Positions 1 to 64,000 of a DNA stretch of 64,000 nt are shown piece by piece. The stretch is taken from contig NZ_CP042430.1 in assembly GCF_007970665.1 (NCBI RefSeq), positions 4,402,001 to 4,466,000 on the forward strand. Direction: 5' to 3'. The notes below the pieces were generated by a model. The model saw nothing but the letters and a program-made list of their open reading frames with translations. It was not told the DNA's origin and did no database searches. Position numbers and translations under genes: made by a program. Numbering within the stretch: position 1 is the stretch's first letter; each line of letters starts with the position of its first letter. Source of the DNA: Baekduia soli (GTDB lineage Bacteria; Actinomycetota; Thermoleophilia; Solirubrobacterales; Solirubrobacteraceae).

Positions 1-590
1 GCGGCGGCGCAGCTCGCGCACCGGGGTGCTCAGCCGCCGCTGCGCCAGGCTGAGCAGGTAGCAGGCCCCGGCGACCAGCAACCCCTCGGCGCTGACGTGC
101 AGCGCGTTGACCCACCATCCCGTCAGCGCCGGGAACGCACCCCACGACGCCGCGAACCAGCGGTCGGAGTGCAGGCGGCCGCCGAAGAGCTCCAGGTTGT
201 AGGCCACGGTCAGGAAGGCCCGGCCGCCACGAGCGGCAGCAGCGTCAGCGACACGACGAGCGAGCCGGCGATCCCGATCGCCACCGCGCCGCCCAGGCCC
301 ACGACGGCGAGCACGTCGAGCGTCCGGTCCGAGAGGCGCGTGCCCAGCGGACGCCCGCGCCGCTCGTCCAGCGCGTGGGCGGCGACGCCGACGGCGAGCG
401 CGAACGCCGCCAGCGCCCAGGCCAGGCGCCCGGCGTGCAGGCTGGGCGCGACGGCCGCGCCGATCGCGACGTAGCTCAGGTGCCAGGCCGTGTAGGGCGG
501 GTGCAGCAGCGTGACGAGGTCCCGCCACCCGCCGGGGCGCAGCGCGTAGAAGGCCGGGCGCTCAAGCGGGCCGTGGATCGCCGCCGCCGT
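1..590 (-). pseudogene. UbiA-like polytopic membrane protein, frameshifted and cut by window edge
   Basis: Read on the minus strand, one frame gives a hydrophobic protein (ERPAFYALRPGGWRDL..., then AHALDERRGRPLGT) that stops after LPLVAAG. The next frame continues as FLTVAYNLELFGGRLHSD and runs off position 1. The break is near 215-226 and one missing base would join the halves. The polar DERRGRPLGTRLSD segment between membrane helices resembles the Asp-rich motif of UbiA-type prenyltransferases; that assignment is inference. It follows directly on the methyltransferase, but the frame has no ATG, GTG or TTG after its last upstream stop, so its true start is unclear and a second indel near 570-610 is possible. 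Confidence 0.55.
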
Positions 591-1320
591 CCCTCGTGCC
601 CCACATGACCACGCCCGCGCCGAAGCTCATGCGCCGCACGCCGACGCCGCCGATCCCGGCCTCCTCCCACAGCCCGGGCAGCGTGTCGAGCGGGTGGCGC
701 GCGTAGAAGCCCGGGATGCTGCGGGCCAGGAAGCGGCCCGTCTGCGCCCACTCACGCGAGACCAGCCGCCCGGCGGCCGGGAGCCCCGCGCGGGTCCACA
801 GGTCCCAGAGGCTGCGCAGCGGCCCCGGGTCCGGGACGCCGAACTCCAGCGTCGCGATCCGCCCGCCCGGCGCCACGACGCGCGCCAGCTCGCGCAGGGT
901 TGCGGCGGGGTCGTCGACGTAGCGCAGCAGGTAGGTGAACGTGAGGTGGTCGAACGCGCCGTCGTCGAACGGCAGGTGCTCGGCCTCGCCGGTCACCAGC
1001 GTCACCCGGCGCGCCAGCTGCGGGTCTCCGGCCAGCCGCGCGCGGGCGCCGGCGAGCATGTGCGGGCTCTGGTCCAGGCCGACGATCGAGCAGCCGTAGC
1101 GGCGCACGAGCGCCTGGGCGACCATCCCCGTGCCCGTGGCCACGTCGAGCACGCGCTGGCCGGGGTGCGCGCCGATCCGGTCGACCATCGCCCGGCGCCA
1201 GCGCGGGTCCTGGCCGAAGCTCAGCGCCGCGCCGACGCGGTCGTAGTGGCGCGGGAGCCCGGCGAACAGCTGCAGCGCGTGCTCCTTGCGGGCGCCGCGG
1301 GTCGCCGCGTGGTCGGTCAT
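562..1320 (-). CDS. UbiE/MenG-like class I SAM-dependent methyltransferase
   Basis: 252 residues, close to the usual UbiE/MenG length. The SAM-binding glycine motif VLDVATGTGMVAQ lies near residue 60, followed by an acidic VGLDQS strand and a post-I region (LPFDDGAFDHLTFTYLLRYV) typical of ubiquinone/menaquinone methyltransferases. It probably methylates a quinone or other lipid; the substrate cannot be read from the sequence. The downstream neighbour is a UbiA-like membrane protein, which fits isoprenoid-quinone or lipid chemistry. It is divergent from the DNA ligase across about 60 bp. Confidence 0.8.
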   Translation of the reverse strand: MTDHAATRGARKEHALQLFAGLPRHYDRVGAALSFGQDPRWRRAMVDRIGAHPGQRVLDVATGTGMVAQALVRRYGCSIVGLDQSPHMLAGARARLAGDPQLARRVTLVTGEAEHLPFDDGAFDHLTFTYLLRYVDDPAATLRELARVVAPGGRIATLEFGVPDPGPLRSLWDLWTRAGLPAAGRLVSREWAQTGRFLARSIPGFYARHPLDTLPGLWEEAGIGGVGVRRMSFGAGVVMWGTRDGGGDPRPA

Positions 1321-1382
1321 CGCCCCACAGCTTCCCGGTCGGCGGCGGCGGGCGCAACCGACCGGTGCGCCACCATGGCGGG

Positions 1383-2879
1383 GTGCTGTTCGCCGAGCTG
1401 GCCGTCACCTCCGCCGCCGTCGCCGGGGCCCGCTCGCGACGGGAGAAGGCCCGGCTGCTGGCCGACGCGCTGCGCCGCCTGGATCCGGGCGAGGTCGAGG
1501 CGGGCGTGGCCCACCTCAGCGGCGAGCTGCGCCAGCGCCGGACGGGGGTCGGCTGGGCGGCGCTGCGCGACCTGCCCGCCCCGGCCGCCGAGCCGACGCT
1601 GCAGGTCGGCGACGTCGACGCTGCGCTGCAGCGGCTGGCGGCGCTGGCCGGCCCCGGCTCGCAGGCGGCGCGCCGCGACGGCGTCGCGGCGCTGTTCGGG
1701 CGCGCGACGGCGCCCGAGCAGGCGTTCCTGCGCGCGCTGATCGGCGGCGAGCTGCGCCAGGGCGCGCTGGCCGGCGTCATGGCCGAGGCGGTCGCCGCCG
1801 CGACCGGCATCCCGCGCGCGGCCGTCGACCGCGCCGCGATGCTGGCCGGCGACCCGCGGATCGTCGCCCAGGTCGCGCTGCGCGCGGGCGAGCAGGGCCT
1901 CGCCGCCTTCGCCCTGCAGGTCGGTCGCCCGGTGGGCCCGATGCTCGCCTCCCCGGCGGCGTCGCTGGAGGACGCGATGGAGCGCGCGGGCGAGGCGGCG
2001 GTCGACGTCAAGCTCGACGGCGCGCGCATCCAGGTCCACCGCGACGGCGGCGACGTCGCGATCTTCAGCCGCTCGCTCGACGACCTCACCGCCCGGCTTC
2101 CCGGCGTCGTGGCCGCCGCGCTGGAGCTGCCGGTCCGCCGCGTGGTGCTCGACGGCGAGGCGCTGGCGCTGGACGCCGCCGGTCGCCCCGCGCCGTTCCA
2201 GGTCACCTCGTCGCGGATCGCCTCGGGCGCGCCGGGCATCGTCGGGGTGCTCTTCGACGTCCTGCACCTCGACGGCGAGGACCTCCTGGACGCGCCCCTC
2301 GCGCGCCGCGCGCAGGCGCTGGAGGCGGCGGTCCCCGAGGCGCTGCGGGTGCAGCGGGTGCTCACGGGCGACGTGGCCGCCGCCCGGGCGCACTTCGACG
2401 CCGCGCTGGCCGCCGGCCACGAGGGCGTGGTCGTCAAGGATCTCGGCGCCCCCTACGCGGCGGGCCGCCGCGGCGCGGGATGGCTGAAGGTCAAGCCGCG
2501 CCACACGCTCGACCTCGTCGTGCTCGCCGCCGAGTGGGGCCACGGGCGGCGCCGCGGGTGGCTGAGCAACCTGCACCTCGGCGCGCGGGCGGTCGGCGGC
2601 GAGGGCTTCGTCATGCTCGGCAAGACGTTCAAGGGCCTGACCGACGTCATGCTCGCCTGGCAGACCGAGCGCCTGCTCGCCCTGGAGACCGGCCGCGACG
2701 GGATCGTCGTGCACGTGGCGCCCGAGCTCGTCGTCGAGGTCGCCTTCGACGGGGTGCAGACCTCGCCGCGCTACCCCGGCGGGGTGGCCCTGCGCTTCGC
2801 CCGCGTCCTGCGCCACCGCGAGGACAAGCCGGCCGCCGCGGCCGACGACCTCGCCGCGGTCCTCGCGCTCAGGCGTTGA
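1383..2879 (+). CDS. ligB: ATP-dependent DNA ligase (LigB type)
   Basis: About 498 residues, the size of actinobacterial LigB. It joins nicks using ATP, with an enzyme-AMP intermediate. The adenylation motif KLDGARIQ (nucleophilic Lys near residue 210) follows an N-terminal DNA-binding domain beginning LFAELAVTSAAVAGARSR. Later nucleotidyltransferase motifs are present (LFDVLHLDGEDL, EGVVVKDL, GWLKVKP). I chose the GTG at 1383 because family members begin at this hydrophobic LFAE segment; an ATG at 1365 is in frame but adds only MRHHGG. No Ku or LigD lies nearby, so a role in NHEJ is not indicated. It ends 11 bp into the convergent MFS gene. Confidence 0.9.
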   Translation: MLFAELAVTSAAVAGARSRREKARLLADALRRLDPGEVEAGVAHLSGELRQRRTGVGWAALRDLPAPAAEPTLQVGDVDAALQRLAALAGPGSQAARRDGVAALFGRATAPEQAFLRALIGGELRQGALAGVMAEAVAAATGIPRAAVDRAAMLAGDPRIVAQVALRAGEQGLAAFALQVGRPVGPMLASPAASLEDAMERAGEAAVDVKLDGARIQVHRDGGDVAIFSRSLDDLTARLPGVVAAALELPVRRVVLDGEALALDAAGRPAPFQVTSSRIASGAPGIVGVLFDVLHLDGEDLLDAPLARRAQALEAAVPEALRVQRVLTGDVAAARAHFDAALAAGHEGVVVKDLGAPYAAGRRGAGWLKVKPRHTLDLVVLAAEWGHGRRRGWLSNLHLGARAVGGEGFVMLGKTFKGLTDVMLAWQTERLLALETGRDGIVVHVAPELVVEVAFDGVQTSPRYPGGVALRFARVLRHREDKPAAAADDLAAVLALRR

Positions 2880-4125
2880 CGCGGTCGCCGCCGCCGCCCG
2901 GCCCGGGCTCGGCGGCCAGCAGGCGCGGGGCGGCGGCGACCATCGCGGCGCCGACGACCAGGGCGAAGCCCAGCAGGGTCGTGCGCACGCTGAGGTGCTG
3001 CAGCGCGATCCCCACGCCGACGACCGGCACCGACAGCCCGACGTAGCCCGCCAGGAACAGGCCGGCCAGCGCCTCGGCACGCGACTCGGGGGCCGAGATC
3101 GAGCCCACCGTGCCGATCGCGCCCTTGAACACCGCGCCGATGCCGCCGCCGGCCAGGGCGCCGCCCGCGAGGAACAGGGCCAGGCTCGGCGTCGACAGCC
3201 ACGCAGCGACGACCGTGAGCGCCAGCCCGGCGAGCATGAGCCCGATGCCGGTGGCCAACATCCGGCGCAGCCGCCAGGACTGCATCGCGGCCTGCGCGAC
3301 GACGCCGGCCCAGAACGTCACGAACACCGCGACGCCCGCCAGCGCGTGCGACGGGTGGTGCAGCGCACCGCCCAGGAACGTCGCGCTGAGGCCCGTGAAG
3401 AGGCCGAGCGCGCCGAAGGACACGAACGCGCCGGCGGCCGCGGCGGCGAACCGCCCGCGCGCGGCCTCGGGGACCGCGACGCGCTGGGGCCGGTAGGCGG
3501 GCATCGGGTCGGCGCGGCGCCGGGTCTCGGGCGCGACGGCCACGAGCACGACCGCCAGCAGCAGGAGCGCGACGAACACGACGTAGGGCACGGCGAGCGG
3601 CCGGGCGACCCACTGCGCCAGCGCCCCGGAGATCAGCGGCCCCAGGCCCAGCCCGCCGAGGTTGACCGTCGTGGCCACCAGTTGCGCGCGCCGCGGCCCG
3701 TCGCCGGGCCGCGCCTCGGCGTGCAGCTCGGCCAGCCACGCGGTCGCGGTCGCCGTGACGACCCCGACCGAGAGGCCGTTGACCACGCGCGCGATGAGCA
3801 GGCCGGGCACCTCGCGCCAGGCCAGGAAGACCAGGGCGCTGAGGACCGAGACCGCGACGGCCGGCACGAGCACGCGCCGCCGGCCGTGCCAGTCCGAGAC
3901 GTGGCCGGCGAACACGAGGCTGGCGATGACCCCGATCGCGTAGGCCCCGTAGATGACGGTGATCGTGAACGAGGAGAACCCGTCGCGCTGCTGGTAGAGG
4001 CCGTACAGCGGGCTCGGCACGGTCGAGAAGGCCATGACGACGGTGAACGCATAGGCCACCGACCAGAAGCCGGCGTCGAGGCGGCGCCGGCGGGCCTGGG
4101 CGGCGGGATCCTGGGCGACGGCCAT
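2869..4125 (-). CDS. MFS transporter, drug-efflux type
   Basis: 418 residues with about 12 predicted membrane helices, the standard major facilitator fold. A Motif-A-like loop (GHVSDWHGRRRVLVP) follows helix 2 and a second charged loop follows helix 6. The sequence FSTVPSPLYGLYQQRDGFSS at the start of helix 1 is common in actinobacterial multidrug/sugar-efflux-like MFS proteins. The substrate is unknown. The start MAVAQD at 4125 is preferred; MPGMAVAQ at 4137 is the alternative. Its 3' end overlaps the ligase stop by 11 bp in convergent orientation. Confidence 0.82.
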   Translation of the reverse strand: MAVAQDPAAQARRRRLDAGFWSVAYAFTVVMAFSTVPSPLYGLYQQRDGFSSFTITVIYGAYAIGVIASLVFAGHVSDWHGRRRVLVPAVAVSVLSALVFLAWREVPGLLIARVVNGLSVGVVTATATAWLAELHAEARPGDGPRRAQLVATTVNLGGLGLGPLISGALAQWVARPLAVPYVVFVALLLLAVVLVAVAPETRRRADPMPAYRPQRVAVPEAARGRFAAAAAGAFVSFGALGLFTGLSATFLGGALHHPSHALAGVAVFVTFWAGVVAQAAMQSWRLRRMLATGIGLMLAGLALTVVAAWLSTPSLALFLAGGALAGGGIGAVFKGAIGTVGSISAPESRAEALAGLFLAGYVGLSVPVVGVGIALQHLSVRTTLLGFALVVGAAMVAAAPRLLAAEPGPGGGGDRVNA

Positions 4126-4172
4126 CCCCGGGAGCATGCCCGGCGGGGCGCCGGCGTGCGCGCCGGCGCGGG

Positions 4173-4403
4173 TCAGATCGCGCGCATGCGGTTGCTGCGC
4201 GCCAGGTGCGCCAGCTCGGCGAGGTCGAGCGCCTCCAGCAGCGGCGGGCGGCGCCGCCGGCGGATGGCGTCGAGCAGCGTCCCGGGCCCCGCCTCGCCAC
4301 GGCGCCGGACGACGTGGGCCAGCTCGTCCAACGCCCCGAGCGCCGACCGCCGGCGGTGACGCGCGCCGCCGGACCGGCCGCCGCCGGAGCCCAGGCTCGT
4401 CAT
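4173..4403 (-). CDS. small basic hypothetical protein
   Basis: 76 residues, Arg-rich, with an amphipathic C-terminal helix (LLEALDLAELAHLARSNRMRAI). I do not recognise the family. Its ATG overlaps the TGA of the upstream SnoaL-like gene (ATGA), so the two are probably translationally coupled. No membrane segment or signal peptide is visible. Confidence 0.45.
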   Translation of the reverse strand: MTSLGSGGGRSGGARHRRRSALGALDELAHVVRRRGEAGPGTLLDAIRRRRRPPLLEALDLAELAHLARSNRMRAI

Positions 4404-4855
4404 CCCTCGGGCCCGGACCGGAGCTCGGCGCCGTCGATCTCGGAGGGCTGCACGACCCCCAGGCGGCCCAGCGCGCCGACGTCGGAGAAGTAGTGGCAGG
4501 CCGCGGTGATGCGCCCGCCGTCGACGGCGTAGAGGCCGATGACGTCGATCTCGGCGGCCAGCCGCATGGCGCAGACCACCCGCCGGTCGTCGAGGAGGTA
4601 CAGGTCGCGCACGACCAGCTCCGCGTCGCCGGCGACGGCGGGCAGCGGCCGGTGGATCGCACAGCGGCGGTCCACGGAGCATCCGAGGCGGTCCTGCGTC
4701 GTGCCCGGCGGCAGGCGGTCGCCGGGCGTCGTGGTCAGCGCCTGCCCGTCGCCGGCGTTGTGCGAGGCGATCGCGCGGCGCACGACGTCGCCGGGGTCCG
4801 GGGCGGACCCGAGGGCCGACGGTGCTGGGGGCAGGAGAAGGGAGGTCCTCACCAC
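4400..4855 (-). CDS. SnoaL/NTF2-like protein
   Basis: About 151 residues from the GTG at 4855. An ATG at 4984 is in frame, but the added N-terminus is low-complexity Gly/Arg and unlikely to be real. DVVRRAIASHNAGDG resembles the opening helix of SnoaL-like proteins, and the C-terminal IDVIGLYAVDGGRITAACHYFSDVGAL resembles the usual strand and 'DGRI' turn of the NTF2 fold. Members are small isomerases, hydrolases or ligand binders; no specific role can be assigned. It is the upstream gene of a two-gene coupled unit with the small protein at 4173-4403. Confidence 0.6.
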   Translation of the reverse strand: MVRTSLLLPPAPSALGSAPDPGDVVRRAIASHNAGDGQALTTTPGDRLPPGTTQDRLGCSVDRRCAIHRPLPAVAGDAELVVRDLYLLDDRRVVCAMRLAAEIDVIGLYAVDGGRITAACHYFSDVGALGRLGVVQPSEIDGAELRSGPEG

Positions 4856-5185
4856 GGCCACTCCGAACGAGGTTGGGGATGTGGGCGCGGGCGAGGCTCG
4901 GCGCCCGCGTGACGCGTCGTCCCGGCCTCGGGTCCTCCCGACCGCCGGCCCTCGGCGAGGCCGGCCACCGCGCCCCTCGACCATAGTCCTGCCTGGGCGT
5001 CACGGTTCCGTACCTTTCCGCAGCCCGGGCGAGGCGGACTACGGATGGCCGACCGGTACTCGCGCCATCGAGGACCTACGCGATCTGTGAGGACGAGTGT
5101 TCAGGCGAACGTCATGTGGATCGCGACAGGCTGGCACGACGCCGGCGCGAGTCCTCGCGACCACCCTCCGATCACGGCAGGCCCC
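4856..5185. other. intergenic region, no supported gene
   Basis: This divergent stretch upstream of the SnoaL-like gene has no ORF with coding character in its own right. It presumably holds promoters for that gene, but I see no convincing -10/-35 pair or operator. Confidence 0.4.
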
Positions 5186-5457
5186 ATGTCCGACCCGGCA
5201 CCACCGGCCCGCATCCTCGTCGCCACCGACCGCACCTCGGCCACCCCGGCGCTGCTGGACGCCATCCGCGACCGCGCGGTGCGTCCCGGTCGACGGCCAG
5301 GTCTCGACCCGGCGCGACCCCATGGACGCCGTGGAGGAGACCCCTCTCGGTCACCGGCCGCGACGTCATCGAGCAGGTGCGCGGGACCCACGAGGGCGGC
5401 AACCTGGGCGCGCACGTCGAACCGCTCCCCGACCGGGCGCGACCGGACCGACCTCTG
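5186..5457 (+). pseudogene. remnant of a nucleotide-binding/universal-stress-like protein
   Basis: From the ATG at 5186 one frame reads MSDPAPPARILVATDRTSATPALLDAIRDRA, which resembles the first strand and helix of a small actinobacterial universal-stress-like family. The frame then loses coding character. A second frame gives RRDPMDAVEET and a third gives VTGRDVIEQVRGTHEGGNL before the next gene starts at 5458. This looks like a gene with an internal deletion and frameshifts. The family assignment is tentative. Confidence 0.35.
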
Positions 5458-6741
5458 ATGCGCCGCCGCCTGCTCGCGCCCGCCGCCGCCGTCCTCGCCG
5501 CGGCGGCCGCGTGGCCCGGCACCGCCGCGGCCGCGCCGCGTCCGATGCGCGCCGGGGTCTGGACGACCCCGGCCGAGCTGCGCGCGCTGCCCGAGCGCGG
5601 TCCGGCCTGGACGGCGCTCAAGCGCGTGGCCGACGAGCCGATCGGCACTCCGCACCTCAACGGCAAGAACAGCAGCGCCGACACCCACACGCTGGCCGCA
5701 GCGCTCGTCTACGCACGCACCGCCGACCCCGGCTACGCCACCAAGGTCCGGACCGCGCTGATGGCCGTCATCGGCAGCGAGCGCGGGGGCCGGACGCTCG
5801 CGCTCGCACGCGGGCTGCAGGCCTACGTCATCGCCGCCGACCTCGTCGACCTGCACCGCCTCGATCCCGCCGCAGACCAGGCCTTCCGGACCTGGCTGGC
5901 CGCCGTGCGCACCGAGCGCCTGCGCCCCGCCGACACCCCGACGCTCATCGCCACCCACGAGATCCGCCCCAACAACTGGGGCACCCACGCCGGCGCCAGC
6001 CGCATGGCCGCCGACGTCTACCTCGGCGACACCACCGACCTGGCCCGCGCCGCGAAGGTCTTCAAGGGCTGGCTGGGCGACCGCGCCGCCTACCACGGCT
6101 TCAAGTACGGGCCACGCTCCTGGCAGGCGGACCCCACCAGGCCCGTCGCGATCAACCCACCCGGCGCCGTGCTGCACGGCCACCCCGTCGACGGCGCCCT
6201 GCCCGACGACCTGCGCCGCGGATGCGGCTTCCAGTTCCCCCCGTGCCCGACCGGCTACCCATGGGAGGCCATGCAGGGCGCCGTCGTCCAGGCCGAGATC
6301 CTGCACCGCCAGGGCTACGACGCCTACGACTGGGGCCACCAGGCGCTGCTGCGCGCCACCCGCTTCCTGCTGGCCCTCGACCGCCGCTACCCCACCGGCG
6401 GCTGGGGCATCAGCGGCGACGACACCTGGATCCCCTGGCTGCTCAACGCCCGCTACCACACCCACCTGCCCACGACCTCGCCCACCCAGCCCGGCAAGGG
6501 GATCGGCTTCACCGACTGGACCCTGGGCCCCACCGGCCGCCGCGTCACCGGATCCACCGCCGGCACGCCCACCCCGACCACGACACCGCCGCCCTCCGGG
6601 AGCCCGGCATCCGACCCGGGCCGGTCCTCATCGCCGTCGGCCACCCTCCCCGGCGAGTTGGGAATCGGTGCGCTGGTGCTCGCCGCCGCTCTGACCGCCG
6701 TGCTGGCCAGACGCCGCGGGCAGCGCCACGCCCGACCCTAG
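5458..6741 (+). CDS. secreted alginate-lyase-like protein with C-terminal anchor
   Basis: 427 residues. The N-terminus MRRRLLAPAAAVLAAAAAW is a signal peptide, probably cleaved after an Ala-rich AAAA site. The body is helical; RPNNWGTHAGASRMAADVYL resembles the catalytic Asn-rich helix of alginate-lyase-type (alpha/alpha) polysaccharide lyases. After about residue 365 comes a Thr/Pro/Ser-rich linker, then LPGEL, a hydrophobic helix and a basic tail (ARRRGQRHARP). This layout is like a sortase substrate or membrane-anchored surface protein, although LPGEL is not a standard LPXTG. The start is the ATG directly after the preceding stop. The polysaccharide substrate is unknown. Confidence 0.65.
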   Translation: MRRRLLAPAAAVLAAAAAWPGTAAAAPRPMRAGVWTTPAELRALPERGPAWTALKRVADEPIGTPHLNGKNSSADTHTLAAALVYARTADPGYATKVRTALMAVIGSERGGRTLALARGLQAYVIAADLVDLHRLDPAADQAFRTWLAAVRTERLRPADTPTLIATHEIRPNNWGTHAGASRMAADVYLGDTTDLARAAKVFKGWLGDRAAYHGFKYGPRSWQADPTRPVAINPPGAVLHGHPVDGALPDDLRRGCGFQFPPCPTGYPWEAMQGAVVQAEILHRQGYDAYDWGHQALLRATRFLLALDRRYPTGGWGISGDDTWIPWLLNARYHTHLPTTSPTQPGKGIGFTDWTLGPTGRRVTGSTAGTPTPTTTPPPSGSPASDPGRSSSPSATLPGELGIGALVLAAALTAVLARRRGQRHARP

Positions 6742-6781
6742 CCACCGCAGAGCCCGACGGCCCATCGGCCAGCGACCCGGA

Positions 6782-8374
6782 TCACGGCCCGGGGACGGCG
6801 CACCCCGGTCTGTCCTGGACCAACCGGGCCACCGAGAACCGGGCGGTCAGGGTGAAGGTCCCGGTCTCGGGCGTCTTCAGCAGCGTCCATCCGGCACGCG
6901 GCGAGACGCACGCGCGGCCACCCGTGACGTCCCAGTAGGGCGTCCAGTGCACGCGGAGCAGCACCGACCCCGGGCGTCGCACCTCCACTCGAACCCCCGA
7001 GCCGGTCAGCCGCACGGCACCGGCACGCCCGGAGCCCAACGCCAGCGGGTCGAGCACGCGGTACAGACGCCAGTGACGGCCCGCCCAGATCTGCTGCAGG
7101 AACGGAGCACCACGCCGGACCATGGCGGCCTCCGTCCGGCCCGAGGGATCCATGCGCGTGTCGGGCAGCGCGACGTAGTCCACGGCGTTGGCCCGCAGCC
7201 ACCGGTCATAGACGGCCGGCGTCAGCCGATGGTCGTAGAACAAGGGGTTGAGGCGACGATCCAGCTGGCGCTCCCACCCGCGCGCCAGGGCGAACCTGCG
7301 TGCCAGGTACACGGTCTCCCAATGCCCCTGGGTGAACGGCACCTCGACGCGACCGGCCGTGGCGCCCACGGCCCGCAGCTTGGCGACCAGCGGCTGGTAG
7401 TAGGCACTCGCGGCCGACGGGTCGTCCCATCCGCGCGCGGCCTGGGTGATCGGGTCGATCCACTGCCATGCGGCGGCGGCGCACAGGATGAGCAGGAGCA
7501 CCACCCGACGGACCGCGGGCGCGGTGGCCGCCGCAACGAGGAGCACGGGGGCCGCGAACGCGGTCCCCAGCCGCGTGATGTTGCCGCCCATCGGGCTGGC
7601 GATGACGAAGCACAGCACAGCGGCCGCGGCGTACAGCACCAGCGCGACGCGCAGGTGCCTCCGGCGTCCGACCGCGACCGCGGCCGCCAGCGAGATCGAG
7701 AGCGTCACCGCGAACGACGACCAGGAGAACGGCTGCGATCCGCCTTCGGGGAACGCGACGCTGAGCGCGACGACGCCCGCGAGCGCGGCGAGGCCGGTCA
7801 CGAGCGCGGCCCAGTGCCGATCGACGATCCACAGCGCCGCGCAGACGAGTGCGAGGAACAGACCCGCCACGGGGCTCGTGGCCGCGCAGCCCAGCGCGAG
7901 CACGGCCGCGCTGCGCGGCCGGTGGTGCACGAGCGCGAACACCGCGGCCAACCCGAACGACACTCCGAGCGCGTACGTCATCCGGCCGATCAGCAGGTCC
8001 GCCGAGCACCCCACCGCGAACCACCACCGTGCTGCCGTCGCCCCGCGACCTGCCACCAGGGCATCGAACAACGCCGCCGACGCCACCGCCGCCGACGCGC
8101 CCGCCAGGCGCACGCCGACCGCCGCGCCGACGGCGGGGAACACGAGCGAGTACCCGGGCAGGTGGTGCCCGCCGTACCAGCTGTTGTCCCAGACCGCGAA
8201 CCCGTTGGCCGCGAACAGGCCCACCCGGTGCAGTTGCGCCGCGAGGTCCGCGGTGGCCGGCCCGACGAGCAGCCATAGGCCGGCCAACAGGGCCGTGAGC
8301 ATCCAACTCGGCGGGGATCGTCGCCAGTCGACACGGCCGCGTGCGGGCACGATCACCCCTGCAGCATCGGCCAC
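6782..8374 (-). CDS. polytopic membrane protein, GT-C glycosyltransferase-like
   Basis: 530 residues, about 11-12 hydrophobic segments up to residue ~310, then a soluble C-terminal domain. The first extracytoplasmic loop contains VWDNSWYGGHHLPGYSLVF, similar in placement to the acidic loop of membrane glycosyltransferases. The C-terminal part (NPLFYDHRLTPAVYDRWL, VDYVALPDTRMDPSG) resembles the external domains of actinobacterial 'GT-C-like' proteins. No specific reaction is recognisable. It is the first gene of the divergent pair facing the small plus-strand genes at 8.4-9.5 kb and belongs to the surface-glycan block. Confidence 0.62.
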   Translation of the reverse strand: MADAAGVIVPARGRVDWRRSPPSWMLTALLAGLWLLVGPATADLAAQLHRVGLFAANGFAVWDNSWYGGHHLPGYSLVFPAVGAAVGVRLAGASAAVASAALFDALVAGRGATAARWWFAVGCSADLLIGRMTYALGVSFGLAAVFALVHHRPRSAAVLALGCAATSPVAGLFLALVCAALWIVDRHWAALVTGLAALAGVVALSVAFPEGGSQPFSWSSFAVTLSISLAAAVAVGRRRHLRVALVLYAAAAVLCFVIASPMGGNITRLGTAFAAPVLLVAAATAPAVRRVVLLLILCAAAAWQWIDPITQAARGWDDPSAASAYYQPLVAKLRAVGATAGRVEVPFTQGHWETVYLARRFALARGWERQLDRRLNPLFYDHRLTPAVYDRWLRANAVDYVALPDTRMDPSGRTEAAMVRRGAPFLQQIWAGRHWRLYRVLDPLALGSGRAGAVRLTGSGVRVEVRRPGSVLLRVHWTPYWDVTGGRACVSPRAGWTLLKTPETGTFTLTARFSVARLVQDRPGCAVPGP

Positions 8375-8449
8375 CGCCGCTGAACGGCTCCTGTACGCGC
8401 CACGCGCGTTCAGGTCGCATTCAGCCGCGACCCCCCTACGATGGCGGTG

Positions 8450-8533
8450 ATGTCGGTCTCAGACCTCGACCCCGTCGGCCTGCTGTTCGGCGCCTCCGCG
8501 GTGCTGATCTATCGCCGGCTGCGGCGCAGCTAG
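8450..8533 (+). CDS. very small single-helix membrane peptide
   Basis: A 27-residue ORF (30 if the ATG at 8441 is used) ends in a hydrophobic stretch followed by YRRLRRS. It has the form of the membrane-anchor-plus-arginine tail that ends wall-sorted proteins. It could be a true small membrane protein or the tail of a lost surface gene. A possible -10 (TACGAT) overlaps 8437-8442, which would put the ATG at 8450 at or near the transcript start. The next gene follows closely downstream. Confidence 0.35.
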   Translation: MSVSDLDPVGLLFGASAVLIYRRLRRS

Positions 8534-8582
8534 GACCCTGGGCACGCACGTCGCAAGCCGTCGAGTCGGCCTGACGACGCTG

Positions 8583-9506
8583 TTGGCCGCGCTCCTGGTG
8601 GCCGCCGCGTCGCTGCTCATCGGCCGGTCGCTGCGCTTCGACGCCTACGGCTGGCTTCGCTGGGGCCGGGAGATCGGGCTGGGCCAGGGACCGTTCGACA
8701 CGACGGGCTATCCGTCCTGGAAGCCCCTCCCGGTGCTCCTGACCGTGCCGCTGTCGATCACCGGCACGGCAGCGCCGATCCTGTGGCTCCTGGTGACTCG
8801 GACGATCGGCCTCGCCGGACTGGGCCTGGTGCTGCGCCTCGCGACCCGCCAGGGCGGAGCCATCGCCGGAGCCGCCGCCGTGGCCCTGCTCGCCGCGGCT
8901 CCGGGCTGGTGGCCGACCCTGCTGGGCGGCGGGATCGAGCCCGTCGTGGTGACCCTGGGGTGCTGCGCGCTCGCGGCCCATCGCGCCGGCCGCCCGCTGC
9001 TCGTCATCGCGCTGCTGTCAGCGATGGCTCTCGGCCGCGAGGAGGCGCTGCTCATGCTGGTGGCCTACGGAGTGATGCTGCGACGGCGCGGCCGGCGCTG
9101 GATCTTGGCCGTCGTGGGCGCCTCCAGCGGCGTCCTGGCAGCCTGGCTCGGTGGCGACTGGCTGGGCTCCGGCGACCCATGGCGTGGTGCCGAGCTCGCG
9201 CGCGCGGCGACCGCGTCGCCGACCTCATTGCACGGTCCGGCTCTTGGGATTGCTGTTGTGGCGACCGCAGTCGTCGTCGCCCTCGCGGTCGTCGGCGTCG
9301 CCGCGGCGTGGCGGGCACGCAACCGCGCGGTCACAGGCCTGGCCGCCAGCGCCATGGCCTGGGCGGCCGTCGACCTGGCGCTCTCCGGCATCGGCTACCC
9401 CCTCCCCGCACGCTTCCTGCTGCCGGCGGCGGCCGCCGCCGCCGTGACTGCCGGCACCGGCCTTGCCGTGCTGCTTCGCGGCCCAGGCGCTGTCCGTAGC
9501 TCCTGA
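8583..9506 (+). CDS. polytopic membrane protein of the surface-glycan block
   Basis: 307 residues with about 8 hydrophobic helices and a short periplasmic-type loop RFDAYGWLRWGREIG. The early acidic/aromatic loop and the overall pattern resemble truncated GT-C-like proteins, but I do not recognise the family. The start is uncertain: TTG at 8583 begins inside a helix, while the open frame reaches back to 8538 (a CTG giving GTHVASRRVGLTTLL, a natural cytoplasmic lead). It probably forms a unit with the small ORF just upstream. Confidence 0.55.
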   Translation: MAALLVAAASLLIGRSLRFDAYGWLRWGREIGLGQGPFDTTGYPSWKPLPVLLTVPLSITGTAAPILWLLVTRTIGLAGLGLVLRLATRQGGAIAGAAAVALLAAAPGWWPTLLGGGIEPVVVTLGCCALAAHRAGRPLLVIALLSAMALGREEALLMLVAYGVMLRRRGRRWILAVVGASSGVLAAWLGGDWLGSGDPWRGAELARAATASPTSLHGPALGIAVVATAVVVALAVVGVAAAWRARNRAVTGLAASAMAWAAVDLALSGIGYPLPARFLLPAAAAAAVTAGTGLAVLLRGPGAVRSS

Positions 9507-9552
9507 CCCGATCCACCGGAGGCCGCCGGCCGGGCGAGACCGCGCGCTCCAG

Positions 9553-9933
9553 CTAGGACCCGGCCTGGTCGCGGCACGCCGGCTCGGCTCGTGCCTCCCC
9601 GAAGCACGCCGACCGATGACGGTCCCGGGCGCCGAAGTCCGGCGCCCGGTAGCCACCGATGACGCGGCCCGCGCGGTTGACCAACAGGCACTGGCGGTAG
9701 CCGGGGGCCGCGCCGCAGACGACGTCCTGCCGGGCGCCGGGCGCCGGGACCGGCTCGCCGAGGCGGACGTGCGCGGCGGCCGCCCAGGCGTGGAATGCGC
9801 TCTGGTCGCTCGGCACCCGCTGACGGAACCCTGTGCTGCGCACCACGCTCACGGCCGTGGCGACCAGGATCAGGGCGGCGAGGACAAGGAGCACGGCGTC
9901 GATCAGCCGCAGGCGCGGGAACCTACGCGACAA
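9553..9933 (-). CDS. single-pass membrane protein, unknown function
   Basis: 126 residues: basic N-terminus MSRRFPRLRLI, one membrane helix (AVLLVLAALILVATAVSVV), then an extracytoplasmic domain with four cysteines (VVCGAAPGYRQCLL, ACFGEARAEPACRDQ) that could form two disulfides. I do not recognise the family. Its start overlaps the 3' end of the mannosyltransferase-like gene by 11 bp, so it is the third gene of the 13914-9553 transcription unit. Confidence 0.6.
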   Translation of the reverse strand: MSRRFPRLRLIDAVLLVLAALILVATAVSVVRSTGFRQRVPSDQSAFHAWAAAAHVRLGEPVPAPGARQDVVCGAAPGYRQCLLVNRAGRVIGGYRAPDFGARDRHRSACFGEARAEPACRDQAGS

Positions 9934-11215
9934 CGTCAGGCACCAGGTGGGCGACGAACATGACCTGGATGAACAGCGTGGCCCACAACAGCCGCCGATC
10001 AGAGGTCAGGATGGCGAACGGCAGCGGCCAGATCGTGTACCACCCGAACATGGCGCTCCCCGCGCCCGCGGCGAGCAGCAGCGCCCAGCCGGCGCCGGCG
10101 ACCCAGTCGGCACCTCGCCAGACCGCCCACAGCAGTCCGGCGAGCACGAGCGCGGCCACCCCGGTCCCGAGCGGCCGGCGCCCGGGGAACCGGCCGATCA
10201 AGGCCATGATGTCACTGCCCGGACTGCTGCTGGTCACGAGGTGGGCGTGTGCCAGCACGGACGCGAACCCGAGCGCCGACCCTCGGAACACCGCGACGGC
10301 AAGCGCCGCGATGGCGGCGAACGCGGCGAGGCCGCCCAGGGCGGCGCGCCGGGGCTGCGGACCCCCCAGGAGCAGGAACGGCAGCACCACGGCGGCGCTG
10401 GCCTTGACGGCTGCTCCCGCCACGACCGCCGCCGCTCCCCCCGCCTCGCGCCGGGTGCACGCCAGGAGCACGCCGAGCATGGTGATGGCCAGCATCACCA
10501 AGTCGTTGTGGGCGCCCCCGATCGCGTAGATCAGAAAGATCGGGTTGAGCCCCACCGTCGCGGCCGCCACGACCGGGTCGCGTCCCCGGGCCTCGGCGAT
10601 CCGCCAGACGAACGCAACGACGGCCAGTCCGGCGGCGGCGGCGAGCAGCTTGAAGCCCCACAGGCCCGCGGCGATGCCCAGCGATCCCAGAGCGTAGGAG
10701 GGGATGGTGAACAAGGGCCCGTAGGCGCTCGGGGTGTGGGCCCAGAGCGCTGCGACGTAGCGCAGCACCGGGTCGTGCGGAGCCGCGTCCGGGCCGTACC
10801 GATACGGGCTGATGCCGTGCAGGGCGCCGAGCCGGCCGTAGGCGATGTAGCTGAAGACGTCACCGGAGAGCAGCGGAGGAGCCAGCAGGAAGATCACATG
10901 CAGCGCCACGATCCCGCCGATCACGACGGAGGCGGGCAGCGCAGGCCGGCAGGCCAGCACCACGGCGTAACCGGCGCCCAGGACCAGCACCGAGACCAAG
11001 AGCGCGCCGTGTCCGCGCGTCTGGCCGGCGCCCGCGAACGCCCCGGCCATCCAGCCGGGAAGCCGGTCTCCTGCCGCGGGCACCAGGAACGACGCGCCGG
11101 ACGCCGCGCCGCTCGCGAGCCACGTGCTCACCACCATCATCGACGACAGCGCGGCAGCGCCCGCGACCGCGGTGGCCCCGGGCCGGCGGGCGACGGCGGG
11201 CGACCGGCCTGTCAC
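9923..11215 (-). CDS. DUF2029-type polyprenyl-phosphate mannosyltransferase (GT87-like)
   Basis: 430 residues from a GTG at 11215 that overlaps the upstream TGA (GTGA). About 12 membrane helices. The first large external loop holds LSGDVFSYIAYGRLGALHG and NPYRYGP-like residues, the acidic loop signature of GT-C enzymes that use polyprenyl-phosphate sugars (mannosyltransferases of lipomannan or wall-polymer synthesis). It is translationally coupled to the 900-residue fusion that carries its own polyprenyl-phosphate mannose synthase-like domain, so donor synthesis and transfer are encoded side by side. The acceptor glycan is unknown. Confidence 0.75.
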   Translation of the reverse strand: MTGRSPAVARRPGATAVAGAAALSSMMVVSTWLASGAASGASFLVPAAGDRLPGWMAGAFAGAGQTRGHGALLVSVLVLGAGYAVVLACRPALPASVVIGGIVALHVIFLLAPPLLSGDVFSYIAYGRLGALHGISPYRYGPDAAPHDPVLRYVAALWAHTPSAYGPLFTIPSYALGSLGIAAGLWGFKLLAAAAGLAVVAFVWRIAEARGRDPVVAAATVGLNPIFLIYAIGGAHNDLVMLAITMLGVLLACTRREAGGAAAVVAGAAVKASAAVVLPFLLLGGPQPRRAALGGLAAFAAIAALAVAVFRGSALGFASVLAHAHLVTSSSPGSDIMALIGRFPGRRPLGTGVAALVLAGLLWAVWRGADWVAGAGWALLLAAGAGSAMFGWYTIWPLPFAILTSDRRLLWATLFIQVMFVAHLVPDVVA

Positions 11216-13914
11216 GGCGGCGGCACCGACGGGCTGCCCAACGGGATCAGCCCCGGCTCGGCACCGGGACGGTCCTCGAAGGCCGTGTGCGCCGTCGCCG
11301 CGTCGTCGGTCGACGACATGCGGATGGCCGGGATCAGCCAGAGCGCCTCGAGCGCGATCGTCACCGACATCTTCGACCGGCCCAGGCGCCGGTCGCGGAA
11401 GACGATCGGCACCTCGGCGACCGCGAACCCCTCGCGCACCGCCCGATAGGTCAGCTCGACCTGGAAGGCGTAACCGCGGGCCCGCACGCTCGGCAGGTCG
11501 ATCCTCTCGAGGACCTCGCGGCGCAGGCACTTGAACCCGCCCGTCAGATCGCGTACGGGCAGGCCGAGGACCTGCCGCGCATACCAGGAGCCTCCACGGC
11601 TGATCCCCCGCCGGATCCGGCCCCAGTCGCTCACCCCTCCCCCGGCGACGTAACGGGAGCCCAACGCCACGTCGGCACCCTCGTCACGAACGGCGCTGAG
11701 CAGCCGCACCAGATCGGCGGGATCGTGCGACCCGTCGGCATCCATCTCGAACACGAACCCGGCCCCCTCGTCGAGGGCCTGCGCGAAGCCCGCGAGGTAG
11801 GCCGGTCCCAGCCCCTCGCGAACCGTGCGGTGCAGCACACGGACCTCGGCGTGTTCCGCTGCGAGCCGATCGGCGATCCACCCGGTCCCGTCGGGCGAGT
11901 CGTCGTCCACGACGAGGATCACGAAGCCCTCGGGCGCCGCGCACGACAGGGCGGCCCGGGCACCCTCGATCACGGTCTCCAGGTTGTCGGCCTCGTCGTA
12001 GGTGGGCAGCACGAGCCAGGGCACGCCCCAGGCCTGCGATGGGCGCGCGCGGGCCACGGGCGCGGGGGCACGCCGGCGGTGCAGCGCGCGGCCCGCGAGC
12101 ACCGCCGCGAGCGTGATCGCCACCCCCGCCGCTGCGATGGTCAGCACGTCGCGCGGGAACGGGCCATGGCCCACCGTGCTCCAGAGGTCGCTGCTGAACG
12201 ACAGGACCCCGATCGCCGTCATCGCGGCGACCAGCGGCGCGCTGGCCGCCAGCGCGGTCATCGCGATCGGGACGAGCAGGTACCACGAGAACCCGAGGTC
12301 CGGGAGCAGTGCCGCGAAGGCGACCGACACGACGGCCCACCCGCGCACCATGCGCCGGGGCGTCCCGTCCTGACGCAGGCCCACCGCGAGCATCACGAGG
12401 GCGAAGATCAGCGCCACCACGGCGCGCGGAGGCGACGAGCCACCGGTCTGTAGGAGGCGCAGCTCGCGTCCCATCAGTCCGGGCGCACCCGCGAAGGGGG
12501 CGTATACGACCGCGACCGTCACGGCGACGAGCGCCGCCTCGAGCGCGAGCTCGGCCCAGCGGTGGCGGCGCAACAGCCCCACCCAACGTACGGCCACCAG
12601 CGGGAGCGTGACCAGCTTGACCAGCGCCGACAGCACCATGCCGACCGCACCGACGCGCCGGTGGCCGGCCACCAGCGCCAGCGCCCCGGCGAGCACGAGC
12701 GCGACCATCACCGAGTCGACCTTGGTCGGCGCCCCCATGATCACGATCGGGTTCCAGCCGTAGGCGACGACCCCGGCCAGCTGTGCGCGCGGATAGAGCC
12801 TTCGCAAGAGCAGGACGATCAACAGCAGGCTCAGCGCCCCGCAGAGCGCGAGGGCGACCCGATAGGCGACGAGGCCGTCGACGACCTGGCGTCCAGTGAC
12901 CTTCGCCAGCCCCACGTCGAGCAGCGTCCAGACGCCGAGCTTGTTGTCCCCGGGGATCGACGTGTACCGGCGGTCGGTATAGGCGTAGGCGGGGTCCCCG
13001 GGAAACGCGTCGGCGGCGACGGCGTACGGGTCGGCGCCGTGGACCGCGGCCACGCGACCGGTGGCCATGTACTCGTAGATGTCGGTATTGAGCGTGGGCA
13101 GCGCCACCACGGTCAGCGCGAAGAACACCAGCGCCCCCCCGGCGACCAGCGCCAGCCGGCGCGGCGTCGCCTCGCGCCGCCAGCACGCTCTCAGCGCGGC
13201 CGCGTAGACCGCGAATGCGAGCGCCGTGGTCAGCAGCACGGCCGCCGCGATGCCGGGCCGGGTCGTCGGCACCGGCAGGTCGGCGTTGGTGACGGCCGAC
13301 CAGAGATCGAGCCGGTGGATCAGCGCGGCGCTCGGCTTGGCCAGCCGCGCCGGCGTCTGGGACAGCACGAAGCACCAGACGGCGACCATGGCCCCGAGCG
13401 TCGTGGCGCAGCCGCTCAGCACCCAGGCCAGACGCCGGCTCACGGCGTCCGGCGGCTTCTCGGCCGCGAACGACCACACGCGGTTGCCGACGAAGCTCAC
13501 GGGCGTCACCAGCGCGATCGCGACGGCCTGGGCGACGACCTTGGGCAAGCCGGAGGCGACGGCTGTGCGCAAGAGGATCAGGTTGGCGCCGAGAGCCACG
13601 ACCGAGACGAGCAGGAAGCGGGTGCCCTGGCGCACGAGGCGCGCACGGCGACGACCGAACGTCCACCGGCGGTTCCACACGTAGTTGTTGACCACCGCCA
13701 CCGAGAACGAGCCGGCCGCGGCCAGGACGTAGTAGACACCCAGGCCGTGGACAAGGGCCACGTAGACGGCGAGGTTGACGACGTAGCCCAGCGCCCCCAC
13801 CACGCAGTATCGGCCGAGATCCATCCAGTTGCGCCGGCGGCGAAGGGCGCGGCCCCAGCGAGCACCGATGCCCAGGTGCATCTTCCGCTGCCCGGATCCG
13901 TCCGCGCTGGCCAT
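11212..13914 (-). CDS. three-domain fusion: GtrA-like + GT-C mannosyltransferase + DPM1-like GT2
   Basis: 900 residues in one uninterrupted frame. Residues ~28-152 are a four-helix GtrA domain (YCVVGALGYVVNLAVYVAL, VVNNYVWNRRWTF). Residues ~160-615 are a DUF2029/GT-C-type polytopic region with the acidic loop TLNTDIYEYMATGRVAAVHG. Residues ~640-870 are a GT-A glycosyltransferase of the dolichyl-phosphate mannose synthase class (VLPTYDEADNLE, VVDDDSPDGTG, FEMDADGSHDP, DLTGGFKCLRR). Known family roles are sugar-lipid flipping/positioning (GtrA), synthesis of polyprenyl-phosphate-mannose (GT2) and transfer from it outside the membrane (GT-C). The fusion could therefore make, flip and use its donor; that is inference. 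Confidence 0.85.
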   Translation of the reverse strand: MASADGSGQRKMHLGIGARWGRALRRRRNWMDLGRYCVVGALGYVVNLAVYVALVHGLGVYYVLAAAGSFSVAVVNNYVWNRRWTFGRRRARLVRQGTRFLLVSVVALGANLILLRTAVASGLPKVVAQAVAIALVTPVSFVGNRVWSFAAEKPPDAVSRRLAWVLSGCATTLGAMVAVWCFVLSQTPARLAKPSAALIHRLDLWSAVTNADLPVPTTRPGIAAAVLLTTALAFAVYAAALRACWRREATPRRLALVAGGALVFFALTVVALPTLNTDIYEYMATGRVAAVHGADPYAVAADAFPGDPAYAYTDRRYTSIPGDNKLGVWTLLDVGLAKVTGRQVVDGLVAYRVALALCGALSLLLIVLLLRRLYPRAQLAGVVAYGWNPIVIMGAPTKVDSVMVALVLAGALALVAGHRRVGAVGMVLSALVKLVTLPLVAVRWVGLLRRHRWAELALEAALVAVTVAVVYAPFAGAPGLMGRELRLLQTGGSSPPRAVVALIFALVMLAVGLRQDGTPRRMVRGWAVVSVAFAALLPDLGFSWYLLVPIAMTALAASAPLVAAMTAIGVLSFSSDLWSTVGHGPFPRDVLTIAAAGVAITLAAVLAGRALHRRRAPAPVARARPSQAWGVPWLVLPTYDEADNLETVIEGARAALSCAAPEGFVILVVDDDSPDGTGWIADRLAAEHAEVRVLHRTVREGLGPAYLAGFAQALDEGAGFVFEMDADGSHDPADLVRLLSAVRDEGADVALGSRYVAGGGVSDWGRIRRGISRGGSWYARQVLGLPVRDLTGGFKCLRREVLERIDLPSVRARGYAFQVELTYRAVREGFAVAEVPIVFRDRRLGRSKMSVTIALEALWLIPAIRMSSTDDAATAHTAFEDRPGAEPGLIPLGSPSVPPP

Positions 13915-14150
13915 CCACGACGAGCGTCCCAGTCACGAACTGACGCGCGCCTGAACACCGCACCGCCCGGCAGCCCGCTCCTGGCCTTCGCCGCTTCGGT
14001 CGCCGACGGCTGGTCCCCGCTGTCGTCATGGAGCATGGCTCGACCCCATGGAGAGTCCGTCGGTTCGTGTGGCGACGTCGTGGTCCTCGGCCAACCTGAC
14101 GACGCTGGTCATCGTCACGACCGCACGTCCCGCAGGCCGATCGAGGCACG
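13915..14150. other. intergenic region upstream of the GtrA fusion gene
   Basis: No gene is supported here. It should contain the promoter of the minus-strand glycosyltransferase unit. I see no clear consensus promoter or operator. Confidence 0.35.
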
Positions 14151-14356
14151 CATGGCGGTCGACGGCGAGATCGTCAGCTACCTCCAGGCGACCAACGTCA
14201 CGCGCCGCGCCCCAGGTCGAGCGGGCGCGCCTGGAGCACGAACGCCTGAGGCTCGCCGACCTGCGCCGGCAGGAGGGCGAGCGCAAGGCCCAGGACGCCG
14301 GCCTGGACGCCGCGGTCGAGCCCTGCACGGGCCAGGTGCTCGGCCCCTGGCGGTAG
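14151..14356 (+). pseudogene. remnant of a small helical protein
   Basis: The ATG at 14151 opens MAVDGEIVSYLQATNVT, preceded in frame by RRPIEAR. About 14205 the coding signal moves to another frame reading PQVERARLEHERLRLADLRR and ending LGPWR-stop at 14356. The charged heptad-like helix looks genuinely coding; a single indel would join the parts. I do not recognise the family. Confidence 0.35.
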
Positions 14357-14452
14357 GGCGTCTGGGCCGTCGACGATGTCCTGCCGGGCTGCTCGCCATC
14401 GCGTCGCTCCCATGGGGCGGGACACCGACAGGTTCTGAGTCAGCCTCCAAGG

Positions 14453-17239
14453 TCAGGTCGGGAGCACGAGCTCGGGCTGGTTGGTGCCTTCGCGGCTGGA
14501 GTAGATGGCGCTGTTGGTGCTCGAGCTGGTGATCTCGAAGCTGTAGATGCCGTTGCCCGTGATGGCGGAGCCGAGGGGGATCTCGATCCACTGGCCGGCG
14601 GTCGTGCCGCCGATGGTGGCGATGCTCGAGCCTGTCGGGACCGGCGCGGTGTTCCAGTTCACCGCGCCCTCGGTCCACGCGTCTCCGACCTTGTAGATCG
14701 CGCCGCCGTCGGGGCTGGCGTCGGTGACGAAGAGCCGGAGCTTGGCGCCGACGATGGGGCCAGAGGCTCCCGTGACGTCGAACTTCAGCAAGGTGTGGTA
14801 CGTGACGTTGTTGCTGGCGTCGCCTTGGCGGATCTGCAGGGTCGTCGCGGTGCCGTAGTTTCTGGTTGGGCTGGTGTTCTTGACGTGGGCGTCGGCGACC
14901 GGGGTGATCGTGCGTGTGGTCCCAGGCGGCGGCTGGTCGGCGACCACGATGTACCCGGCTTTGGTCTCGACGTCCGAGACGCCGTCGGAGGTGCGCGTGG
15001 CGGTCAGCGTGACGGTGTAGGTCCCGGGCGCGGTATAGGTGTGGCTCGGGCTCTGCTGGTTCGAGGTGCCGCCGTCGCCGAAGTCCCAGCTCCAGCTGTC
15101 GGCGCCGCCGGTGGACTGGTCGGTGAAGTCCACCGCCAGCGTGCCCTGCCCGCTGGTCGCCGAGGCCGCAAACTGCGCGACGACCGCCCCGGGGCCGGGG
15201 GTTCCACCGCCGCTGGTGGTCAGGATGAGTTGCGGCTGGTTGGCCGCGGCCTCTCGGCTGGCGTAGTACTGGCTGTTGGAGCTCGTGGTCGTCAGCGCGA
15301 AGCTGTAGATGCCGTCGGCGGCGATCGGGTTGCCCAGCGGGATATCGACGAACGCGGCGCTGGCGGTCTTGCCGGCGGTTCCGATGGTCGACCCCAGCGC
15401 CGGGGCGGTGTTCCAGGTGATGCCCGACTCGGTCCACGAGGATGAGGTCGCACTGACCGCTCCGCCGTCCGGGCTGCCGTCGGTGGAGTACAGCCGCAGC
15501 TTGGCGGAGGTCGGCGTGCCCGTCAGCCCGGTGACGTCGAACTTGAGATAGGAGTTGTAGTTGGTACCGGTCGCGCTTGAGTCCTTGCGCAGGCGCAGCG
15601 ATGTCGCCGTGCCGTAGTTCTTGGTCGGGCTGTTGGACTTGACCGGTGCGTCGGCCACCGCCGGGAAGCTCTGCTCGCCGCTGGCCGGCACGTCGGCCAC
15701 GCTGATCAGCCCGGTCTGGGTCTTGGTGTCCGGGCCGACCGCGTTGGTCGCCGTCAGCGTGACCGAGTACGTGCCGTTGGCGGTGTAGGTGTGCGCCGGG
15801 TTGACCTCGGTGGAGGTCTGGCCGTCACCGAAGTCCCACAGATATGAGGACGGGGCCGGCGTGCCGGTCGTGGTGTTGGTGAACTGCACGTTCAGGGGCG
15901 CGGTGCCGGACGTCGGCGTCGCCGAGAAGTTCGCCGTCGGGGCACTCTCGACCGGCGGGTTGCCGCCCAGCGCACGGTCGCTGTGCCAGTAGAGGTTCAG
16001 CGTGTCCTCACCGGCCAGGGCGACGATGCCGCTCTGGCTGGTCAGGTTCTGCTTGGTGGAGGTGACGTCGTTGAGATCGGGCGTGCCGCTGCCCTCGTGC
16101 ATGATCGTCGTGCCCGGCCCGTTGGTGAACTGCGGGCTGGCCATCGAGGTGACCTTCTCGCAGATGTCGCCGCCGTTCTGCCCGCTGGTCGCGCCGGCCT
16201 CCGGGCAGGTGGCCAGGACATGGATCTCTCCCGCGGCCTCGTTGAGCAGGATGAGCGGGCGCGTGTGCTGCGGGGCCAGGCCGAAGACATAGTGCGACCA
16301 GACGCCGGCCGGCGAGCGCCGGGACAGCAGGATCAACGGATTGCCGGTGGTCTCGCTGGTCTTGGTCGCGGCCCAGACGTTGCCCGCCGTGTCGGCGCGC
16401 AGGCTGATGTGGTCATCGGGGCTGTAGCCCGTGTTGAGGTTGGCCACCGACCACGCCGAGTCCGCCGCGCCGTCGGTATGGACGGCGAAGCGCATCTGCC
16501 CGGCGGCCTGGTCGCTCCACAGGATGCCGATCTTGCTGTCGAAGGCGATGATCGAGGAGATGTCGTCCTTGGACGTCGTCCCCGCGCCCGGCACCTCGAC
16601 CGGCGCGGTCCACGACGCCTCGTCGCCCGCGTTGCTGTGCGCGAACCAGATCTTCTGCCCAGCCTGCCAGGTCGCCCACAGCCGCCCGGTCGAGTCCTTG
16701 TCGATCGTCATCGTCTCGGCGTCGTGCGGCGCGAACGTGACCGGGAACCCGCTGTCCAGCGAGTAGCTGTCTGACAGCGTGTTGTAGCTGTAGCGATAGA
16801 GACGGTTGCCGTTCGCCGTCCCGGCGCTCGTGCTCGGCGCGCTGCCGCTCAGCGTGCCGTCGTGGTAGACGTGGCTGGCGACGTAGAGCTTGTTGATCGA
16901 ACCGTCCCACAGGATGTCCGAGCGCGTGCTCTTGCGAGGATCAAGCTGGGTGCCCGTGTCCTGCCAGGTGTTCGAGGTCCGGTCCAGCCTGTGGATCGAG
17001 TGCTTGTCGGTCGAGCCGTTGTACAGGTCGCCCCACCACGAGCCATCGGCATACCACAGCTTGCTCTCCTTGTTGCCCGTCGCAGAACCACCCAGGCTGC
17101 CCCACGACGCATCCTGATAGCCCACATCGCCGGTCGCCGCCCGCGCCGCAAGAGGCAGCAGCAAGGTCGCCGCCAACAACAAGAACATCGCCAGCATCGC
17201 GCCCCGCCCAGCACGACGACCGACCGATCGACAAGGCAT
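14453..17239 (-). CDS. large secreted protein: beta-propeller-like region, 2 PKD and 2 DNRLRE domains
   Basis: 928 residues. A signal peptide (MLAMFLLLAATLLLPLAARAA, second Met possibly the true start) is followed by ~400 residues of BNR/sialidase-like strand-rich sequence with HDAETMTIDKDSTGRLWATW-type repeats. Next come a PKD domain (NVQFTNTTTGTPAPSSYLWD, then FGDGQTS), a DNRLRE/CBM96-type domain (VKSNSPTKNYGTATSLRLRK), a second PKD (SWDFGDGGTSNQQSPSHTY) and a second DNRLRE domain at the C-terminus. No active site is obvious. Surface or exported adhesion/carbohydrate-binding roles fit the domains. A smaller protein at 24702-26306 has the same PKD + DNRLRE ending. Confidence 0.75.
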   Translation of the reverse strand: MPCRSVGRRAGRGAMLAMFLLLAATLLLPLAARAATGDVGYQDASWGSLGGSATGNKESKLWYADGSWWGDLYNGSTDKHSIHRLDRTSNTWQDTGTQLDPRKSTRSDILWDGSINKLYVASHVYHDGTLSGSAPSTSAGTANGNRLYRYSYNTLSDSYSLDSGFPVTFAPHDAETMTIDKDSTGRLWATWQAGQKIWFAHSNAGDEASWTAPVEVPGAGTTSKDDISSIIAFDSKIGILWSDQAAGQMRFAVHTDGAADSAWSVANLNTGYSPDDHISLRADTAGNVWAATKTSETTGNPLILLSRRSPAGVWSHYVFGLAPQHTRPLILLNEAAGEIHVLATCPEAGATSGQNGGDICEKVTSMASPQFTNGPGTTIMHEGSGTPDLNDVTSTKQNLTSQSGIVALAGEDTLNLYWHSDRALGGNPPVESAPTANFSATPTSGTAPLNVQFTNTTTGTPAPSSYLWDFGDGQTSTEVNPAHTYTANGTYSVTLTATNAVGPDTKTQTGLISVADVPASGEQSFPAVADAPVKSNSPTKNYGTATSLRLRKDSSATGTNYNSYLKFDVTGLTGTPTSAKLRLYSTDGSPDGGAVSATSSSWTESGITWNTAPALGSTIGTAGKTASAAFVDIPLGNPIAADGIYSFALTTTSSNSQYYASREAAANQPQLILTTSGGGTPGPGAVVAQFAASATSGQGTLAVDFTDQSTGGADSWSWDFGDGGTSNQQSPSHTYTAPGTYTVTLTATRTSDGVSDVETKAGYIVVADQPPPGTTRTITPVADAHVKNTSPTRNYGTATTLQIRQGDASNNVTYHTLLKFDVTGASGPIVGAKLRLFVTDASPDGGAIYKVGDAWTEGAVNWNTAPVPTGSSIATIGGTTAGQWIEIPLGSAITGNGIYSFEITSSSTNSAIYSSREGTNQPELVLPT

Positions 17240-17474
17240 CCGCCGACCCTACCGGCAGACCGCCGTCCGGTCTGCTGTCCAGAGGACCGGAATCCCCGCA
17301 GCCATCTTGACCAAACCCCGACCATCGACCAGTGACATCCGCCGACGGGCCCGGGAGCCGCCCGACGACCACCGCACCTCGAGCTGCAGGAGTCCTCTAC
17401 GGAAGGGGCACCGTACAAAGGCCCGATGCGACGAGGATCCCTGGGGGGGAAGCTGAGAGTGTCTCTGTCGCGCC

Positions 17475-18707
17475 ATGAAAGGACCGTCCGTGTCCGTTGC
17501 TGCCTCCAAGCGTGCCGTCGTCGCCGGATCCAGCTTCGCCGGGCTGACCGCGGCGCTCGAGCTGCGAAGGCGCCTGGACGCGACGCACGAGGTCGTCGTC
17601 CTGGATCCGCGCGCGGACTTCACGTTCATCCCGTCGCTGATCTGGCTGCCGTTCGGGCTGCGCGAGCCCGAGGACGTGACGTTCCCGCTGGCCCCGATGT
17701 ACGCCAAGCAGGGCATCCGGTTCATCGACGAGGCGGCCGCGAGCTTCGACCTCGAAGCGCGCGCGCTGGTCACGAGTGGTGGGCAGGAGCTCGCGTACGA
17801 CCGCCTGCTGCTGGCCACCGGCCCGCGCCTGGCCTTCGAGAAGATCCCGGGACTCGGTCCGGTCGGCGGATATACCCAATCGGTCTGCAACCTCGACCAT
17901 GCGCTGCTGACCCGTGATGCCTGGAGCAGGTTCCTGGAGAACCCGGGGCCGGTCGTCGTCGGCACCGCCCAGGGCGGATCGTGCTTCGGCGCCTCCTACG
18001 AGTTCCTCCTCAACGCACACCACCGCATCAAGAAGGCCGGCCTGCTGGACGTTGCGCCGGTCACCTACATCACCGCCGAGCCGTTCCTGGGCCACTTCGG
18101 GCTCGGCGGCGTCTCCGACTCCCAGCGACGTGTCGAGAAGCTCTTCGACCAGCTCGGCATCGAGGGCATCCCCAACACCGTCATCACCGAGGTGCGCGAC
18201 GGCGAGATCGAACTCGACGGCGGCCGCGTTCTTCCCTTCACCCTGTCGATGATCGTGCCACCCTTTACCGGCGTCGACGCCATCCGGAACACCGACGGAC
18301 TCGGCAATCCGATGGGCTTCCTGCCCGTCGACGACGAGTTCCGCCACACCGAGATCGACACGGTCTACGGCGCTGGCGTCGACATCGCCATCGCTCCGCC
18401 GCAGCAGACACCCGTCCCGGCCGGCGTTCCCAAGACCGGACAGATGAGCGAGATCATGGCCAAGGTCGCCGCCCAGAACCTGGCCGCCGACCTGCAGGGC
18501 GGCGAGCGCCGCAGCCTGCCGATCGCCGAGATGGAGGCCATGTGCATCCTCGATGCCGGCAACGACGGCATCATCTTCAAGGCCGACCACGTGCTCGGCA
18601 CCTCCGAGCACCCACACGTCATGAGCGGGCCCCAGGCGCACTGGGCAAAGGTCGCCTTCGAGAAGATCTTCCTCCAGACCCGCAAGCGCGGACACCTCGT
18701 CCTCTGA
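17475..18707 (+). CDS. sulfide:quinone oxidoreductase-like FAD flavoprotein
   Basis: 410 residues. An N-terminal FAD-binding motif (VVAGSSFAGLTAALELRRRL) and a second strand ending in VVLDPRADFTFIPSLIWLPFG match the SQR/NDH-2 family. Cysteines at about 138, 170 and 357 are available; C170 (GGSCFGASYEF) and C357 (MCILDAGNDGIIF) are in the positions where SQRs place redox cysteines. The C-terminal region with conserved aromatic and Lys residues would contact the membrane. The likely reaction is oxidation of sulfide with transfer of electrons to quinone. It stands alone, with no persulfide dioxygenase or rhodanese nearby. Confidence 0.75.
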   Translation: MKGPSVSVAASKRAVVAGSSFAGLTAALELRRRLDATHEVVVLDPRADFTFIPSLIWLPFGLREPEDVTFPLAPMYAKQGIRFIDEAAASFDLEARALVTSGGQELAYDRLLLATGPRLAFEKIPGLGPVGGYTQSVCNLDHALLTRDAWSRFLENPGPVVVGTAQGGSCFGASYEFLLNAHHRIKKAGLLDVAPVTYITAEPFLGHFGLGGVSDSQRRVEKLFDQLGIEGIPNTVITEVRDGEIELDGGRVLPFTLSMIVPPFTGVDAIRNTDGLGNPMGFLPVDDEFRHTEIDTVYGAGVDIAIAPPQQTPVPAGVPKTGQMSEIMAKVAAQNLAADLQGGERRSLPIAEMEAMCILDAGNDGIIFKADHVLGTSEHPHVMSGPQAHWAKVAFEKIFLQTRKRGHLVL

Positions 18708-18853
18708 GCCGCGCCGCCGCAACGTGCAGTGGACGCCAGGCGCCCCACCACCAGGAGACCCGCCATCGCCCGTCACGTGAAGTCAGCGTCGACGAGGTCC
18801 AGGGCGGGGTGCAGCGGCCCGGGGAAGGCCGGTGTCGCTGCAGCGCTGATGAG

Positions 18854-19189
18854 ATGTCCTGAACCGTCCAGTCCGGAACGAGGCGCGCGCCGAGCGCTGC
18901 GCGCTGCTGCTGCCCGAGCGCGTGACCCCGCACACGCTGCGCCGCATGTTCGCGTCGCTGTGCTTCTTCGCCGGGTGCGACCCGCGGTTCGTGATGAGCC
19001 GGCTCGGCCACGCAGACGCCCGCCGTGTATGCCCAGGCGATGGAGCGCCACGGCGTCGACCATGAGCTGGTCTGGCCGCTGATGCGCTCCCCGGAGGAGC
19101 CCGAGCGCCCGCCGAATGGCCCACGGGACGGCCGCCGCCCGGGGGCGTTGACCCACAGACGGGCCCAACGGGCCCCGATGCCCGTCTGA
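18854..19189 (+). pseudogene. tyrosine recombinase (phage-type integrase) C-terminal remnant
   Basis: One frame gives TPHTLRRMFASLCFFAGCDP and FVMSRLGHAD, containing the H-x-x-R box and the LGH box of tyrosine recombinases. At about 19012-19018 the frame shifts and continues as AVYAQAMERHGVDHELVW, supplying the catalytic Tyr region, to a TGA at 19187. Upstream the frame hits TGA TGA near 18846, so the N-terminal two-thirds are missing. The remnant lies 65 bp from the 3' end of a tRNA-Arg gene, the usual place for an integrase of an element inserted in a tRNA. Confidence 0.7.
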
Positions 19190-19253
19190 CACGGGTGTGA
19201 CATTGACCCCGTAGTGGTCGAAGAACCCTTACGGGATAAGGGGATTCGGGCAG

Positions 19254-19327
19254 CGCCCCCGGCAGGACTCGAACCTGCGACCCGCTGCTTAGAAGGCAGC
19301 CGCTCTATCCAGCTGAGCTACGGGGGC
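19254..19327 (-). tRNA. tRNA-Arg (anticodon TCT)
   Basis: Full 74-nt cloverleaf on the minus strand. The acceptor stem pairs GCCCCCG with CGGGGGC, followed by discriminator G with no encoded CCA. The D-arm AGCTCAGCTGGATAGAGC, anticodon stem GCTGC/GCAGC with loop CTTCTAA, and T-loop TTCGAGT are all present. Its 3' end faces the integrase remnant. Confidence 0.95.
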
Positions 19328-19400
19328 TCGGTCGGCATTGTGCCGTCCCCGGCGCGGCACACGCGTCGGCCGGACCCGGCGCCATCCTGCCACGGCGGCG

Positions 19401-19479
<79 letters not shown>

Positions 19480-19493
19480 AGCGTGGCGCCGCG

Positions 19494-20153
19494 GTGGACG
19501 ACCCCTATCGCCTCTATCTCGTGGTGCGCCGCGGCGCCTTCGAGGACCTCGAGACCGGCGGCGTGCTGGCCGGCGCGGCCGCGGTGGCCTGCCTGGAGCG
19601 CTTCGGCGCCGATCCGGCGCACGCCGAGGCGGTCGCCGCCTGGCGCGCCCGGCCCGGCAAGGTGACGCTGCGGGCCCGCGGCGGCCAGTGGCCGCAGGTG
19701 CTCGACCTCCCCCACGCCCTGGCCGGCGACCCCGACGGCGCGGCGGTCGCGGCGCTGCCGCCGCGGCGGCGCTCCGAGCGCGGCGAGCTGCTCGAGCGCC
19801 TGCAGGCGATGTCCTCCGAGCTGGAGCCCGCCCCGGTGCTGGGCGACGGCGAGCCGCCGGCCGCCGCCGACGGCCGGCTGACCTACCTGGTCAACCCGGC
19901 GCTGGAGATGAGCTCGGGCAAGACGCTGGCCCAGATCGCCCACGCCGCGACGATGGCCGCCGCCCGCCCGGACCTGGCGGGCTGGGTCGCGGCGGGCTGC
20001 CCGGCGCGCGTCCGCGTCCCGGCGCCCGTGGTCTTCGCCGCGCTGTGCGGGGCCGGCGGCCTGGCCGCCGAGGTCCAGGACGCCGGGCTGACCGAGGTCG
20101 CGCCCGGAACGGTCACCGTGCTGGCCGTGGCGCCGGCGCTCAGGCCTTGCTGA
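19494..20153 (+). CDS. PTH2-family peptidyl-tRNA hydrolase-like protein
   Basis: 219 residues from a GTG. The C-terminal half carries LTYLVNPALEMSSGKTLAQI followed by AHAATMAA, matching the PTH2 motif around the conserved Lys (small-residue-GK-x-AAQ-x-xHA). The N-terminal half (YRLYLVVRRGAFEDLETGG) aligns by eye with the same fold but lacks the Lys/Gln motif, suggesting a degenerate duplicate domain. PTH2 enzymes release peptides from stalled peptidyl-tRNA. The gene starts just beyond the poly-C inverted repeat and ends 14 bp inside the convergent GtrA gene. Confidence 0.65.
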   Translation: MDDPYRLYLVVRRGAFEDLETGGVLAGAAAVACLERFGADPAHAEAVAAWRARPGKVTLRARGGQWPQVLDLPHALAGDPDGAAVAALPPRRRSERGELLERLQAMSSELEPAPVLGDGEPPAAADGRLTYLVNPALEMSSGKTLAQIAHAATMAAARPDLAGWVAAGCPARVRVPAPVVFAALCGAGGLAAEVQDAGLTEVAPGTVTVLAVAPALRPC

Positions 20154-20517
20154 AGACCCAGCGGCGCCCGACGAGGTAGGTCGCGGCGGGCGTGACCGGC
20201 AGCAGCACGAGCTGGGCGAGGATCTTGTCGGCGCCCAGGCCGTCGACGGCGATCGCGAGCAACAGCAGGTTCAGCCCCGTGGCCAGCGCCTGGGCGGCCA
20301 GCCAGCCCAGCCAGCCGCGGACCGACGGCGCGCCGCCCTTGAAGGTCCAGTGCTCGTGCAGCCAGTAGCCCAGCGACGCCGAGAGCACGAAGGCGAGGAA
20401 GGACGAGAGCAGGTAGGGGACGCCGATGAGCACCCCGCCCGCGTACAGCCCGAAGTAGGTGGCGGCGTTGAAGCCGCCCACCAGGCCGAAGCGCAGGAGC
20501 TCGTGGTAGCGCGCCAC
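20140..20517 (-). CDS. GtrA-family four-helix membrane protein
   Basis: 125 residues with four membrane helices, the standard GtrA size. LLRFGLVGGFNAATYFGLYA opens helix 1 and LGYWLHEHWTFKG matches the conserved W-x-F/Y segment after helix 2; the C-terminus YLVGRRWVFSKA repeats the pattern. GtrA proteins move or position polyprenyl-linked sugars or act with nearby glycosyltransferases. No glycosyltransferase adjoins it. It is a stand-alone relative of the GtrA domain fused at 11212-13914. Confidence 0.85.
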   Translation of the reverse strand: MARYHELLRFGLVGGFNAATYFGLYAGGVLIGVPYLLSSFLAFVLSASLGYWLHEHWTFKGGAPSVRGWLGWLAAQALATGLNLLLLAIAVDGLGADKILAQLVLLPVTPAATYLVGRRWVFSKA

Positions 20518-20573
20518 CGCGCAAGGTGTACCTCGTCGCGGGGCCCGGGCGTCGCGCGACTATGGTTGGAGCG

Positions 20574-21482
20574 ATGCGCGAAGCGTGGGACCAGGACGGG
20601 TTCGTGGTGCTCGCGGGCGTCGTGGACGGCGACGCGATCGCGGCCTACGACCGCGAGCTGCAGGAGGTGCGCGACCGGCTGCTGGTCCGTGCGCCGGGGG
20701 CCGGCCACCCGTCGCTGGCCACCCGCACCGACGCGCCGGACGCGGGGCCCGTGGATCCCTACGCCCTGTCGGCCGCGGCGCGCGCGGTCCTCGTCCCCGA
20801 TCGCGTCGTCCTCGCGCTGGCCGAGCTGCTGGGAGCGGCGCCGCTGCTCGTCGACGCCGTGGGAAGCGAGGCGGGGGCGCCGGATCCCGGCCCCTACCGC
20901 GACCCGACCTACGTGTCGGTCTCCGAGCCCGAGGCGCTCGCCGGGCTGGTGGTCGCCCTCGGGCCGGCCTCCGTGATCTGCCACGCGGGCTCGCACCGGC
21001 TGCCGGCCGAGCGCTTCAGCGGCCGCTACCGCCATCACAATGCCGAGCGCGACGGCCCGCAGGCCCTCGCGGACCACCGCGCGGGCCTCGCCGCCGCCCT
21101 GCAGGAGGCGGGCGACGCCGTGCAACGCCGGACCGTCGCGCTGGAGCCCGGCGACGTGCTGCTCTGGCGGGCCGACCTGGCGCACGAGGCCGTCGAGGGC
21201 CGGGCGCTGGTCGCCCACGCCATTCCCGAGCACGCCGAGCCGGGCTGGTTCGCCTACCGTCCCCAGCGCGCCGGGCGCGTGGCCTACGGCGAGGCCTGGC
21301 TGGCCTCCCAGCACTACGACCTCGCCGACGCCGTCGAGCCCGTCGGCCCCGGCCCGGACACCGGCGCCGTCGAGGCCGCGTTCGCCCAGCATGAGGAGGG
21401 CCGCAGCGGCTCGGCGGCCGCCCGCCGCCGCGGCGGCCTGGTCGACAGCGTCCGCGGGCTCATGGGCCGCCGCGGGCGCTGA
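20574..21482 (+). CDS. phytanoyl-CoA dioxygenase (PhyH)-like Fe(II)/2-oxoglutarate oxygenase
   Basis: 302 residues from the ATG at 20574; MVGA at 20562 is an in-frame alternative. MREAWDQDGFVVLAGVVDGD is the typical start of PhyH-like proteins. A central CHAGSHRLPAERF region and a late EPGDVLLWRADLAHEAVEG segment match the second iron-ligand His region of the double-stranded beta-helix. The first H-x-D is not obvious, so catalytic competence should be doubted. The C-terminal 50 residues are a low-complexity tail. The substrate is unknown. It ends 23 bp into the convergent epimerase. Confidence 0.6.
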   Translation: MREAWDQDGFVVLAGVVDGDAIAAYDRELQEVRDRLLVRAPGAGHPSLATRTDAPDAGPVDPYALSAAARAVLVPDRVVLALAELLGAAPLLVDAVGSEAGAPDPGPYRDPTYVSVSEPEALAGLVVALGPASVICHAGSHRLPAERFSGRYRHHNAERDGPQALADHRAGLAAALQEAGDAVQRRTVALEPGDVLLWRADLAHEAVEGRALVAHAIPEHAEPGWFAYRPQRAGRVAYGEAWLASQHYDLADAVEPVGPGPDTGAVEAAFAQHEEGRSGSAAARRRGGLVDSVRGLMGRRGR

Positions 21483-22404
21483 GCCCCTCCCGCCAGCTCG
21501 GGTACCGCGGGGCCCACTCCAGCTCGCGCCGGGCCAGCGCGTTGGACGCACCGCGCACCCGCGTCATCAGCGACACCCCGACCTCCCCGGCCGCCAGGCG
21601 CCCGATCCACCGCGGCACCCTCCGCGGCTCGGGCGCGCCGAGGAGCCGCGCGACCTCGGGCAGCCACACCGCCACGGGCGCCGGGTCGTCGTCGACGACG
21701 TTGTAGACCCCGGGCGCGCCGTGGTCCAGCGCGCGCACGGCGGCGCCCGCCGCGTCGTCGACGTGGGTGAACGACCACACGCCGGCCCCCGAGCCGACGA
21801 CCGGCATCCGCCGGCGGACGATGAGCGCGGCGAGGTCGGCGCCGGGCTCCAGCGAGGTCCCGGGGCCGTAGAGCGCGCCGTAGCGCAGCACGACGCCCTC
21901 GATTCCCCGGGCGCCGGCGACGGAGCGCTCGAGCTCGCGGATCGCCGCCAGCGTGCGGCGCTGGGCGCGCGGAGGCGCGTCGTCGAGCGCGGCGCGTTCG
22001 TCCTTGACGGGGCCGCCGACCTTCGCGAACGGCCAGCCCGCGTAGCTCTGGGCGATGATCCGCCGCGCCCCCGCGTCGCGCGCGGCGTCCAGCAGGTGGC
22101 GGGTGCCCTCCGTGCGCAGCCGGTTGGTCTGCGCGAACGTGGCGTCGAAGCGCCGGAAGTCCGCCGCGCCGCGCAGCGCCGTGAGGTGGTGGACGACGAC
22201 CTCGGGCTCGGCGCCCAGCACGGCGCCGCGCACCGCGTCGCGGTCCAGGCCGTCGGCCACCACCGGCAGCGCGCCGGCCTCGCGCAGCGCGCCGGCCTTC
22301 GCCGCCGTCCGCGTCATCGCCACCACCTCGTGGCCGTCGTCGATCAGCATCGGCAGCATCCGCGCGCCGACGGCTCCGGTGGCGCCCGCCAGGAAGATCC
22401 GCAT
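21460..22404 (-). CDS. NAD(P)-dependent epimerase/reductase, ECF41-associated
   Basis: 314 residues. The start MRIFLAGATGAVGARMLPML has the G-x-x-G-x-x-G dinucleotide motif of extended short-chain dehydrogenases; YNVVDDDPAPVAVWLP is typical of the atypical SDR group. A good Shine-Dalgarno (GAGGAG, 9 nt before ATG) fixes the start. It is divergent from an ECF41 sigma gene, and epimerase/oxidoreductase neighbours are characteristic of ECF41 loci. An exact ECF41-type promoter precedes it. The reaction is unknown. Confidence 0.8.
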   Translation of the reverse strand: MRIFLAGATGAVGARMLPMLIDDGHEVVAMTRTAAKAGALREAGALPVVADGLDRDAVRGAVLGAEPEVVVHHLTALRGAADFRRFDATFAQTNRLRTEGTRHLLDAARDAGARRIIAQSYAGWPFAKVGGPVKDERAALDDAPPRAQRRTLAAIRELERSVAGARGIEGVVLRYGALYGPGTSLEPGADLAALIVRRRMPVVGSGAGVWSFTHVDDAAGAAVRALDHGAPGVYNVVDDDPAPVAVWLPEVARLLGAPEPRRVPRWIGRLAAGEVGVSLMTRVRGASNALARRELEWAPRYPSWREGLSARGGP

Positions 22405-22443
22405 CGTCGTCCGCTCCTCGTCTCGTGGGGTGTCACCGGCCCT

Positions 22444-22470
22444 GACGGTGCGCCACCCTGTCCTGTGACA
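22444..22470 (-). promoter_or_regulatory. ECF41-type promoter for the epimerase
   Basis: On the minus strand TGTCACA (22470-22464) is followed by exactly 16 nt and CGTC (22447-22444). This equals the published ECF41 consensus TGTCACA-n16-CGTC. The predicted transcript start is about 30-35 nt before the epimerase ATG, leaving room for its GAGGAG ribosome site. Confidence 0.8.
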
Positions 22471-22480
22471 CCCCACGTCG

Positions 22481-22507
22481 TGTCACACGTCCCCGCCCTG
22501 CCCCGTC
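22481..22507 (+). promoter_or_regulatory. ECF41-type autoregulatory promoter of the sigma gene
   Basis: TGTCACA (22481-22487), 16 nt, then CGTC (22504-22507). It mirrors the minus-strand copy 10 bp away. The expected transcript start falls at about 22513-22515, directly before the ATG at 22516, so the sigma mRNA should be leaderless or nearly so. Confidence 0.8.
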
Positions 22508-22515
22508 CTGTGGCC

Positions 22516-23436
22516 ATGAGCGACCCCGACACCGTCCTGACCGAGCTGCACCCGCAGCTGCGGCCCCTGGCCTTCGCCATCGCCTACCGGATGCTCGGCA
22601 GCGTGGCCGAGGCCGAGGACGTCGTGCAGGAGGCGATGCTGCGGCTGCACCGCGAGCTGCGGGCCGGCACCGCGATCGAGTCCCCGAAGGCCTACGTGTC
22701 GGCGATCACCACGCGGCTGGCCATCGACGCACTGCGCTCGGCGCGCCGGCGCCGCGAGGCCTACGCCGGGCCCTGGCTGCCCGAGCCCGTCGTCACCGAC
22801 GCCGCCGGCGACGTGGCCGGCTCGGCCGAGCTGGCCGACTCGCTGTCCATGGCGTTCCTCGTGGTCCTCGAGCGGCTGAGCCCGGTGCAGCGCGCCGTGT
22901 TCCTGCTGCACGACGTCTTCGACTACGGCTACGACGAGGTCGCCGCCATCGTCGGCAAGAGCGCGGGCAACTGCCGCCAGATCGCGGTGCGCGCCCGGCG
23001 CCGGATCGCCGACGAGCGCCCGCGCTTCGAGCCCTCGCGCGCGGCGCGCGACGACCTCGCCGACCGCTTCTTCGCCGCCGCCGGGCAGGGCGACCTCGAG
23101 GGCCTGATCGCCCTGCTGGCCGCCGACGCGGTGTTCACCGGCGACGGCGGTGGCAACGCCACCGCGTTCCCCCGGCCGATCGACGGCCGCGACCGGGTCG
23201 CGCGGCTGCTGGTCGGCATCTTCCGCAAGGGCGCCGCGATCGGCGCGCGACTGGAGCCCGCGCAGGTCAACGGCCAGCCGGGCGGCCTGGTCCGCGACGC
23301 CGGCGGCGCGCTGGTCAACACGCTGGTGCTCGACATCGCCGACGGGCTCGTCGTCGGCGTGCGGTCCCAGATCAACCCCGAGAAGCTCGCCCACCTCGGG
23401 CCGGTCTCGGACCTCGCGCGGCGCCGGGCGCGCTGA
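22516..23436 (+). CDS. sigJ: ECF41-family sigma factor (SigJ-like)
   Basis: 306 residues: sigma2 region (AFAIAYRMLGSVAEAEDVVQ), sigma4 region (RLSPVQRAVFLLHDVFDYGYDEVAAIVGK in part), then a C-terminal SnoaL-like domain (DLADRFFAAAGQGDLEGLIA... FRKGAAIGARLEPAQVNGQP). The SnoaL extension in place of an anti-sigma factor defines ECF41, where the domain itself modulates activity. Family motifs in the linker/C-terminal region are present (NPEKLAHL near the end). It initiates at its own promoter and at the divergent epimerase promoter. The symbol is by family resemblance. Confidence 0.88.
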   Translation: MSDPDTVLTELHPQLRPLAFAIAYRMLGSVAEAEDVVQEAMLRLHRELRAGTAIESPKAYVSAITTRLAIDALRSARRRREAYAGPWLPEPVVTDAAGDVAGSAELADSLSMAFLVVLERLSPVQRAVFLLHDVFDYGYDEVAAIVGKSAGNCRQIAVRARRRIADERPRFEPSRAARDDLADRFFAAAGQGDLEGLIALLAADAVFTGDGGGNATAFPRPIDGRDRVARLLVGIFRKGAAIGARLEPAQVNGQPGGLVRDAGGALVNTLVLDIADGLVVGVRSQINPEKLAHLGPVSDLARRRAR

Positions 23437-23442
23437 GCGCGG

Positions 23443-23919
23443 TCAGAGCGTCGTGATCACCACGACTCCGCCGACGACCAGCGCGACGCCGAACGCCCTG
23501 GCCAGCGACAGCCGCTCGCCGAGGAAGATCGCCGAGAAGATGAGCGTCACGGCCGGGTAGGCGGCCGAGATCGGCACGACCTTGCTGGCCTGGCCCGTGT
23601 CCAGCGCGATGTAGAGCGCGACGAGGCCGCCGATGGCCAGCACCGCCGAGGCGATCGCCCAGGCCGTCGCGACGCTCGGCTTCGGCCGCACGATGCCGGT
23701 GGCCAGGAAGTAGGCGACCACGAAGGAGTAGCCCACGCCGGACCAGAAGATCAGGTCCTCCCACTTGAGGTGCTTGAGGGCGAGCTTGCTCGTCACCCCC
23801 AGGCCGCCCAGCGCCACGACGTAGATCATCGTCGGCACGAGCCAGGCGGCCGTGGTCGCGCGCGCGGGCGCCGCAGGCTCGGCCGGCACGGCGTCGGGGG
23901 CAGGTGTGGTCGAGGTCAT
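23443..23919 (-). CDS. half-size EamA/DMT-type membrane protein (second of pair)
   Basis: 158 residues with five hydrophobic helices after a 35-residue polar N-terminus. It ends with VVPISAAYPAVTLIFSAIFL and GVALVVGGVVVITTL, the EamA signature in single-domain form. The upstream gene encodes a clear paralogue; their ATG/stop regions are only 4 bp apart. Single EamA domains normally work as antiparallel dimers, so the pair may form a heterodimeric transporter. Substrate unknown. The start MTSTTPAPDAV is preferred over a longer frame. Confidence 0.75.
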   Translation of the reverse strand: MTSTTPAPDAVPAEPAAPARATTAAWLVPTMIYVVALGGLGVTSKLALKHLKWEDLIFWSGVGYSFVVAYFLATGIVRPKPSVATAWAIASAVLAIGGLVALYIALDTGQASKVVPISAAYPAVTLIFSAIFLGERLSLARAFGVALVVGGVVVITTL

Positions 23920-23923
23920 CGGG

Positions 23924-24340
23924 TCACTCCGCGGTGGTGAGGACGGCCACGCCTCCGACGACGAGCGCGACACCGAGCAGCTTGGCGACGGTGACGGCCT
24001 CCGACAGGAAGATCGCGGCCAGGAACAGGGTGACGGCCGGGTAGGCCGCCGAGATCGGGACGACCTTGCCGGCCTCGCCGGTCGACAAGGCCACGAAGAA
24101 CATGAACAGGGCGATGATGACCGCCGCCGCTCCCAGCGCCGCCCACCCGCTGCCGTCGGTCCACTGCACCGACGTCTTGCCGATGATGAGCATCACGATC
24201 ACGAGCATCACGTAGCCCAGCCCCGACCAGAAGATGAGGTGCTGCCACTTCAGGTCGCGCAGGGCGTACTTGCTCGTGATCCCCAGTCCACCGTTGGCGA
24301 AGATGTAGATCACGGTGGGGATGAGCCACTTGGCGGTCAC
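23924..24340 (-). CDS. half-size EamA/DMT-type membrane protein (first of pair)
   Basis: 138 residues from a GTG (VTAKWLIPTVIYIFANGGLG). Four to five helices, with VVPISAAYPAVTLFLAAIFL almost identical to the downstream paralogue. It lacks the polar N-terminal extension of its partner. The two genes are the product of a tandem duplication and form one transcription unit. Confidence 0.75.
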   Translation of the reverse strand: MTAKWLIPTVIYIFANGGLGITSKYALRDLKWQHLIFWSGLGYVMLVIVMLIIGKTSVQWTDGSGWAALGAAAVIIALFMFFVALSTGEAGKVVPISAAYPAVTLFLAAIFLSEAVTVAKLLGVALVVGGVAVLTTAE

Positions 24341-24403
24341 CGCTGCGACCCTACGCCTGTGCCGATGGTCACAGACTGGCGGAACCACTAGGACCGCCGG
24401 TCC

Positions 24404-24478
24404 ATGTCCGACCAGCCGCCCCGCCGTGACGGGCCGCACGGCACGGACTGGCGGAACTGGCCGTCGCGCCGGGCGTAG
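24404..24478 (+). CDS. possible 24-residue peptide
   Basis: A short ORF from ATG to TAG encodes a basic, Trp-containing peptide whose end reads GTDWRNWPSRRA. A 12-nt direct repeat, GACTGGCGGAAC, occurs at 24374-24385 and again inside the ORF at 24446-24457, 72 nt apart and in the same frame, so both copies spell DWRN. The upstream copy ends in TAG two codons later. Weak evidence for expression. Confidence 0.25.
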   Translation: MSDQPPRRDGPHGTDWRNWPSRRA

Positions 24479-24701
24479 GCTCGCGCCGCCGGTCGCCCGG
24501 GGGTCCGCCTTTCTCTCGTCATCTCGAGGTGGGCCCCCGGGAGCCGCGTGCCGCACGGCTCTGCGGTCACCGGCCTGACGCCCATCCTGGTCGTTCGGGA
24601 GTGCGGAACTGGACGGATGTTGGGGTCGGCCGCCGGTACCGTCGCGCCAGCCGCCAGCCTCCAGGCGGAAGACGCCACGAGACGAGATTCGAGGACGCAC
24701 G

Positions 24702-26306
24702 ATGCGCCGGATCGCCGTTGCCCTGCTGCTCAGCTGCATCGCCTGCGTGACCGCGGGCACCTCGATCGCCTCCGCGGCCGGGGAGGTGGTGATGGCCGCC
24801 GGGGACGTCGCCTGCAACAGCGCGGGCATCACCACCCCCGGCGCCTGCAGCCAGCGCTACACCGCCGGGCTGGCCCTCACCCAGCAGCGGACGCGCCTTG
24901 ACGCGCTCCTGGCCCCGGGCGACCTCCAGTACGACTCGGGCACGCTGTCGGCGTTCAAGAGCTGGTTCGGCACGAGCTGGGGCGTCCCGGCCCTGCGCGG
25001 CGTGCTGCGCCCGGCGCCGGGCAACCACGAGTACCAGACCTCCGGCGCCGCGGGCTACTTCGACTACTTCGCCTCGATCGGCATCAACGTCGGCGCGCGA
25101 GGCCAGGGCTGGTACAGCTTCGACGTCGGGTCCTGGCACTTCATCGCGCTCAACTCCTCCAACAATTGCACGCCGGTGTCGTGCGCGGCGGGGTCGCCCC
25201 AGGAGACCTGGCTGCGCGCCGACCTGGCGGCCACGAGCAAGCCGTGCATCGGGGCGTTCTGGCACCACCCCCTGAGCAGCGCGCCCAAGATGAAGGACCT
25301 GTGGCAGGACCTCATGGACGCGAGCGCCGACATCGTGGTCGACGGCCACGTCCACGGCTACAAGGACCTCGCGCCCCACGACGCCAGCGGCCACGCCAGC
25401 CCGGCGGGCATGCGCGAGTTCGTCGCCGGCAGCGGCGGCAAGAGCAGCGGCGTCTACGGGCTGCTCAAGCTCACGCTGGGCACCAACGGGGCCGACTACC
25501 GCTTCGTCGGCTCGGGCGCGAGCGACTCGGGCTCGCTGACCTGCCACGGCGCCGTCCAGCCGCCCAGCGGCCCGACGGCGGCCTTCACCTCGTCGACCTC
25601 CGGGCTGCAGGCGACGTTCACCGACGGCTCGACCGTCACCGCCCCGGCGACCTACGCCTGGACCTTTGGCGACGGGACCTCGAGCACGCAGCGCGACCCC
25701 GTCCACCTCTACGGCGCCGACGGCACCTACCCGGTGACGCTCACGGTCACCGATCCCAACGGCACCGACACCGTCACCAGGTCCGTCGCCGTCGCGGCCG
25801 GCGGTGGAACCGGCCAGACGCTCGGCGTCCTGCTGGCCGACGTGAAGGCCAACTCGGGCTCGCCGACCAAGAACTACGGCGCCGACCCGACCATCCGGGT
25901 GCGCGCGGGCACCTACCAGTCCTACCTGCGCTTCAGCGTGAGCGGGCTGGCCGGACCGGTCACCGGCGCAACGCTCAGGCTCAAGGCCGTCACCCAGTCG
26001 ACCAAGGACGGCGGCGACGTCTACCACATCGGCGGCACGCTGGCCGACGGGCTCACGCCGTGGACGGAGAGCAACGTGACCTGGGCGACGATGCCCTCGT
26101 TCACCGGCGCGGCCAAGCTCGGCTCCGTCGGGCCCGTCGACCCCTCGGTCGCGGGCGGCATCGTGTCGGTGACGCTGGATCCCGCCGCGTTCGCCGGCGG
26201 CGACGGCACCTACGACCTGGGCCTGAAGAGCGCGACGACCACGAGCGCCTACTACGCGAGCAAGGAGGCGGGCGCGGGCGCCCAGCTCGTGCTCACCACG
26301 GGCTGA
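24702..26306 (+). CDS. secreted metallophosphoesterase with PKD and DNRLRE domains
   Basis: 534 residues with a cleavable signal peptide (MRRIAVALLLSCIACVTAG). The calcineurin-like metal motifs appear in order: AAGDVACN, APGDLQYD, PAPGNHEY, WHHPL and DGHVHGY. A PKD domain (YAWTFGDGTSSTQRDPVHLY) begins near residue 285 and a DNRLRE/CBM96-type domain (SGSPTKNYGADPTIRVR) near 380. It should hydrolyse phosphoesters at the cell surface or in the medium. The first conserved motif lacks the usual D-x-H (AGDVAC instead), so metal binding may differ, as in related alkaline-phosphatase-like secreted members. Confidence 0.82.
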   Translation: MRRIAVALLLSCIACVTAGTSIASAAGEVVMAAGDVACNSAGITTPGACSQRYTAGLALTQQRTRLDALLAPGDLQYDSGTLSAFKSWFGTSWGVPALRGVLRPAPGNHEYQTSGAAGYFDYFASIGINVGARGQGWYSFDVGSWHFIALNSSNNCTPVSCAAGSPQETWLRADLAATSKPCIGAFWHHPLSSAPKMKDLWQDLMDASADIVVDGHVHGYKDLAPHDASGHASPAGMREFVAGSGGKSSGVYGLLKLTLGTNGADYRFVGSGASDSGSLTCHGAVQPPSGPTAAFTSSTSGLQATFTDGSTVTAPATYAWTFGDGTSSTQRDPVHLYGADGTYPVTLTVTDPNGTDTVTRSVAVAAGGGTGQTLGVLLADVKANSGSPTKNYGADPTIRVRAGTYQSYLRFSVSGLAGPVTGATLRLKAVTQSTKDGGDVYHIGGTLADGLTPWTESNVTWATMPSFTGAAKLGSVGPVDPSVAGGIVSVTLDPAAFAGGDGTYDLGLKSATTTSAYYASKEAGAGAQLVLTTG

Positions 26307-26376
26307 GCGCGCCGCTCGCGGCGGGTTAGGGTGGGCCGCGCAGGCCTCGTCCACCCCCCGCCCCAGGAGCGCGCCC

Positions 26377-26766
26377 ATGTCCCGTCACGCCACGATCAAC
26401 CTGATGGACGTCGAGGACTCGGTCGGCGCGCGCGTCGAGGGTCTCGAGGGCCGCTTCGCCCGCAAGCACCTCGACTCCACCGAGCTCGGCGTCAGCCTCT
26501 TCCGCTATGCGCCCGACCTCCGCAGCCCGTTCGCCCACAGCCACCGCGAGCAGGAGGAGGCCTACGTCGTCGTGGCCGGCAGCGGCCGGGTCCTGCTCGA
26601 CGGCGAGGTGCAGGAGCTGCGCCAGTGGGACGTCCTGCGCGTCGCGCCCGAGGTCGTGCGGGCCTTCGAGGCCGGCCCCGACGGCCTGGACGTCATCGCG
26701 ATCGGCGGCACGAAGCCCGCCGACGGCGACGGCGTGATGGGCGAGGCGACCTGGCCCGACGCCTGA
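26377..26766 (+). CDS. cupin-domain protein
   Basis: 129 residues forming one cupin barrel. FAHSHREQEEAYVVVAGSGR supplies the first motif with His, Glu ligands and LRQWDVLRVAPEVVRAFEAG the second, where the usual His is replaced by Arg/Phe. Single-domain cupins of this type are small metal-binding or sensing proteins; no reaction can be named. It stands alone between two short intergenic gaps. Confidence 0.7.
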   Translation: MSRHATINLMDVEDSVGARVEGLEGRFARKHLDSTELGVSLFRYAPDLRSPFAHSHREQEEAYVVVAGSGRVLLDGEVQELRQWDVLRVAPEVVRAFEAGPDGLDVIAIGGTKPADGDGVMGEATWPDA

Positions 26767-26924
26767 GCTCAGCCGGTGTGGGCCGGGCGCCGCGCGGCCT
26801 GCGCGAGCTCGCGCAGGCGCAGCGGCGGCACGAGCAGCGTGGCCGCGATCACCACGACCACGACCGCCCCCGGCGGGCGTGCCGCGGGACGGGATCGGCG
26901 CCGACGCCGCGGTCGGGCGGCCGC

Positions 26925-27902
26925 TCAGCGGGTGGTGTAGGGCCCGGTCGTCTCGGCGTGGTAGCCCTTGGCGCCCACCGCCAGGGCCAGCTCGCTGCGG
27001 GGATCCCCGCCGGCGGCCAGGCGGTCCAGCGCGCGGCGGAAGTCGTGGCGCGGGCGCCAGCCGAGCTCGGCGCGCGCCCGCGCGTTGTCGTAGACGCGCT
27101 CGATGGACGGGAACATCCGCCAGCCCCGCTCGCGGTACAGGGCCTCCTGGTCGGCGAACAGGCGCGCCACCACCGCGGGGGCATCCTCACGCAGCTCGGC
27201 CACGTCCTGCGGGGAGAACGGCGTCGTGGCGCTGATGATGTAGCGGCCGAAGTCCAGCGGGCCGGCGCGCTCGAGCGCGACGCGGTGGGCGGCCACGACG
27301 TCCTCGAGGTCGACGCGGCGATAGAGCAGCTCGTTGACCTTGAGGTTGAGGTCGTCGTAGGCCGCCCGCACGTCGTCGCGGTCGTCGGCCTCGGGGAAGA
27401 ACCGCGACGTGCGCAGGATCACGACGGGCAGCCCGTGGTCGCGGTGCACGAGCTCGCACAGGCCCTCGGCGGAGGTCTTCGTCACCCCGTAGACGTTGCG
27501 CGGCACCGGGACGACGTCCTCGGTGATCCACGCGGCGGGCTCGCCCTCGCCCGGCGTCAGCGCCCGCCCGAACGCGCTCGTGGTCGACGTGAACACGAAG
27601 GCCCCGACCCCCGCGCCGACCGCCTCCTCGAGGAGGTTCAGCGTCCCCGTGACGTTGACGTCGACGAACCGGGCGCGCGCGTGGGAGCCGACGTGGGGCT
27701 TGTGCAGCGTCGCGGTGTGCAGCACCGCGTCGGCGCCGGCGACGTGGCGGGCGACCGTGTCGCGGTCGGTGATCGAGCCGACGGCCGTGGTGCAGGGCCC
27801 CTCGAGGACGTCGAGGCCGGTGACGTCATGGCCCTCGGCGCCCAGGACGCGCACGAGCGCCTCGCCGAGGTGGCCGGAGCTGCCGGTGACGAGGATCCGC
27901 AT
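26925..27902 (-). CDS. NAD-dependent epimerase/dehydratase
   Basis: 325 residues. N-terminal MRILVTGSSGHLGEALVRVL contains the G-x-x-G-x-x-G motif; VYGVTKTSAE supplies the catalytic Tyr-x-x-x-Lys and FTSTTSAFG the Ser/Thr. These place it in the extended SDR family of nucleotide-sugar epimerases/dehydratases. ERVYDNARARAELGWRPRHD near the C-terminus is the usual substrate-domain signature. No sugar specificity is evident. Confidence 0.82.
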   Translation of the reverse strand: MRILVTGSSGHLGEALVRVLGAEGHDVTGLDVLEGPCTTAVGSITDRDTVARHVAGADAVLHTATLHKPHVGSHARARFVDVNVTGTLNLLEEAVGAGVGAFVFTSTTSAFGRALTPGEGEPAAWITEDVVPVPRNVYGVTKTSAEGLCELVHRDHGLPVVILRTSRFFPEADDRDDVRAAYDDLNLKVNELLYRRVDLEDVVAAHRVALERAGPLDFGRYIISATTPFSPQDVAELREDAPAVVARLFADQEALYRERGWRMFPSIERVYDNARARAELGWRPRHDFRRALDRLAAGGDPRSELALAVGAKGYHAETTGPYTTR

Positions 27903-27941
27903 GGGCCAGGGATAGCACCCCGGCCCGCCGGAGCGAGGGCG

Positions 27942-28853
27942 TCAGCCGCCCGACCGGCGGAACGCCGACAGGAACTCCCAGGTGCGCCGCGTGGAGGCGA
28001 ACCCCCTGACGTCGTCGAGGTCGTTCTCGCCGGGCCACCCGTGGTCGGCGTCGTCGATGCGGTCGTGCTGGACGACGACCCCGGCGCGGCAGGCGGCCCA
28101 GCGCAGCTCGGTCACGCCGGGGTGCGGCGACGAGCTGCGCGCGCGGCCGGCGCAGCCGTCCAGGCGCCGCCACTGGGCGAGGAACGCGGGCACCGCGCCG
28201 GCGCCCGCGGGGCCCGACCCGGCGTAGGGCACGACGTGGTCGGCGCCCCCGTGGATCTCCAGGATCGGCACGGGCCGCGCGGGGCGGCAGTCGGGCAGCG
28301 ACTTGTAGCCGCCGGCGACGGGCGCCGCCGCGGCGATGAGGTCGGAGGCGTCGCAGGCCAGCCGGGCACTCATCCCGCCGCCGTTGGAGACGCCGGTGAC
28401 GCCGACGCGGGCGGGATCGGCGCAGGCCGCGGCCACCGCCGCGGCGATGACCTTGCGCAGGTAGGCCACGTCGTCGGGCTTGCCGGGCAGCGACCCCGAG
28501 ATGTTCCACGACGGCCGCGCGCCCGTGGCCGTCGGGTAGGCCACGGAGAAGCCGTCGCGGTCGGCCAGGGCCGAGTAGTTCGTGTACGACGCGAAGTCGT
28601 GGGCGGTCTGGCCCGAGCCGGGCAGCCCGAGGACCAGCGGCGCGCCCGGGCGCGTCCTGCGGCCCACGTGCAGGACGACCGCGATGCGCCCGTCGATCGG
28701 CGCCAGCCGATGCGAGCCGGCGGGCAGGGGCGTGCAGCCCGCGGCCGCGGTCGCGCGGGCGCGCAGCGGCGGCGAGGAGGCGGTGCCTGCGGCCACGGCC
28801 AGGGAGGCGATCCCGACGAAGACGCCGACGATCGCGAGCAGCAGTCGGCGCAC
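27942..28853 (-). CDS. secreted PHB-depolymerase-type esterase
   Basis: 303 residues with a signal peptide (MRRLLLAIVGVFVGIASLAV). PLVLGLPGSGQTAHDFASYT forms the oxyanion region, VTGVSNGGGMSARLAC the nucleophile elbow (G-x-S-x-G with Ser), and DADHGWPG the catalytic His; an Asp occurs in EIHGGADHVVPYAG. This is the LpqC/poly(3-hydroxybutyrate) depolymerase class of alpha/beta hydrolases that also includes feruloyl and acetyl-xylan esterases. The exact substrate is not decided by sequence. Confidence 0.82.
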   Translation of the reverse strand: MRRLLLAIVGVFVGIASLAVAAGTASSPPLRARATAAAGCTPLPAGSHRLAPIDGRIAVVLHVGRRTRPGAPLVLGLPGSGQTAHDFASYTNYSALADRDGFSVAYPTATGARPSWNISGSLPGKPDDVAYLRKVIAAAVAAACADPARVGVTGVSNGGGMSARLACDASDLIAAAAPVAGGYKSLPDCRPARPVPILEIHGGADHVVPYAGSGPAGAGAVPAFLAQWRRLDGCAGRARSSSPHPGVTELRWAACRAGVVVQHDRIDDADHGWPGENDLDDVRGFASTRRTWEFLSAFRRSGG

Positions 28854-28950
28854 TCAGCTCGTGATGGGACGGTCGACCGGCAGGCGGACCGGGCGATGGC
28901 GGATCGCGGTCACGGCGCGACAGGATGGCGCATCGGCCGGTCGGCCGCAC

Positions 28951-29311
28951 TCACCCGGCCGGGGGAGCCTGCGGTCCGGAACCCGGGGCGATGGTCACCA
29001 GCGCGGCGCCGGCGGCGGGCAGCGCGAGCCGCAGGCGCCCGTGCAGGCACCGTCGGGGCCCACGGCCTGCCCGGCGAACGTGACGCGGCTGCTGGTCCGG
29101 GACGGGTTGATCGCCACGAGCCGCACGGTGTGCGGGGGCAGCGGCCGCGGCGCGGGACCACGCGGCCGGCCTGGACGGTCAGCACGCTGACCTCAGAGAC
29201 CTGCGGCGGCCCATCGCGCCCCGCGGCGGCCACGATGCCGCCGGCCGCGCCGAGCAGGACGAGCGCCGAGGCGGTCGCGGCCGTGCGGCGGGTGACGAGC
29301 ACCGCCCTCAT
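28951..29311 (-). pseudogene. small secreted protein split by two frameshifts
   Basis: From the ATG at 29311 one frame gives an exported N-terminus (TAATASALVLLGAAGGIVAA, then VSEVSVLTVQAGRVV). Near 29150 the signal moves to a second frame (LPPHTVRLVAINPSRTSSRV, TFAGQAVGPDGACTG) and near 29050 to a third (LRLALPAAGAALVTIAPGSG) ending in TGA at 28951. Joined, they make a plausible beta-rich exported protein of about 120 residues. Either the sequence has two single-base errors or the gene is dead. Confidence 0.55.
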
Positions 29312-29420
29312 GCCGGGCAGCCTCGCCGCCGGCCCTCGCCGCCGGCCTCAGGCGATCTTGGCGTTGGATCGGGTCCTGCCCGCCCGGGGCGCCCGGGCGG
29401 GATGCTTTCCTGTCGCGGTG

Positions 29421-30206
29421 ATGACCAGCCACGCGATCGCCGGAGCGCTGATCAGCGTCGACCCGTTCGGCGACCGCTCGCGCGGCGGGTCGGGCTCGGC
29501 GTTCCTGGTCCTCGCCGCGTTCGTGGTCTCGTTCATGGCCATCCGCACGAGCGCGCGGCTCACGCGCCACGTGTCGTGGTGGCCGGGGGCCGTGCGCACC
29601 GGCGACATCCACATCCATCACCTGGTGTGGGGCATCTTCCTCATGATGCTCTCGGGCTTCCTGGCGTTCGCCACCACGCCCGGCGCGCCGTGGTGGCACC
29701 TCATCGCGATCGGGTTCGGGGTGGGCGCGGGCTTCACCATGGACGAGTTCGCGCTCTGGGTGCACCTCGAGGACGTCTACTGGGAGCAGCAGGGACGCCG
29801 GTCGGTCGACGCGGCCATCATCGCCGTGGCGTTCGCCGGGCTCGTCGTGCTCGGCACGACGCCCTTCGGCCTGGACGACCCCGCCTCGATCACCGAGACG
29901 GCGGTCGTGGTCTGCGTCGTGCTCGCGCTGGCGCTCGTGTGCTTCATGAAGGGCCGCATCCTGCTGGGCGTGCTCGGGCTCTTCGTGCCGGTCTTCGCGA
30001 TCGCCGGCGCCGTGCGCCTCGCACGCCCCACGTCGCCGTGGGCGCGCCGGCGCTACACGGCCGGGCGCCTGGCCCGGGCCCACGCGCGCTTCGACGCCGA
30101 CCGCCCCGCCGCGCGCTGGGGCCGGCGCCTGGCCGACGCGCTGGTGGGCGCGCCGACCGACCGCGAGGTCCGGCCACCGGCGCGCGAGGACCCGCCCGCG
30201 CCCTGA
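29421..30206 (+). CDS. polytopic membrane protein, unknown function
   Basis: 261 residues with six to seven hydrophobic helices. Distinct polar clusters lie at helix ends: TGDIHIHHLVWG, MDEFALWVHLEDVYW, and SWWPG. The His/Asp/Glu content could bind a metal, but I do not recognise the family. The frame stops at 30206; removing one C from the CCC at about 30203 would continue it as EREPAPAAPATDLFEALRAT followed by an acidic/basic AEGE/AEGK repeat tail, stopping at 30339. The tail has clear coding bias, so a homopolymer indel is likely. Confidence 0.65.
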   Translation: MTSHAIAGALISVDPFGDRSRGGSGSAFLVLAAFVVSFMAIRTSARLTRHVSWWPGAVRTGDIHIHHLVWGIFLMMLSGFLAFATTPGAPWWHLIAIGFGVGAGFTMDEFALWVHLEDVYWEQQGRRSVDAAIIAVAFAGLVVLGTTPFGLDDPASITETAVVVCVVLALALVCFMKGRILLGVLGLFVPVFAIAGAVRLARPTSPWARRRYTAGRLARAHARFDADRPAARWGRRLADALVGAPTDREVRPPAREDPPAP

Positions 30207-30390
30207 GCGGGAGCCCGCGCCCGCGGCACCGGCGACCGACCTGTTCGAGGCGCTGCGCGCGACGCTGGCCGACCTCGGCGAGGGCGAGGCCGAGGGCGAG
30301 AGCAAGGCCGAGGGCAAGGCCGAGGCCGGCGCCCGCTGAAGGCCGCCCGGGATCCGCGCTCCCGGGCTGCGGCCTATGCTGCCGCGCGAC

Positions 30391-32312
30391 ATGGCCGAAG
30401 CGTCCAAGGCGGGGCACCTGCGTCACCCCGGCTCCGCCGCGCTGGCGCTCGGCGCGCTGGGCGTCGTGTTCGGCGACATCGGGACCAGCCCGCTCTACGC
30501 GCTGCAGGCGGTCTTCGCGGCCGACCACGGGGCGGTCAAGGCGACCCAGGGCGACGTCTACGGGATCATCTCGCTCGTCGTCTGGTCGATCACGCTGATC
30601 GTCTCGGTCAAGTTCGTGACGTTCATCATGCGCGCCGACAACGACGGCGAGGGCGGCATCATGGCGCTCGTCGCGCTCATCCGGCGCGTGCGGCTGGACC
30701 GGCCCGTCATCAAGGCCGCGCTCGTCGCCGCCGGCCTGTTCGGGGTCGCGCTGTTCTACGGCGACGGCATGATCACCCCGGCCATCTCGGTGCTCTCGGC
30801 CGTCGAGGGCATCAAGGTCGCGGCGCCGAGCCTCTCGTCGGTCGTGCTGCCCGTCACCCTGGCCGTGCTCGTCGGGCTGTTCCTCCTGCAGCGCTACGGC
30901 ACGGAGACGATCGGACGGCTCTTCGGCCCGGTGATGGTGCTCTGGTTCGCCGCGCTGGCCGCGGCCGGGGTCGCCGAGCTCGCGGTCCACCCCCAGATCC
31001 TCCGGGCGTTCTCCCCGCACTACGCCGTGGACTTCTTCGCCGCCCACCCGGGCATCGCGTTCGTCTCGCTCGGCTCCGTCGTGCTGACGGTCACCGGCTC
31101 CGAGGCGCTGTACGCCGACATGGGGCACTTCGGCCGCAAGCCGATCAGCCGGGCATGGTTCTGGGTGGTGTTCCCAGCGTTGATCATCAACTACATGGGC
31201 CAGGGCTCCCTGATCCTCCAGGACCCGGGCGCGATCACCAACCCGTTCTACCTGCTGCTCCCTGACTGGGCCCGGGTGCCGATGATCGCGCTGGCGACGC
31301 TGGCCACCCTCATCGCCTCCCAGGCCGTGATCTCCGGCGCATTCTCGGTGACCCGGCAGGCCGTGCAGCTCGGGTTCCTTCCGCGGCTGAACATCCGCCA
31401 CACGTCCGACGCGACGATCGGGCAGGTCTACGTGCCCGCGGTCAACTGGGCGCTGTTCGCGGCGGTCCTCGCGCTCGTCATCGGGTTCGGGTCCTCGGCG
31501 CGGCTGGCCACGGCCTACGGCATCGCGGTGACGGGCACGCTGCTCATCGACTCGATCCTGTTCCTCGTCGTCGCGCGGCTGCTGTGGGGCCGGCCGCGCT
31601 GGGCCATCGCGGCCGGCGTGCTGGCCTTCGTCACCGTCGACGTGCTGTTCCTCGCCGCCAACGTGACGAAGATCCTCCACGGGGGCTGGTTCCCCCTGCT
31701 CGTCGGCGCGGCGGTCTTCACCGCGCTGTCGACGTGGGACCGAGGCCGCGAGGCCGTCACCGCCGCCCGCATCGCGGCCGAGGGCCGCTGCTGGACTTCG
31801 TCGAGCACATGCACAACCGGTTCCCGCCGATCACCCGCCTGCAGGGCGTCGCGGTCTACCTGAACCCGAGCCGCGACACGACCCCGATCGCGCTGCGCGT
31901 CGGGGTCGAGCAGATCCACGGCATCCCCGAGAAGGTCGTCATCCTCACGATCGAGACGGCCAACACGCCGCACGTGCCCGAGGAGGAGCGGCTGCACACC
32001 GACGGCCTCGGCTACGACGACGACGGCTACAGCCACATCACCCTGCGCTTCGGCTACCAGGACCGCCTCGACGTCCCGGCCGAGCTGGCCCGCCGGCGCC
32101 GGGGCGGGCGGACGCGCGAGGCCCACTTCAACCCGTACCACGCGACGTACTTCCTGTCGCACATCACGATCGTCGCCGACCGCCCGCACGGCATGCCGCG
32201 CTGGCGCAAGCGGCTCTTCGTCGCGATGGCGCGCAACGCGGCCAGCCCCGCGGACTACTTCAACCTGCCGCCCGAGCGCGTCGTCACGCTCGGATCCCAG
32301 ATCCACATCTGA
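30391..32312 (+). pseudogene. kup: kup-type potassium transporter, split by one frameshift
   Basis: Kup imports K+ with protons. The first frame (ALGALGVVFGDIGTSPLYAL is the family hallmark; 12 helices through residue ~470) stops at 31863 after nonsense sequence. The cytosolic domain resumes in the next frame with LLDFVEHMHNRFPPITRLQG and runs to the correct family C-terminus at 32312. One missing C in GGCCG near 31797 explains the break. Without the lesion the protein is about 640 residues, normal for Kup. The start is MAEASK at 30391 (30376 also possible). Confidence 0.85.
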
Positions 32313-32321
32313 TCCGGCGCG

Positions 32322-32642
32322 TCAGCGCAGCCCGAGGCGCCGCTGCAGGTCCTCGACGGCCTCGTCGAGCGCGGGGCCGCCGAGGTAGAGCGGCCCGGCG
32401 CCGTCGGTGAGCAGCGCGTGCACGACGTCCAGGCCGTCGGAGGGCAGCTGACGCGCCGAGCGCAGCACGCCGGCGACGGCGAGCAGGTCGGGCGCATGGG
32501 CCCGGACCCGATCGCGCGCCACGGGGATGCGGCAGGAGAGGCGGGGCCGCCCGTCGGCGTCGCCCACGGCCTGCTCCAGTCCGGCGGCCAGCATACGGCG
32601 CCGCCGGGTCGCTCGGGACGGGGTGTGGGGGTGCAGCACCAT
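32322..32642 (-). CDS. small hypothetical protein
   Basis: 106 residues, starting MVLHPHTPSRATRRRR with GAGG upstream of the ATG. It is helical, with LAVAGVLRSARQLPSDGLDV and LGGPALDEAVEDLQRRLGLR near the end. I do not recognise the family and see no membrane segment. It is convergent with kup and divergent from the PRC/MgtE-N/CBS gene. Confidence 0.5.
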   Translation of the reverse strand: MVLHPHTPSRATRRRRMLAAGLEQAVGDADGRPRLSCRIPVARDRVRAHAPDLLAVAGVLRSARQLPSDGLDVVHALLTDGAGPLYLGGPALDEAVEDLQRRLGLR

Positions 32643-32709
32643 GATGTCCTCAGGATCGCCCCGGTCCCGTGCGGGCCGCGTCGAGGTTGGGCGTGGCCGC
32701 GTACAGATC

Positions 32710-32731
32710 CCGTACCGATGCGGTGGTACGG
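32710..32731. promoter_or_regulatory. 7-bp inverted repeat, candidate operator
   Basis: CCGTACC (32710-32716) and GGTACGG (32725-32731) are exact reverse complements around an 8-nt spacer. The site lies in the 196-bp divergent region between the small gene at 32642 and the Mg-related gene at 32839, a natural place for a dimeric repressor. Confidence 0.4.
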
Positions 32732-32838
32732 CGCGCCCTGATGCGTCCGAACCCCACGACGGCGCCTCGCGCCGGTCGCGCTCCCGACGCACCGCGGGTG
32801 CCGGCTCCCACGGCGCGTCCGCCATCTAGGCTTGGCGC

Positions 32839-34107
32839 ATGCCGGCCGCCACGGCACCGGTCCTGCATCTCTCGCTCGTCGTCGGCAGCGCGCTGGTCGA
32901 CGCCGACGGGGACCGCCTGGGTCGCGTGGAGGACCTCATCGTGCGGCTCGGCGACGCGGGCTACCCGCCGATCACGGGCTTGATGGTGTCGGTCGCCGGG
33001 CGCCTGTCCTACGTCGCCGCCGAGGCGGTGGCCGACATCGCCGACGGCGCCGTCACCCTGCGCACGGCCAAGCTCGACCTCGGGCGCTTCGAGCGCCGGC
33101 CCGAGGAGGTCCTGCTCAAGGAGGACGTGCTCGATCACCAGCTCATCAACGTCGACGGCGCCCGGCTCGTGCGCGCGAACGAGATCGAGCTGGCGCGGGT
33201 CGAGGGCTGGTGGCGGGTGGTCGGTGTCGACGTCGGCCCTCGCGGCGGGCTGCGCCGTCTGCTGCCCAGGCCCGTCGGCCGTCACGTCGCGCCCGGGGGG
33301 TTCCTGGACTGGGCGAGCGTGGAGCCGTTCGTCGGCCACGTGCCCAGCGTCCGGCTGCGCGTCCCCCACCCCAAGCTGGCGCGGCTGCACCCCGCCCAGA
33401 TCGCCGACCTCGTCGAGGCCGCCTCGCACCACGAGGGCGAGGAGATCATGCTGGCCGTCGGGGCCGGGGACAGCGAGCTCGAGGCCGACGTCTTCGAGGA
33501 GCTCGACGAGCAGCACCAGCGCGAGTTCCTGCAGGAGCGCTCGGACGCCGACGTCGCCGCGGTGCTGGCCCGGATGGCCCCCGACGACGCGGCCGACGTC
33601 GTCGCCGAGCTCGACGACGACCGGCGCGAGGGGGTCCTGGCCCTGCTGCCCGCCTCGCCGCGGACCAAGATCCGCACGCTGCTGGGGTTCGACCGCGCGC
33701 AGGCCGGCGGGCTGATGAGCACGGAGTTCATCTGCGTCTACCACCAGGCGACGACCGCGGAGGTGCTGGACCGCGTCCGCCGCGGCGACGTCGCCGACGA
33801 CCTGCTGACCTCGGTCTTCGTGATGGACACCCATCGCCGGCTCGAGGGCAGCGTGCCCGTCACCGCGCTCGTCCGCGCCGACGGCGACGTGCCGGTGGCC
33901 CAGCTCCTGCGCCCGGGCACGCCGCACCTCGTGGCCGATGCCGACCTCGAGGAGGTCGCCCGCCTCATGGCCGACTTCAACCTCACCTCGGTCGCGGTCG
34001 TCGACGACCGCGAGCAGATGATCGGCGTCATCACCGTCGACGACGTGCTGAAGACGCTGCTGCCCAAGGGCTGGCGCCGGCGGTTCGGGCTGCTCGGCGA
34101 CGAGTGA
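32839..34107 (+). CDS. PRC-barrel / MgtE-N / CBS protein, probable Mg2+-sensing partner
   Basis: 422 residues without membrane segments. The first ~170 residues resemble two PRC-barrel-like units (ALVDADGDRLGRVEDLIVRL; LINVDGARLVRANEIEL). The centre (HPAQIADLVEAASHHEGEEI, LARMAPDDAADVVAELDDDR) is the MgtE N-terminal superhelical domain, followed by a CBS pair (GGLMSTEFICVYHQATTAEV; SVAVVDDREQMIGVITVDDV). In MgtE channels these domains sense Mg2+, but the MgtE pore is missing. The next gene encodes an NRAMP-related transporter, so it likely regulates that carrier. Confidence 0.8.
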   Translation: MPAATAPVLHLSLVVGSALVDADGDRLGRVEDLIVRLGDAGYPPITGLMVSVAGRLSYVAAEAVADIADGAVTLRTAKLDLGRFERRPEEVLLKEDVLDHQLINVDGARLVRANEIELARVEGWWRVVGVDVGPRGGLRRLLPRPVGRHVAPGGFLDWASVEPFVGHVPSVRLRVPHPKLARLHPAQIADLVEAASHHEGEEIMLAVGAGDSELEADVFEELDEQHQREFLQERSDADVAAVLARMAPDDAADVVAELDDDRREGVLALLPASPRTKIRTLLGFDRAQAGGLMSTEFICVYHQATTAEVLDRVRRGDVADDLLTSVFVMDTHRRLEGSVPVTALVRADGDVPVAQLLRPGTPHLVADADLEEVARLMADFNLTSVAVVDDREQMIGVITVDDVLKTLLPKGWRRRFGLLGDE

Positions 34108-34163
34108 TCCCGGCGGCCGACCGGCGCAGCGCGCCGGGACCCGCGCGTACACTCGCCCACGGC

Positions 34164-34283
34164 ATGATCATGATGAACGGACACCTCGATGCGGGCCCGA
34201 GTACCACCCGCACTCGGTCGTGTCCGCTCGGCGCTGCTCGGTGGCCGGCCGCGGCTCCGCGGGCGCGCCTCCGCACGTCCTGA
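34164..34283 (+). CDS. possible short ORF overlapping the NRAMP start
   Basis: A 39-codon ORF begins ATGATCATGATG, three in-frame ATGs inside a 10-bp palindrome CATGATCATG (34163-34172). A TACACT hexamer at 34148-34153 could be a -10, which would make it leaderless. It runs 95 nt into the NRAMP gene in another frame. Either a leader peptide or chance; the protein MIMMNGHLDAGPS... is not recognised. Confidence 0.25.
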   Translation: MIMMNGHLDAGPSTTRTRSCPLGAARWPAAAPRARLRTS

Positions 34284-35502
34284 CCGCCTTCTGGGGCTCC
34301 TCGGCCTCCTCGGACCGGGCCTCATCGCCGCCAACGCCGGCAACGACGCCGGCGGCATCGCCACCTACTCGCAGGTCGGCGCCCGCTACGGCTACGGGCT
34401 GTTGTGGATGATGGTGGTGATCACGGTCTCGCTGGCCGTCGTGCAGTCCATGGCCGCGCGCATGGGCGCGGTGACCGGCAAGGGCCTGGCCGAGCTCATC
34501 CGCGAGAACTACGGCATCCGCTGGTCGGCCTTCGCCACCGCCGCCGTCCTCGTCGCCAACCTGGGCATCTGCGTCTCGGACTTCGTGGGCGTCGGCGCCG
34601 CGCTGGACCTCGCCGGGATCCCCGCGCAGCTCACGGTGCCCGTCGCCGCCGCCGGCATCTGGCTCATCATCGTGCGCGGCTCCTACCGCGCGGCCGAGCG
34701 GATCTTCATCTGGCTCACGATCCCGTTCTTCGCCTACCCGGTCGCCGCGATCCTCGCCCGGCCGAGCTGGGGAGACGTCGGCCATGCGGTCGTCGCCCCC
34801 CACCTGCAGATGAGCAGCGGCTACCTGCTGCTCTTCGTGGCGACCGCGGGCACGACGATCACCCCGTACATGCAGCTCTACCTGCAGTCGGCGACCGCCG
34901 AGCGCGGCGTCCGCGCCGAGGACCTCAAGAAGGAGACCCGCGAGGCCGTCTCGGGCGCCGTCTTCGCCGACCTCGTCGCCGGCTTCATCATCATCGCCAC
35001 CGGCGCCACGCTGTTCACCCACGGCATCCATGGCGTGGACTCCGCCTCCCAGGCCGCCAAGGCCCTGGCCCCGTTCGCCGGCCGGTACGCCGAGGCGCTC
35101 TTCGGCGTCGGCCTGCTCGGCGCGAGCCTGCTGGCGGCCGCGATCCTGCCCATCGCGACGAGCTACGTCGTCAGCGAGGCGCTGGGCTTCGAGAAGGGCC
35201 TGGGACGCCGGCCGCGCGAGGCGCCGGTGTTCGTCGGCGTCATCACCGCGATGATCGCCGTCGCCACCATCGTGGCCGTCGTGCCCGGGATCCCCGTCAT
35301 CGCGCTGCTCATCGGCGTGCAGGTCGTCAACGGCGTGCTGCTGCCCATCAACCTGTTCTTCATCTGGCGCCTGGCGCGCAGCACCCGGCTCATGGGCGAG
35401 CACCGCAACCGCGGCGTCGTCGACCTGATCACCGCCGCGACGGTGCTGTTCACCGGGAGCCTGTCGATCGTCCTCGTCGCGGTCACCGTGCTCGGCCTGT
35501 GA
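34189..35502 (+). CDS. NRAMP-family divalent metal transporter, atypical (NRMT-like)
   Basis: 437 residues, 11 predicted helices. Helix 1 reads LLGPGLIAANAGNDAGGIA: the canonical DPGN metal motif is DAGG, keeping Asp but losing Pro and Asn. Helix 6 reads GTTITPYMQLYLQSA where Mn/Fe transporters have MPHN, so the metal-selecting Met is absent from its normal place. NRAMP-related Mg2+ transporters (NRMT clade) show this loss; Mg2+ transport is inferred and is supported by the MgtE-N/CBS gene 81 bp upstream. The first ~35 residues are Arg-rich and the start may lie further in. Confidence 0.8.
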   Translation: MRARVPPALGRVRSALLGGRPRLRGRASARPDRLLGLLGLLGPGLIAANAGNDAGGIATYSQVGARYGYGLLWMMVVITVSLAVVQSMAARMGAVTGKGLAELIRENYGIRWSAFATAAVLVANLGICVSDFVGVGAALDLAGIPAQLTVPVAAAGIWLIIVRGSYRAAERIFIWLTIPFFAYPVAAILARPSWGDVGHAVVAPHLQMSSGYLLLFVATAGTTITPYMQLYLQSATAERGVRAEDLKKETREAVSGAVFADLVAGFIIIATGATLFTHGIHGVDSASQAAKALAPFAGRYAEALFGVGLLGASLLAAAILPIATSYVVSEALGFEKGLGRRPREAPVFVGVITAMIAVATIVAVVPGIPVIALLIGVQVVNGVLLPINLFFIWRLARSTRLMGEHRNRGVVDLITAATVLFTGSLSIVLVAVTVLGL

Positions 35503-35504
35503 CC

Positions 35505-35665
35505 TCGAGGCGCCCGGGGGCCTCGTCGAGCGTGCCGCGGGCGGGGAGCGGGAGCGTCGCGGTGACGGTCGTCCGTCGCCCGGCCGCGTGTCGATGCGGA
35601 GCGCACCGAGAGCGCGGAACACCCGCACACGGGACCCGTGGGAGTCCACGATGCGCCGGCCTCAC
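35505..35665 (-). pseudogene. C-terminal remnant of a second histidine kinase
   Basis: On the minus strand one frame reads SRVRVFRALGALRIDTRPGD and the next TTVTATLPLPARGTLDEAPG. Together they match the last ATP-binding box of the intact kinase just downstream on the same strand (LGGTLEIDAQPGHGTTVTAT). A frameshift separates the halves and no kinase sequence precedes them up to 35848. The rest of 35666-35848 has no recognisable gene. Confidence 0.6.
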
Positions 35666-35848
35666 GCCGTCGGGAGGCTTGGGCCGACTCGCTGCTGTCC
35701 CGGCCGCCTCGGACCGGCGGCAGGGAGGGGTCGACCCGGCCGGCGAGCGATGGCCCTCGACCGCCCGGTCCCCGAACGGGCCTGGGCCTCTCCTCATCAC
35801 CGCGACCTGCGGGCGGACGTCAGGCGGCGCGCTCATGCGGCGCCGGGC

Positions 35849-37588
35849 TCACCGGATGCGGACGGGAAGCGTTGCGGTGACGGTGGTACCATGGCCCGGC
35901 TGCGCGTCGATCTCGAGCGTTCCCCCGAGAAGCTCGACGCGCTCGCGGATGCCCAGCATCCCGAAGCCGTCGGTCGGGGCGGCGAGGTCGAAGCCGACGC
36001 CGTCGTCGCACACCACGACGGAGATCGCCGTCTCGGTCGCTGAGACGACGACCACGATCCGGCCGCCATTGCCGTGCTTGGCGGCGTTGGTGAGCGACTC
36101 CTGGACGATGCGGTATACGGCGGTCTCCAGCTCGGTGGCGTGATGGGCGGCCAAGCCGTCGTGATCCCGTGCGAGATCGACGGTGACCTCCACGGCCACG
36201 CCCCCGGCACGGATCCGTTCGGCGAGGTCTTCGATGGCGGCCGCGGGCCCGAACTCGTCGAGGGTCGCGGGGCGCAGCTCGGTGATCAGCGTGCGAAGGG
36301 CCACGATCTGGCGGTCGAGCTGCCCGACGACGTCGCCGACGACCTCGACCAGGCGGTCCTCGCCGCCCGGGCGCATGCCGGCCTCCAGCGCCAGCCGCAC
36401 GGCGCCGAGCGCCTGCAGCGTGTCGTCGTGCAGCTCGCGCGCCCAGCGTGCCTTCTCCTGCTCGATGATCGCCAGGCGCTGGCTGCGGCGATCGGCCTCG
36501 ATCGTCTGCGCCGTCGCCACCGCGACCGCGGCGCTGGAGGCGAACGACTCGAGCAGCATCTGGTCCTCGTCGGTGAAGTCCGGTCCGCCTTCGAGGCGGT
36601 CGAGGCAGACCAGGACGCCGTGGCCGCGCCCGTGGAAGACCATCGGCACGACCAGGCCCGCGGACGCCTCGAGCCCCAGGCGGCCGGCGCCGTGGCGCTC
36701 GAACCGCAGGAGGGTGGGTCCCTCCAGCCGCTGGGTCTCCCCGGAGCTCAGCGCGGTCGCAGCCACCGTGCCCGCCACCGGCAGACGTCGCCCCACGATC
36801 CCGGGGGGCAGCTCGCCGGCACCGGCGGCCACCTCGAGCTCGCCGCGATGCTCGAGCTCGATGAGCACCGCACGCGCGCGGGCCAGGGCGCGACCGCGCT
36901 TGGCGATGAGCCGGAGGATCGCGCCGAGGTCCGTGTGGCCACCTACGGCGCGCGTGATCTGGGTCGTGGCGTCCAGCACGGCCACGAGCTGCGCCAGCTC
37001 GTCGCGCTGTGCCTCCGAGGCCGCGATGCGGCGGGCGTGATCGATCGCGACGCCGGCCAGATCGGAGAGCAGGACCAGCGAGCGCTCGTCCTGCTCGCTG
37101 AACTCGGCGGCACCCACCTTGTCGGTCAGGTACAGGTTGCCGAACGGCACGCCCCGCACCCGGACCGGGACGCCCAGGAACGACGTCATCGGCGGATGGC
37201 CGGCAGCAAAGCCGTAGGAACGCGGATGGGCGCCGACCTCGGGCAGGCGCAACGGCCGTGGATCGGCGATCAACTCGCCCAGCACACCGCGGCCGACGGG
37301 CGGGCTGCCGATCCCGTGCCGCTGGGCGTCGTCGAGACCCAGGGTGACGAAGCGCGCCAGCGCGGTGCGGTCCTCGTTCAGGACGCCGAGCGCGGCGTAC
37401 CGCGCGCCGGTCAGCTCCTGGGAGGCGACGAGGACCTGGTGCAGCACCGCACCCAGGTCGAGCTCGTCCAGCACGCTGCACGCGAGCTCGAGGATGCTGT
37501 CGGTCGTGCGATGTGCTGAGGCCGGCCCGGAGACCTGATCGCGTTGACCGCCGTCGCCCCGCGCCGGCATCGGGTGCTGCTCAGGCAT
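35849..37588 (-). CDS. GAF-domain sensor histidine kinase (NarL-type, DevS-like)
   Basis: 579 residues, no membrane helix. Two GAF domains occupy roughly residues 30-185 (ELTGARYAALGVLNEDRTAL) and 205-360, then a HisKA_3 dimer helix with the phospho-His in WARELHDDTLQALGAVRL and an HATPase_c domain (IVQESLTNAAKHGNGGRI, DDGVGFDLAAPTDGFGMLGI, GTTVTATLP). It should phosphorylate a LuxR-type response regulator; none adjoins it, so it is an orphan here. I prefer MPEQHPMPARGD as start over an ATG 23 codons earlier. Confidence 0.85.
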   Translation of the reverse strand: MPEQHPMPARGDGGQRDQVSGPASAHRTTDSILELACSVLDELDLGAVLHQVLVASQELTGARYAALGVLNEDRTALARFVTLGLDDAQRHGIGSPPVGRGVLGELIADPRPLRLPEVGAHPRSYGFAAGHPPMTSFLGVPVRVRGVPFGNLYLTDKVGAAEFSEQDERSLVLLSDLAGVAIDHARRIAASEAQRDELAQLVAVLDATTQITRAVGGHTDLGAILRLIAKRGRALARARAVLIELEHRGELEVAAGAGELPPGIVGRRLPVAGTVAATALSSGETQRLEGPTLLRFERHGAGRLGLEASAGLVVPMVFHGRGHGVLVCLDRLEGGPDFTDEDQMLLESFASSAAVAVATAQTIEADRRSQRLAIIEQEKARWARELHDDTLQALGAVRLALEAGMRPGGEDRLVEVVGDVVGQLDRQIVALRTLITELRPATLDEFGPAAAIEDLAERIRAGGVAVEVTVDLARDHDGLAAHHATELETAVYRIVQESLTNAAKHGNGGRIVVVVSATETAISVVVCDDGVGFDLAAPTDGFGMLGIRERVELLGGTLEIDAQPGHGTTVTATLPVRIR

Positions 37589-37896
37589 GAACCTCGCTCT
37601 CGGTGCCCATCTCCATCTCGATGAGCCCAGCCCGCGTCGCATGTCCCCGGACGGCACCCATCAGCCGTCCGCCCCGCCGCCCCGAACGGGACGCCGACGC
37701 CGTTCAGACGCTAACACCGGTCCGCAGACGAACGCAAGATGCGACGAGCACCGACGGCCGAAGAGGGCACCGGCCGATCGCAACGCGACGCCCGGACTCG
37801 CCGGACGGGCGTGGCACCGGACTCCGCACTCTTCCGCACCACCGACCGGCAATCCGCCCGGATGACCACGGATCCCCCTCCGCCTACGGTCGACGG
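37589..37896. other. divergent intergenic region, no gene
   Basis: About 308 bp between the kinase start and the small gene at 37897. Open frames here lack coding character. No convincing promoter or operator is visible beyond generic sequence. Confidence 0.35.
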
Positions 37897-38154
37897 GTGG
37901 CCGTCCGCCCCCCCTCACACGAACGCTCTCCCCGTCATCGCCCGGTCCTGCCGGTGCCGGGCGGCGGCTACGTCACCGACGGGGTCCGCCTGTTCCGGGT
38001 CGTCACCCCGCTCGCCCCCGAACTCGGCATCCACAGCGCCGTCCTCGAAGACTGCGCCACCCTGCGGTGGCGGACCTATGAGGGAAGCGAGCTCCATCGC
38101 CTGCGGCTGCGCACCGTCCGTCCTCAGCAGGCGGCGACCGAGCCGGGGTCCTAG
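37897..38154 (+). CDS. small conserved-looking hypothetical protein
   Basis: 85 residues from a GTG. VPGGGYVTDGVRLFRVVTPL followed by VLEDCATLRWRTYEGSELHR looks like a small beta-rich protein that I recall as an unnamed actinobacterial family; the function is unknown. The upstream part of the open frame (37603-37896) is Pro/Arg-rich and probably not translated. Confidence 0.5.
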   Translation: MAVRPPSHERSPRHRPVLPVPGGGYVTDGVRLFRVVTPLAPELGIHSAVLEDCATLRWRTYEGSELHRLRLRTVRPQQAATEPGS

Positions 38155-38345
38155 CCACCGCGCGGCCCGCGCCCTCTGCCGTGCCTGCGTCAGCGCGCAG
38201 TTGACGCAAGTCCACAGGCCGTCTGCGGGCCGTGCTCTGCCCGTTCTCATGCAGCTCGCGGCCGGCTGGCGGCCTGACCGTCACCGCGCGGCGCCGAGGG
38301 GTCGCGCGGCCGGCGGGCTGCGGGCGGGCGCCGTCGGCTTCCTGG

Positions 38346-38897
38346 TCATGGGCGCGCTGCCGGCGGCGGCGCCGGCCCGTGGCGCACCACGCCGAGCTCG
38401 CGCTCGACGGCGGCGAGGCGCTCGGCCTCCACGCGCGGCCCGTCGGGCGGAGGCGGCAGCCACGGCCAGCGGGCCGGCTCGGCGAGCGCGCGGATGTAGT
38501 CATCGATCCCGGCCGGCGTCGAGATGAACACCACGTGCGCCGTGTCGGACTCGACGCGGAACGTGTGGGGCGTGCCGGCCGCCGCGAACACCGCGGTGCC
38601 GGGACCGCAGCGGCGAGCGCGCTGCTGCAGCCACGCCGGGCGGCCGGCGGTGTCGGTCGCCAGCTCTGGCTCGACGATCCAGGCCGTGAGCTCGCCGTCG
38701 AGGACGTAGGCGGTCTCGTCCTGCGGGTGGGAGTGCAGCGGCGGGGCCGCGCCGTGCGGCAGCACAGCCTCCCACAGCGCGAGCCGGCCGCCGGTGTGCT
38801 CGCCGTCGAGCTTGGGCCGGGCGAGCGTCCCGAGGAACCAGAGCGGCGCGCCGCCGTGGGTCACGACGCCCGCCGGCGAGGGCGCGGTCGCGGTCAT
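38346..38897 (-). CDS. cupin-domain protein (quercetinase-like barrel)
   Basis: 183 residues. LPHGAAPPLHSHPQDETAYV and LDGELTAWI make the first cupin motif with two His and a Glu, and GTAVFAAAGTPHTFRV the second with its His, so a metal site is complete. It resembles small dioxygenase-like cupins. Its ATG overlaps the TGA of the upstream cupin (ATGA); the two should be co-translated. A LAL regulator on the same strand lies upstream. Confidence 0.72.
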   Translation of the reverse strand: MTATAPSPAGVVTHGGAPLWFLGTLARPKLDGEHTGGRLALWEAVLPHGAAPPLHSHPQDETAYVLDGELTAWIVEPELATDTAGRPAWLQQRARRCGPGTAVFAAAGTPHTFRVESDTAHVVFISTPAGIDDYIRALAEPARWPWLPPPPDGPRVEAERLAAVERELGVVRHGPAPPPAARP

Positions 38898-39274
38898 GCG
38901 CCCGCCGCCAGCCGGAAGCCCTCGGGGCGCTCGTATGCGCCGCTCGGCGCGCAGCCGATCGCGAGGATCCGCACGCCGTCGGGGCCCGGGTCGAGCCGGC
39001 GGCGGCTGCGCGGGCCGACGCGCAGCAGGTCGCCCGGGCCGACCGGCACGCGCTCGCCGTCGACCGTGAACTTCGCCGAGCCACCCAGGACGGCGTAGAC
39101 CTCCTCCTGGCCGTCGGCCGCATGGTCGTGCTCGGGGTAGCCGTCGAAGCCCGCCGGGAAGTCGAGCACCTGCAGGCCGAACGACTCGACCCCGAGCTCC
39201 GCGGCGGCGAGCTTCACGGCCCCGCCGTGGATCGACGCCAGCTCCTCTGTGCGCCGCAGCGCATACCCGTCCAT
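38894..39274 (-). CDS. cupin-domain protein
   Basis: 126 residues, starting MDGYALRRTEELASIHGGAV behind a perfect AGGAGG ribosome site. FPAGFDGYPEHDHAADGQEE and VYAVLGGSAKFTVDGE give the first motif with His, His and Glu; VGPRSRRRLDPG replaces the His of the second motif. It probably binds a small molecule. Coupled to the downstream cupin gene by a 4-bp overlap, and preceded by the LAL-type regulator. Confidence 0.72.
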   Translation of the reverse strand: MDGYALRRTEELASIHGGAVKLAAAELGVESFGLQVLDFPAGFDGYPEHDHAADGQEEVYAVLGGSAKFTVDGERVPVGPGDLLRVGPRSRRRLDPGPDGVRILAIGCAPSGAYERPEGFRLAAGA

Positions 39275-39370
39275 CGCCGTCCTCCTGTTCGTTGCCGGAC
39301 GGCCCGACGGTACGGCGGGACCGCGGGCCGCGGCATCGGCCAGGCGGCCCATCTTGGCGCGGACGCAGGC

Positions 39371-41950
39371 CTATCTTGGCGCGAGCAGGCCCCGCTCGCG
39401 GGCCTGCTGCACCGCGTCGCGGCGATCGACCGTGCCGAGCTTGCCCAGGATCGCCGCCACGTGGTGAGCCGCGGTGCGCTCGGAGATGTGCAGCGCCGCC
39501 GCGATCCCGGGATTCGTCGATCCCGTCGCCAGCTGCTCGAGGACCTCCTGCTCGCGGCGGGTCAGCCCGGCCGGATGGGCACGCGTCGACGGCCGCGGGC
39601 CGCGGGGGACTCGGGACCCCAGCGCGGCGCGCTCCCGCCCGAACGCGCGCGCGGCGGCGTCCGCACCCAGCCGATGCAGCAGCCCGACGGCCTCGCGCGC
39701 CGCGCGGTCGTCGCCCGGCAGCGCCGCCAGCGCCGCCTCGTAGGGCGCCGACGCCCTGCGCCACGCCGCGACCGCGCGCCGCCAGTCACCGGCCAGCTCG
39801 AGCGCGACGGCGTCCGGGGCGCCGCCGGGCACCTCGGACGCCATCCCGAGCCGCGCCGCCCACAGGGCAAGGTCGCCCGCCGGCCGCGCGAACCACCGCG
39901 CGGCGGGCGCCGCCCGGGCGGCGGCGAGGAGGCGCCGCGCCGCGTCGTGGTCGCCCTCGATCCATGCGGCCTCGATCCGGAGCGCCTGAATCGCCACGTG
40001 GCGCGAGCCTTCGGAGACGTCGCGCAGGTCCTGCCAGGCATGGTCGAGCCGCTCTCGCGCGCCGAGCTCGCCGCGGCGTACGGCCACGATCGCGACCATC
40101 GCGCGGGCCATGGGGACCTCGGCGGCCAGGGCGCGGTCGGGCAGCGTCGCGATGGCGAGCGCCTCGTCCCAGCGGCCCCGGTCGAGCAGACTGCGCGCGC
40201 GGTAGAGCTCGACGACGTTGCGCGGGATCGTCGCCTGGTGCTCGTCGAGGACGGCGGCCGCCTCCCGGGTGGCGTCGTCGACGAGCGCGTGCTGCCGCAG
40301 CATGACGGCGACGTACACGCGGTTGACGCAGCAGCGCACCGTCGGGATCGGTAGCCCCGCGGCACGGGCGTCGCGCAGCGCGGCGACCAGCGCGGCCCCG
40401 GCGGCGGGGTCGCCGAGGTGCCCGCGCGCGAGGCCGAGGCTGACCTCGAGATCGATCCGGGTGGCCTCGAGCCCGGCAGCCGTCGCGGCGGCAAGGGCCC
40501 GCGATCCCTCCGTGAGCGCGGCGGCCGGATCGAAGGCGGTGGCCAGCATCCGGATGTGGGTGGCGTGCGCGCGGCCGAGCGCCGCCCGATCCGGCGTCTG
40601 CTCGAGCACGGCGACGGCGTGCTCGGCCGCCGCCCGTGCCTCGGTCACACGGTCCAGCGACCACAGCGGCCCGGCCAGGGCGACGAGCGCGCGCCCCTCG
40701 CGCACCGGGTCGCCCAGGCGCCGTGCGAGCGCCACGGCCTCCTCGGCGGGAGCAAGCGGCTCGTCGAGCTCGGCACTCGCGAAGTTCGCCGTGCGCGACG
40801 CTTGCAGCAGCAGCTCAAAACGATCGGGGTCGCTCAGCGAACGTCCGAGGCGCAGGGCGCGCTGGGCCTGCAGGCCGGCCTCCCGCAGCGCGCTCACGCG
40901 CTCGGCCTCGTCGGCCGCGATCACCGCATGCCGGCAGGCCGCGTCGACCATGCCCGCCAGCTCGGCGTGGTGGGCGAGCCGCGCGTGGTCGTCCGTCTCC
41001 GGCATGCCCTCGAGCGCCGCCACGACCCGCCCGTGCAACTCGGTGCGCCGGTGGGCCGGGATCGAGCTCTCGATCGCGGCGCGCACGAGCTCGTGGCGGA
41101 AGCCGAGGGTCGCGCCGTCGTGGACCAGCACGCCGCGCGCCAGAGCCTCGCCCAGGCCCGCTCCGCTGCCCGGCGCGACCGCTTCGAGCGTCCCGGGTGC
41201 GACGCGCTGGCCGATCACCGCGGCGGCCTCGACGACGTCGCGTGCCCGGCCGCTGAGCCGGCCGGCACGAGCCAGCGTGGCGTCGCGGACGGAGGCGGGC
41301 ATCTCCTCGCCCGCGGCGATCACCTCGGTGACGAGGAACGGGTTGCCGCCGGTGATCCTCGCGAGCCGTACGGGATCGATCCCCGCCGGTGCGGCGAGCG
41401 CCCGGACGGCCGTCTCGCTGAGCGGCCCCAGCCGCATCCGTCGCACGGCGGGGGCGGTGACGAGGTCGCCGAGCAGCTGCTCGAGCTGGGGGTTGGCGCC
41501 GACCTCGTCATCGCGGTAGGTCACGATGACGGCGACCCGGCTGTGCTCGACGCGCCGCGCCAGCAGCCGCACCACGTCGAGCGTCGTCGGGTCGGCCCAG
41601 TGGGCGTCCTCGATCACGGCGACCACGGGCGCCACGCGGGCCAGCGCCCCGAGCAGCGCGGAGGTCAGCCGCAGCCGATCCTGGGTCTCCAGCGCGAGGA
41701 GGTCGAACCCGCCGGACGCCTCGGCCAGCTCGCGCAGCGGGGCCAGCGGGATGGGCACCGACAGCGGCTCGCACGCGCCGACGAGCGCGCGCACGCCGCC
41801 GGCGCGGGCGCCGAGCACTCGGACCAGCGACGTCTTGCCGATGCCCGCCTCGCCGCCGACGAGGACGAGGCGCCCCCGGTCGCGGTCAAGGTCGGCGACG
41901 ACCGCGTCGAGCGCCGCCAGCTCATCCGCACGCTCGAGCAGCCCGCTCAT
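39371..41950 (-). CDS. LAL-type LuxR transcriptional regulator
   Basis: 859 residues. An N-terminal AAA/NB-ARC-like ATPase has Walker A GGEAGIGKTSLVRV near residue 33 and Walker B VVAVIEDAHWAD. A long TPR-like helical middle follows. The last 65 residues are a LuxR helix-turn-helix (LTRREQEVLEQLATGSTNPG, IAAALHISERTAAHHVAAIL). These regulators respond to inducers through the ATPase/TPR part. The two coupled cupin genes 97 bp downstream on the same strand are likely targets or co-transcribed partners. The start MSGLLERADELAAL is chosen by the family pattern. Confidence 0.85.
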   Translation of the reverse strand: MSGLLERADELAALDAVVADLDRDRGRLVLVGGEAGIGKTSLVRVLGARAGGVRALVGACEPLSVPIPLAPLRELAEASGGFDLLALETQDRLRLTSALLGALARVAPVVAVIEDAHWADPTTLDVVRLLARRVEHSRVAVIVTYRDDEVGANPQLEQLLGDLVTAPAVRRMRLGPLSETAVRALAAPAGIDPVRLARITGGNPFLVTEVIAAGEEMPASVRDATLARAGRLSGRARDVVEAAAVIGQRVAPGTLEAVAPGSGAGLGEALARGVLVHDGATLGFRHELVRAAIESSIPAHRRTELHGRVVAALEGMPETDDHARLAHHAELAGMVDAACRHAVIAADEAERVSALREAGLQAQRALRLGRSLSDPDRFELLLQASRTANFASAELDEPLAPAEEAVALARRLGDPVREGRALVALAGPLWSLDRVTEARAAAEHAVAVLEQTPDRAALGRAHATHIRMLATAFDPAAALTEGSRALAAATAAGLEATRIDLEVSLGLARGHLGDPAAGAALVAALRDARAAGLPIPTVRCCVNRVYVAVMLRQHALVDDATREAAAVLDEHQATIPRNVVELYRARSLLDRGRWDEALAIATLPDRALAAEVPMARAMVAIVAVRRGELGARERLDHAWQDLRDVSEGSRHVAIQALRIEAAWIEGDHDAARRLLAAARAAPAARWFARPAGDLALWAARLGMASEVPGGAPDAVALELAGDWRRAVAAWRRASAPYEAALAALPGDDRAAREAVGLLHRLGADAAARAFGRERAALGSRVPRGPRPSTRAHPAGLTRREQEVLEQLATGSTNPGIAAALHISERTAAHHVAAILGKLGTVDRRDAVQQARERGLLAPR

Positions 41951-42163
41951 CGGTGCAGAGCATCCCACGAGCCGCCGCGAGGTTGGCGGCGTTCGCCGGA
42001 CATCCCGACGACGCTGCGCCCTCGGCGCGCGATGGCCAGGATCGCCGAGCGCGTCTGCGCGGTCGGACCCGGCCACTGGCAAGCGGTGCTCGCTCGACAC
42101 CGGCCCGCTCGATGCGCCGCCCGAGGAACGAGAACGAGCCTGATCGCCAGGCTCGCTCTCCAG

Positions 42164-42237
42164 TCGGGGCGGCCGGATTTGAACCGGCGACCCCCTGCTC
42201 CCAAAGCAGGTGCGCTACCAGGCTGCGCCACGCCCCG
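42164..42237 (-). tRNA. tRNA-Pro (anticodon TGG)
   Basis: A 74-nt cloverleaf on the minus strand: acceptor CGGGGCG/CGCCCCG with discriminator A, D-arm GGCGCAGCCTGGTAGCGC, anticodon stem CCTGC/GCAGG with loop TTTGGGA, and T-loop TTCAAAT. A TAGACT hexamer at 42252-42257 upstream may be its -10. Confidence 0.95.
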
Positions 42238-42495
42238 TCTGCGTGCGGAGTCTAGTCGCCGCCCCCGGACGGTCCGGCGGCTGACGGTGCCTCGGCCACA
42301 CCGTCCCGGACTTGAGCCCGATGGACAGGGATGAGGACCTTTGGTGCGTCAGGTCCCGAACGCTGAGTAGAACACCCGTCCATTCGTGCCCATCCGGTGT
42401 TTGCCCGGCCGATCACCGGTTGGAGGCCACCGGCCACCCGGACCGGACAGCCTCGCTCCTGCGTCGTCCTCCCCCACCCTCGCCTGAGCGTCCCC

Positions 42496-43086
42496 ATGAG
42501 CCGAATCCGCCTCGTCCTTCCCGCGATCTTCGCCACGGCCGCCCTGAGCGCGCCGGCCGCGGCGGCACCGACCGGCCCGGCGGCCACGCCGTTCTGCCGC
42601 GGCGCCAACGCGATGCCCACCGCGAGCGACAGCGCGCTCATGCGCTCGGCCACGCTGTGCCTGCTCAACCGCCAGCGCGCGCGCTTCGGCCTCCCGCGGC
42701 TGCACGCCCAGCGCTCGCTGACCCATGCGGCCCGGACCTACGCCGTCGCGATGGTCCGCCAGAGCTTCTTCGCCCACGTGTCGCCCAACGGCTCGACCAT
42801 GGCCCAGCGCATCAAGCGCACCCGCTACCTGCACGGCGTGCGGGGCTGGGTCATCGGCGAGAACCTCGCGTGGGGCACCGGCAGCGCCGCGACGCCCGCC
42901 GAGATCGTCGACGCGTGGATGCACTCCCCGCCGCACCGCCGCAACATCCTGGACCCGAGCTTCCGCGAGATCGGCATCGGCGTCGCCCAGGGGGCGCCGA
43001 GCCGGGTCTTCGCCGCCGGCCGCGCAGGCACCTACGCGACCGAGTTCGGCCGCCGCGGCCTCCAGCACGCGCCGCGCAGGCGCTAG
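42496..43086 (+). CDS. secreted CAP/SCP-domain protein (YkwD-like)
   Basis: 196 residues with a signal peptide (MSRIRLVLPAIFATAALSAP). CLLNRQRARFGLPRLHAQRS opens the CAP fold; SFFAHVSPNGSTMAQRI and IGENLAWGTG, then AWMHSPPHRRNILDP, contain the paired His and Glu of the conserved cleft. Bacterial YkwD-type proteins are exported and often linked to the cell wall or spores; their activity is unsettled. A long upstream region (42238-42495) holds no gene that I can support and no riboswitch that I recognise. Confidence 0.85.
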   Translation: MSRIRLVLPAIFATAALSAPAAAAPTGPAATPFCRGANAMPTASDSALMRSATLCLLNRQRARFGLPRLHAQRSLTHAARTYAVAMVRQSFFAHVSPNGSTMAQRIKRTRYLHGVRGWVIGENLAWGTGSAATPAEIVDAWMHSPPHRRNILDPSFREIGIGVAQGAPSRVFAAGRAGTYATEFGRRGLQHAPRRR

Positions 43087-43107
43087 CGCGGGATATCGTC
43101 GGCCGCC

Positions 43108-44379
43108 ATGGCCGACGTCCGACCCCTCCGCGCACTGCACTACGACCTCGGGGTCGTGGGCTCCCTGCAGTCCGTCATCGCCCCGCCCTACGACGTGATC
43201 GACCCCGCGCAGCGGGCGCACCTCGCGGCGCGCTCGGCGCACAACGTCGTCAACGTCGACCTGCCGCAGGACCCGCTCGGCGGCGACCCCTACGAGGAGG
43301 CCGCGCGGCTGCTGGCCCTGTGGCGCCACCAGGGCGCCGTGGTGCGCGACGAGCACCCGTCGATGTGGGCGCTGCAGCAGGACTACACCGGTCCCGACGG
43401 CCGGTCGCTGACGCGCCGCGGGTTCTTCGCGCGCGTCCGCGTCGAGGACTACGGCCCGGGCCGCATCCGCCCGCACGAGCGCACGCACCCCGGTCCCAAG
43501 GAGGACCGGCTGCGGCTCACGCGCGCGACGAAGGCCAACCTCTCGCCGATCTTCTCGCTCTACGACGACCCGGCCGGCGCCGCGTGGGCCGCGCTGGCGC
43601 CCCAGCTCGACGGCGACCCGTGGGGCGAGGCCACCGACGCCGACGGCACGCTCAACCGCCTGTGGAAGGTCGACGACCCGGCCGCCGTGGCCCGCGTGAC
43701 GATGGCGATGGCCGACGTCGAGCTGCTCATCGCCGACGGCCACCATCGCTACGAGACCGCCCGCGTCTACGCGGAGGAGATCGGCGGCGAGGGCGATCAC
43801 CGCTACGTGCTCATGTGCCTCGTCGCCCTCCAGGATCCCGGGCTGACGATCTTTCCCACGCACCGGCTCGTGCGCGGCCTGGACGCCGACGCCCAGCAGC
43901 GCCTCGGCGCCTACCTGCGCGAGCACTTCGACCCGCAGCCCATCGAGCTCTCCGAGCTGCGACCGCCCGACGACCCGACGGCGTCGACGCCGCTGACGAT
44001 GGGCTACCTCGACGGCCACCACCGCCAGGCCTACCGCCTCACCCTGGCCGGCCAGGACCTGGCCGACGCCGCGCTGGCCGCCTATCCCGAGCCCTACCGC
44101 CATCTCGACACCGCCGTCCTGGAGGCGTTGGTGCTCGAGGGCGTGCTCGGCATGAACGAGGAGTCCATCTCCCACCTCGAGGGCCTGGGCTACTCGCGCA
44201 CGGACGACGAGGCGCGCGAGCTCGTGCTCTCCGGGGAGTTCGACTGCGCCTTCTTCCTGCGTTCCAGCCCCGTCCGCCAGGTCCAGGAGATCGCCGCGGC
44301 GGGCGTCAACATGCCGCCCAAGTCGACCTTCTTCTACCCGAAGGTGCCGACTGGACTGATGTTCAACCCGCTCGCGTGA
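43108..44379 (+). CDS. DUF1015-family protein
   Basis: 423 residues. VIAPPYDVIDPAQRAHLAAR and the motif NPYNVV-like HNVVNVDLP start the family; RPHERTHPGPKEDRLRL and IADGHHRYETARVYAEEIGG are its most conserved blocks, and the end has NMPPKSTFFYPKVPTGL. DUF1015 is a ParB/sulfiredoxin-like fold distantly related to archaeal free-serine kinase, and members often sit next to serine or cofactor genes; here the neighbours do not help. Single-gene transcription is suggested by the hairpin after its stop. Confidence 0.85.
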   Translation: MADVRPLRALHYDLGVVGSLQSVIAPPYDVIDPAQRAHLAARSAHNVVNVDLPQDPLGGDPYEEAARLLALWRHQGAVVRDEHPSMWALQQDYTGPDGRSLTRRGFFARVRVEDYGPGRIRPHERTHPGPKEDRLRLTRATKANLSPIFSLYDDPAGAAWAALAPQLDGDPWGEATDADGTLNRLWKVDDPAAVARVTMAMADVELLIADGHHRYETARVYAEEIGGEGDHRYVLMCLVALQDPGLTIFPTHRLVRGLDADAQQRLGAYLREHFDPQPIELSELRPPDDPTASTPLTMGYLDGHHRQAYRLTLAGQDLADAALAAYPEPYRHLDTAVLEALVLEGVLGMNEESISHLEGLGYSRTDDEARELVLSGEFDCAFFLRSSPVRQVQEIAAAGVNMPPKSTFFYPKVPTGLMFNPLA

Positions 44380-44396
44380 GCGCCTTTGGCATCATC

Positions 44397-44421
44397 GTCG
44401 GAGAAGGATCGACTCTCCGAC
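44397..44421 (+). terminator. hairpin between DUF1015 and osmC-like genes
   Basis: GTCGGAGA (44397-44404) and TCTCCGAC (44414-44421) form a perfect 8-bp stem with a 9-nt loop. There is no T-run, so it is either a weak terminator or an mRNA element ahead of the OsmC gene. Confidence 0.45.
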
Positions 44422-44449
44422 CTCTCGCGATCACGAAGGCCACCACCCC

Positions 44450-44854
44450 ATGAAGGCGACCGCCCACCGGTCCGGCACGTTCCGGCAGTCCATCCGGATC
44501 CGCGACCACCAGCTCACCGTCGACGAGCCCGCCGACAAAGGGGGTGAGGACACCGGTCCCAGCCCGCAGGAGCTGCTGGCGGCCAGCCTCGCCGCGTGCA
44601 CCGCGATCACGATGGAGATGTACGCCAAGCGCAAGGGCTGGGACGTCGGCGACGTCGAGGTCGCCTGCAACTACACGCCGGCCGAGCGCGGCTGTCCCAC
44701 CCGCTTCAACCTCGTCATGCGCTTCCCGGACACGATGGAGGCCGAGCAGGTCGAGCGCCTGCGGATCATCGCGGCCAAGTGCCCCGTGCACCGCACGCTC
44801 GAGGGCGAGGTGATGTTCGACGAGCGGGTCGAGCGCGTCTCTCTCGCGCGCTGA
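44450..44854 (+). CDS. OsmC/Ohr-family thiol peroxidase-like protein
   Basis: 134 residues. PSPQELLAASLAACTAITME carries the first catalytic Cys and AAKCPVHRTLEGEV the second, so both peroxidatic residues of OsmC are in place. It should reduce organic hydroperoxides through these thiols. The start MKATAHRSGTF follows the hairpin. Its last codons overlap the upstream coding extension of the NUDIX gene. Confidence 0.88.
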   Translation: MKATAHRSGTFRQSIRIRDHQLTVDEPADKGGEDTGPSPQELLAASLAACTAITMEMYAKRKGWDVGDVEVACNYTPAERGCPTRFNLVMRFPDTMEAEQVERLRIIAAKCPVHRTLEGEVMFDERVERVSLAR

Positions 44855-44936
44855 CCTGCGCGAGCGGCTGTCCGGCGTCCTCCTCGACCCCGCGGAGGCG
44901 GCGGCGCTGGACGTCCACGGCCGCACCGACGCCGCC

Positions 44937-45407
44937 GTGCTCGTCCCCCTGTTCCTGGTCGGCGACGTCCCCCACGTCGTCCTGACCAAGCGGCGCGACG
45001 ACCTGCGCCGCCACGCGGGCGAGATCTCGTTCCCCGGCGGCCGCCAGGACCCCGAGGACGCCGACCTGTGCACGACCGCGCTGCGCGAGGCCGAGGAGGA
45101 GATCGGCCTGGCGCCCGGCGGCGTCGAGCTCGTCGGCGCGCTGCAGCCCGTGCCGACCATCGCCACCAACTACGCGGTCTACCCCTTCGTCGGCCTCATC
45201 GAGCCCGGCCAGACGTGGCGCCCCGCCGAGGCCGAGGTCGAGCAGGTGCTCGAGTTCTCCCTCGCACAGCTGCAGGAGGGCTACGGGCGGCGGAGCATCC
45301 TGCGCCGCGGCGTGCCGTTCCGCACCGACACCTACGTCGTCGACGACCACCTCGTCTGGGGCGCTACGGCGCGGATGCTGGCCGACCTCTTCGACCGGCT
45401 GGGGTAG
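44937..45407 (+). CDS. NUDIX hydrolase (CoA-pyrophosphatase type)
   Basis: 156 residues from the GTG. The Nudix box is complete: GGRQDPEDADLCTTALREAE, continued by EEIGL. The preceding LTKRRDDLRRHAGEISFPGG matches the UPF0035/NudL motif of coenzyme A pyrophosphatases. Coding character extends upstream in frame to the OsmC stop (LRERLSGVLLDPAEAAALDV), but no ATG, GTG or TTG exists there; a CTG at 44856 or an indel may mark the true start. Confidence 0.85.
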   Translation: MLVPLFLVGDVPHVVLTKRRDDLRRHAGEISFPGGRQDPEDADLCTTALREAEEEIGLAPGGVELVGALQPVPTIATNYAVYPFVGLIEPGQTWRPAEAEVEQVLEFSLAQLQEGYGRRSILRRGVPFRTDTYVVDDHLVWGATARMLADLFDRLG

Positions 45408-45447
45408 CGGGCGCTCGTGGCGTGCCGCGCGACCCGCCGCGGAGCGC

Positions 45448-45908
45448 CTACGCCCCCGCGGCGCCGCCAGGATCGCGTCGATCTCGGCGATGACGGCGGC
45501 CACCCAGGCGGCCTCGTCCTCGCGCGGGGTGTCGAGCACCGACCAGGGGATCTCGTTGTAGCCCGCCATCCGCTCCACCTCGGCCGCCCCGGCCTCCGTG
45601 CCCTCGTAGATGACGCCGCGCACCGTGGTGTCGATGGTGCGCTCGAGCATCATCGTCAGGCGCGAGCCGTGCAGGTCGCCGTCGGGGGCTCGGCCCATGA
45701 GCCACAGCAGGATCGTCACGTTGTCCAGCCCCAGGCGCAGCGAGCCGATGCGGTCCGGGTCGCCGATCCAGCACTCGGCGCCCGCAGCCTCGATCTCGGG
45801 CCGGAACGCCTCGTGGCGCGTGACGAAGCGCACGGCGTGGCCGTCGGCGGCCAGCGCGCGCGTCAGGGCCAGCCCGGGCCGGCCCCCGCCCACCAGCAGC
45901 GCCCTCAC
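45448..45908 (-). CDS. Rossmann-fold NAD(P)-binding-like protein, 3' end uncertain
   Basis: GTG start overlapping the upstream TGA (GTGA). MRALLVGGGRPGLALTRALA is a dinucleotide-binding G-x-G-x-x-G region; LLWLMGRAPDGDLHG and IYEGTEAGAAEVERMAGYNE follow. The frame does not stop at ~45450 but runs antisense through the whole NUDIX gene to 44766, which is improbable. One indel in the CGGGGGCG at about 45455 would end the protein at the TAG at 45448, giving ~153 residues. I annotate that length. Confidence 0.5.
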
Positions 45909-46309
45909 CGGGTGCGGCCCTCGACGCGGGCCCGGTACTCGTCGGCGGTGACCTCGGGCAGGCCCTTCGCGCGCCGCCGCGCGTTCTTGACCTCGAGCAT
46001 CTGGGCGACGTCGAGGTCGGCGAGCAGGTCGTCGCGCCGGCGGACCGTCTCGGCGAGGTCGCGGCCGACGGAGGCGCGCACGGCGTCCTCGGTCAGCTCG
46101 GGCGCGCCGCGCCGGCGGCGCCGCGCGTTGGCCGCCTCGAGCATCTGGTCGAGGTCGTCGATCTCGTTCTGGATCTCGACCTCGGCCGAGCGCGTCGGCT
46201 CCCAGCGCAGCGCCTGGACGCCGGAGCGCGGATGCAACAGGCCCAGGAGCACGAGCGACGCCAGGACGCCGCCCACGATCCCGAGCATGATCACGGCGAA
46301 GGGGTCCAC
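45905..46309 (-). CDS. single-pass membrane protein with coiled-coil-like tail
   Basis: 134 residues from a GTG. FAVIMLGIVGGVLASLVLLG is one membrane helix; the rest is cytosolic, charged and helical with a repeated module: MLEAANARRRRRGAPELTED and MLEVKNARRRAKGLPEVTAD. I do not recognise the family. It is coupled to the downstream Rossmann protein by a 4-bp overlap. Confidence 0.6.
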   Translation of the reverse strand: MDPFAVIMLGIVGGVLASLVLLGLLHPRSGVQALRWEPTRSAEVEIQNEIDDLDQMLEAANARRRRRGAPELTEDAVRASVGRDLAETVRRRDDLLADLDVAQMLEVKNARRRAKGLPEVTADEYRARVEGRTR

Positions 46310-46391
46310 CGGCGCGAGTCTACGCGTCGGCCGCCGCGACGCGGTCGCCCGCCGCGACGCACGCGCCGCGGCCGCATGAGAGGCTGGGGCC

Positions 46392-47948
46392 GTGAGCGCT
46401 CCAAAGGTCGTAGGCGTCGTCGGTGCCGGCTCGATGGGCTCGGGGATCGCCCAGCTCGCCGCCCAGTCCGGGGCCCGGACGCTGCTGTTCGACGCCGTCG
46501 ACGGCGCCGCCGCCAGGGGCGCCGAGCGCGCCCGCGACGGCATCGCGCGCCTCGTCGCCAAGGGCCGGCTGGAGGGCGACGCGCAGGCCATCGGCGCGCG
46601 ACTGGAGCTCGCCGGCGCGCTCGAGGACCTCGCGGCCTGCGAGCTGATCATCGAGGCCGCCCCCGAGTCCCTGCCGATCAAGCACGAGCTGTTCGCCGCG
46701 CTGTCGCGGATCGCGCCGGACGCCGTGCTGGCGTCCAACACCTCGTCGATCCCCATCACCTCGATCGCCCGCGCCGCACAGGACCCCTCGCGCGTCGTCG
46801 GCCTGCACTTCTTCAACCCCGCGCCGCTCATGAAGCTCGTGGAGGTCATCGCCGGGCTGGAGTCCGCGCCCGAGGCGCTGGCCGTGGCCCGGGCCGCCGG
46901 CGAGGCCATGGACCGCCGCGTCATCGACGCCAAGGACGGCCCAGGGTTCCTCGTCAACCGCACGAACCGCCCGTTCAGCCTCGAGGCGCTGCGCCTGCTG
47001 CAGGAGCGCATCGCCGACGTGGAGACCATCGACGCCGTCGTGCGCGCGGCCGGCTTCCGGATGGGCCCCTTCGAGCTGCAGGACCTCGTCGGCGTCGACG
47101 TGGGCTTCGAGGTGTCGAAGTCCTTCCACGAGCTGAGCTTCGGCGAGCCGCGCTGGCGGCCGTCGACGCTGAGCGCGCAGATGGTCGCCGCCGGCCGGCT
47201 GGGCCGCAAGTCGGGGCGCGGGTGGTACGCCTACGCCGAGGGCACGCCGCACCGCGGGCCCGACCCCGAGGATCCGCCTGCCGGCGGCGGCGACGGGCGC
47301 CCCGTCCTGATCAGCGGCTTCCTGCCGATCGCCGACGAGCTGCGCGAGCGGGCGGCCGACGCGGGCTTCGACGTCTCCGAGGAAGCCGACGGCAGCGTGC
47401 CGTGGCTCATCGTCGAGTGCGGCCCCGGCGACGAGGACTCCGCGCCGCTGCAGGGCGCGCCGCGCGTGCTGCTGTGCGCCGAGGGCCCGCTGGCCGCCCT
47501 GGACCAGGGCGGCGCGGCCGCCGGCTTCCACGCGCTGCCGCCGATCGGGATCGTCGAGCTCACCCGCACGCCCGCCACCGCGGAGGTCAGCGCGCAGCGC
47601 GCCGAGGCGTTCTTCCAGGCGCTGGGTCGGCGCACCGTGTGGGTCGCCGACGCCCCGGGCCTCGTGCTCGGCCGGATCGTCGCGCAGGTCGTCAACGAGT
47701 GCGCCTTCGCCGTCGGCGAGGGCGTCGGCACGCCCGCCGACGTCGACGACGGCATGCAGCTCGGGCTCAACTACCCGCGCGGGCCGCTGGCCTGGGCCGA
47801 CGCGATGGGCATCGACCACGTCGTGATGATCCTCGACGGCCTGCGCGAGGAATACGGCGAGGAGCGCTACCGGGCGGCGCCGCTGCTGCGGCGGGTGCTC
47901 GCCTTCCACGACGACGAGCACCTGCGCCACGACCACGGCGAGCCGTAG
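46392..47948 (+). CDS. 3-hydroxyacyl-CoA dehydrogenase (3-hydroxybutyryl-CoA type)
   Basis: 518 residues from a GTG behind a purine-rich site. VVGVVGAGSMGSGIAQLAAQ is the NAD site; LASNTSSIPITSIA and VVGLHFFNPAPLMKLVEVI contain the catalytic His-Glu region and DGPGFLVNR joins the C-terminal domain. A second 3HCDH C-terminal domain (RIVAQVVNECAFAVGEGVGT, GLNYPRGPLAWADAMG) fills residues ~400-518, the two-domain PaaH/long form. It oxidises 3-hydroxyacyl-CoA in fatty-acid or phenylacetate-type degradation. No other beta-oxidation gene adjoins it. Confidence 0.88.
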   Translation: MSAPKVVGVVGAGSMGSGIAQLAAQSGARTLLFDAVDGAAARGAERARDGIARLVAKGRLEGDAQAIGARLELAGALEDLAACELIIEAAPESLPIKHELFAALSRIAPDAVLASNTSSIPITSIARAAQDPSRVVGLHFFNPAPLMKLVEVIAGLESAPEALAVARAAGEAMDRRVIDAKDGPGFLVNRTNRPFSLEALRLLQERIADVETIDAVVRAAGFRMGPFELQDLVGVDVGFEVSKSFHELSFGEPRWRPSTLSAQMVAAGRLGRKSGRGWYAYAEGTPHRGPDPEDPPAGGGDGRPVLISGFLPIADELRERAADAGFDVSEEADGSVPWLIVECGPGDEDSAPLQGAPRVLLCAEGPLAALDQGGAAAGFHALPPIGIVELTRTPATAEVSAQRAEAFFQALGRRTVWVADAPGLVLGRIVAQVVNECAFAVGEGVGTPADVDDGMQLGLNYPRGPLAWADAMGIDHVVMILDGLREEYGEERYRAAPLLRRVLAFHDDEHLRHDHGEP

Positions 47949-47949
47949 C

Positions 47950-48165
47950 CTGCCGCGGCGGCCCCCCGTCGGCCAGCACGCGGAGGGCGGCGGCGACGGG
48001 GTGCCGGCCGGGCTCCTCGAGGGCATCGGCGGCGGCCGTGGCCTTCTCGGACGCGGCCCTTGGACGTCGCGATGTCCTTCTCCTCGAGGTCGCCCTCAGC
48101 GCGTCGGTGCCGCCGCCGGTCGACGACTTCTTGGCCGTGTTGACGAGGTCGCCGAGGTTCCTGGG
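47950..48165 (-). pseudogene. remnant of a small Ala/Lys-rich protein
   Basis: Minus-strand frames give NLGDLVNTAKKSSTGGGTDA, then in another frame DLEEKDIATSKG, then back to the first as ASEKATAAADALEEPGRHPV and AAALRVLADGG. These read as one helical protein interrupted by two compensating shifts. There is no clear start codon. The family is not recognised; low certainty. Confidence 0.3.
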
Positions 48166-48167
48166 GT

Positions 48168-48710
48168 GTGATCCTACGCTCGGAGGTCAACCGCGGCTCA
48201 GGGCCCGGCGCCGATCTCACGAACCCCGCCGCGACGGCGTCCAACCCCAACGTGATCCCGTTCCAGCGATTCCTCGAGGAGCACCGCACGCCCGTCCTGC
48301 GCTTCCTCGTGGCCTCCGTGGGCCGCGACGCGGCCGACGACTGCTTCCAGGAGACGTTCCTGGCCGCGCTGCGCGCCTATCCGCGCCTGCGCGACGACGG
48401 ACACGCCCGCGCGTGGGTGCTGACGATCGCCCACCGCAAGGCGCTGGACCACCACCGCGCCCGGCGCCGCGCGGCCGTCCCGATGGCCGAGGTCCCCGAG
48501 GTGGCCGTCCACGACGCGCCGCCGGCCGACGACGAGACCTGGGCGCGCGTGCGCGCCCTGCCGCCCAAGCAGCGTGCCGCCGTGCTGCTGCGCTACGCCG
48601 GGGACCTGAGCCACCGCGAGGTCGCGACGGCGCTGAGGTGCTCGGAGGAGGCCGCCCGGCGCTCGGCGCACGAGGGCCTCAAGAAGCTGCGACTGGAGAT
48701 CCCCGCATGA
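48168..48710 (+). CDS. ECF-type RNA polymerase sigma factor
   Basis: 180 residues from GTG (a second in-frame GTG at 48252 would start at VIPFQRFLEEH, the true sigma2 beginning). FLVASVGRDAADDCFQETFL is region 2 and LPPKQRAAVLLRYAGDLSHR followed by EVATALRCSEEAARRSAH is region 4. No anti-sigma gene adjoins it. It overlaps the following ogt gene by 4 bp (ATGA), implying that the sigma factor and a DNA alkylation repair enzyme are made together. Confidence 0.82.
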   Translation: MILRSEVNRGSGPGADLTNPAATASNPNVIPFQRFLEEHRTPVLRFLVASVGRDAADDCFQETFLAALRAYPRLRDDGHARAWVLTIAHRKALDHHRARRRAAVPMAEVPEVAVHDAPPADDETWARVRALPPKQRAAVLLRYAGDLSHREVATALRCSEEAARRSAHEGLKKLRLEIPA

Positions 48711-49297
48711 GCGACCTGCACCCGCCCCACGTCGGTCCTGCCCAGGCCGCCGCGGCGTCCGAGCGCTTCGCACGGCGCGCGCGGCCGGACGTCGCCTACG
48801 CCGTCATGGCCTCGCCCGTGGGCCGGCTCGTCGTCGCGGCCACCCCGCGCGGCCTGGTCCGGATCGCCTACGAGGACCACGCCGGCGGCGTCGACGCCGT
48901 GCTCGACGGCCTCGCGCGGCGGCTGAGCCCGCGGATCCTGGAGGCGCCGGGCCGCCTGGACGACGTGCGCCGCGAGCTCGACGAGTACTTCGCCGGGCGG
49001 CGCCGCACGTTCGACGTGCCGATCGACTGGTCGCTGAGCACGCCGTTCGGCCGGCGCATCCTGCAGGCCACGGCGGCGATCCCGTTCGGCGCGACGGCCA
49101 GCTACGGCGCGATCGCCGCCCGGGCCGGCAACGCGCGCGCCTCACGGGCGGCGGGCCGGGCCCTGGGCGCCAACGCGATCCCGATCGTCGTCCCCTGCCA
49201 CCGGGTCATCGGCTCCGGCGGCCGGCTCACCGGCTACACGGGCGGGCTGGAGCGCAAGGTCGCGCTGCTGGCGCTGGAGGGCGTGCCGGCCGGCTAG
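48707..49297 (+). CDS. ogt: O6-methylguanine-DNA methyltransferase
   Basis: 196 residues. The active-site motif IVVPCHRVIGSGG contains the acceptor Cys, and STPFGRRILQATAAIPFGAT with SYGAIAARAGN forms the DNA-binding HTH; GRALGANAIP is the Asn hinge. The protein transfers alkyl groups from O6-guanine to its Cys in a suicide reaction. It starts on the ATG that overlaps the sigma-factor stop, so they form a coupled unit. Confidence 0.92.
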   Translation: MSDLHPPHVGPAQAAAASERFARRARPDVAYAVMASPVGRLVVAATPRGLVRIAYEDHAGGVDAVLDGLARRLSPRILEAPGRLDDVRRELDEYFAGRRRTFDVPIDWSLSTPFGRRILQATAAIPFGATASYGAIAARAGNARASRAAGRALGANAIPIVVPCHRVIGSGGRLTGYTGGLERKVALLALEGVPAG

Positions 49298-49318
49298 GAC
49301 CCGGGCTGGCGCGACGGC

Positions 49319-49417
49319 TCAGCGCTTGGGCTGCGGTGCGCCGGTGCCGTTGGGAGCGGGCTTCGGTGCGGCGGGGGTCACCGGGGTGACCTTGGGGTAC
49401 TGGAACGTGTGCGACAT
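49319..49417 (-). CDS. very small proline-rich protein (32 residues)
   Basis: ATG at 49417 preceded by a purine-rich GAGAGAGA ribosome-site-like stretch; TGA at 49319. The peptide begins MSHTFQYPKVTPV and continues with Pro/Ala/Lys/Asn residues to QPKR. It is hydrophilic with no signal peptide or membrane helix. Upstream (49440-49490) is an AT-richer patch in an otherwise GC-rich area, as expected for a promoter. It lies between the trxB stop and the convergent ogt. Family unknown. Confidence 0.45.
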   Translation of the reverse strand: MSHTFQYPKVTPVTPAAPKPAPNGTGAPQPKR

Positions 49418-49564
49418 CTATCTCTCTCTACGTCCGGTCCGTACCCGAGTTGCGGCCGGTGCGCGTTAAGCAATGTTTCGTTCACGGGCAAATGGGGCGA
49501 TTCGACGCGGACGCCGGATCGCCTTCAGGCCCAGAGAGAAGTCCTGCCGCGGACCGCGCCGCGG

Positions 49565-50584
49565 CTACGACGCGGGCTGCGCCGGAGCCGCCCACTGCGC
49601 CTCGGCGAGGTCGCCGTCGGGCATGCCCTCCGGCGTGGGGACCTGCGGCGTGTCGCGCAGGTACCACTCGGCGTCCAGCGCGGCCTGGCAGCCCGACCCG
49701 GCGGCCGTGATGGCCTGGCGGTAGGTGTGGTCGACGAGGTCGCCGGCGGCGAACACGCCGGGGCGGTTGGTCCGCGTCGACTTGCCGTCGGTCCGGACGT
49801 AGCCCTCGTCGTCCACGTCGATGACGCCATCGATCAGCTCGGACTGCGGCTCGTGGCCGACCGCGATGAACGCGCCGCCGATCGCGACGTCCTCGGTCTC
49901 GTCGGTGCCGGAGTGCTTCAGGCGCGCGACGCGCTTGAAGGGCCCGTCACCGTCGAGGAAGGCCTCGACCACGTACGGGGTCTTGAACTCGATGTTGTCC
50001 ATCGCGCGGGCGCGCTCGACCATGATCTTCGAGGCGCGGAACTCGTCGCGGCGGTGGACGAGGATGACCTTGGAGCCGAACTTGGCCAGGAACATCGCCT
50101 CCTCCATCGCGCTGTCGCCGCCGCCGACGACCATGATCACGTGGTCCTTGAAGAACGCGGCGTCGCAGGTGGCGCAGTAGGAGACGCCGGCCCCGGCGAG
50201 GGTGTCCTCGCCGGGCACGCCGAGCTTCTTGTGCTCGGCGCCCATCGAGAGCACGACCGCGCGGGTCTCGTGGACGTCGTCGCCGACGTGGACCTTGTGG
50301 ATCCCGCCGGGCTCGTCGGCCAGCTCCACCGAGGTGGCCTGGTCGGTGATGAAGCGCGTTCCGAAGCGCTCGGCCTGGTCGCGCAGCTTCTGCATGAGCT
50401 CGGGGCCCATGATGCCGTCGGGAAAGCCTGGGTAGTTCTCGACGTCGGTGGTCTGCTGGAGCAGCCCGCCCCACATGAAGCCCTCGATCACCAGCGGCTT
50501 GAGGTTGGCGCGCGACGTGTACAGCGCGGCCGTGTAGCCCGCGGGGCCACTCCCGATGATGATCACGTTCTCGACGTCGGCCAT
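49565..50584 (-). CDS. trxB: thioredoxin reductase
   Basis: 339 residues. The FAD motif VIIIGSGPAGYTAALYTSRA, the redox-active SYCATCDAAFF and the NADPH motif VVGGGDSAMEEAMFL are all present, followed by VFAAGDLVDHTYRQAITAAG at the C-terminal FAD contact. It reduces thioredoxin with NADPH. The start is MADVENVIII. No trxA follows on the same strand; after trxB comes only the small proline-rich ORF. The C-terminal ~20 residues (EGMPDGDLAEAQWAAPAQPA) are an acidic/Ala tail beyond the normal end. Confidence 0.93.
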   Translation of the reverse strand: MADVENVIIIGSGPAGYTAALYTSRANLKPLVIEGFMWGGLLQQTTDVENYPGFPDGIMGPELMQKLRDQAERFGTRFITDQATSVELADEPGGIHKVHVGDDVHETRAVVLSMGAEHKKLGVPGEDTLAGAGVSYCATCDAAFFKDHVIMVVGGGDSAMEEAMFLAKFGSKVILVHRRDEFRASKIMVERARAMDNIEFKTPYVVEAFLDGDGPFKRVARLKHSGTDETEDVAIGGAFIAVGHEPQSELIDGVIDVDDEGYVRTDGKSTRTNRPGVFAAGDLVDHTYRQAITAAGSGCQAALDAEWYLRDTPQVPTPEGMPDGDLAEAQWAAPAQPAS

Positions 50585-50640
50585 GCTGATGATCCTTCCC
50601 GATCTGCTCGTGCGCCGCGCGTGGCAGCTTGACTTCACTT

Positions 50641-50650
50641 TGTATAGTAC
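50641..50650 (-). promoter_or_regulatory. candidate -10 region of trxB
   Basis: On the minus strand GTACTATACA is a strong AT-rich hexamer region (TACTAT or TATACA) about 57-66 nt upstream of the trxB ATG. A poor -35 (TGTAAC) sits 17 nt before TACTAT. It is the only AT-rich patch in this gap. No SigR-type GGGAAT element was seen. Confidence 0.4.
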
Positions 50651-50680
50651 CGCCGCCCCACGGCCCGTTACAGGCCCCTC

Positions 50681-51865
50681 CTAGGCCTGCGCGGCGGCCA
50701 CGCCGGCCGCCTCCTTGCGCTCCGCGCGCTCCTGGGTCCACCGCGCGACGGTCCGGCGCAGCTGCAGATAGGCGATCGCGCCGGGGATCGTCGGCAGGTA
50801 GAAGGCGAAGAGGCGGTAGGTCAGCACCGCGACGACGATCGAGTCGCGCGACTCACCGCCGAAGGCCACGAACGCCCCGATCATGCCGCCGTCCACCCCG
50901 CCGACGCCGCCCGGCAGCGGCAGGAGGTTGGCGAGCATGCCGACGAAGTAGCCCATGACGATCACGGCCCACGGCGGCGCCTCGCCGAACGCGTGGAACG
51001 CGGCCCACAGCACCGCGATGTTGAACCCCCAGTAGGCCACGGAGCCCGCCAGCGCCGGATCGCCCGCGCGCACGTGCTGGATCGAGATCCGGATGCCCGA
51101 GGAGACCGCGGCCGGCACATGGGCGAGCTTCTGCAGGATCTTGGCGGCGCGGCCGCCCTCGCCCGCCCGGCCCCGCAGGCGCTCCTGCAGGTCGGGCGGC
51201 ATGAGCGCCAGCAGCAGCGCGATGACGAACGCCGCCAGGCCGATCGCGGCCGGCAGCAGCGTGATGGCCCAATCGCGCGAGCCGGGCAGCAGCCCGAAGT
51301 ACAGGCCGAAGCCGCCGAGCACCATCGCCGCCGTGTAGACCGCGTAGGTGAGCACGAGGAACGCGAGCGTCTGGTCGGCCACCGCGCGGCGGGGCATGCC
51401 GGCCCGTCGCAGCGCCCACGCCGTCAGCGCGATCCCGCCCGCGCCCCCGGCGGCGAACACGCGCGTGGCCGCCAGCCCGGCCATCGTGATCTGGTAGCTC
51501 TCGGAGACCGTCAGGCGGAACCCGTCGCGCACGTAGACGCCCTGGAAGAGCATCACGTAGCCGCCGAAGGACAGGACGGTGAGCACGGCGGCGATCACGA
51601 GCCAGACGGGGTCGCCGTCCTTGACCTGCTTCCAGGTGTCGCCCAGGCCGGCGATCTGCGGCAGCACGACGGCGAGGAAGGCGATGATGACGACCACGAA
51701 GAGCGCGCCCAGGGCCAGCGTGCGCCGCGACACCTGGATGCGCGGCATCTCGTCGTCGTCCTCCTCGTCGGCGACGAGCTGCGTGGCGCGCCGCTGGGCC
51801 TCGCGCGCCCGGGCGGCCTCGGGATCGTCGCGCGTGGCGCGCGGCTGCTGCCGGCCGTCGCTCAT
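50681..51865 (-). CDS. LPG-synthase-type membrane protein (UPF0104/MprF N-terminal family)
   Basis: 394 residues: ~45 polar residues including the acidic run VADEEDDDEMP, then 8-9 helices. FAAGGAGGIALTAWALRRAG and LPLPGGVGGVDGGMIGAFVA are the family signature loops of the MprF-like flippase domain. It lacks the aminoacyl-transferase domain, so it probably flips or stabilises a lipid. It is coupled (ATGA) to the upstream PAP2 enzyme, which suggests shared lipid metabolism. Confidence 0.8.
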   Translation of the reverse strand: MSDGRQQPRATRDDPEAARAREAQRRATQLVADEEDDDEMPRIQVSRRTLALGALFVVVIIAFLAVVLPQIAGLGDTWKQVKDGDPVWLVIAAVLTVLSFGGYVMLFQGVYVRDGFRLTVSESYQITMAGLAATRVFAAGGAGGIALTAWALRRAGMPRRAVADQTLAFLVLTYAVYTAAMVLGGFGLYFGLLPGSRDWAITLLPAAIGLAAFVIALLLALMPPDLQERLRGRAGEGGRAAKILQKLAHVPAAVSSGIRISIQHVRAGDPALAGSVAYWGFNIAVLWAAFHAFGEAPPWAVIVMGYFVGMLANLLPLPGGVGGVDGGMIGAFVAFGGESRDSIVVAVLTYRLFAFYLPTIPGAIAYLQLRRTVARWTQERAERKEAAGVAAAQA

Positions 51866-52793
51866 GCCATCGCCCGGCGCTCCAGCGCCTGCACCGTGCG
51901 GCCGACGCGCGCGGCGACCGGGGCCATCCGCGGCGCCGCGGCCCGGATGCCCTCCGTCAGCGCGGTACCCACGAGGAGGTCGACGAGGTAGTGCTCGCCC
52001 AGGTAGACCAGCGCGAACCCGAGCGTCGACGCGTAGGTCCAGCCCACGGCGCCTTCGACCGGGCCCGCCTCCGTGAGCAGGTGGGCGGCCATGAGCGAGG
52101 TCGCGAAGTGCAGCGAGGGCATGGCCGCCAGCGGGTTGCCGCCCAGGACCCGGTACAGCGGCTCCCAGCCGTCGCCCCAGAACGCCCTGCCGTGCTCGAC
52201 CATCATGCGGCGCACCGCGATGTCGCCCTCCTCGCCCAGCCGCCCGTGCATCGAGGCGTACCACGGCGGCGCGGTCGGGACGGCCCAGTAGCCGATCAGG
52301 CCGAGGTCGAACACCGCGTAGGTGAGGGTCGCGGTGCGGGCGAAGCGCTCGGGACGGCGCAGGAGCACGTACGCGACGGTGCCGTGCGGGAACAGAAACC
52401 ACAACCAGTGCGACCACACGAGGACCTGGTCGCGCCGGCGGATGCGCCCCGGCGCGGCGAACCAGCGCTGCAGCCGGACGTTGGGCAGCACCCCAGCGCC
52501 CAGGACCCGGTCGACCCGCCACGGGTAGTCCAGGTGGACCCGGCGCTCGAGCGCCTCCGGGTCGTCGTTGGGCATCTGGTAGGTCACCGTGTAGGCGTAC
52601 ATCTGCAGGCAGCACATCGCCACGTCGCGGCGCCGGGACCGCGGCATGGCGATGCAGAGGGCCACGGGGGCGACGGCCGCGGCGGCCGTCACGATGGGCG
52701 GGGGATCCGCGCGCGGCGCCGGGCCAGCGGGACCGCGACACCGACCGCGATGGCACCCCACGCGGCCGTGCGAAGGGCGTTGGACAGGCGCAC
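51862..52793 (-). pseudogene. PAP2/Aur1-like lipid phosphotransferase, N-terminal frameshift
   Basis: The main frame (from ~52690) encodes AMPSLHFATSLMAAHLLTEA and YLGEHYLVDLLVG, the PAP2-type catalytic His/Ser and His/Asp motifs of inositol-phosphoceramide-synthase-like enzymes, with 5-6 helices. The expected N-terminus VRLSNALRTAAWGAIAVGVA lies in the preceding frame, starting at GTG 52793; one missing C in the CCCCC at about 52695 separates them. Corrected, it is about 310 residues. An intact shorter start (MPRSRRRDVAMCCLQ) would still leave the catalytic part. It is coupled to the flippase gene. Confidence 0.75.
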
Positions 52794-52873
52794 GAGACCG
52801 GCGAGTCTAATGCCGCGGGCGGACCCGACGGCGGCGCGCACGCGCCGGGGGAGTCGGTAGCGTCGAGCGCGGG

Positions 52874-54862
52874 ATGAGCGCGCTCGACAGCGAGCTGCAG
52901 GCCGGGGACGTCTTCGCGGGGCACCGCATCAGCGGTGTCGCCGGGCGCGGCGGCATGGGCGTGGTCTACCGGGCGCTCCAGCTCGACCTCCAGCGCCCCG
53001 TCGCCCTCAAGCTCATCGCCGCCCCGCTGGCTCGCGACGAGGACTTCCGCGAGCGCTTCGTCCGCGAGTCGCGCGCGGCCGCCGCGATCGACCACCCCAA
53101 CGTGATCCCCGTCTACTCGGCCGGGGAGGACGCGGGACGCCTGTACCTGGCGATGCGCCTCGTCGAGGGCGAGGACCTGCGCTCGCTCGTGCGCCGCGAG
53201 GGGCCGCTGACGCCCGACCGCGCGGCGGCCGTCATCGCCCAGGTCGGCGGCGCGCTGGACGCGGCCCACGCGCGCGGCCTCGTGCACCGCGACATCAAGC
53301 CCGCCAACGTGCTGTTGGACGGCGATCACGCGTACCTGACGGACTTCGGGCTCACCAAGCGCCTGACCGGCGAGACGACGATGACGGGCTCGGGACGCTG
53401 GGTGGGGACGCTGGGCTACATCGCGCCCGAGCAGATCCGCGGCGCGCCCGTCGACGCGCGCGCCGACGTGTACGCGCTCGGGTGCCTGCTGTTCTACGTG
53501 TTGACGGGCGCCGCGCCCTACCGGCGCGACTCCGACGAGGCGACGCTGTTCGCCCATCTCCACGACCCCGCGCCCGACCCGCGCGACCTGACCCCGGAGG
53601 TGCCCGGGCCCCTGGCCGACGTCGTTCGCCGGGCGCTGGAGAAGGAGCCCGACGACCGCTTCCCGTCGGCCGGCGACCTGGGCCGCGCGGCGCTCGCGGC
53701 CGCCGGCGGGGCGCCGCCGCCCGGGCCCGAGCGGCTCGTCGCCCGCGGGGCGGCCGCCCCCGGCGGCGCGCTGGACGAGCCGACGGCCGTGCCGGCCGGC
53801 GCGACGCCGACCGAGGTCGTCGGTGTCCGGCGCAGGACATCGGACCGGCTGCGGGCGTTCCTGGCCCCGGCGCTGTCGCTGCTGCTCGGCGCGGCGGTCG
53901 TCCTGGGCGTCGTCGCGCTGGTCGGCAGCGGCGGCGGCAAGGACAAGGCCTCCAACGCCGGGCAGGCGACGACGTCGACGACGGGCGCGCGCGCCGGGTC
54001 GGCTCGCGCCGCGGCCCCGGTGCGGGTCGACACGCGCCCCAACTCCATCGCCTACGCCAACGGGCGCGTGTGGTCGACGAGCGTCAACACCGGCCGGCTC
54101 ATCGGGCTCCCGGCGGTCGGCGACGGCGCCCGCCGGACGATCGACCTCGGCTGGTCCGGCGGGACGACGAGCGTGACCGCGGGCTTCGGCGCCCTGTGGG
54201 TCACCAACGGGTCGAGCCACCAGCTCGCCCGCGTGGACCCGCGCAGCGGTCGGGTCGTCAAGCGCATCCAGCTCACGCCGGGCACGATCGCCAAGGCGGC
54301 CGCGGGCGCGGGCGCGATCTGGATCGCCCGCCGCCAGGACCCGGGCACGCCGATCTCGTCGGTCATCAAGGTCGACCCGTCGACGGGCGCGACCCGGGAG
54401 CTGCTGTTCGGCGAGGAGGGCGTGGGCGACATCACCACGGGCGGCGGCTACGTGTGGATCACCAACCGCCGCCGCAACCGGGTCAGCCGCCTGGACCCCG
54501 CGACCGGCGCGCGCCGCAGCCTGCCCGTCGGCGCCGGCCCGCACTACATCGCGTTCGGGGCGGGCTTCGCCTGGGTCACGAACCAGGGCGACGGGACCGT
54601 GAGCCAGATCGCGCCGTCCTTCGACCCGCGCTACACGAACCAGTCGGGCGCGGGGCCCGCCGGCGTCGCGGTGGGCTCGACCGCCGTGTGGGTCGCCAAC
54701 CGCCTCGCCAACGAGGTCGTGCGGCTGGACCGCAGGACCGGAGCGCTGATCGGGCAGCCGATCCCGGTGGGCCGCAACCCCTACGCGGTGGTGGCCCACG
54801 GCCGCAGCGCGTGGGTCACGAACCTCGGCGACTCGACGATCACGCGGATCACGAGCGGCTGA
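52874..54862 (+). CDS. Ser/Thr protein kinase with extracellular beta-propeller
   Basis: 662 residues. Kinase domain at ~15-275: GVAGRGGMGVVYRALQ glycine loop, VALKLI Lys, LVHRDIKPANVLLDGD catalytic loop, LTDFGLTK and GTLGYIAPEQI. A Pro/Ala linker, one membrane helix (FLAPALSLLLGAAVVLGVVA) and then ~280 residues of repeats such as GFGALWVTNGSSHQLARVDP and GFAWVTNQGDGTVSQI, a YVTN/PknD-like propeller. The outside propeller should sense a ligand and the inside domain phosphorylate Ser/Thr targets; an FHA regulator downstream is a possible reader. Confidence 0.9.
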   Translation: MSALDSELQAGDVFAGHRISGVAGRGGMGVVYRALQLDLQRPVALKLIAAPLARDEDFRERFVRESRAAAAIDHPNVIPVYSAGEDAGRLYLAMRLVEGEDLRSLVRREGPLTPDRAAAVIAQVGGALDAAHARGLVHRDIKPANVLLDGDHAYLTDFGLTKRLTGETTMTGSGRWVGTLGYIAPEQIRGAPVDARADVYALGCLLFYVLTGAAPYRRDSDEATLFAHLHDPAPDPRDLTPEVPGPLADVVRRALEKEPDDRFPSAGDLGRAALAAAGGAPPPGPERLVARGAAAPGGALDEPTAVPAGATPTEVVGVRRRTSDRLRAFLAPALSLLLGAAVVLGVVALVGSGGGKDKASNAGQATTSTTGARAGSARAAAPVRVDTRPNSIAYANGRVWSTSVNTGRLIGLPAVGDGARRTIDLGWSGGTTSVTAGFGALWVTNGSSHQLARVDPRSGRVVKRIQLTPGTIAKAAAGAGAIWIARRQDPGTPISSVIKVDPSTGATRELLFGEEGVGDITTGGGYVWITNRRRNRVSRLDPATGARRSLPVGAGPHYIAFGAGFAWVTNQGDGTVSQIAPSFDPRYTNQSGAGPAGVAVGSTAVWVANRLANEVVRLDRRTGALIGQPIPVGRNPYAVVAHGRSAWVTNLGDSTITRITSG

Positions 54863-55099
54863 GGGACGGGGTGCCGGCGTGCCGCGGGGTGCCGACGCCG
54901 GAGGTGGCGCGCCGGCGCTCACCGGAGCATCCGATGGCGCGAACGTGGGGTCATGCCCCAGCGACGCGCCATCGGCCAGGGCGCCGCACGCGCATCGGGT
55001 CACCTTGACGGGGACATGGCACGTCAACCCGACCACCGCCGTCACGGAGGACCCACGCGCCCGCCCCAGGGGCGCGCGCCATCGCGCCACCGCCCGCCC
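54863..55099. other. intergenic region, no supported gene
   Basis: Convergent gap between the kinase and the FHA-HTH gene. It contains repeated GGGGTGCCG-type words and a TTGACG/CGTCAA inverted pair near 55007-55032, but no ORF with coding bias and no clear terminator. Confidence 0.35.
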
Positions 55100-55780
55100 C
55101 TACAGATCCCGCGTCGTCAGCATCCCCTGCTGCAGGGCCTCGGCCACGAGGCGTGAGCGCTTCTGGTTCTGCGGCAGCTGCTCGATCCCGAAGCGCTGGA
55201 AGAGCGAACGCAGGTGGGCCTTGACCGCGTCGACCGACAGGTGCAGCTCCTCGGCGATCTCCTGGTTGGTCGCCGGCGTGGCGAACTCGCCGTGCTTGTA
55301 GGGACGGGCGAGCGCCACGAGGACCCCGCGCTGCGTCGGCGGCAGGTCGGTCAGCGCCACGGGCCGGCCCGCGACCACCGTGCGCTCCTGGGTCTCCTCG
55401 GCGTCGGGGCGGCGGTAGCCCAACGTGGTGCGCCCGATGCGCAGGGTGTCGCCGTCGCGCAGCCGCGCCCGGCCCGAGATCCGCATCCCGTTGACGTAGG
55501 TCCCGTTGCGCGAGAGGCCGTCGTCGACGACGGTCCACTCCCCCGCGATGCACTCGAGCTCGGCGTGCAGGCGGCTCACCTCGCTGTCCCACGGCAGCGC
55601 CACGTCGTTGCCCTCGCCGCGCCCGACGCTCAGGCGCAGGCCCTCCAGGCGCAGCAGCCGCTGGCGGCCCTCGCCGTCGCGCAGCACGAGGAACGGCGCG
55701 CCCGCGCGCTCGGCGCTCAGGCGCTCCTGGAGCTCGGCGGGCGATGCGGCGTGGGCGGCGAGCGGGGACTCCTCGGTCAC
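55100..55780 (-). CDS. FHA-domain protein with LuxR-like HTH
   Basis: 226 residues from a GTG. The FHA domain spans ~25-115: LSVGRGEGNDVALPWDSEVS, RLHAELE and SRNGTYVNGMRISGRARLRD hold the conserved Arg, Ser, His and Asn that bind phosphothreonine. The C-terminal ~100 residues are a winged/LuxR-type HTH (TNQEIAEELHLSVDAVKAHL, RSLFQRFGI). Together they suggest a transcription regulator controlled by phosphorylated proteins. It is divergent from an ECF sigma factor across a perfect palindrome. Confidence 0.82.
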   Translation of the reverse strand: MTEESPLAAHAASPAELQERLSAERAGAPFLVLRDGEGRQRLLRLEGLRLSVGRGEGNDVALPWDSEVSRLHAELECIAGEWTVVDDGLSRNGTYVNGMRISGRARLRDGDTLRIGRTTLGYRRPDAEETQERTVVAGRPVALTDLPPTQRGVLVALARPYKHGEFATPATNQEIAEELHLSVDAVKAHLRSLFQRFGIEQLPQNQKRSRLVAEALQQGMLTTRDL

Positions 55781-55795
55781 CGTCCGCAGGGTAGA

Positions 55796-55822
55796 CCCAG
55801 GTGTGGATCCACCACACCTGGG
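55796..55822. promoter_or_regulatory. 27-bp palindrome, candidate shared operator
   Basis: Arms CCCAGGTGTGG (55796-55806) and CCACACCTGGG (55812-55822) are exact reverse complements around ATCCA. It is the only such structure in the 96-bp divergent gap between the FHA-HTH and sigma genes, 16 bp from one start and 55 bp from the other. A dimeric regulator, possibly the FHA-HTH protein itself, could bind it. Confidence 0.6.
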
Positions 55823-55876
55823 GTGGAGCAGCCCGAGCCCCGGGGTCCCTGGCGCACCCGCCCGGCCGCGACGACC

Positions 55877-56491
55877 ATGCCGTCCATGACCGCGCTGCCC
55901 CCCTCCCCCGCCGCCCCCGCCTCCCGCGCACGCGCCCCGCGTGCCGGCTCCGCCACCGACGAGGCGCTCGTCGCCGCCGTCCGCTCGGGCTCCGACGCCG
56001 CGTTCTCGGCGATCGTGCACCGCTACGAGGCGCCCCTGACCGGCTACGCCCGGCAGGTCCTCGGCGGCCGCCACCACGACGCCGAGGAGTGCGTCCAGGA
56101 CGCCTTCCTGCGCGCCCTGCGCGCCATGCGCAGCGGGCAGGCCGAGATCGCCCTGCGCCCCTGGCTGCACACCATCGTGCGCAACCGCTGCTTCGACCAG
56201 CTGCGGCGCCCCAACCGCACGACCGACCTCGACCCGCACGAGGCCGTCCTGCACGACATGGGCCCCGGCCCGGTCTCGACGATCGGCCGCCGCGAGGACC
56301 TCGCCCGCGTCGTCGCCGGCCTCGGCACCCTGCCCGAGCGCCAGCGCCAGGCGCTCGTGATGCACGAGCTCGAGGACCGCTCGCACTCCCACATCGGCCG
56401 CGTGCTCGGTGTGTCCACCGGCGCCAGCAAGGCGCTCGTCTGCCGCGCGCGCCAGGGTGTCGCGCAGGCCGTGGGCCGCGCCGCCGCGTAG
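55877..56491 (+). CDS. ECF-type sigma factor
   Basis: 204 residues from the ATG at 55877 (55886 also possible). ATDEALVAAVRSGSDAAFSA and IVHRYEAPLTGYARQVLGGR start the sigma2 region, with DAEECVQDAFLRALRA as the core-binding helix; LPERQRQALVMHELEDRSHS and HIGRVLGVSTGASKALVCRA make region 4. No anti-sigma gene is adjacent. It may be controlled from the shared palindrome. Confidence 0.85.
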   Translation: MPSMTALPPSPAAPASRARAPRAGSATDEALVAAVRSGSDAAFSAIVHRYEAPLTGYARQVLGGRHHDAEECVQDAFLRALRAMRSGQAEIALRPWLHTIVRNRCFDQLRRPNRTTDLDPHEAVLHDMGPGPVSTIGRREDLARVVAGLGTLPERQRQALVMHELEDRSHSHIGRVLGVSTGASKALVCRARQGVAQAVGRAAA

Positions 56492-56533
56492 GGCGGCTCC
56501 CACGACGCGCCCGGCTGCCAGACTGCCGGGCGC

Positions 56534-58678
56534 ATGAGCACCGGCCTCGACGCGCAGGCCGCCGGGACCTCCGGCGACCCCGCCCGGCAGGACGAGGGCG
56601 CACGGCGCCCGGTGCGCCGCGGAGCCGGATGGGCCCCGGTGCTGGCGGTCTACGGCGTCGCCGCCGCGGTCTACCTCGTGCTTGCGCTGCGCGTCCCGCT
56701 ACCCGTCCTGTTCCCCGACGAGCTGCGCTACGCGCACCTCGCGCGCTCGCTGGCCGACGGCGACGGCACGACCTGGCGCGGCGAGCACCTCGGGGTGGTG
56801 GCCGCGCTGTACGTGTACGCGATCACCCCGCTGTGGGCGATCTGGCACTCCACCGTCGACGCCTACCACGCCAGCAAGGTCCTCGGGGTCCTCCTGCTGT
56901 GCACCCAGGTCGTGCCGGTCTGGCTGCTGGGCCGCGAGCTGCTCGGCCGGCGGGGCGCGGTCCTCGCCGCGATGCTCTCCGTCGCCGGGACGTGGATGCT
57001 CATGGGCGCCGGCATCGTCACCGAGGTGCTGGCCATGCCGCTGGCCGTCGGGTCGATGTGCGCCGCGGTGTGGGCGCTGCGCCGCCCGGGCGGCGCGCGC
57101 TGGGCCCCGGCGCTGGGGCTCGCGCTGCTGGCCTGCTGGGCGCGCATCCAGCTCGCGGTCCTCCTGCCCGCGCTGACCGCCGCGCTCGTGCTCGACGTCG
57201 TCCGCCGCCCCGAGCTGGCGCGCGACCGGCTGCGGGCCCACGCGCCGGCGCTGCTGGCGACGGGCGCGCTGTCGGCCGTGGGCCTGGTCGTGGTGCTCGT
57301 GGCGCCCTCGGTGACCGGCGACTACGCCGGGATCGTGTCCCTGCGCCCCTCGCTGGACCGGATCGTCCACAAGACCGCGCTGCAGCTCGGCGAGCTCGTC
57401 ACGGTCAGCGGCCTGCTGCCCGTGCTGCTGGCGGCCGGCGCGGCGACCACGCGCTCGGCCTGGCGCGACGAGCGCGCCGGCCCGCTGCTGGCCGTGTTCT
57501 GGCCTGCGGTGATCGTCCTGGCCGGCCAGAGCGGGCTGTTCCTGGCCGGCTTCACCCCGGCGGTCTCGGGCATCCAGCGCTACGTCGCCTATGCCGCGCC
57601 CCTGGCGATCGTCCTCGCGCTCGTGCTCGCCGCCGACCGCCGGCTGCTCGGCCCGCGGGTCCTCGCGATCGCCGGCCTCGGCGGTGTCCTGCTGCTCGCG
57701 CGCCCGGCGATCGCGGGCCTGGGCGAGGAGCGCGCCGCGTGGGCGACGGCCTACCGTGCCCACCAGCTCCTCGGCCTGCGGATCGGCCCGGCGCTGGCGC
57801 TCCTGGCGCTCGTGCTGGTCGGCGCCACGATCGCCATCGTCGCGCGCTCGTGGGCGCCGGGGCGCGCGGTCGCCGCGCTCGCGACGCTCCTGCTGGCCGT
57901 CCTGGCCGTCCAGGACCAGGCCGCCTGGCACCAGATGACGACGACGGCCAGGTCGTTCCGCACCCAGCTGCCGTCCGACCTGCAGTGGATCGACCACACG
58001 GCGCGCGGTCCCGTCGCGCTCATCGGCCTGACCCAGAACGCTCCGCAGTACGAGGACCTCGAGTTCTTCAACCGCGACATCGCCGCGGTCTACGTCCCGC
58101 CCGCGGGCCTGCCCGGCCGGCCCCTGCGCGGGCACTCGTGCACGTTCCGCTTCCTGACCTCCGGCGTGGTCGACATCGCGCCGGGATGCGGCCCGGTGCC
58201 CAACCGGTTCCTCATCGCCGACCCGGCGGCGGCCATCACGTTCCAGGACGAGACCCGCAGCGTCGCCGACCCGCGGATCGGGCGGATCGCGACGCTCGTG
58301 CCCGGCCGCGTGCCCCGCGCGCGCGCCGTGCTCATCCTCGCGTGCCCGCGGCCGTCGCCGATCTACTCGCCGACGTCGCCCGACATCGTCGGCACCGACC
58401 GGCCGCGCGTGTGCAACACCACGGTCTCGGGCAGCGTCTGGCTCGGGGCGCCGACCGACGTCGTCGTGACCTACCGCGGCGGCGGGGACCCGCACGCCGT
58501 CGTGGTCGCCGGGGTGCGCCACGCGATCGCGGCGACGGGCACGACCACGGTGCGCTTCCGTGCGCCCGCGGGCTACTCGCAGTTCACGCTGCGCCAGGAC
58601 TGGACCTCGACGGCCGGCGCGCCGCGGCTGGCGGCCGTCGTCCTGGACGCCGGCGGGCGCCGGACGCCGATCCTCTGA
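56534..58678 (+). CDS. polytopic membrane protein, GT-C-like (surface glycan)
   Basis: 714 residues. After a 30-residue polar start come ~12 helices, with the early loop PLPVLFPDELRYAHLARSLA carrying the acidic Asp-Glu typical of polyprenyl-phosphate glycosyltransferases of the PMT/ArnT type. From ~residue 470 a soluble external domain follows (WIDHTARGPVALIGLTQNAP, FFNRDIAAVYVPPAG). The family is not certain. It follows the ECF sigma gene by 42 bp and could be one of its targets. Confidence 0.65.
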   Translation: MSTGLDAQAAGTSGDPARQDEGARRPVRRGAGWAPVLAVYGVAAAVYLVLALRVPLPVLFPDELRYAHLARSLADGDGTTWRGEHLGVVAALYVYAITPLWAIWHSTVDAYHASKVLGVLLLCTQVVPVWLLGRELLGRRGAVLAAMLSVAGTWMLMGAGIVTEVLAMPLAVGSMCAAVWALRRPGGARWAPALGLALLACWARIQLAVLLPALTAALVLDVVRRPELARDRLRAHAPALLATGALSAVGLVVVLVAPSVTGDYAGIVSLRPSLDRIVHKTALQLGELVTVSGLLPVLLAAGAATTRSAWRDERAGPLLAVFWPAVIVLAGQSGLFLAGFTPAVSGIQRYVAYAAPLAIVLALVLAADRRLLGPRVLAIAGLGGVLLLARPAIAGLGEERAAWATAYRAHQLLGLRIGPALALLALVLVGATIAIVARSWAPGRAVAALATLLLAVLAVQDQAAWHQMTTTARSFRTQLPSDLQWIDHTARGPVALIGLTQNAPQYEDLEFFNRDIAAVYVPPAGLPGRPLRGHSCTFRFLTSGVVDIAPGCGPVPNRFLIADPAAAITFQDETRSVADPRIGRIATLVPGRVPRARAVLILACPRPSPIYSPTSPDIVGTDRPRVCNTTVSGSVWLGAPTDVVVTYRGGGDPHAVVVAGVRHAIAATGTTTVRFRAPAGYSQFTLRQDWTSTAGAPRLAAVVLDAGGRRTPIL

Positions 58679-58683
58679 GCACC

Positions 58684-59220
58684 ATGGCCGCCGGCTGGGT
58701 CTTCGGCTACGCCTCGCTCGTCACGCCGCGGGCGCGCCCGGCGCACCTCCAGGGCCACCGGCGCGTGTGGGGTGTGGCGATGGACAACCGCATCGCGCTG
58801 GCCGGCTACAAGGTCTACGAGGCGCCCGACGGCACGCGCCCCGCCGTGGACGTCGCCTTCCTGGACCTCGCCCCCGACCCCGGCACCGTGATCCGCGGGG
58901 CGCTGCTGGCCGTCGGCGACGCCGACCTGGCCGCGCTGGACGGGCGCGAGCGCCAGTACCGCCGCGTCGAGGTCACCGCCGCGATCGACCCGGCGCCCGG
59001 CGGCCCCGTGTGGACCTACGTGGGGCGCCCCGAGAGCCGCGAGCGCGTCGCCCGCGGACGCGCGGGCGCGGGCGCCGTGGTCGTCCAGCGCGCCTACGCC
59101 GAGCTGGTGGACCACGCCTTCACCGCCCTCGGGCCGCGCGAGCTGGCCGGCTACCGGGCCACGACGGAGGCCCCACCGTTCCCGGTGCTCGAGCTGGCGC
59201 GCGTCGACCTGCCCGCGTAG
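58684..59220 (+). CDS. gamma-glutamylcyclotransferase-like protein
   Basis: 178 residues. WVFGYASLVTPRA is the GGCT Y-G-S-L loop (here GYASL), and GALLAVGDADLAALDGRERQ with YRRVEV supplies the conserved Glu region of the fold. It may cyclise gamma-glutamyl amines to 5-oxoproline. The adjacent convergent gene is a gamma-glutamyl hydrolase, so the pair may act on related gamma-glutamyl compounds. Their 3' ends overlap by 70 bp. Confidence 0.72.
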   Translation: MAAGWVFGYASLVTPRARPAHLQGHRRVWGVAMDNRIALAGYKVYEAPDGTRPAVDVAFLDLAPDPGTVIRGALLAVGDADLAALDGRERQYRRVEVTAAIDPAPGGPVWTYVGRPESRERVARGRAGAGAVVVQRAYAELVDHAFTALGPRELAGYRATTEAPPFPVLELARVDLPA

Positions 59221-59936
59221 TCGCGAGCCTCGGCGACGAGCGACGCGATGAGCCGGCTGGTCTCATCGGCCTCCGGGTGCCACTGCACCCCGAGGACGTA
59301 GCGGCGATCGGGCAGCTCGATGGCCTCCGGCAGGTCGTCGAGGTCGGCGTGGCCCGTGACGACCAGGCCCTCGCCGACGCGGTCGACCGCCTGGTGGTGG
59401 TGGCTCAGCGCGCGGTGGACCTGCTCGCCCGCCGCGCGCGCCGCCAGCGAGCCGTCGGCGAGCCGGACGAGGTGGTCGTTGCCGTCGAAGCTGCCCGAGG
59501 TCCGGCGGTGCTCGGTGTGGCCGTGGCTCTCGGGAAGATGCTGGAGCAGCGAGCCGCCGCGCGCGACGTTGAGCACCTGCATCCCGCGGCAGATCCCCAG
59601 GAACGGCAGGTCGCGCTCGATGGCGCGCTGGGCCAGGGCGACCTCGAACGCGTCGCGCTCGGGGCTGACCCCCTTGGTCTCGGGGTGGGGCACCGCGCCG
59701 TAGGTCGCCGGGCCGACGTCGCTGCCGCCGGCCAGGATGAGCCCGTCGAGCAGGTCGAGCAGCTCGTCGGGGTCGGCGACGGCCGCCGGGTCGGGCGGGA
59801 GCAGCAGCGCGAGGCCGCCGGCGCGCTGCACCGCGTCGGCGTACTCCCGCGGCAGCAGGTGCGCGGGTGTGTCCCAGGCCCCCCAGCGCGCGCGCTCGAT
59901 CGCGGCGCAGAGGCCGATGACTGGTCTGCCGGCCAT
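59151..59936 (-). CDS. class I amidotransferase, gamma-glutamyl-GABA hydrolase type
   Basis: 261 residues. PFLGICRGMQVLNVARGGSL contains the nucleophilic Cys; VLGVQWHPEADE holds the His-Glu pair; ILAGGSDVGPATYG is the family's oxyanion region. PuuD-type enzymes cleave gamma-glutamyl-GABA in putrescine use; the exact substrate is inferred. The last ~20 residues (RSTRASSSTGNGGASVV) overlap the GGCT gene and may not be conserved. Confidence 0.85.
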   Translation of the reverse strand: MAGRPVIGLCAAIERARWGAWDTPAHLLPREYADAVQRAGGLALLLPPDPAAVADPDELLDLLDGLILAGGSDVGPATYGAVPHPETKGVSPERDAFEVALAQRAIERDLPFLGICRGMQVLNVARGGSLLQHLPESHGHTEHRRTSGSFDGNDHLVRLADGSLAARAAGEQVHRALSHHHQAVDRVGEGLVVTGHADLDDLPEAIELPDRRYVLGVQWHPEADETSRLIASLVAEARDYAGRSTRASSSTGNGGASVVAR

Positions 59937-59992
59937 ACCTTCACCGTACCCGCCGTGGCCCCGGCCCGCCAGGCGCACCGTAGGATCCGCCG

Positions 59993-60796
59993 ATGTCCGA
60001 CTGGGAGACGATCACGGTCCACCGCCGGGGCCACGCCGCGACCATCGAACTGAACCGGCCCGCATCGATGAACGCGTGGAACCGCCAGTTCGGCCTGGAC
60101 CTGCGCGCGGCGGTCGAGGAGGTCGCCGCCGACGACGACGTCCGCGCCGTCTGCGTGACGGGCGCCGGCCGCGCGTTCTCCTCGGGCGCCGACCTGCGCG
60201 ACATGGGCTCCAAGGACGAGGTCACCCCGAACGGCCGCCCCGACGTCCACAAGATCCTCACCGAGCGCTACCACCCGATCATCACCGGACTGCGCACGAT
60301 GCCCAAGCCCGTCGTGGCCGCCGTCAACGGCCCGGCCGTCGGGATCGGGCTCTCCCTGGCGCTGGCCGCCGACTTCGTCATCGCCCGGGAGTCGGCGTAC
60401 TTCCTGCTGGCCTTCGTGAACATCGGCCTGGCCCCCGACGGGGGGTCGTCGCTCTTCGTGCCCGAACGCGTCGGGTTCACGCGCGCTGCCGAGATGGCGA
60501 TGCTCGGCGAGCGCGTCGGCGCCGTCCAGGCCGCCGAGTGGGGCCTGATCAACCGGGCGGTCCCCGACGACGCGTTCGACGCCCAGGTCGAGGCGCTCGT
60601 CGACCGCCTCGCCGCGGGTCCGACGGCCTCCTATGCCGGATCCAAGCGCCAGCTCAACGCGTGGCTCTTCGAGCGCATGGACGGCCAGCTCGAGCTCGAG
60701 GCGCGGATCCAGCGCGAGATGGCCGCATCGGACGACTTCGTCGAGGGCGTGACGGCGTTCGTGGAGAAGCGCCGCGCCAACTTCGGCGGTCGGTGA
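59993..60796 (+). CDS. enoyl-CoA hydratase/isomerase
   Basis: 267 residues, crotonase fold. FSSGADLRDMG holds the first oxyanion-hole segment and VAAVNGPAVGIGLSLALAAD the second; IGLAPDGGSSLFVPERVG is in the catalytic-Glu region, where Asp-Gly-Gly replaces the Glu of true hydratases, as in many isomerase-type members. It probably acts in fatty or aromatic acid degradation (PaaG-like). It is separate from the oxidase genes downstream. Confidence 0.85.
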   Translation: MSDWETITVHRRGHAATIELNRPASMNAWNRQFGLDLRAAVEEVAADDDVRAVCVTGAGRAFSSGADLRDMGSKDEVTPNGRPDVHKILTERYHPIITGLRTMPKPVVAAVNGPAVGIGLSLALAADFVIARESAYFLLAFVNIGLAPDGGSSLFVPERVGFTRAAEMAMLGERVGAVQAAEWGLINRAVPDDAFDAQVEALVDRLAAGPTASYAGSKRQLNAWLFERMDGQLELEARIQREMAASDDFVEGVTAFVEKRRANFGGR

Positions 60797-60874
60797 TGAT
60801 GCGCGCAGCCGCCGAGTACGCAAGGATCGCGCCGAGTCGCGAGTCCGCCCGCGCCCGGCGTGGACGACCGGCGA

Positions 60875-60902
60875 CCGTTTCAGCGGTCCACGTGAATAGA
60901 AT
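60875..60902 (+). promoter_or_regulatory. candidate promoter of the ctaC-ctaD-ctaB unit
   Basis: A TAGAAT hexamer at 60897-60902 is a good -10, with a GTTT-containing stretch about 16-20 nt upstream as a weak -35. It is the only AT-rich patch in the 148-bp gap and lies 43 nt before the ctaC ATG. Confidence 0.45.
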
Positions 60903-60944
60903 CCCCGCCGCCTTGGACACCTTCCGCCTCCGCACCCCCCTCAC

Positions 60945-61823
60945 ATGACTCCGCGCCGCGCCATCCCAGCTCTCCTCGTGGCCCTGGCCGCGGCCCTGGT
61001 GCTCGCACCGGTGGCCTCCGCCGGGCTCCTCACCCCGGAGCACGGGGGGTCGTCCAATGCGGACGACATCAACTGGCTCTACACGGTCACGCTCATCGTG
61101 GCCGCGATCGTCTTCCTGGGCGTGGAGGGCGTGCTCCTCTACTCCGTCTTCAAGTTCAAGGCCCGCAGGGGCGCCGTGCCGGCCCAGATCCGCGGCAACA
61201 CCCGCCTGGAGATCGGCTGGACCGTCGGGGCCGCGGTGATCCTGGTCATCCTGGCCACGCTGACGTTCATCAAGCTCGACGACATCCGCAACCCGCCCGA
61301 CTCGTCGGCGACCGGGTTGCAGCTCGCCGACTCCAGCCGCCGGCTGCCGCCCAACGGCAAGTCGCTGAACATCTGCGTCAACGGCCAGCAGTACATCTGG
61401 CGCTACACCTACAGCGCCGACTGCGGCGACTCGGCCAAGAACCTCGGCGCGCCCTTCTCCTACGAGGAGATGGTGGTCCCCGTCGACACGACCGTCACCC
61501 TGGACATCAAGGCCCAGGACGTCGCGCACTCGTGGTGGATCCCCGAGCTGGGCGGCAAGTTCGACGCGATCCCCGGCTACACGAACCACACCTGGTTCAA
61601 GATCCCGGCGAAGTTCGGCGCCAAGCCGGGCGGCACCATCTTCTACGGCCAGTGCGCCGAGCTGTGCGGACGCAACCACGCGAACATGATCGCGGAGGTG
61701 CGCGCCGTCTCCGTCGCCGAGTACCAGCAGTGGCTGGCGCAGCGCAAGACCGACATCCAGGACGCCGAGACCAAGGGAGCTGCGCAGCGCAAGCAGCTCG
61801 AGTCCGGCTCGACCACCCCGTAG
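60945..61823 (+). CDS. ctaC: cytochrome c oxidase subunit II
   Basis: 292 residues. Signal sequence/helix at the N-terminus (ALLVALAAALVLAPVASAGL), two membrane helices, then the cupredoxin domain. The CuA site is complete: SWWIPELGG, then GQCAELCGRNHANM with two Cys, His and Met. It receives electrons from cytochrome c and passes them to subunit I. First gene of the oxidase unit; ctaD starts 21 bp after its stop. Confidence 0.95.
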   Translation: MTPRRAIPALLVALAAALVLAPVASAGLLTPEHGGSSNADDINWLYTVTLIVAAIVFLGVEGVLLYSVFKFKARRGAVPAQIRGNTRLEIGWTVGAAVILVILATLTFIKLDDIRNPPDSSATGLQLADSSRRLPPNGKSLNICVNGQQYIWRYTYSADCGDSAKNLGAPFSYEEMVVPVDTTVTLDIKAQDVAHSWWIPELGGKFDAIPGYTNHTWFKIPAKFGAKPGGTIFYGQCAELCGRNHANMIAEVRAVSVAEYQQWLAQRKTDIQDAETKGAAQRKQLESGSTTP

Positions 61824-61844
61824 TCCTAGGACCTGACTGACCGC

Positions 61845-63587
61845 ATGGCTGCCACCGTCGAAGCTCCCGCCACCGCCTCCACCGCGCCGATCCCCCAGGT
61901 CGTCGCGCGCCGGGTCGATCCCGAGCCCAAGGGCTGGGTGTCGTGGGTCACCACGACCGACCACAAGCGCATCGGGATCATGTACCTGGTCCTGACGTTC
62001 GCCTTCTTCCTGCTGGGCGGCATCGAGGCCCTGCTCATCCGCCTGCAGCTCTCGGTCCCCAACAACGACCTGCTGACGCCGCAGACGTACAACGAGCTGT
62101 TCACGATGCACGGGACGACGATGGTCTTCCTGTTCGTCGTGCCCGTCATGGCGGGCTTCGGCAACTACTTCGTGCCGCTGATGATCGGCGCGCGCGACAT
62201 GGCGTTCCCGAAGCTCAACGCCCTGTCGTTCTGGCTCCTGGTGGCCGGCGGCCTGGTCTTCTACGGCTCGCTGTTCTTCAGCCCGCCCGAGTGCGGCTGG
62301 ACGTGCTACTCGCCGCTGAGCGACAACGACTACCTGCCCTCGGGCGGCGTCGACGCGTGGATCTTCCTCATCCACCTCACCGGCCTGTCGTCGCTGGTCG
62401 GCGCGATCAACTTCTACGCCACGATCGCCAACATGCGCGCGCCCGGCATGGGCTGGGGCCGCCTGCCGCTGTTCGTCTGGGCGATCCTGACCTACGCCGT
62501 CCTGCTGATCCTGGCGCTGCCGGTGATCGCCGGCGCCGTGACGCTGCTGCTGACCGACCGCCACTTCGGCACCCACTTCTACGACCCGGGCAACGGGGGC
62601 TCGCCACTGCTGTGGCAACACCTGTTCTGGTTCTTCGGCCACCCCGAGGTCTACATCATGGTCCTGCCGGGCTTCGGGATCATCTCCGAGGTGCTGCCGG
62701 TGTTCGCCCGCAAGCCGGTCTTCGGCTACAAGGCGATCGCCGCGTCGACCGTGGTCATCGCCTTCCTCGGCCTGCTCGTCTGGGCCCACCACATGTTCGC
62801 GACGCCGAGCCCGTCGCTCGTGCTCATCTTCTTCATGATGAGCTCGTTCCTCATCGCGGTGCCGACGGGTGTCAAGATCTTCAACTGGATCGCGACGCTC
62901 TGGCGCGGGACGATCGAGTACAAGACGCCGCTGCTGTTCGCCGTCGGGTTCATCGGCACGTTCCTCATCGGCGGCATCACGGGCATCTTCGTCGCGATCT
63001 TCCCCGTCGACTGGCAGCTGACCGACACCTACTTCGTCGTCGCCCACTTCCACTACGTGCTCATGGGCGGCGCGGTGTTCGCGGTCTTCGCGGGGCTCTA
63101 CTACTGGTTCCCGAAGATGTCGGGCCGGATGTTGGGCGAGGGCCTGGGCAAGACGAGCTTCTGGCTCATGCTCGTCGGGTTCCACGTGACGTTCCTCGTG
63201 CAGCACTCCGCCGGCCTCGAGGGGATGCCCCGCCGCGTCTACGAGTACCCCGACATCCGGGACCTGGCCGTGCTGAACATGATCTCCACGGTCGGCGCCT
63301 TCATCCTCGGCCTGGGCATCCTGGTCACGGTGATCAACGTGCTGATCTCGGTCAAGCGTGGCGCGATCGCCGGGCCCGACCCGTGGAAGGCCAACACGCT
63401 GGAGTGGTTCACCAGCTCGCCGCCCCCGGTCAACAACTTCGACACCGTGCCCCGCATCCGCTCCGTGGAGCCGATGAAGGACATCCGGCGCCAGGTGCTG
63501 GCCCAGACCGGCGGCGTGGTGTCCTCCGCCCAGCCCACGCCGGTCGAGGCCGGCCGCATGGCGGCCCACCCCGGCGCCGACGCCTAG
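61845..63587 (+). CDS. ctaD: cytochrome c oxidase subunit I
   Basis: 580 residues with 12 helices. Ligands are visible: FTMHGTTMVFLF (haem a His), FWFFGHPEVYIMVLPGFG (CuB His and the cross-linked Tyr motif), WAHHMFATP (His-His pair) and VVAHFHYVLMGG (haem a3/haem a His). This is an A-type haem-copper oxidase that reduces O2 and pumps protons. The C-terminus has a ~60-residue hydrophilic extension. It is co-transcribed with ctaC and ctaB. Confidence 0.97.
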   Translation: MAATVEAPATASTAPIPQVVARRVDPEPKGWVSWVTTTDHKRIGIMYLVLTFAFFLLGGIEALLIRLQLSVPNNDLLTPQTYNELFTMHGTTMVFLFVVPVMAGFGNYFVPLMIGARDMAFPKLNALSFWLLVAGGLVFYGSLFFSPPECGWTCYSPLSDNDYLPSGGVDAWIFLIHLTGLSSLVGAINFYATIANMRAPGMGWGRLPLFVWAILTYAVLLILALPVIAGAVTLLLTDRHFGTHFYDPGNGGSPLLWQHLFWFFGHPEVYIMVLPGFGIISEVLPVFARKPVFGYKAIAASTVVIAFLGLLVWAHHMFATPSPSLVLIFFMMSSFLIAVPTGVKIFNWIATLWRGTIEYKTPLLFAVGFIGTFLIGGITGIFVAIFPVDWQLTDTYFVVAHFHYVLMGGAVFAVFAGLYYWFPKMSGRMLGEGLGKTSFWLMLVGFHVTFLVQHSAGLEGMPRRVYEYPDIRDLAVLNMISTVGAFILGLGILVTVINVLISVKRGAIAGPDPWKANTLEWFTSSPPPVNNFDTVPRIRSVEPMKDIRRQVLAQTGGVVSSAQPTPVEAGRMAAHPGADA

Positions 63588-63606
63588 CCGGTAGGCTCGC
63601 TGCACC

Positions 63607-64000
63607 ATGGAGGCCTCCCGTGCCACCACGGCTGTCCTGCCGGCCGCCGGCGCGCGCCAGGTCGTCGTCGACCTGGTCGCGCTGACCAAGCCCAAGGTCC
63701 AGTCGCTCCTGCTGCTCACGACGGTCACGACGATGCTCGTCGCGGGCACGCCGTCGATCGGGCTCATCCTCGCCACCTGCCTGGGCGGCTACCTGTCGGC
63801 CGGGGGCGCGGGCGCGGTCAACCACTGGTTCGACCGCGACATCGACGCCCAGATGAAGCGCACGGCCACGCGGCCGATCCCGGCCGGGCGCATCGCCCCC
63901 ACCACGGCGCTGGTGTTCGGCATCGCGCTCGGCGTGCTGTCGTTCGTCTGGCTGACGCTCACGACCAACGTCCTGGCGGCCTGCCTGGCCGCCTCGGGCT
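63607..64000 (+). CDS. ctaB: protoheme IX farnesyltransferase, truncated by window end
   Basis: The first 131 residues are present. VALTKPKVQSLLLLTTVTTM starts helix 1, and NHWFDRDIDAQMKRTATRPI is the UbiA-family Asp-rich motif (N-x-x-x-D-x-x-x-D) followed by PAGRI. CtaB makes haem O, the precursor of haem A for the oxidase encoded just upstream. The gene continues beyond position 64000. Confidence 0.93.
   Translation, partial: MEASRATTAVLPAAGARQVVVDLVALTKPKVQSLLLLTTVTTMLVAGTPSIGLILATCLGGYLSAGGAGAVNHWFDRDIDAQMKRTATRPIPAGRIAPTTALVFGIALGVLSFVWLTLTTNVLAACLAASG

What the first reader, a model, noticed from the sequence alone, without database searches (positions are those of the whole stretch)
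11212..13914. One polypeptide joins GtrA flippase-like, GT-C and dolichyl-phosphate-mannose-synthase-like domains
Separate GtrA, GT-C and DPM1-like genes are common; DPM1-like enzymes are sometimes fused to a GtrA-type domain or to Lnt. Here all three are in a single 900-residue frame with key motifs of each, and a second DUF2029-type transferase is coupled directly downstream. This could be a self-contained machine that makes polyprenyl-phosphate-sugar, moves it across the membrane and transfers the sugar.
Basis: partly seen in the sequence, partly recalled or inferred. Interest (0 to 1): 0.72.

Follow-up and report, generated by a model that had tools for sequence, protein, structure and literature searches.

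The report
Three-in-one sugar-lipid glycosyltransferase fusion protein
A probable soil actinobacterium carries one 900-residue membrane protein that joins the three parts that other bacteria make as separate proteins to load a sugar on a lipid, move it across the membrane and attach it to the cell surface; the parts are ordinary, the complete fusion looks rare.

Summary
Window 11212-13914 (minus strand) is one continuous 900-codon frame: a GtrA domain (Pfam PF04138, 9e-26), a GT-C domain, and a DPM1-type GT2 domain (PF00535, 5e-27). The GT-C part has no Pfam hit but matches a GT87/MptB-like profile (hhalign E 9e-22). A GT87 gene that passes NCBIfam's MptB cut-off starts inside its stop codon (GTGA overlap). 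These are the three components of known "three-component" glycosylation systems, on one chain. Best reading: polyprenyl-phosphate-sugar (probably mannose) synthase, putative flippase and transferase, also feeding the GT87 enzyme. Activity, flipping and sugar are inferred.

The full fusion was found only in this genome. Two clear relatives of the GT-C domain turned up: one (74% identical) lacks GtrA and its contig ends before the GT2 position; the other (about 40%) is free-standing at both ends. The fused GT2 falls among the family's usual DPM1-type copies. So GtrA was probably inserted near the start and a duplicated GT2 appended. Coding signal is unbroken across both joins. New variant of a known kind; moderate interest, mainly as a one-protein test of GtrA's flippase role.

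The parts
11212..13914 (-). Fused ORF, 900 aa: GtrA - GT-C - GT2 (P0001)
   Evidence: unbroken coding signal
13468..13812 (-). GtrA/DPMS transmembrane domain (residues 35-149), putative polyprenyl-phosphate-sugar flippase
   Evidence: Pfam PF04138 9.3e-26; four helices in the model, low confidence
12082..13434 (-). GT-C domain (residues 161-611), divergent MptA/MptB/GT87-like subfamily
   Evidence: hhalign E 8.8e-22 to GT87/MptB-like profile; 74% to L007, about 40% to G685
13081..13083 (-). Asp278, invariant in the 20-row GT-C alignment, at the end of the third GT-C hydrophobic segment; candidate catalytic residue
   Evidence: catalytic role and outer side inferred
11311..12024 (-). DPM1-type GT2 domain (residues 631-868), predicted cytoplasmic
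   Evidence: Pfam PF00535 4.9e-27 at 634-805; best PDB sequence match 5mlz, P. furiosus DPMS, 5.7e-35; pLDDT mostly above 90
11734..11742 (-). Asp-Ala-Asp (725-727), DxD motif of the GT2 domain
   Evidence: nearly invariant in alignment A3
9923..11215 (-). GT87 / MptB-like gene (430 aa), GTGA overlap with the fused ORF
   Evidence: Pfam GT87 3.8e-8; NCBIfam MptB NF038066 52.3 bits, cut-off 40; overlap
9553..9933 (-). Small predicted protein (126 aa) with one hydrophobic stretch by eye, overlapping the end of the GT87 gene; possible third gene of the operon, no Pfam family
   Evidence: gene, translation, Pfam
13881..13974 (-). Start region whose DNA still matches the start of the GtrA-less relative L007
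   Evidence: local alignment score 58.5, reached by 0 of 2000 dinucleotide shuffles, highest 51.5 (region chosen); BLASTN 66 columns at 13892-13956, 73%, E 2e-5

Best explanation
The ORF encodes a single-chain version of a three-component transmembrane glycosylation system. The C-terminal GT2 domain, on the cytoplasmic side, loads a sugar (most likely mannose from GDP-mannose) onto polyprenyl phosphate. The N-terminal GtrA domain helps the lipid-linked sugar reach the outer leaflet. The GT-C domain, with its active-site loop outside, transfers the sugar to a surface glycan or lipid acceptor. The translationally coupled GT87/MptB-like enzyme uses the same donor for a second linkage. It arose in Solirubrobacteraceae when a GtrA unit was inserted near the start of a free-standing GT-C gene and a copy of the housekeeping DPM1-type GT2 gene was joined to its end. 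Shown: the frame, the three domains, motif retention in GT2, an invariant Asp in GT-C, the overlap with the GT87 gene, and GtrA-less (2 of 2) and GT2-less (1 of 1 that could be tested) relatives of the GT-C part. Inferred: every catalytic and transport step, the sugar, the acceptor, the topology and the order of events.
For: Domains. PfDPMS (5mlz) matches the GT2 part and, weakly (19.6 bits, 0.0019), the GtrA part of this protein, and is the best structural match of the model (E 4e-15). The downstream gene passes the MptB cut-off. In 16 of 28 family loci fetched as best GT-C matches, a DPM1-type GT2 (57-63% identical) lies in the 1.5-kb flanks of the GT87-like gene; 12 of 28 show none there. 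In L070 (Patescibacteria) the GT2 and GT-C genes are adjacent too. In relative G028 the GT87-like gene is followed by a GT2-GH76 fusion; GH76 is recalled as an alpha-1,6-mannanase family. A GtrA gene overlaps a GT87 gene in L224. Hydropathy: with the N terminus inside, Asp278 falls outside and the GT2 inside (read by eye). Three-component systems use these three families (PMC8035078; PMC11127046 passages).
Against: No biochemical evidence. The model is poor over GtrA and GT-C (mean pLDDT 61.4, pTM 0.44). The GT-C part and L007 lack the YG(P/S) and HND motifs that the other 18 of 20 rows have, and carry a 5-residue insertion before the conserved WY. No GH76 match in the own genome. The GT2 reaches no NCBIfam cut-off; its best named match is a GalNAc synthase model, 57.7 against a cut-off of 370. 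The MptB match of the downstream gene covers only about 167 of its 430 residues, and it is far below the MptA cut-off. The fusion is a single case, so it is not conserved as a fusion.
Confidence: 0.6

Rival explanations
1. The protein is a membrane-anchored polyprenyl-phosphate-sugar synthase whose GtrA and GT-C parts serve as anchor, oligomeriser or substrate-presenting scaffold; the coupled GT87 enzyme does the transfer. This resembles how the membrane half of M. tuberculosis Ppm1 relates to its synthase half.
For: The GT-C subfamily lacks YG(P/S) and HND. Ppm1's membrane partner in M. smegmatis stabilises the synthase (PMC3485146 passages). Relative G023 has a GT2 fused to an LPG_synthase_TM domain.
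Against: The GT-C part keeps Asp278 and seven other invariant residues, is 74% identical to a GtrA-less relative with dN/dS about 0.28, and occurs free-standing in G685, so it seems to have a function of its own.
Confidence: 0.25
2. The single frame is an assembly or sequencing artefact that joins separate, overlapping genes.
For: Relatives of each part, where read gene by gene, are mostly separate genes; the fusion is seen in one genome only. The genome is estimated 95.55% complete with 3.13% contamination, and how it was sequenced is unknown.
Against: Coding signal stays in one frame across both joins; the genome is one 5.2-Mb contig. A small indel error could not create the GtrA unit that lies between a start region and a GT-C part which both match L007.
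Confidence: 0.07
3. The chain works as a three-component module but with a sugar other than mannose (for example glucose, galactose or GalNAc), decorating a surface polymer rather than building mannan.
For: Three-component systems use several sugars (PMC8035078 Table 1). GtrB and ArnC enzymes are also structural matches of the GT2. Divergent GT-C motifs. No GH76 in the own genome.
Against: Best sequence and structure match is a dolichol-phosphate mannose synthase; MptB-like downstream gene; GT2-GH76 fusion beside a GT87-like gene in a relative; 7 of the 25 listed plasmid matches are annotated polyprenol monophosphomannose synthase.
Confidence: 0.25

Closest known systems
Three-component (multi-component) transmembrane glycosylation systems: GtrA/GtrB/Gtr(type), CsbB/GtcA/YfhO, GtsABC
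   Same: Same three families: GT-A fold (GT2) polyprenyl-phosphate-sugar synthase, GtrA-type putative flippase, GT-C transferase
   Different: In the review's Table 1 the named parts are separate genes; here all three are one chain, with a second GT-C (GT87) gene coupled downstream
Pyrococcus furiosus dolichol-phosphate mannose synthase (5mlz and relatives)
   Same: GT2 and GtrA-type membrane domain in one protein; best sequence and structure match
   Different: Opposite domain order (GT2 first) and no GT-C part in the 374-residue chain
Mycobacterium tuberculosis Ppm1 (membrane domain fused to the synthase domain)
   Same: DPM1-type synthase at the C-terminal end of a multi-span membrane domain; fused in some species, separate genes in others (PMC3485146 passages)
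   Different: Ppm1's membrane half is a six-span domain (Lnt-like, as recalled), not GtrA plus GT-C
MptA/MptB polyprenol-phosphomannose-dependent alpha-1,6-mannosyltransferases
   Same: Middle domain and downstream gene belong to the same GT-C/GT87 superfamily; the downstream gene passes the MptB cut-off
   Different: As recalled they are not fused to a synthase or GtrA; the middle domain matches no NCBIfam MptA/MptB model at E up to 1 and lacks YG(P/S) and HND

Membership tests
Three-component transmembrane glycosylation system | GT-A fold (GT2) polyprenyl-phosphate-sugar synthase | tested here: met
   Family membership only: PF00535 4.9e-27; DxD kept; best match PfDPMS. Activity not tested
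Three-component transmembrane glycosylation system | GtrA-type (or Wzx-type) flippase | tested here: met
   Family membership only: PF04138 full length, 9.3e-26. Flipping not tested
Three-component transmembrane glycosylation system | GT-C type transferase | tested here: met
   hhalign E 8.8e-22 to GT87/MptB-like proteins; no confident fold prediction
Three-component transmembrane glycosylation system | DxD or modified DxD motif in an outer loop of the GT-C | tested here: inconclusive
   Asp278 invariant, four residues before an invariant Tyr282, but no DxD; outer side only by hydropathy read by eye
Three-component transmembrane glycosylation system | The three parts act together on an acceptor outside the cell | not testable with these tools
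   needs biochemistry or genetics
DPM1 / polyprenol-monophosphomannose synthase (GT2) | Sequence motifs of the family | tested here: met
   falls in a clade with 25 GT2s of the same family, support 97/90
DPM1 / polyprenol-monophosphomannose synthase (GT2) | Uses GDP-mannose | not testable with these tools
   inferred only
Pfam GT87 (PF09594) for the middle domain | Score over Pfam's cut-off | tested here: not met
   no GT87 hit for residues 161-611 at 1e-3, for L007 at E up to 1, or for L218 at E up to 0.01, where only a sub-cut-off PIG-U match shows; related by profile only
MptB (NF038066) for the downstream gene | NCBIfam score over the cut-off | tested here: met
   52.3 bits against 40, best stretch about 167 of 430 residues
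MptA (TIGR03459) for the downstream gene | NCBIfam score over the cut-off | tested here: not met
   93.6 bits against 439.4

The most novel reading that the evidence does not exclude
A complete three-component glycosylation system on one polypeptide, in which the lipid-linked sugar is handed from synthase to flippase to transferase within the same molecule (or dimer), so that donor made by this protein is reserved for its own GT-C and the coupled GT87 enzyme and kept apart from the general polyprenyl-phosphate-sugar pool made by the genome's free-standing DPM1-type copy.
Probability: 0.3. Interest if true: 0.65.

Novelty: new variant of a known kind. Interest (0 to 1): 0.42.

Why it matters
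How polyprenyl-phosphate-linked single sugars cross the membrane is unsettled, and the GtrA family is only a putative flippase in the papers seen. A natural protein with synthase, GtrA and transferase in a fixed 1:1:1 ratio would let the whole path be put into liposomes with one purified protein, with GtrA deleted or mutated inside it. It also ties these three families together functionally, and it marks a small GT-C subfamily that Pfam does not name.

Tried and rejected
Chance or spurious frame: rejected. In this high-GC genome long empty frames are common, so frame length alone was not used.

Other fusions hinted at by long open frames were looked at with my own simple gene caller. In one search it called five GT2 genes, all free-standing (L183, L184, L185, L188, L191). 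It missed the GT2 that tblastn placed in L182, L187, L190, L192 and L193; L182 (the own copy) was then read by hand and is intact, the other four were not judged. In one search four of five loci held free-standing GT2 relatives (L247, L248, L249, L251) and one a fusion (L250). In one search, ten of the twelve loci fetched for GtrA had it as a free-standing gene; the other two were L223 (phosphodiesterase-GtrA frame) and L234, where the own genome has a GT2-GtrA protein of the usual order (382 aa; GtrA match). The two loci fetched for GT2 gave a free-standing gene (L236) and a GT2-GH76 fusion (L235). No fusion of all three domains was seen. The long class-level GT-C frames (L170-L178, L180) show no GT2 or GtrA match by tblastn at 1e-2.

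Structure prediction: confident only for GT2, because few GT-C sequences were allowed in the alignment; no fold claim for the middle domain rests on it. Profile searches of solved structures with GT-C alignments found nothing credible. Alignment A2 placed other GT-C proteins on the GT2 region, so it was dropped and A3 used.

GH76 as proof of mannan in this organism: rejected, no match in the own genome; 7 of 61 genomes have one.

Literature: the listings of searches showed no paper on a GtrA-GT-C-GT2 fusion (two returned nothing at all); the library lacks most subscription journals, so this is weak evidence of novelty.

Full report
What is there. The frame at 11212-13914 lies on the minus strand, 900 codons from ATG. 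Pfam finds GtrA at 35-149 (9.3e-26) and Glycos_transf_2 at 634-805 (4.9e-27), nothing in between at 1e-3. The middle, compared as a three-member profile with 12 GT87/MptB-like proteins of the family, aligns over 374 columns at E 8.8e-22. In a 20-row alignment Asp278, Tyr282, Asp400, Lys433, Trp544 and Tyr545 are among eight invariant columns (numbers converted to the full protein). The other 18 rows carry YG(P/S) and HND motifs; the middle domain and L007 do not, having instead a PGDNK stretch and PTK(V/A)D, with five extra residues before the conserved WY. G685 shows similar departures. So it is a small, divergent GT-C subfamily.

Reading frame and joins. A codon model trained on 21 long window frames (this gene may be among them) gives frame 0 the best score of the three same-strand frames in 58 of 58 windows of 30 codons. 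The lowest scores are at the start (1-45), 466-495, 601-630 (the linker to GT2), 676-705 and 736-795. The GT-C part against L007 shows codon-position identity 0.82, 0.83 and 0.58 and dN/dS about 0.28 over 452 codons. Because residues 1-30 score low, a start at Met31 cannot be excluded.

Surroundings. The next gene, 9923-11215, starts in the GTGA overlap, hits GT87 and passes the NCBIfam MptB cut-off over part of its length. A predicted 126-aa protein follows, overlapping by 11 bases. Upstream, 14453-17197 has two CBM96 and two PKD stretches. So the organism is probably a member of Solirubrobacteraceae.

How rare is the fusion. With the whole protein as query, a full-length match was listed only for the own genome among 61 genomes, own included (its list of weaker matches is cut). 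With the GT-C part: 146 family genomes, strong matches only in the own genome (937.7 bits) and G149 (642), next 53.2; 399 class genomes, next best after the own 71.9 bits; 396 phylum genomes, one further clear relative, G685, 282.5 bits, next 95.8. With the three-row profile: 232 order genomes, only the own and G149 strong, next 78.7 bits; 66 genomes of G685's class, only G685, next 80.4 bits. These sets overlap, and class and phylum are samples. None of 72,556 plasmid or 50,697 phage records covers 80% of the query in one place. In the genome-contig scan 310 stretches encoded a relative and the best 80 were kept; none was reported as matching the whole length, and the one with a long range (L070, 256-850) is two adjacent genes. 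Fusions elsewhere with unrelated GT-C parts would have been missed.

How it arose. L007 has the GT-C part at 74% over 422 aa without GtrA; its contig ends near the residue matching 611, so whether a GT2 follows is unknown. Its start region still matches the window's: a 66-column BLASTN match runs from 42 bases upstream to about 23 downstream of the ATG (E 2e-5), and the longer local alignment scores 58.5 against a highest value of 51.5 in 2000 dinucleotide shuffles (the region was chosen after seeing the match). G685's copy is free-standing and the genome's GT2 relative lies elsewhere, with no GtrA match of this kind. Two of two relatives without GtrA point to an insertion after about codon 11. 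Close GT2 relatives were called as free-standing genes in five of five loci in which the gene caller found them, four of these next to a gene that looks like DNA polymerase X (a recalled label). The own genome keeps an intact free-standing copy, 70% identical over 233 aa to the fused one, and also has a GT2-GtrA protein of the usual order (L234). In a 56-row tree, from 67 loci offered of which 55 gave a usable GT2, the fused GT2 falls in a clade with 25 other GT2s of the family (support 97/90; its inner branching is unresolved), apart from all 17 GT2s that lie next to GT87-like genes. I labelled these 25 rows by where they came from, not by checking each neighbourhood. So the fused GT2 is most likely a duplicate or transferred copy of the housekeeping gene.

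Function. PfDPMS is the best match of GT2 in sequence (5.7e-35) and structure (4e-15), and shares a GtrA-type membrane domain. In 16 of 28 family loci a DPM1-type GT2 lies in the 1.5-kb flanks of the GT87-like gene (the loci were picked as best GT-C matches, and some flanks are cut by contig ends). In G028 the GT87-like gene is followed after two bases by a GT2-GH76 protein. In L224 a GtrA gene overlaps a GT87 gene by four bases. These neighbours repeatedly pair the three families. Mannose is favoured by the MptB-like gene, PfDPMS and GH76, but GH76 is absent from the own genome and the GT2 passes no named cut-off.

Topology. Hydropathy gives overlapping segments between 36 and 144 in GtrA, then 162-185, 220-244 and 252-277 before Asp278, and a last one at 588-611 followed by an Arg-rich tail. 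Read by eye with the positive-inside rule, the N terminus and GT2 are inside and Asp278 outside, as the mechanism needs. The predicted structure cannot confirm this: pLDDT is mostly above 90 only in GT2, and mean pLDDT is 61.4.

Literature. The review PMC8035078 (section 8 read; passages) describes the three-part systems, lists the named parts as separate genes in its Table 1, and calls the GtrA-type proteins putative flippases. Passages only were seen of PMC11127046, PMC7389260, PMC2440535 and PMC3485146; other papers were seen in listings only. No listing showed the triple fusion.

Verdict. A real, coherent and apparently rare complete fusion of a known kind of system; the mechanism is likely but untested.

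Noticed in passing
L235 (G028:C455) 84-2111 minus: DPM1-type GT2 fused to a GH76 glycosidase domain, two bases after a GT87-like gene: synthase and (as recalled) mannanase-family enzyme on one chain.
   Followed up: partly
L250 (G023:C89) 1817-3550 plus: LPG_synthase_TM domain fused in front of a DPM1-type GT2: another membrane partner for the same GT2 kind.
   Followed up: partly
L234 (G000:C1:1497500-1503500) 2686-3834 minus: The own genome has a GT2-GtrA protein of the usual domain order (382 aa), separate from the fusion (GT2 by BLAST; GtrA by Pfam profile).
   Followed up: partly
L223 (G035:C1:776500-783000) 3029-4960 minus: One frame joins a type I phosphodiesterase and GtrA; in L224 the two are neighbouring genes, and L225-L231 look alike by eye. 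Could be a frame artefact.
   Followed up: partly
window 23443-24340 minus: Two adjacent half-size EamA proteins, 52% identical over 119 aa: a tandem pair that may form a heterodimeric transporter.
   Followed up: partly
window 14453-17197 minus and 24702-26306 plus: Two proteins of the window carry CBM96 and PKD domains; one lies upstream of the fusion.
   Followed up: partly
window 6782-8302 minus and 8583-9506 plus: Two hydrophobic proteins near the operon with no Pfam family over its cut-off; they look GT-C-like by eye.
   Followed up: no
window 5377-6741 plus: Alginate_lyase-domain protein (Pfam 5.7e-9) near the operon.
   Followed up: no
window 20140-20517 minus: A second, free-standing GtrA gene in the same window; the genome has six GtrA matches in all, the fusion included.
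   Followed up: partly
L218 (G685:C439) 1752-3293 plus and L007 3617-5041 plus: With the fused GT-C domain these are the only clear members found of a GT-C subfamily without a Pfam model.
   Followed up: yes
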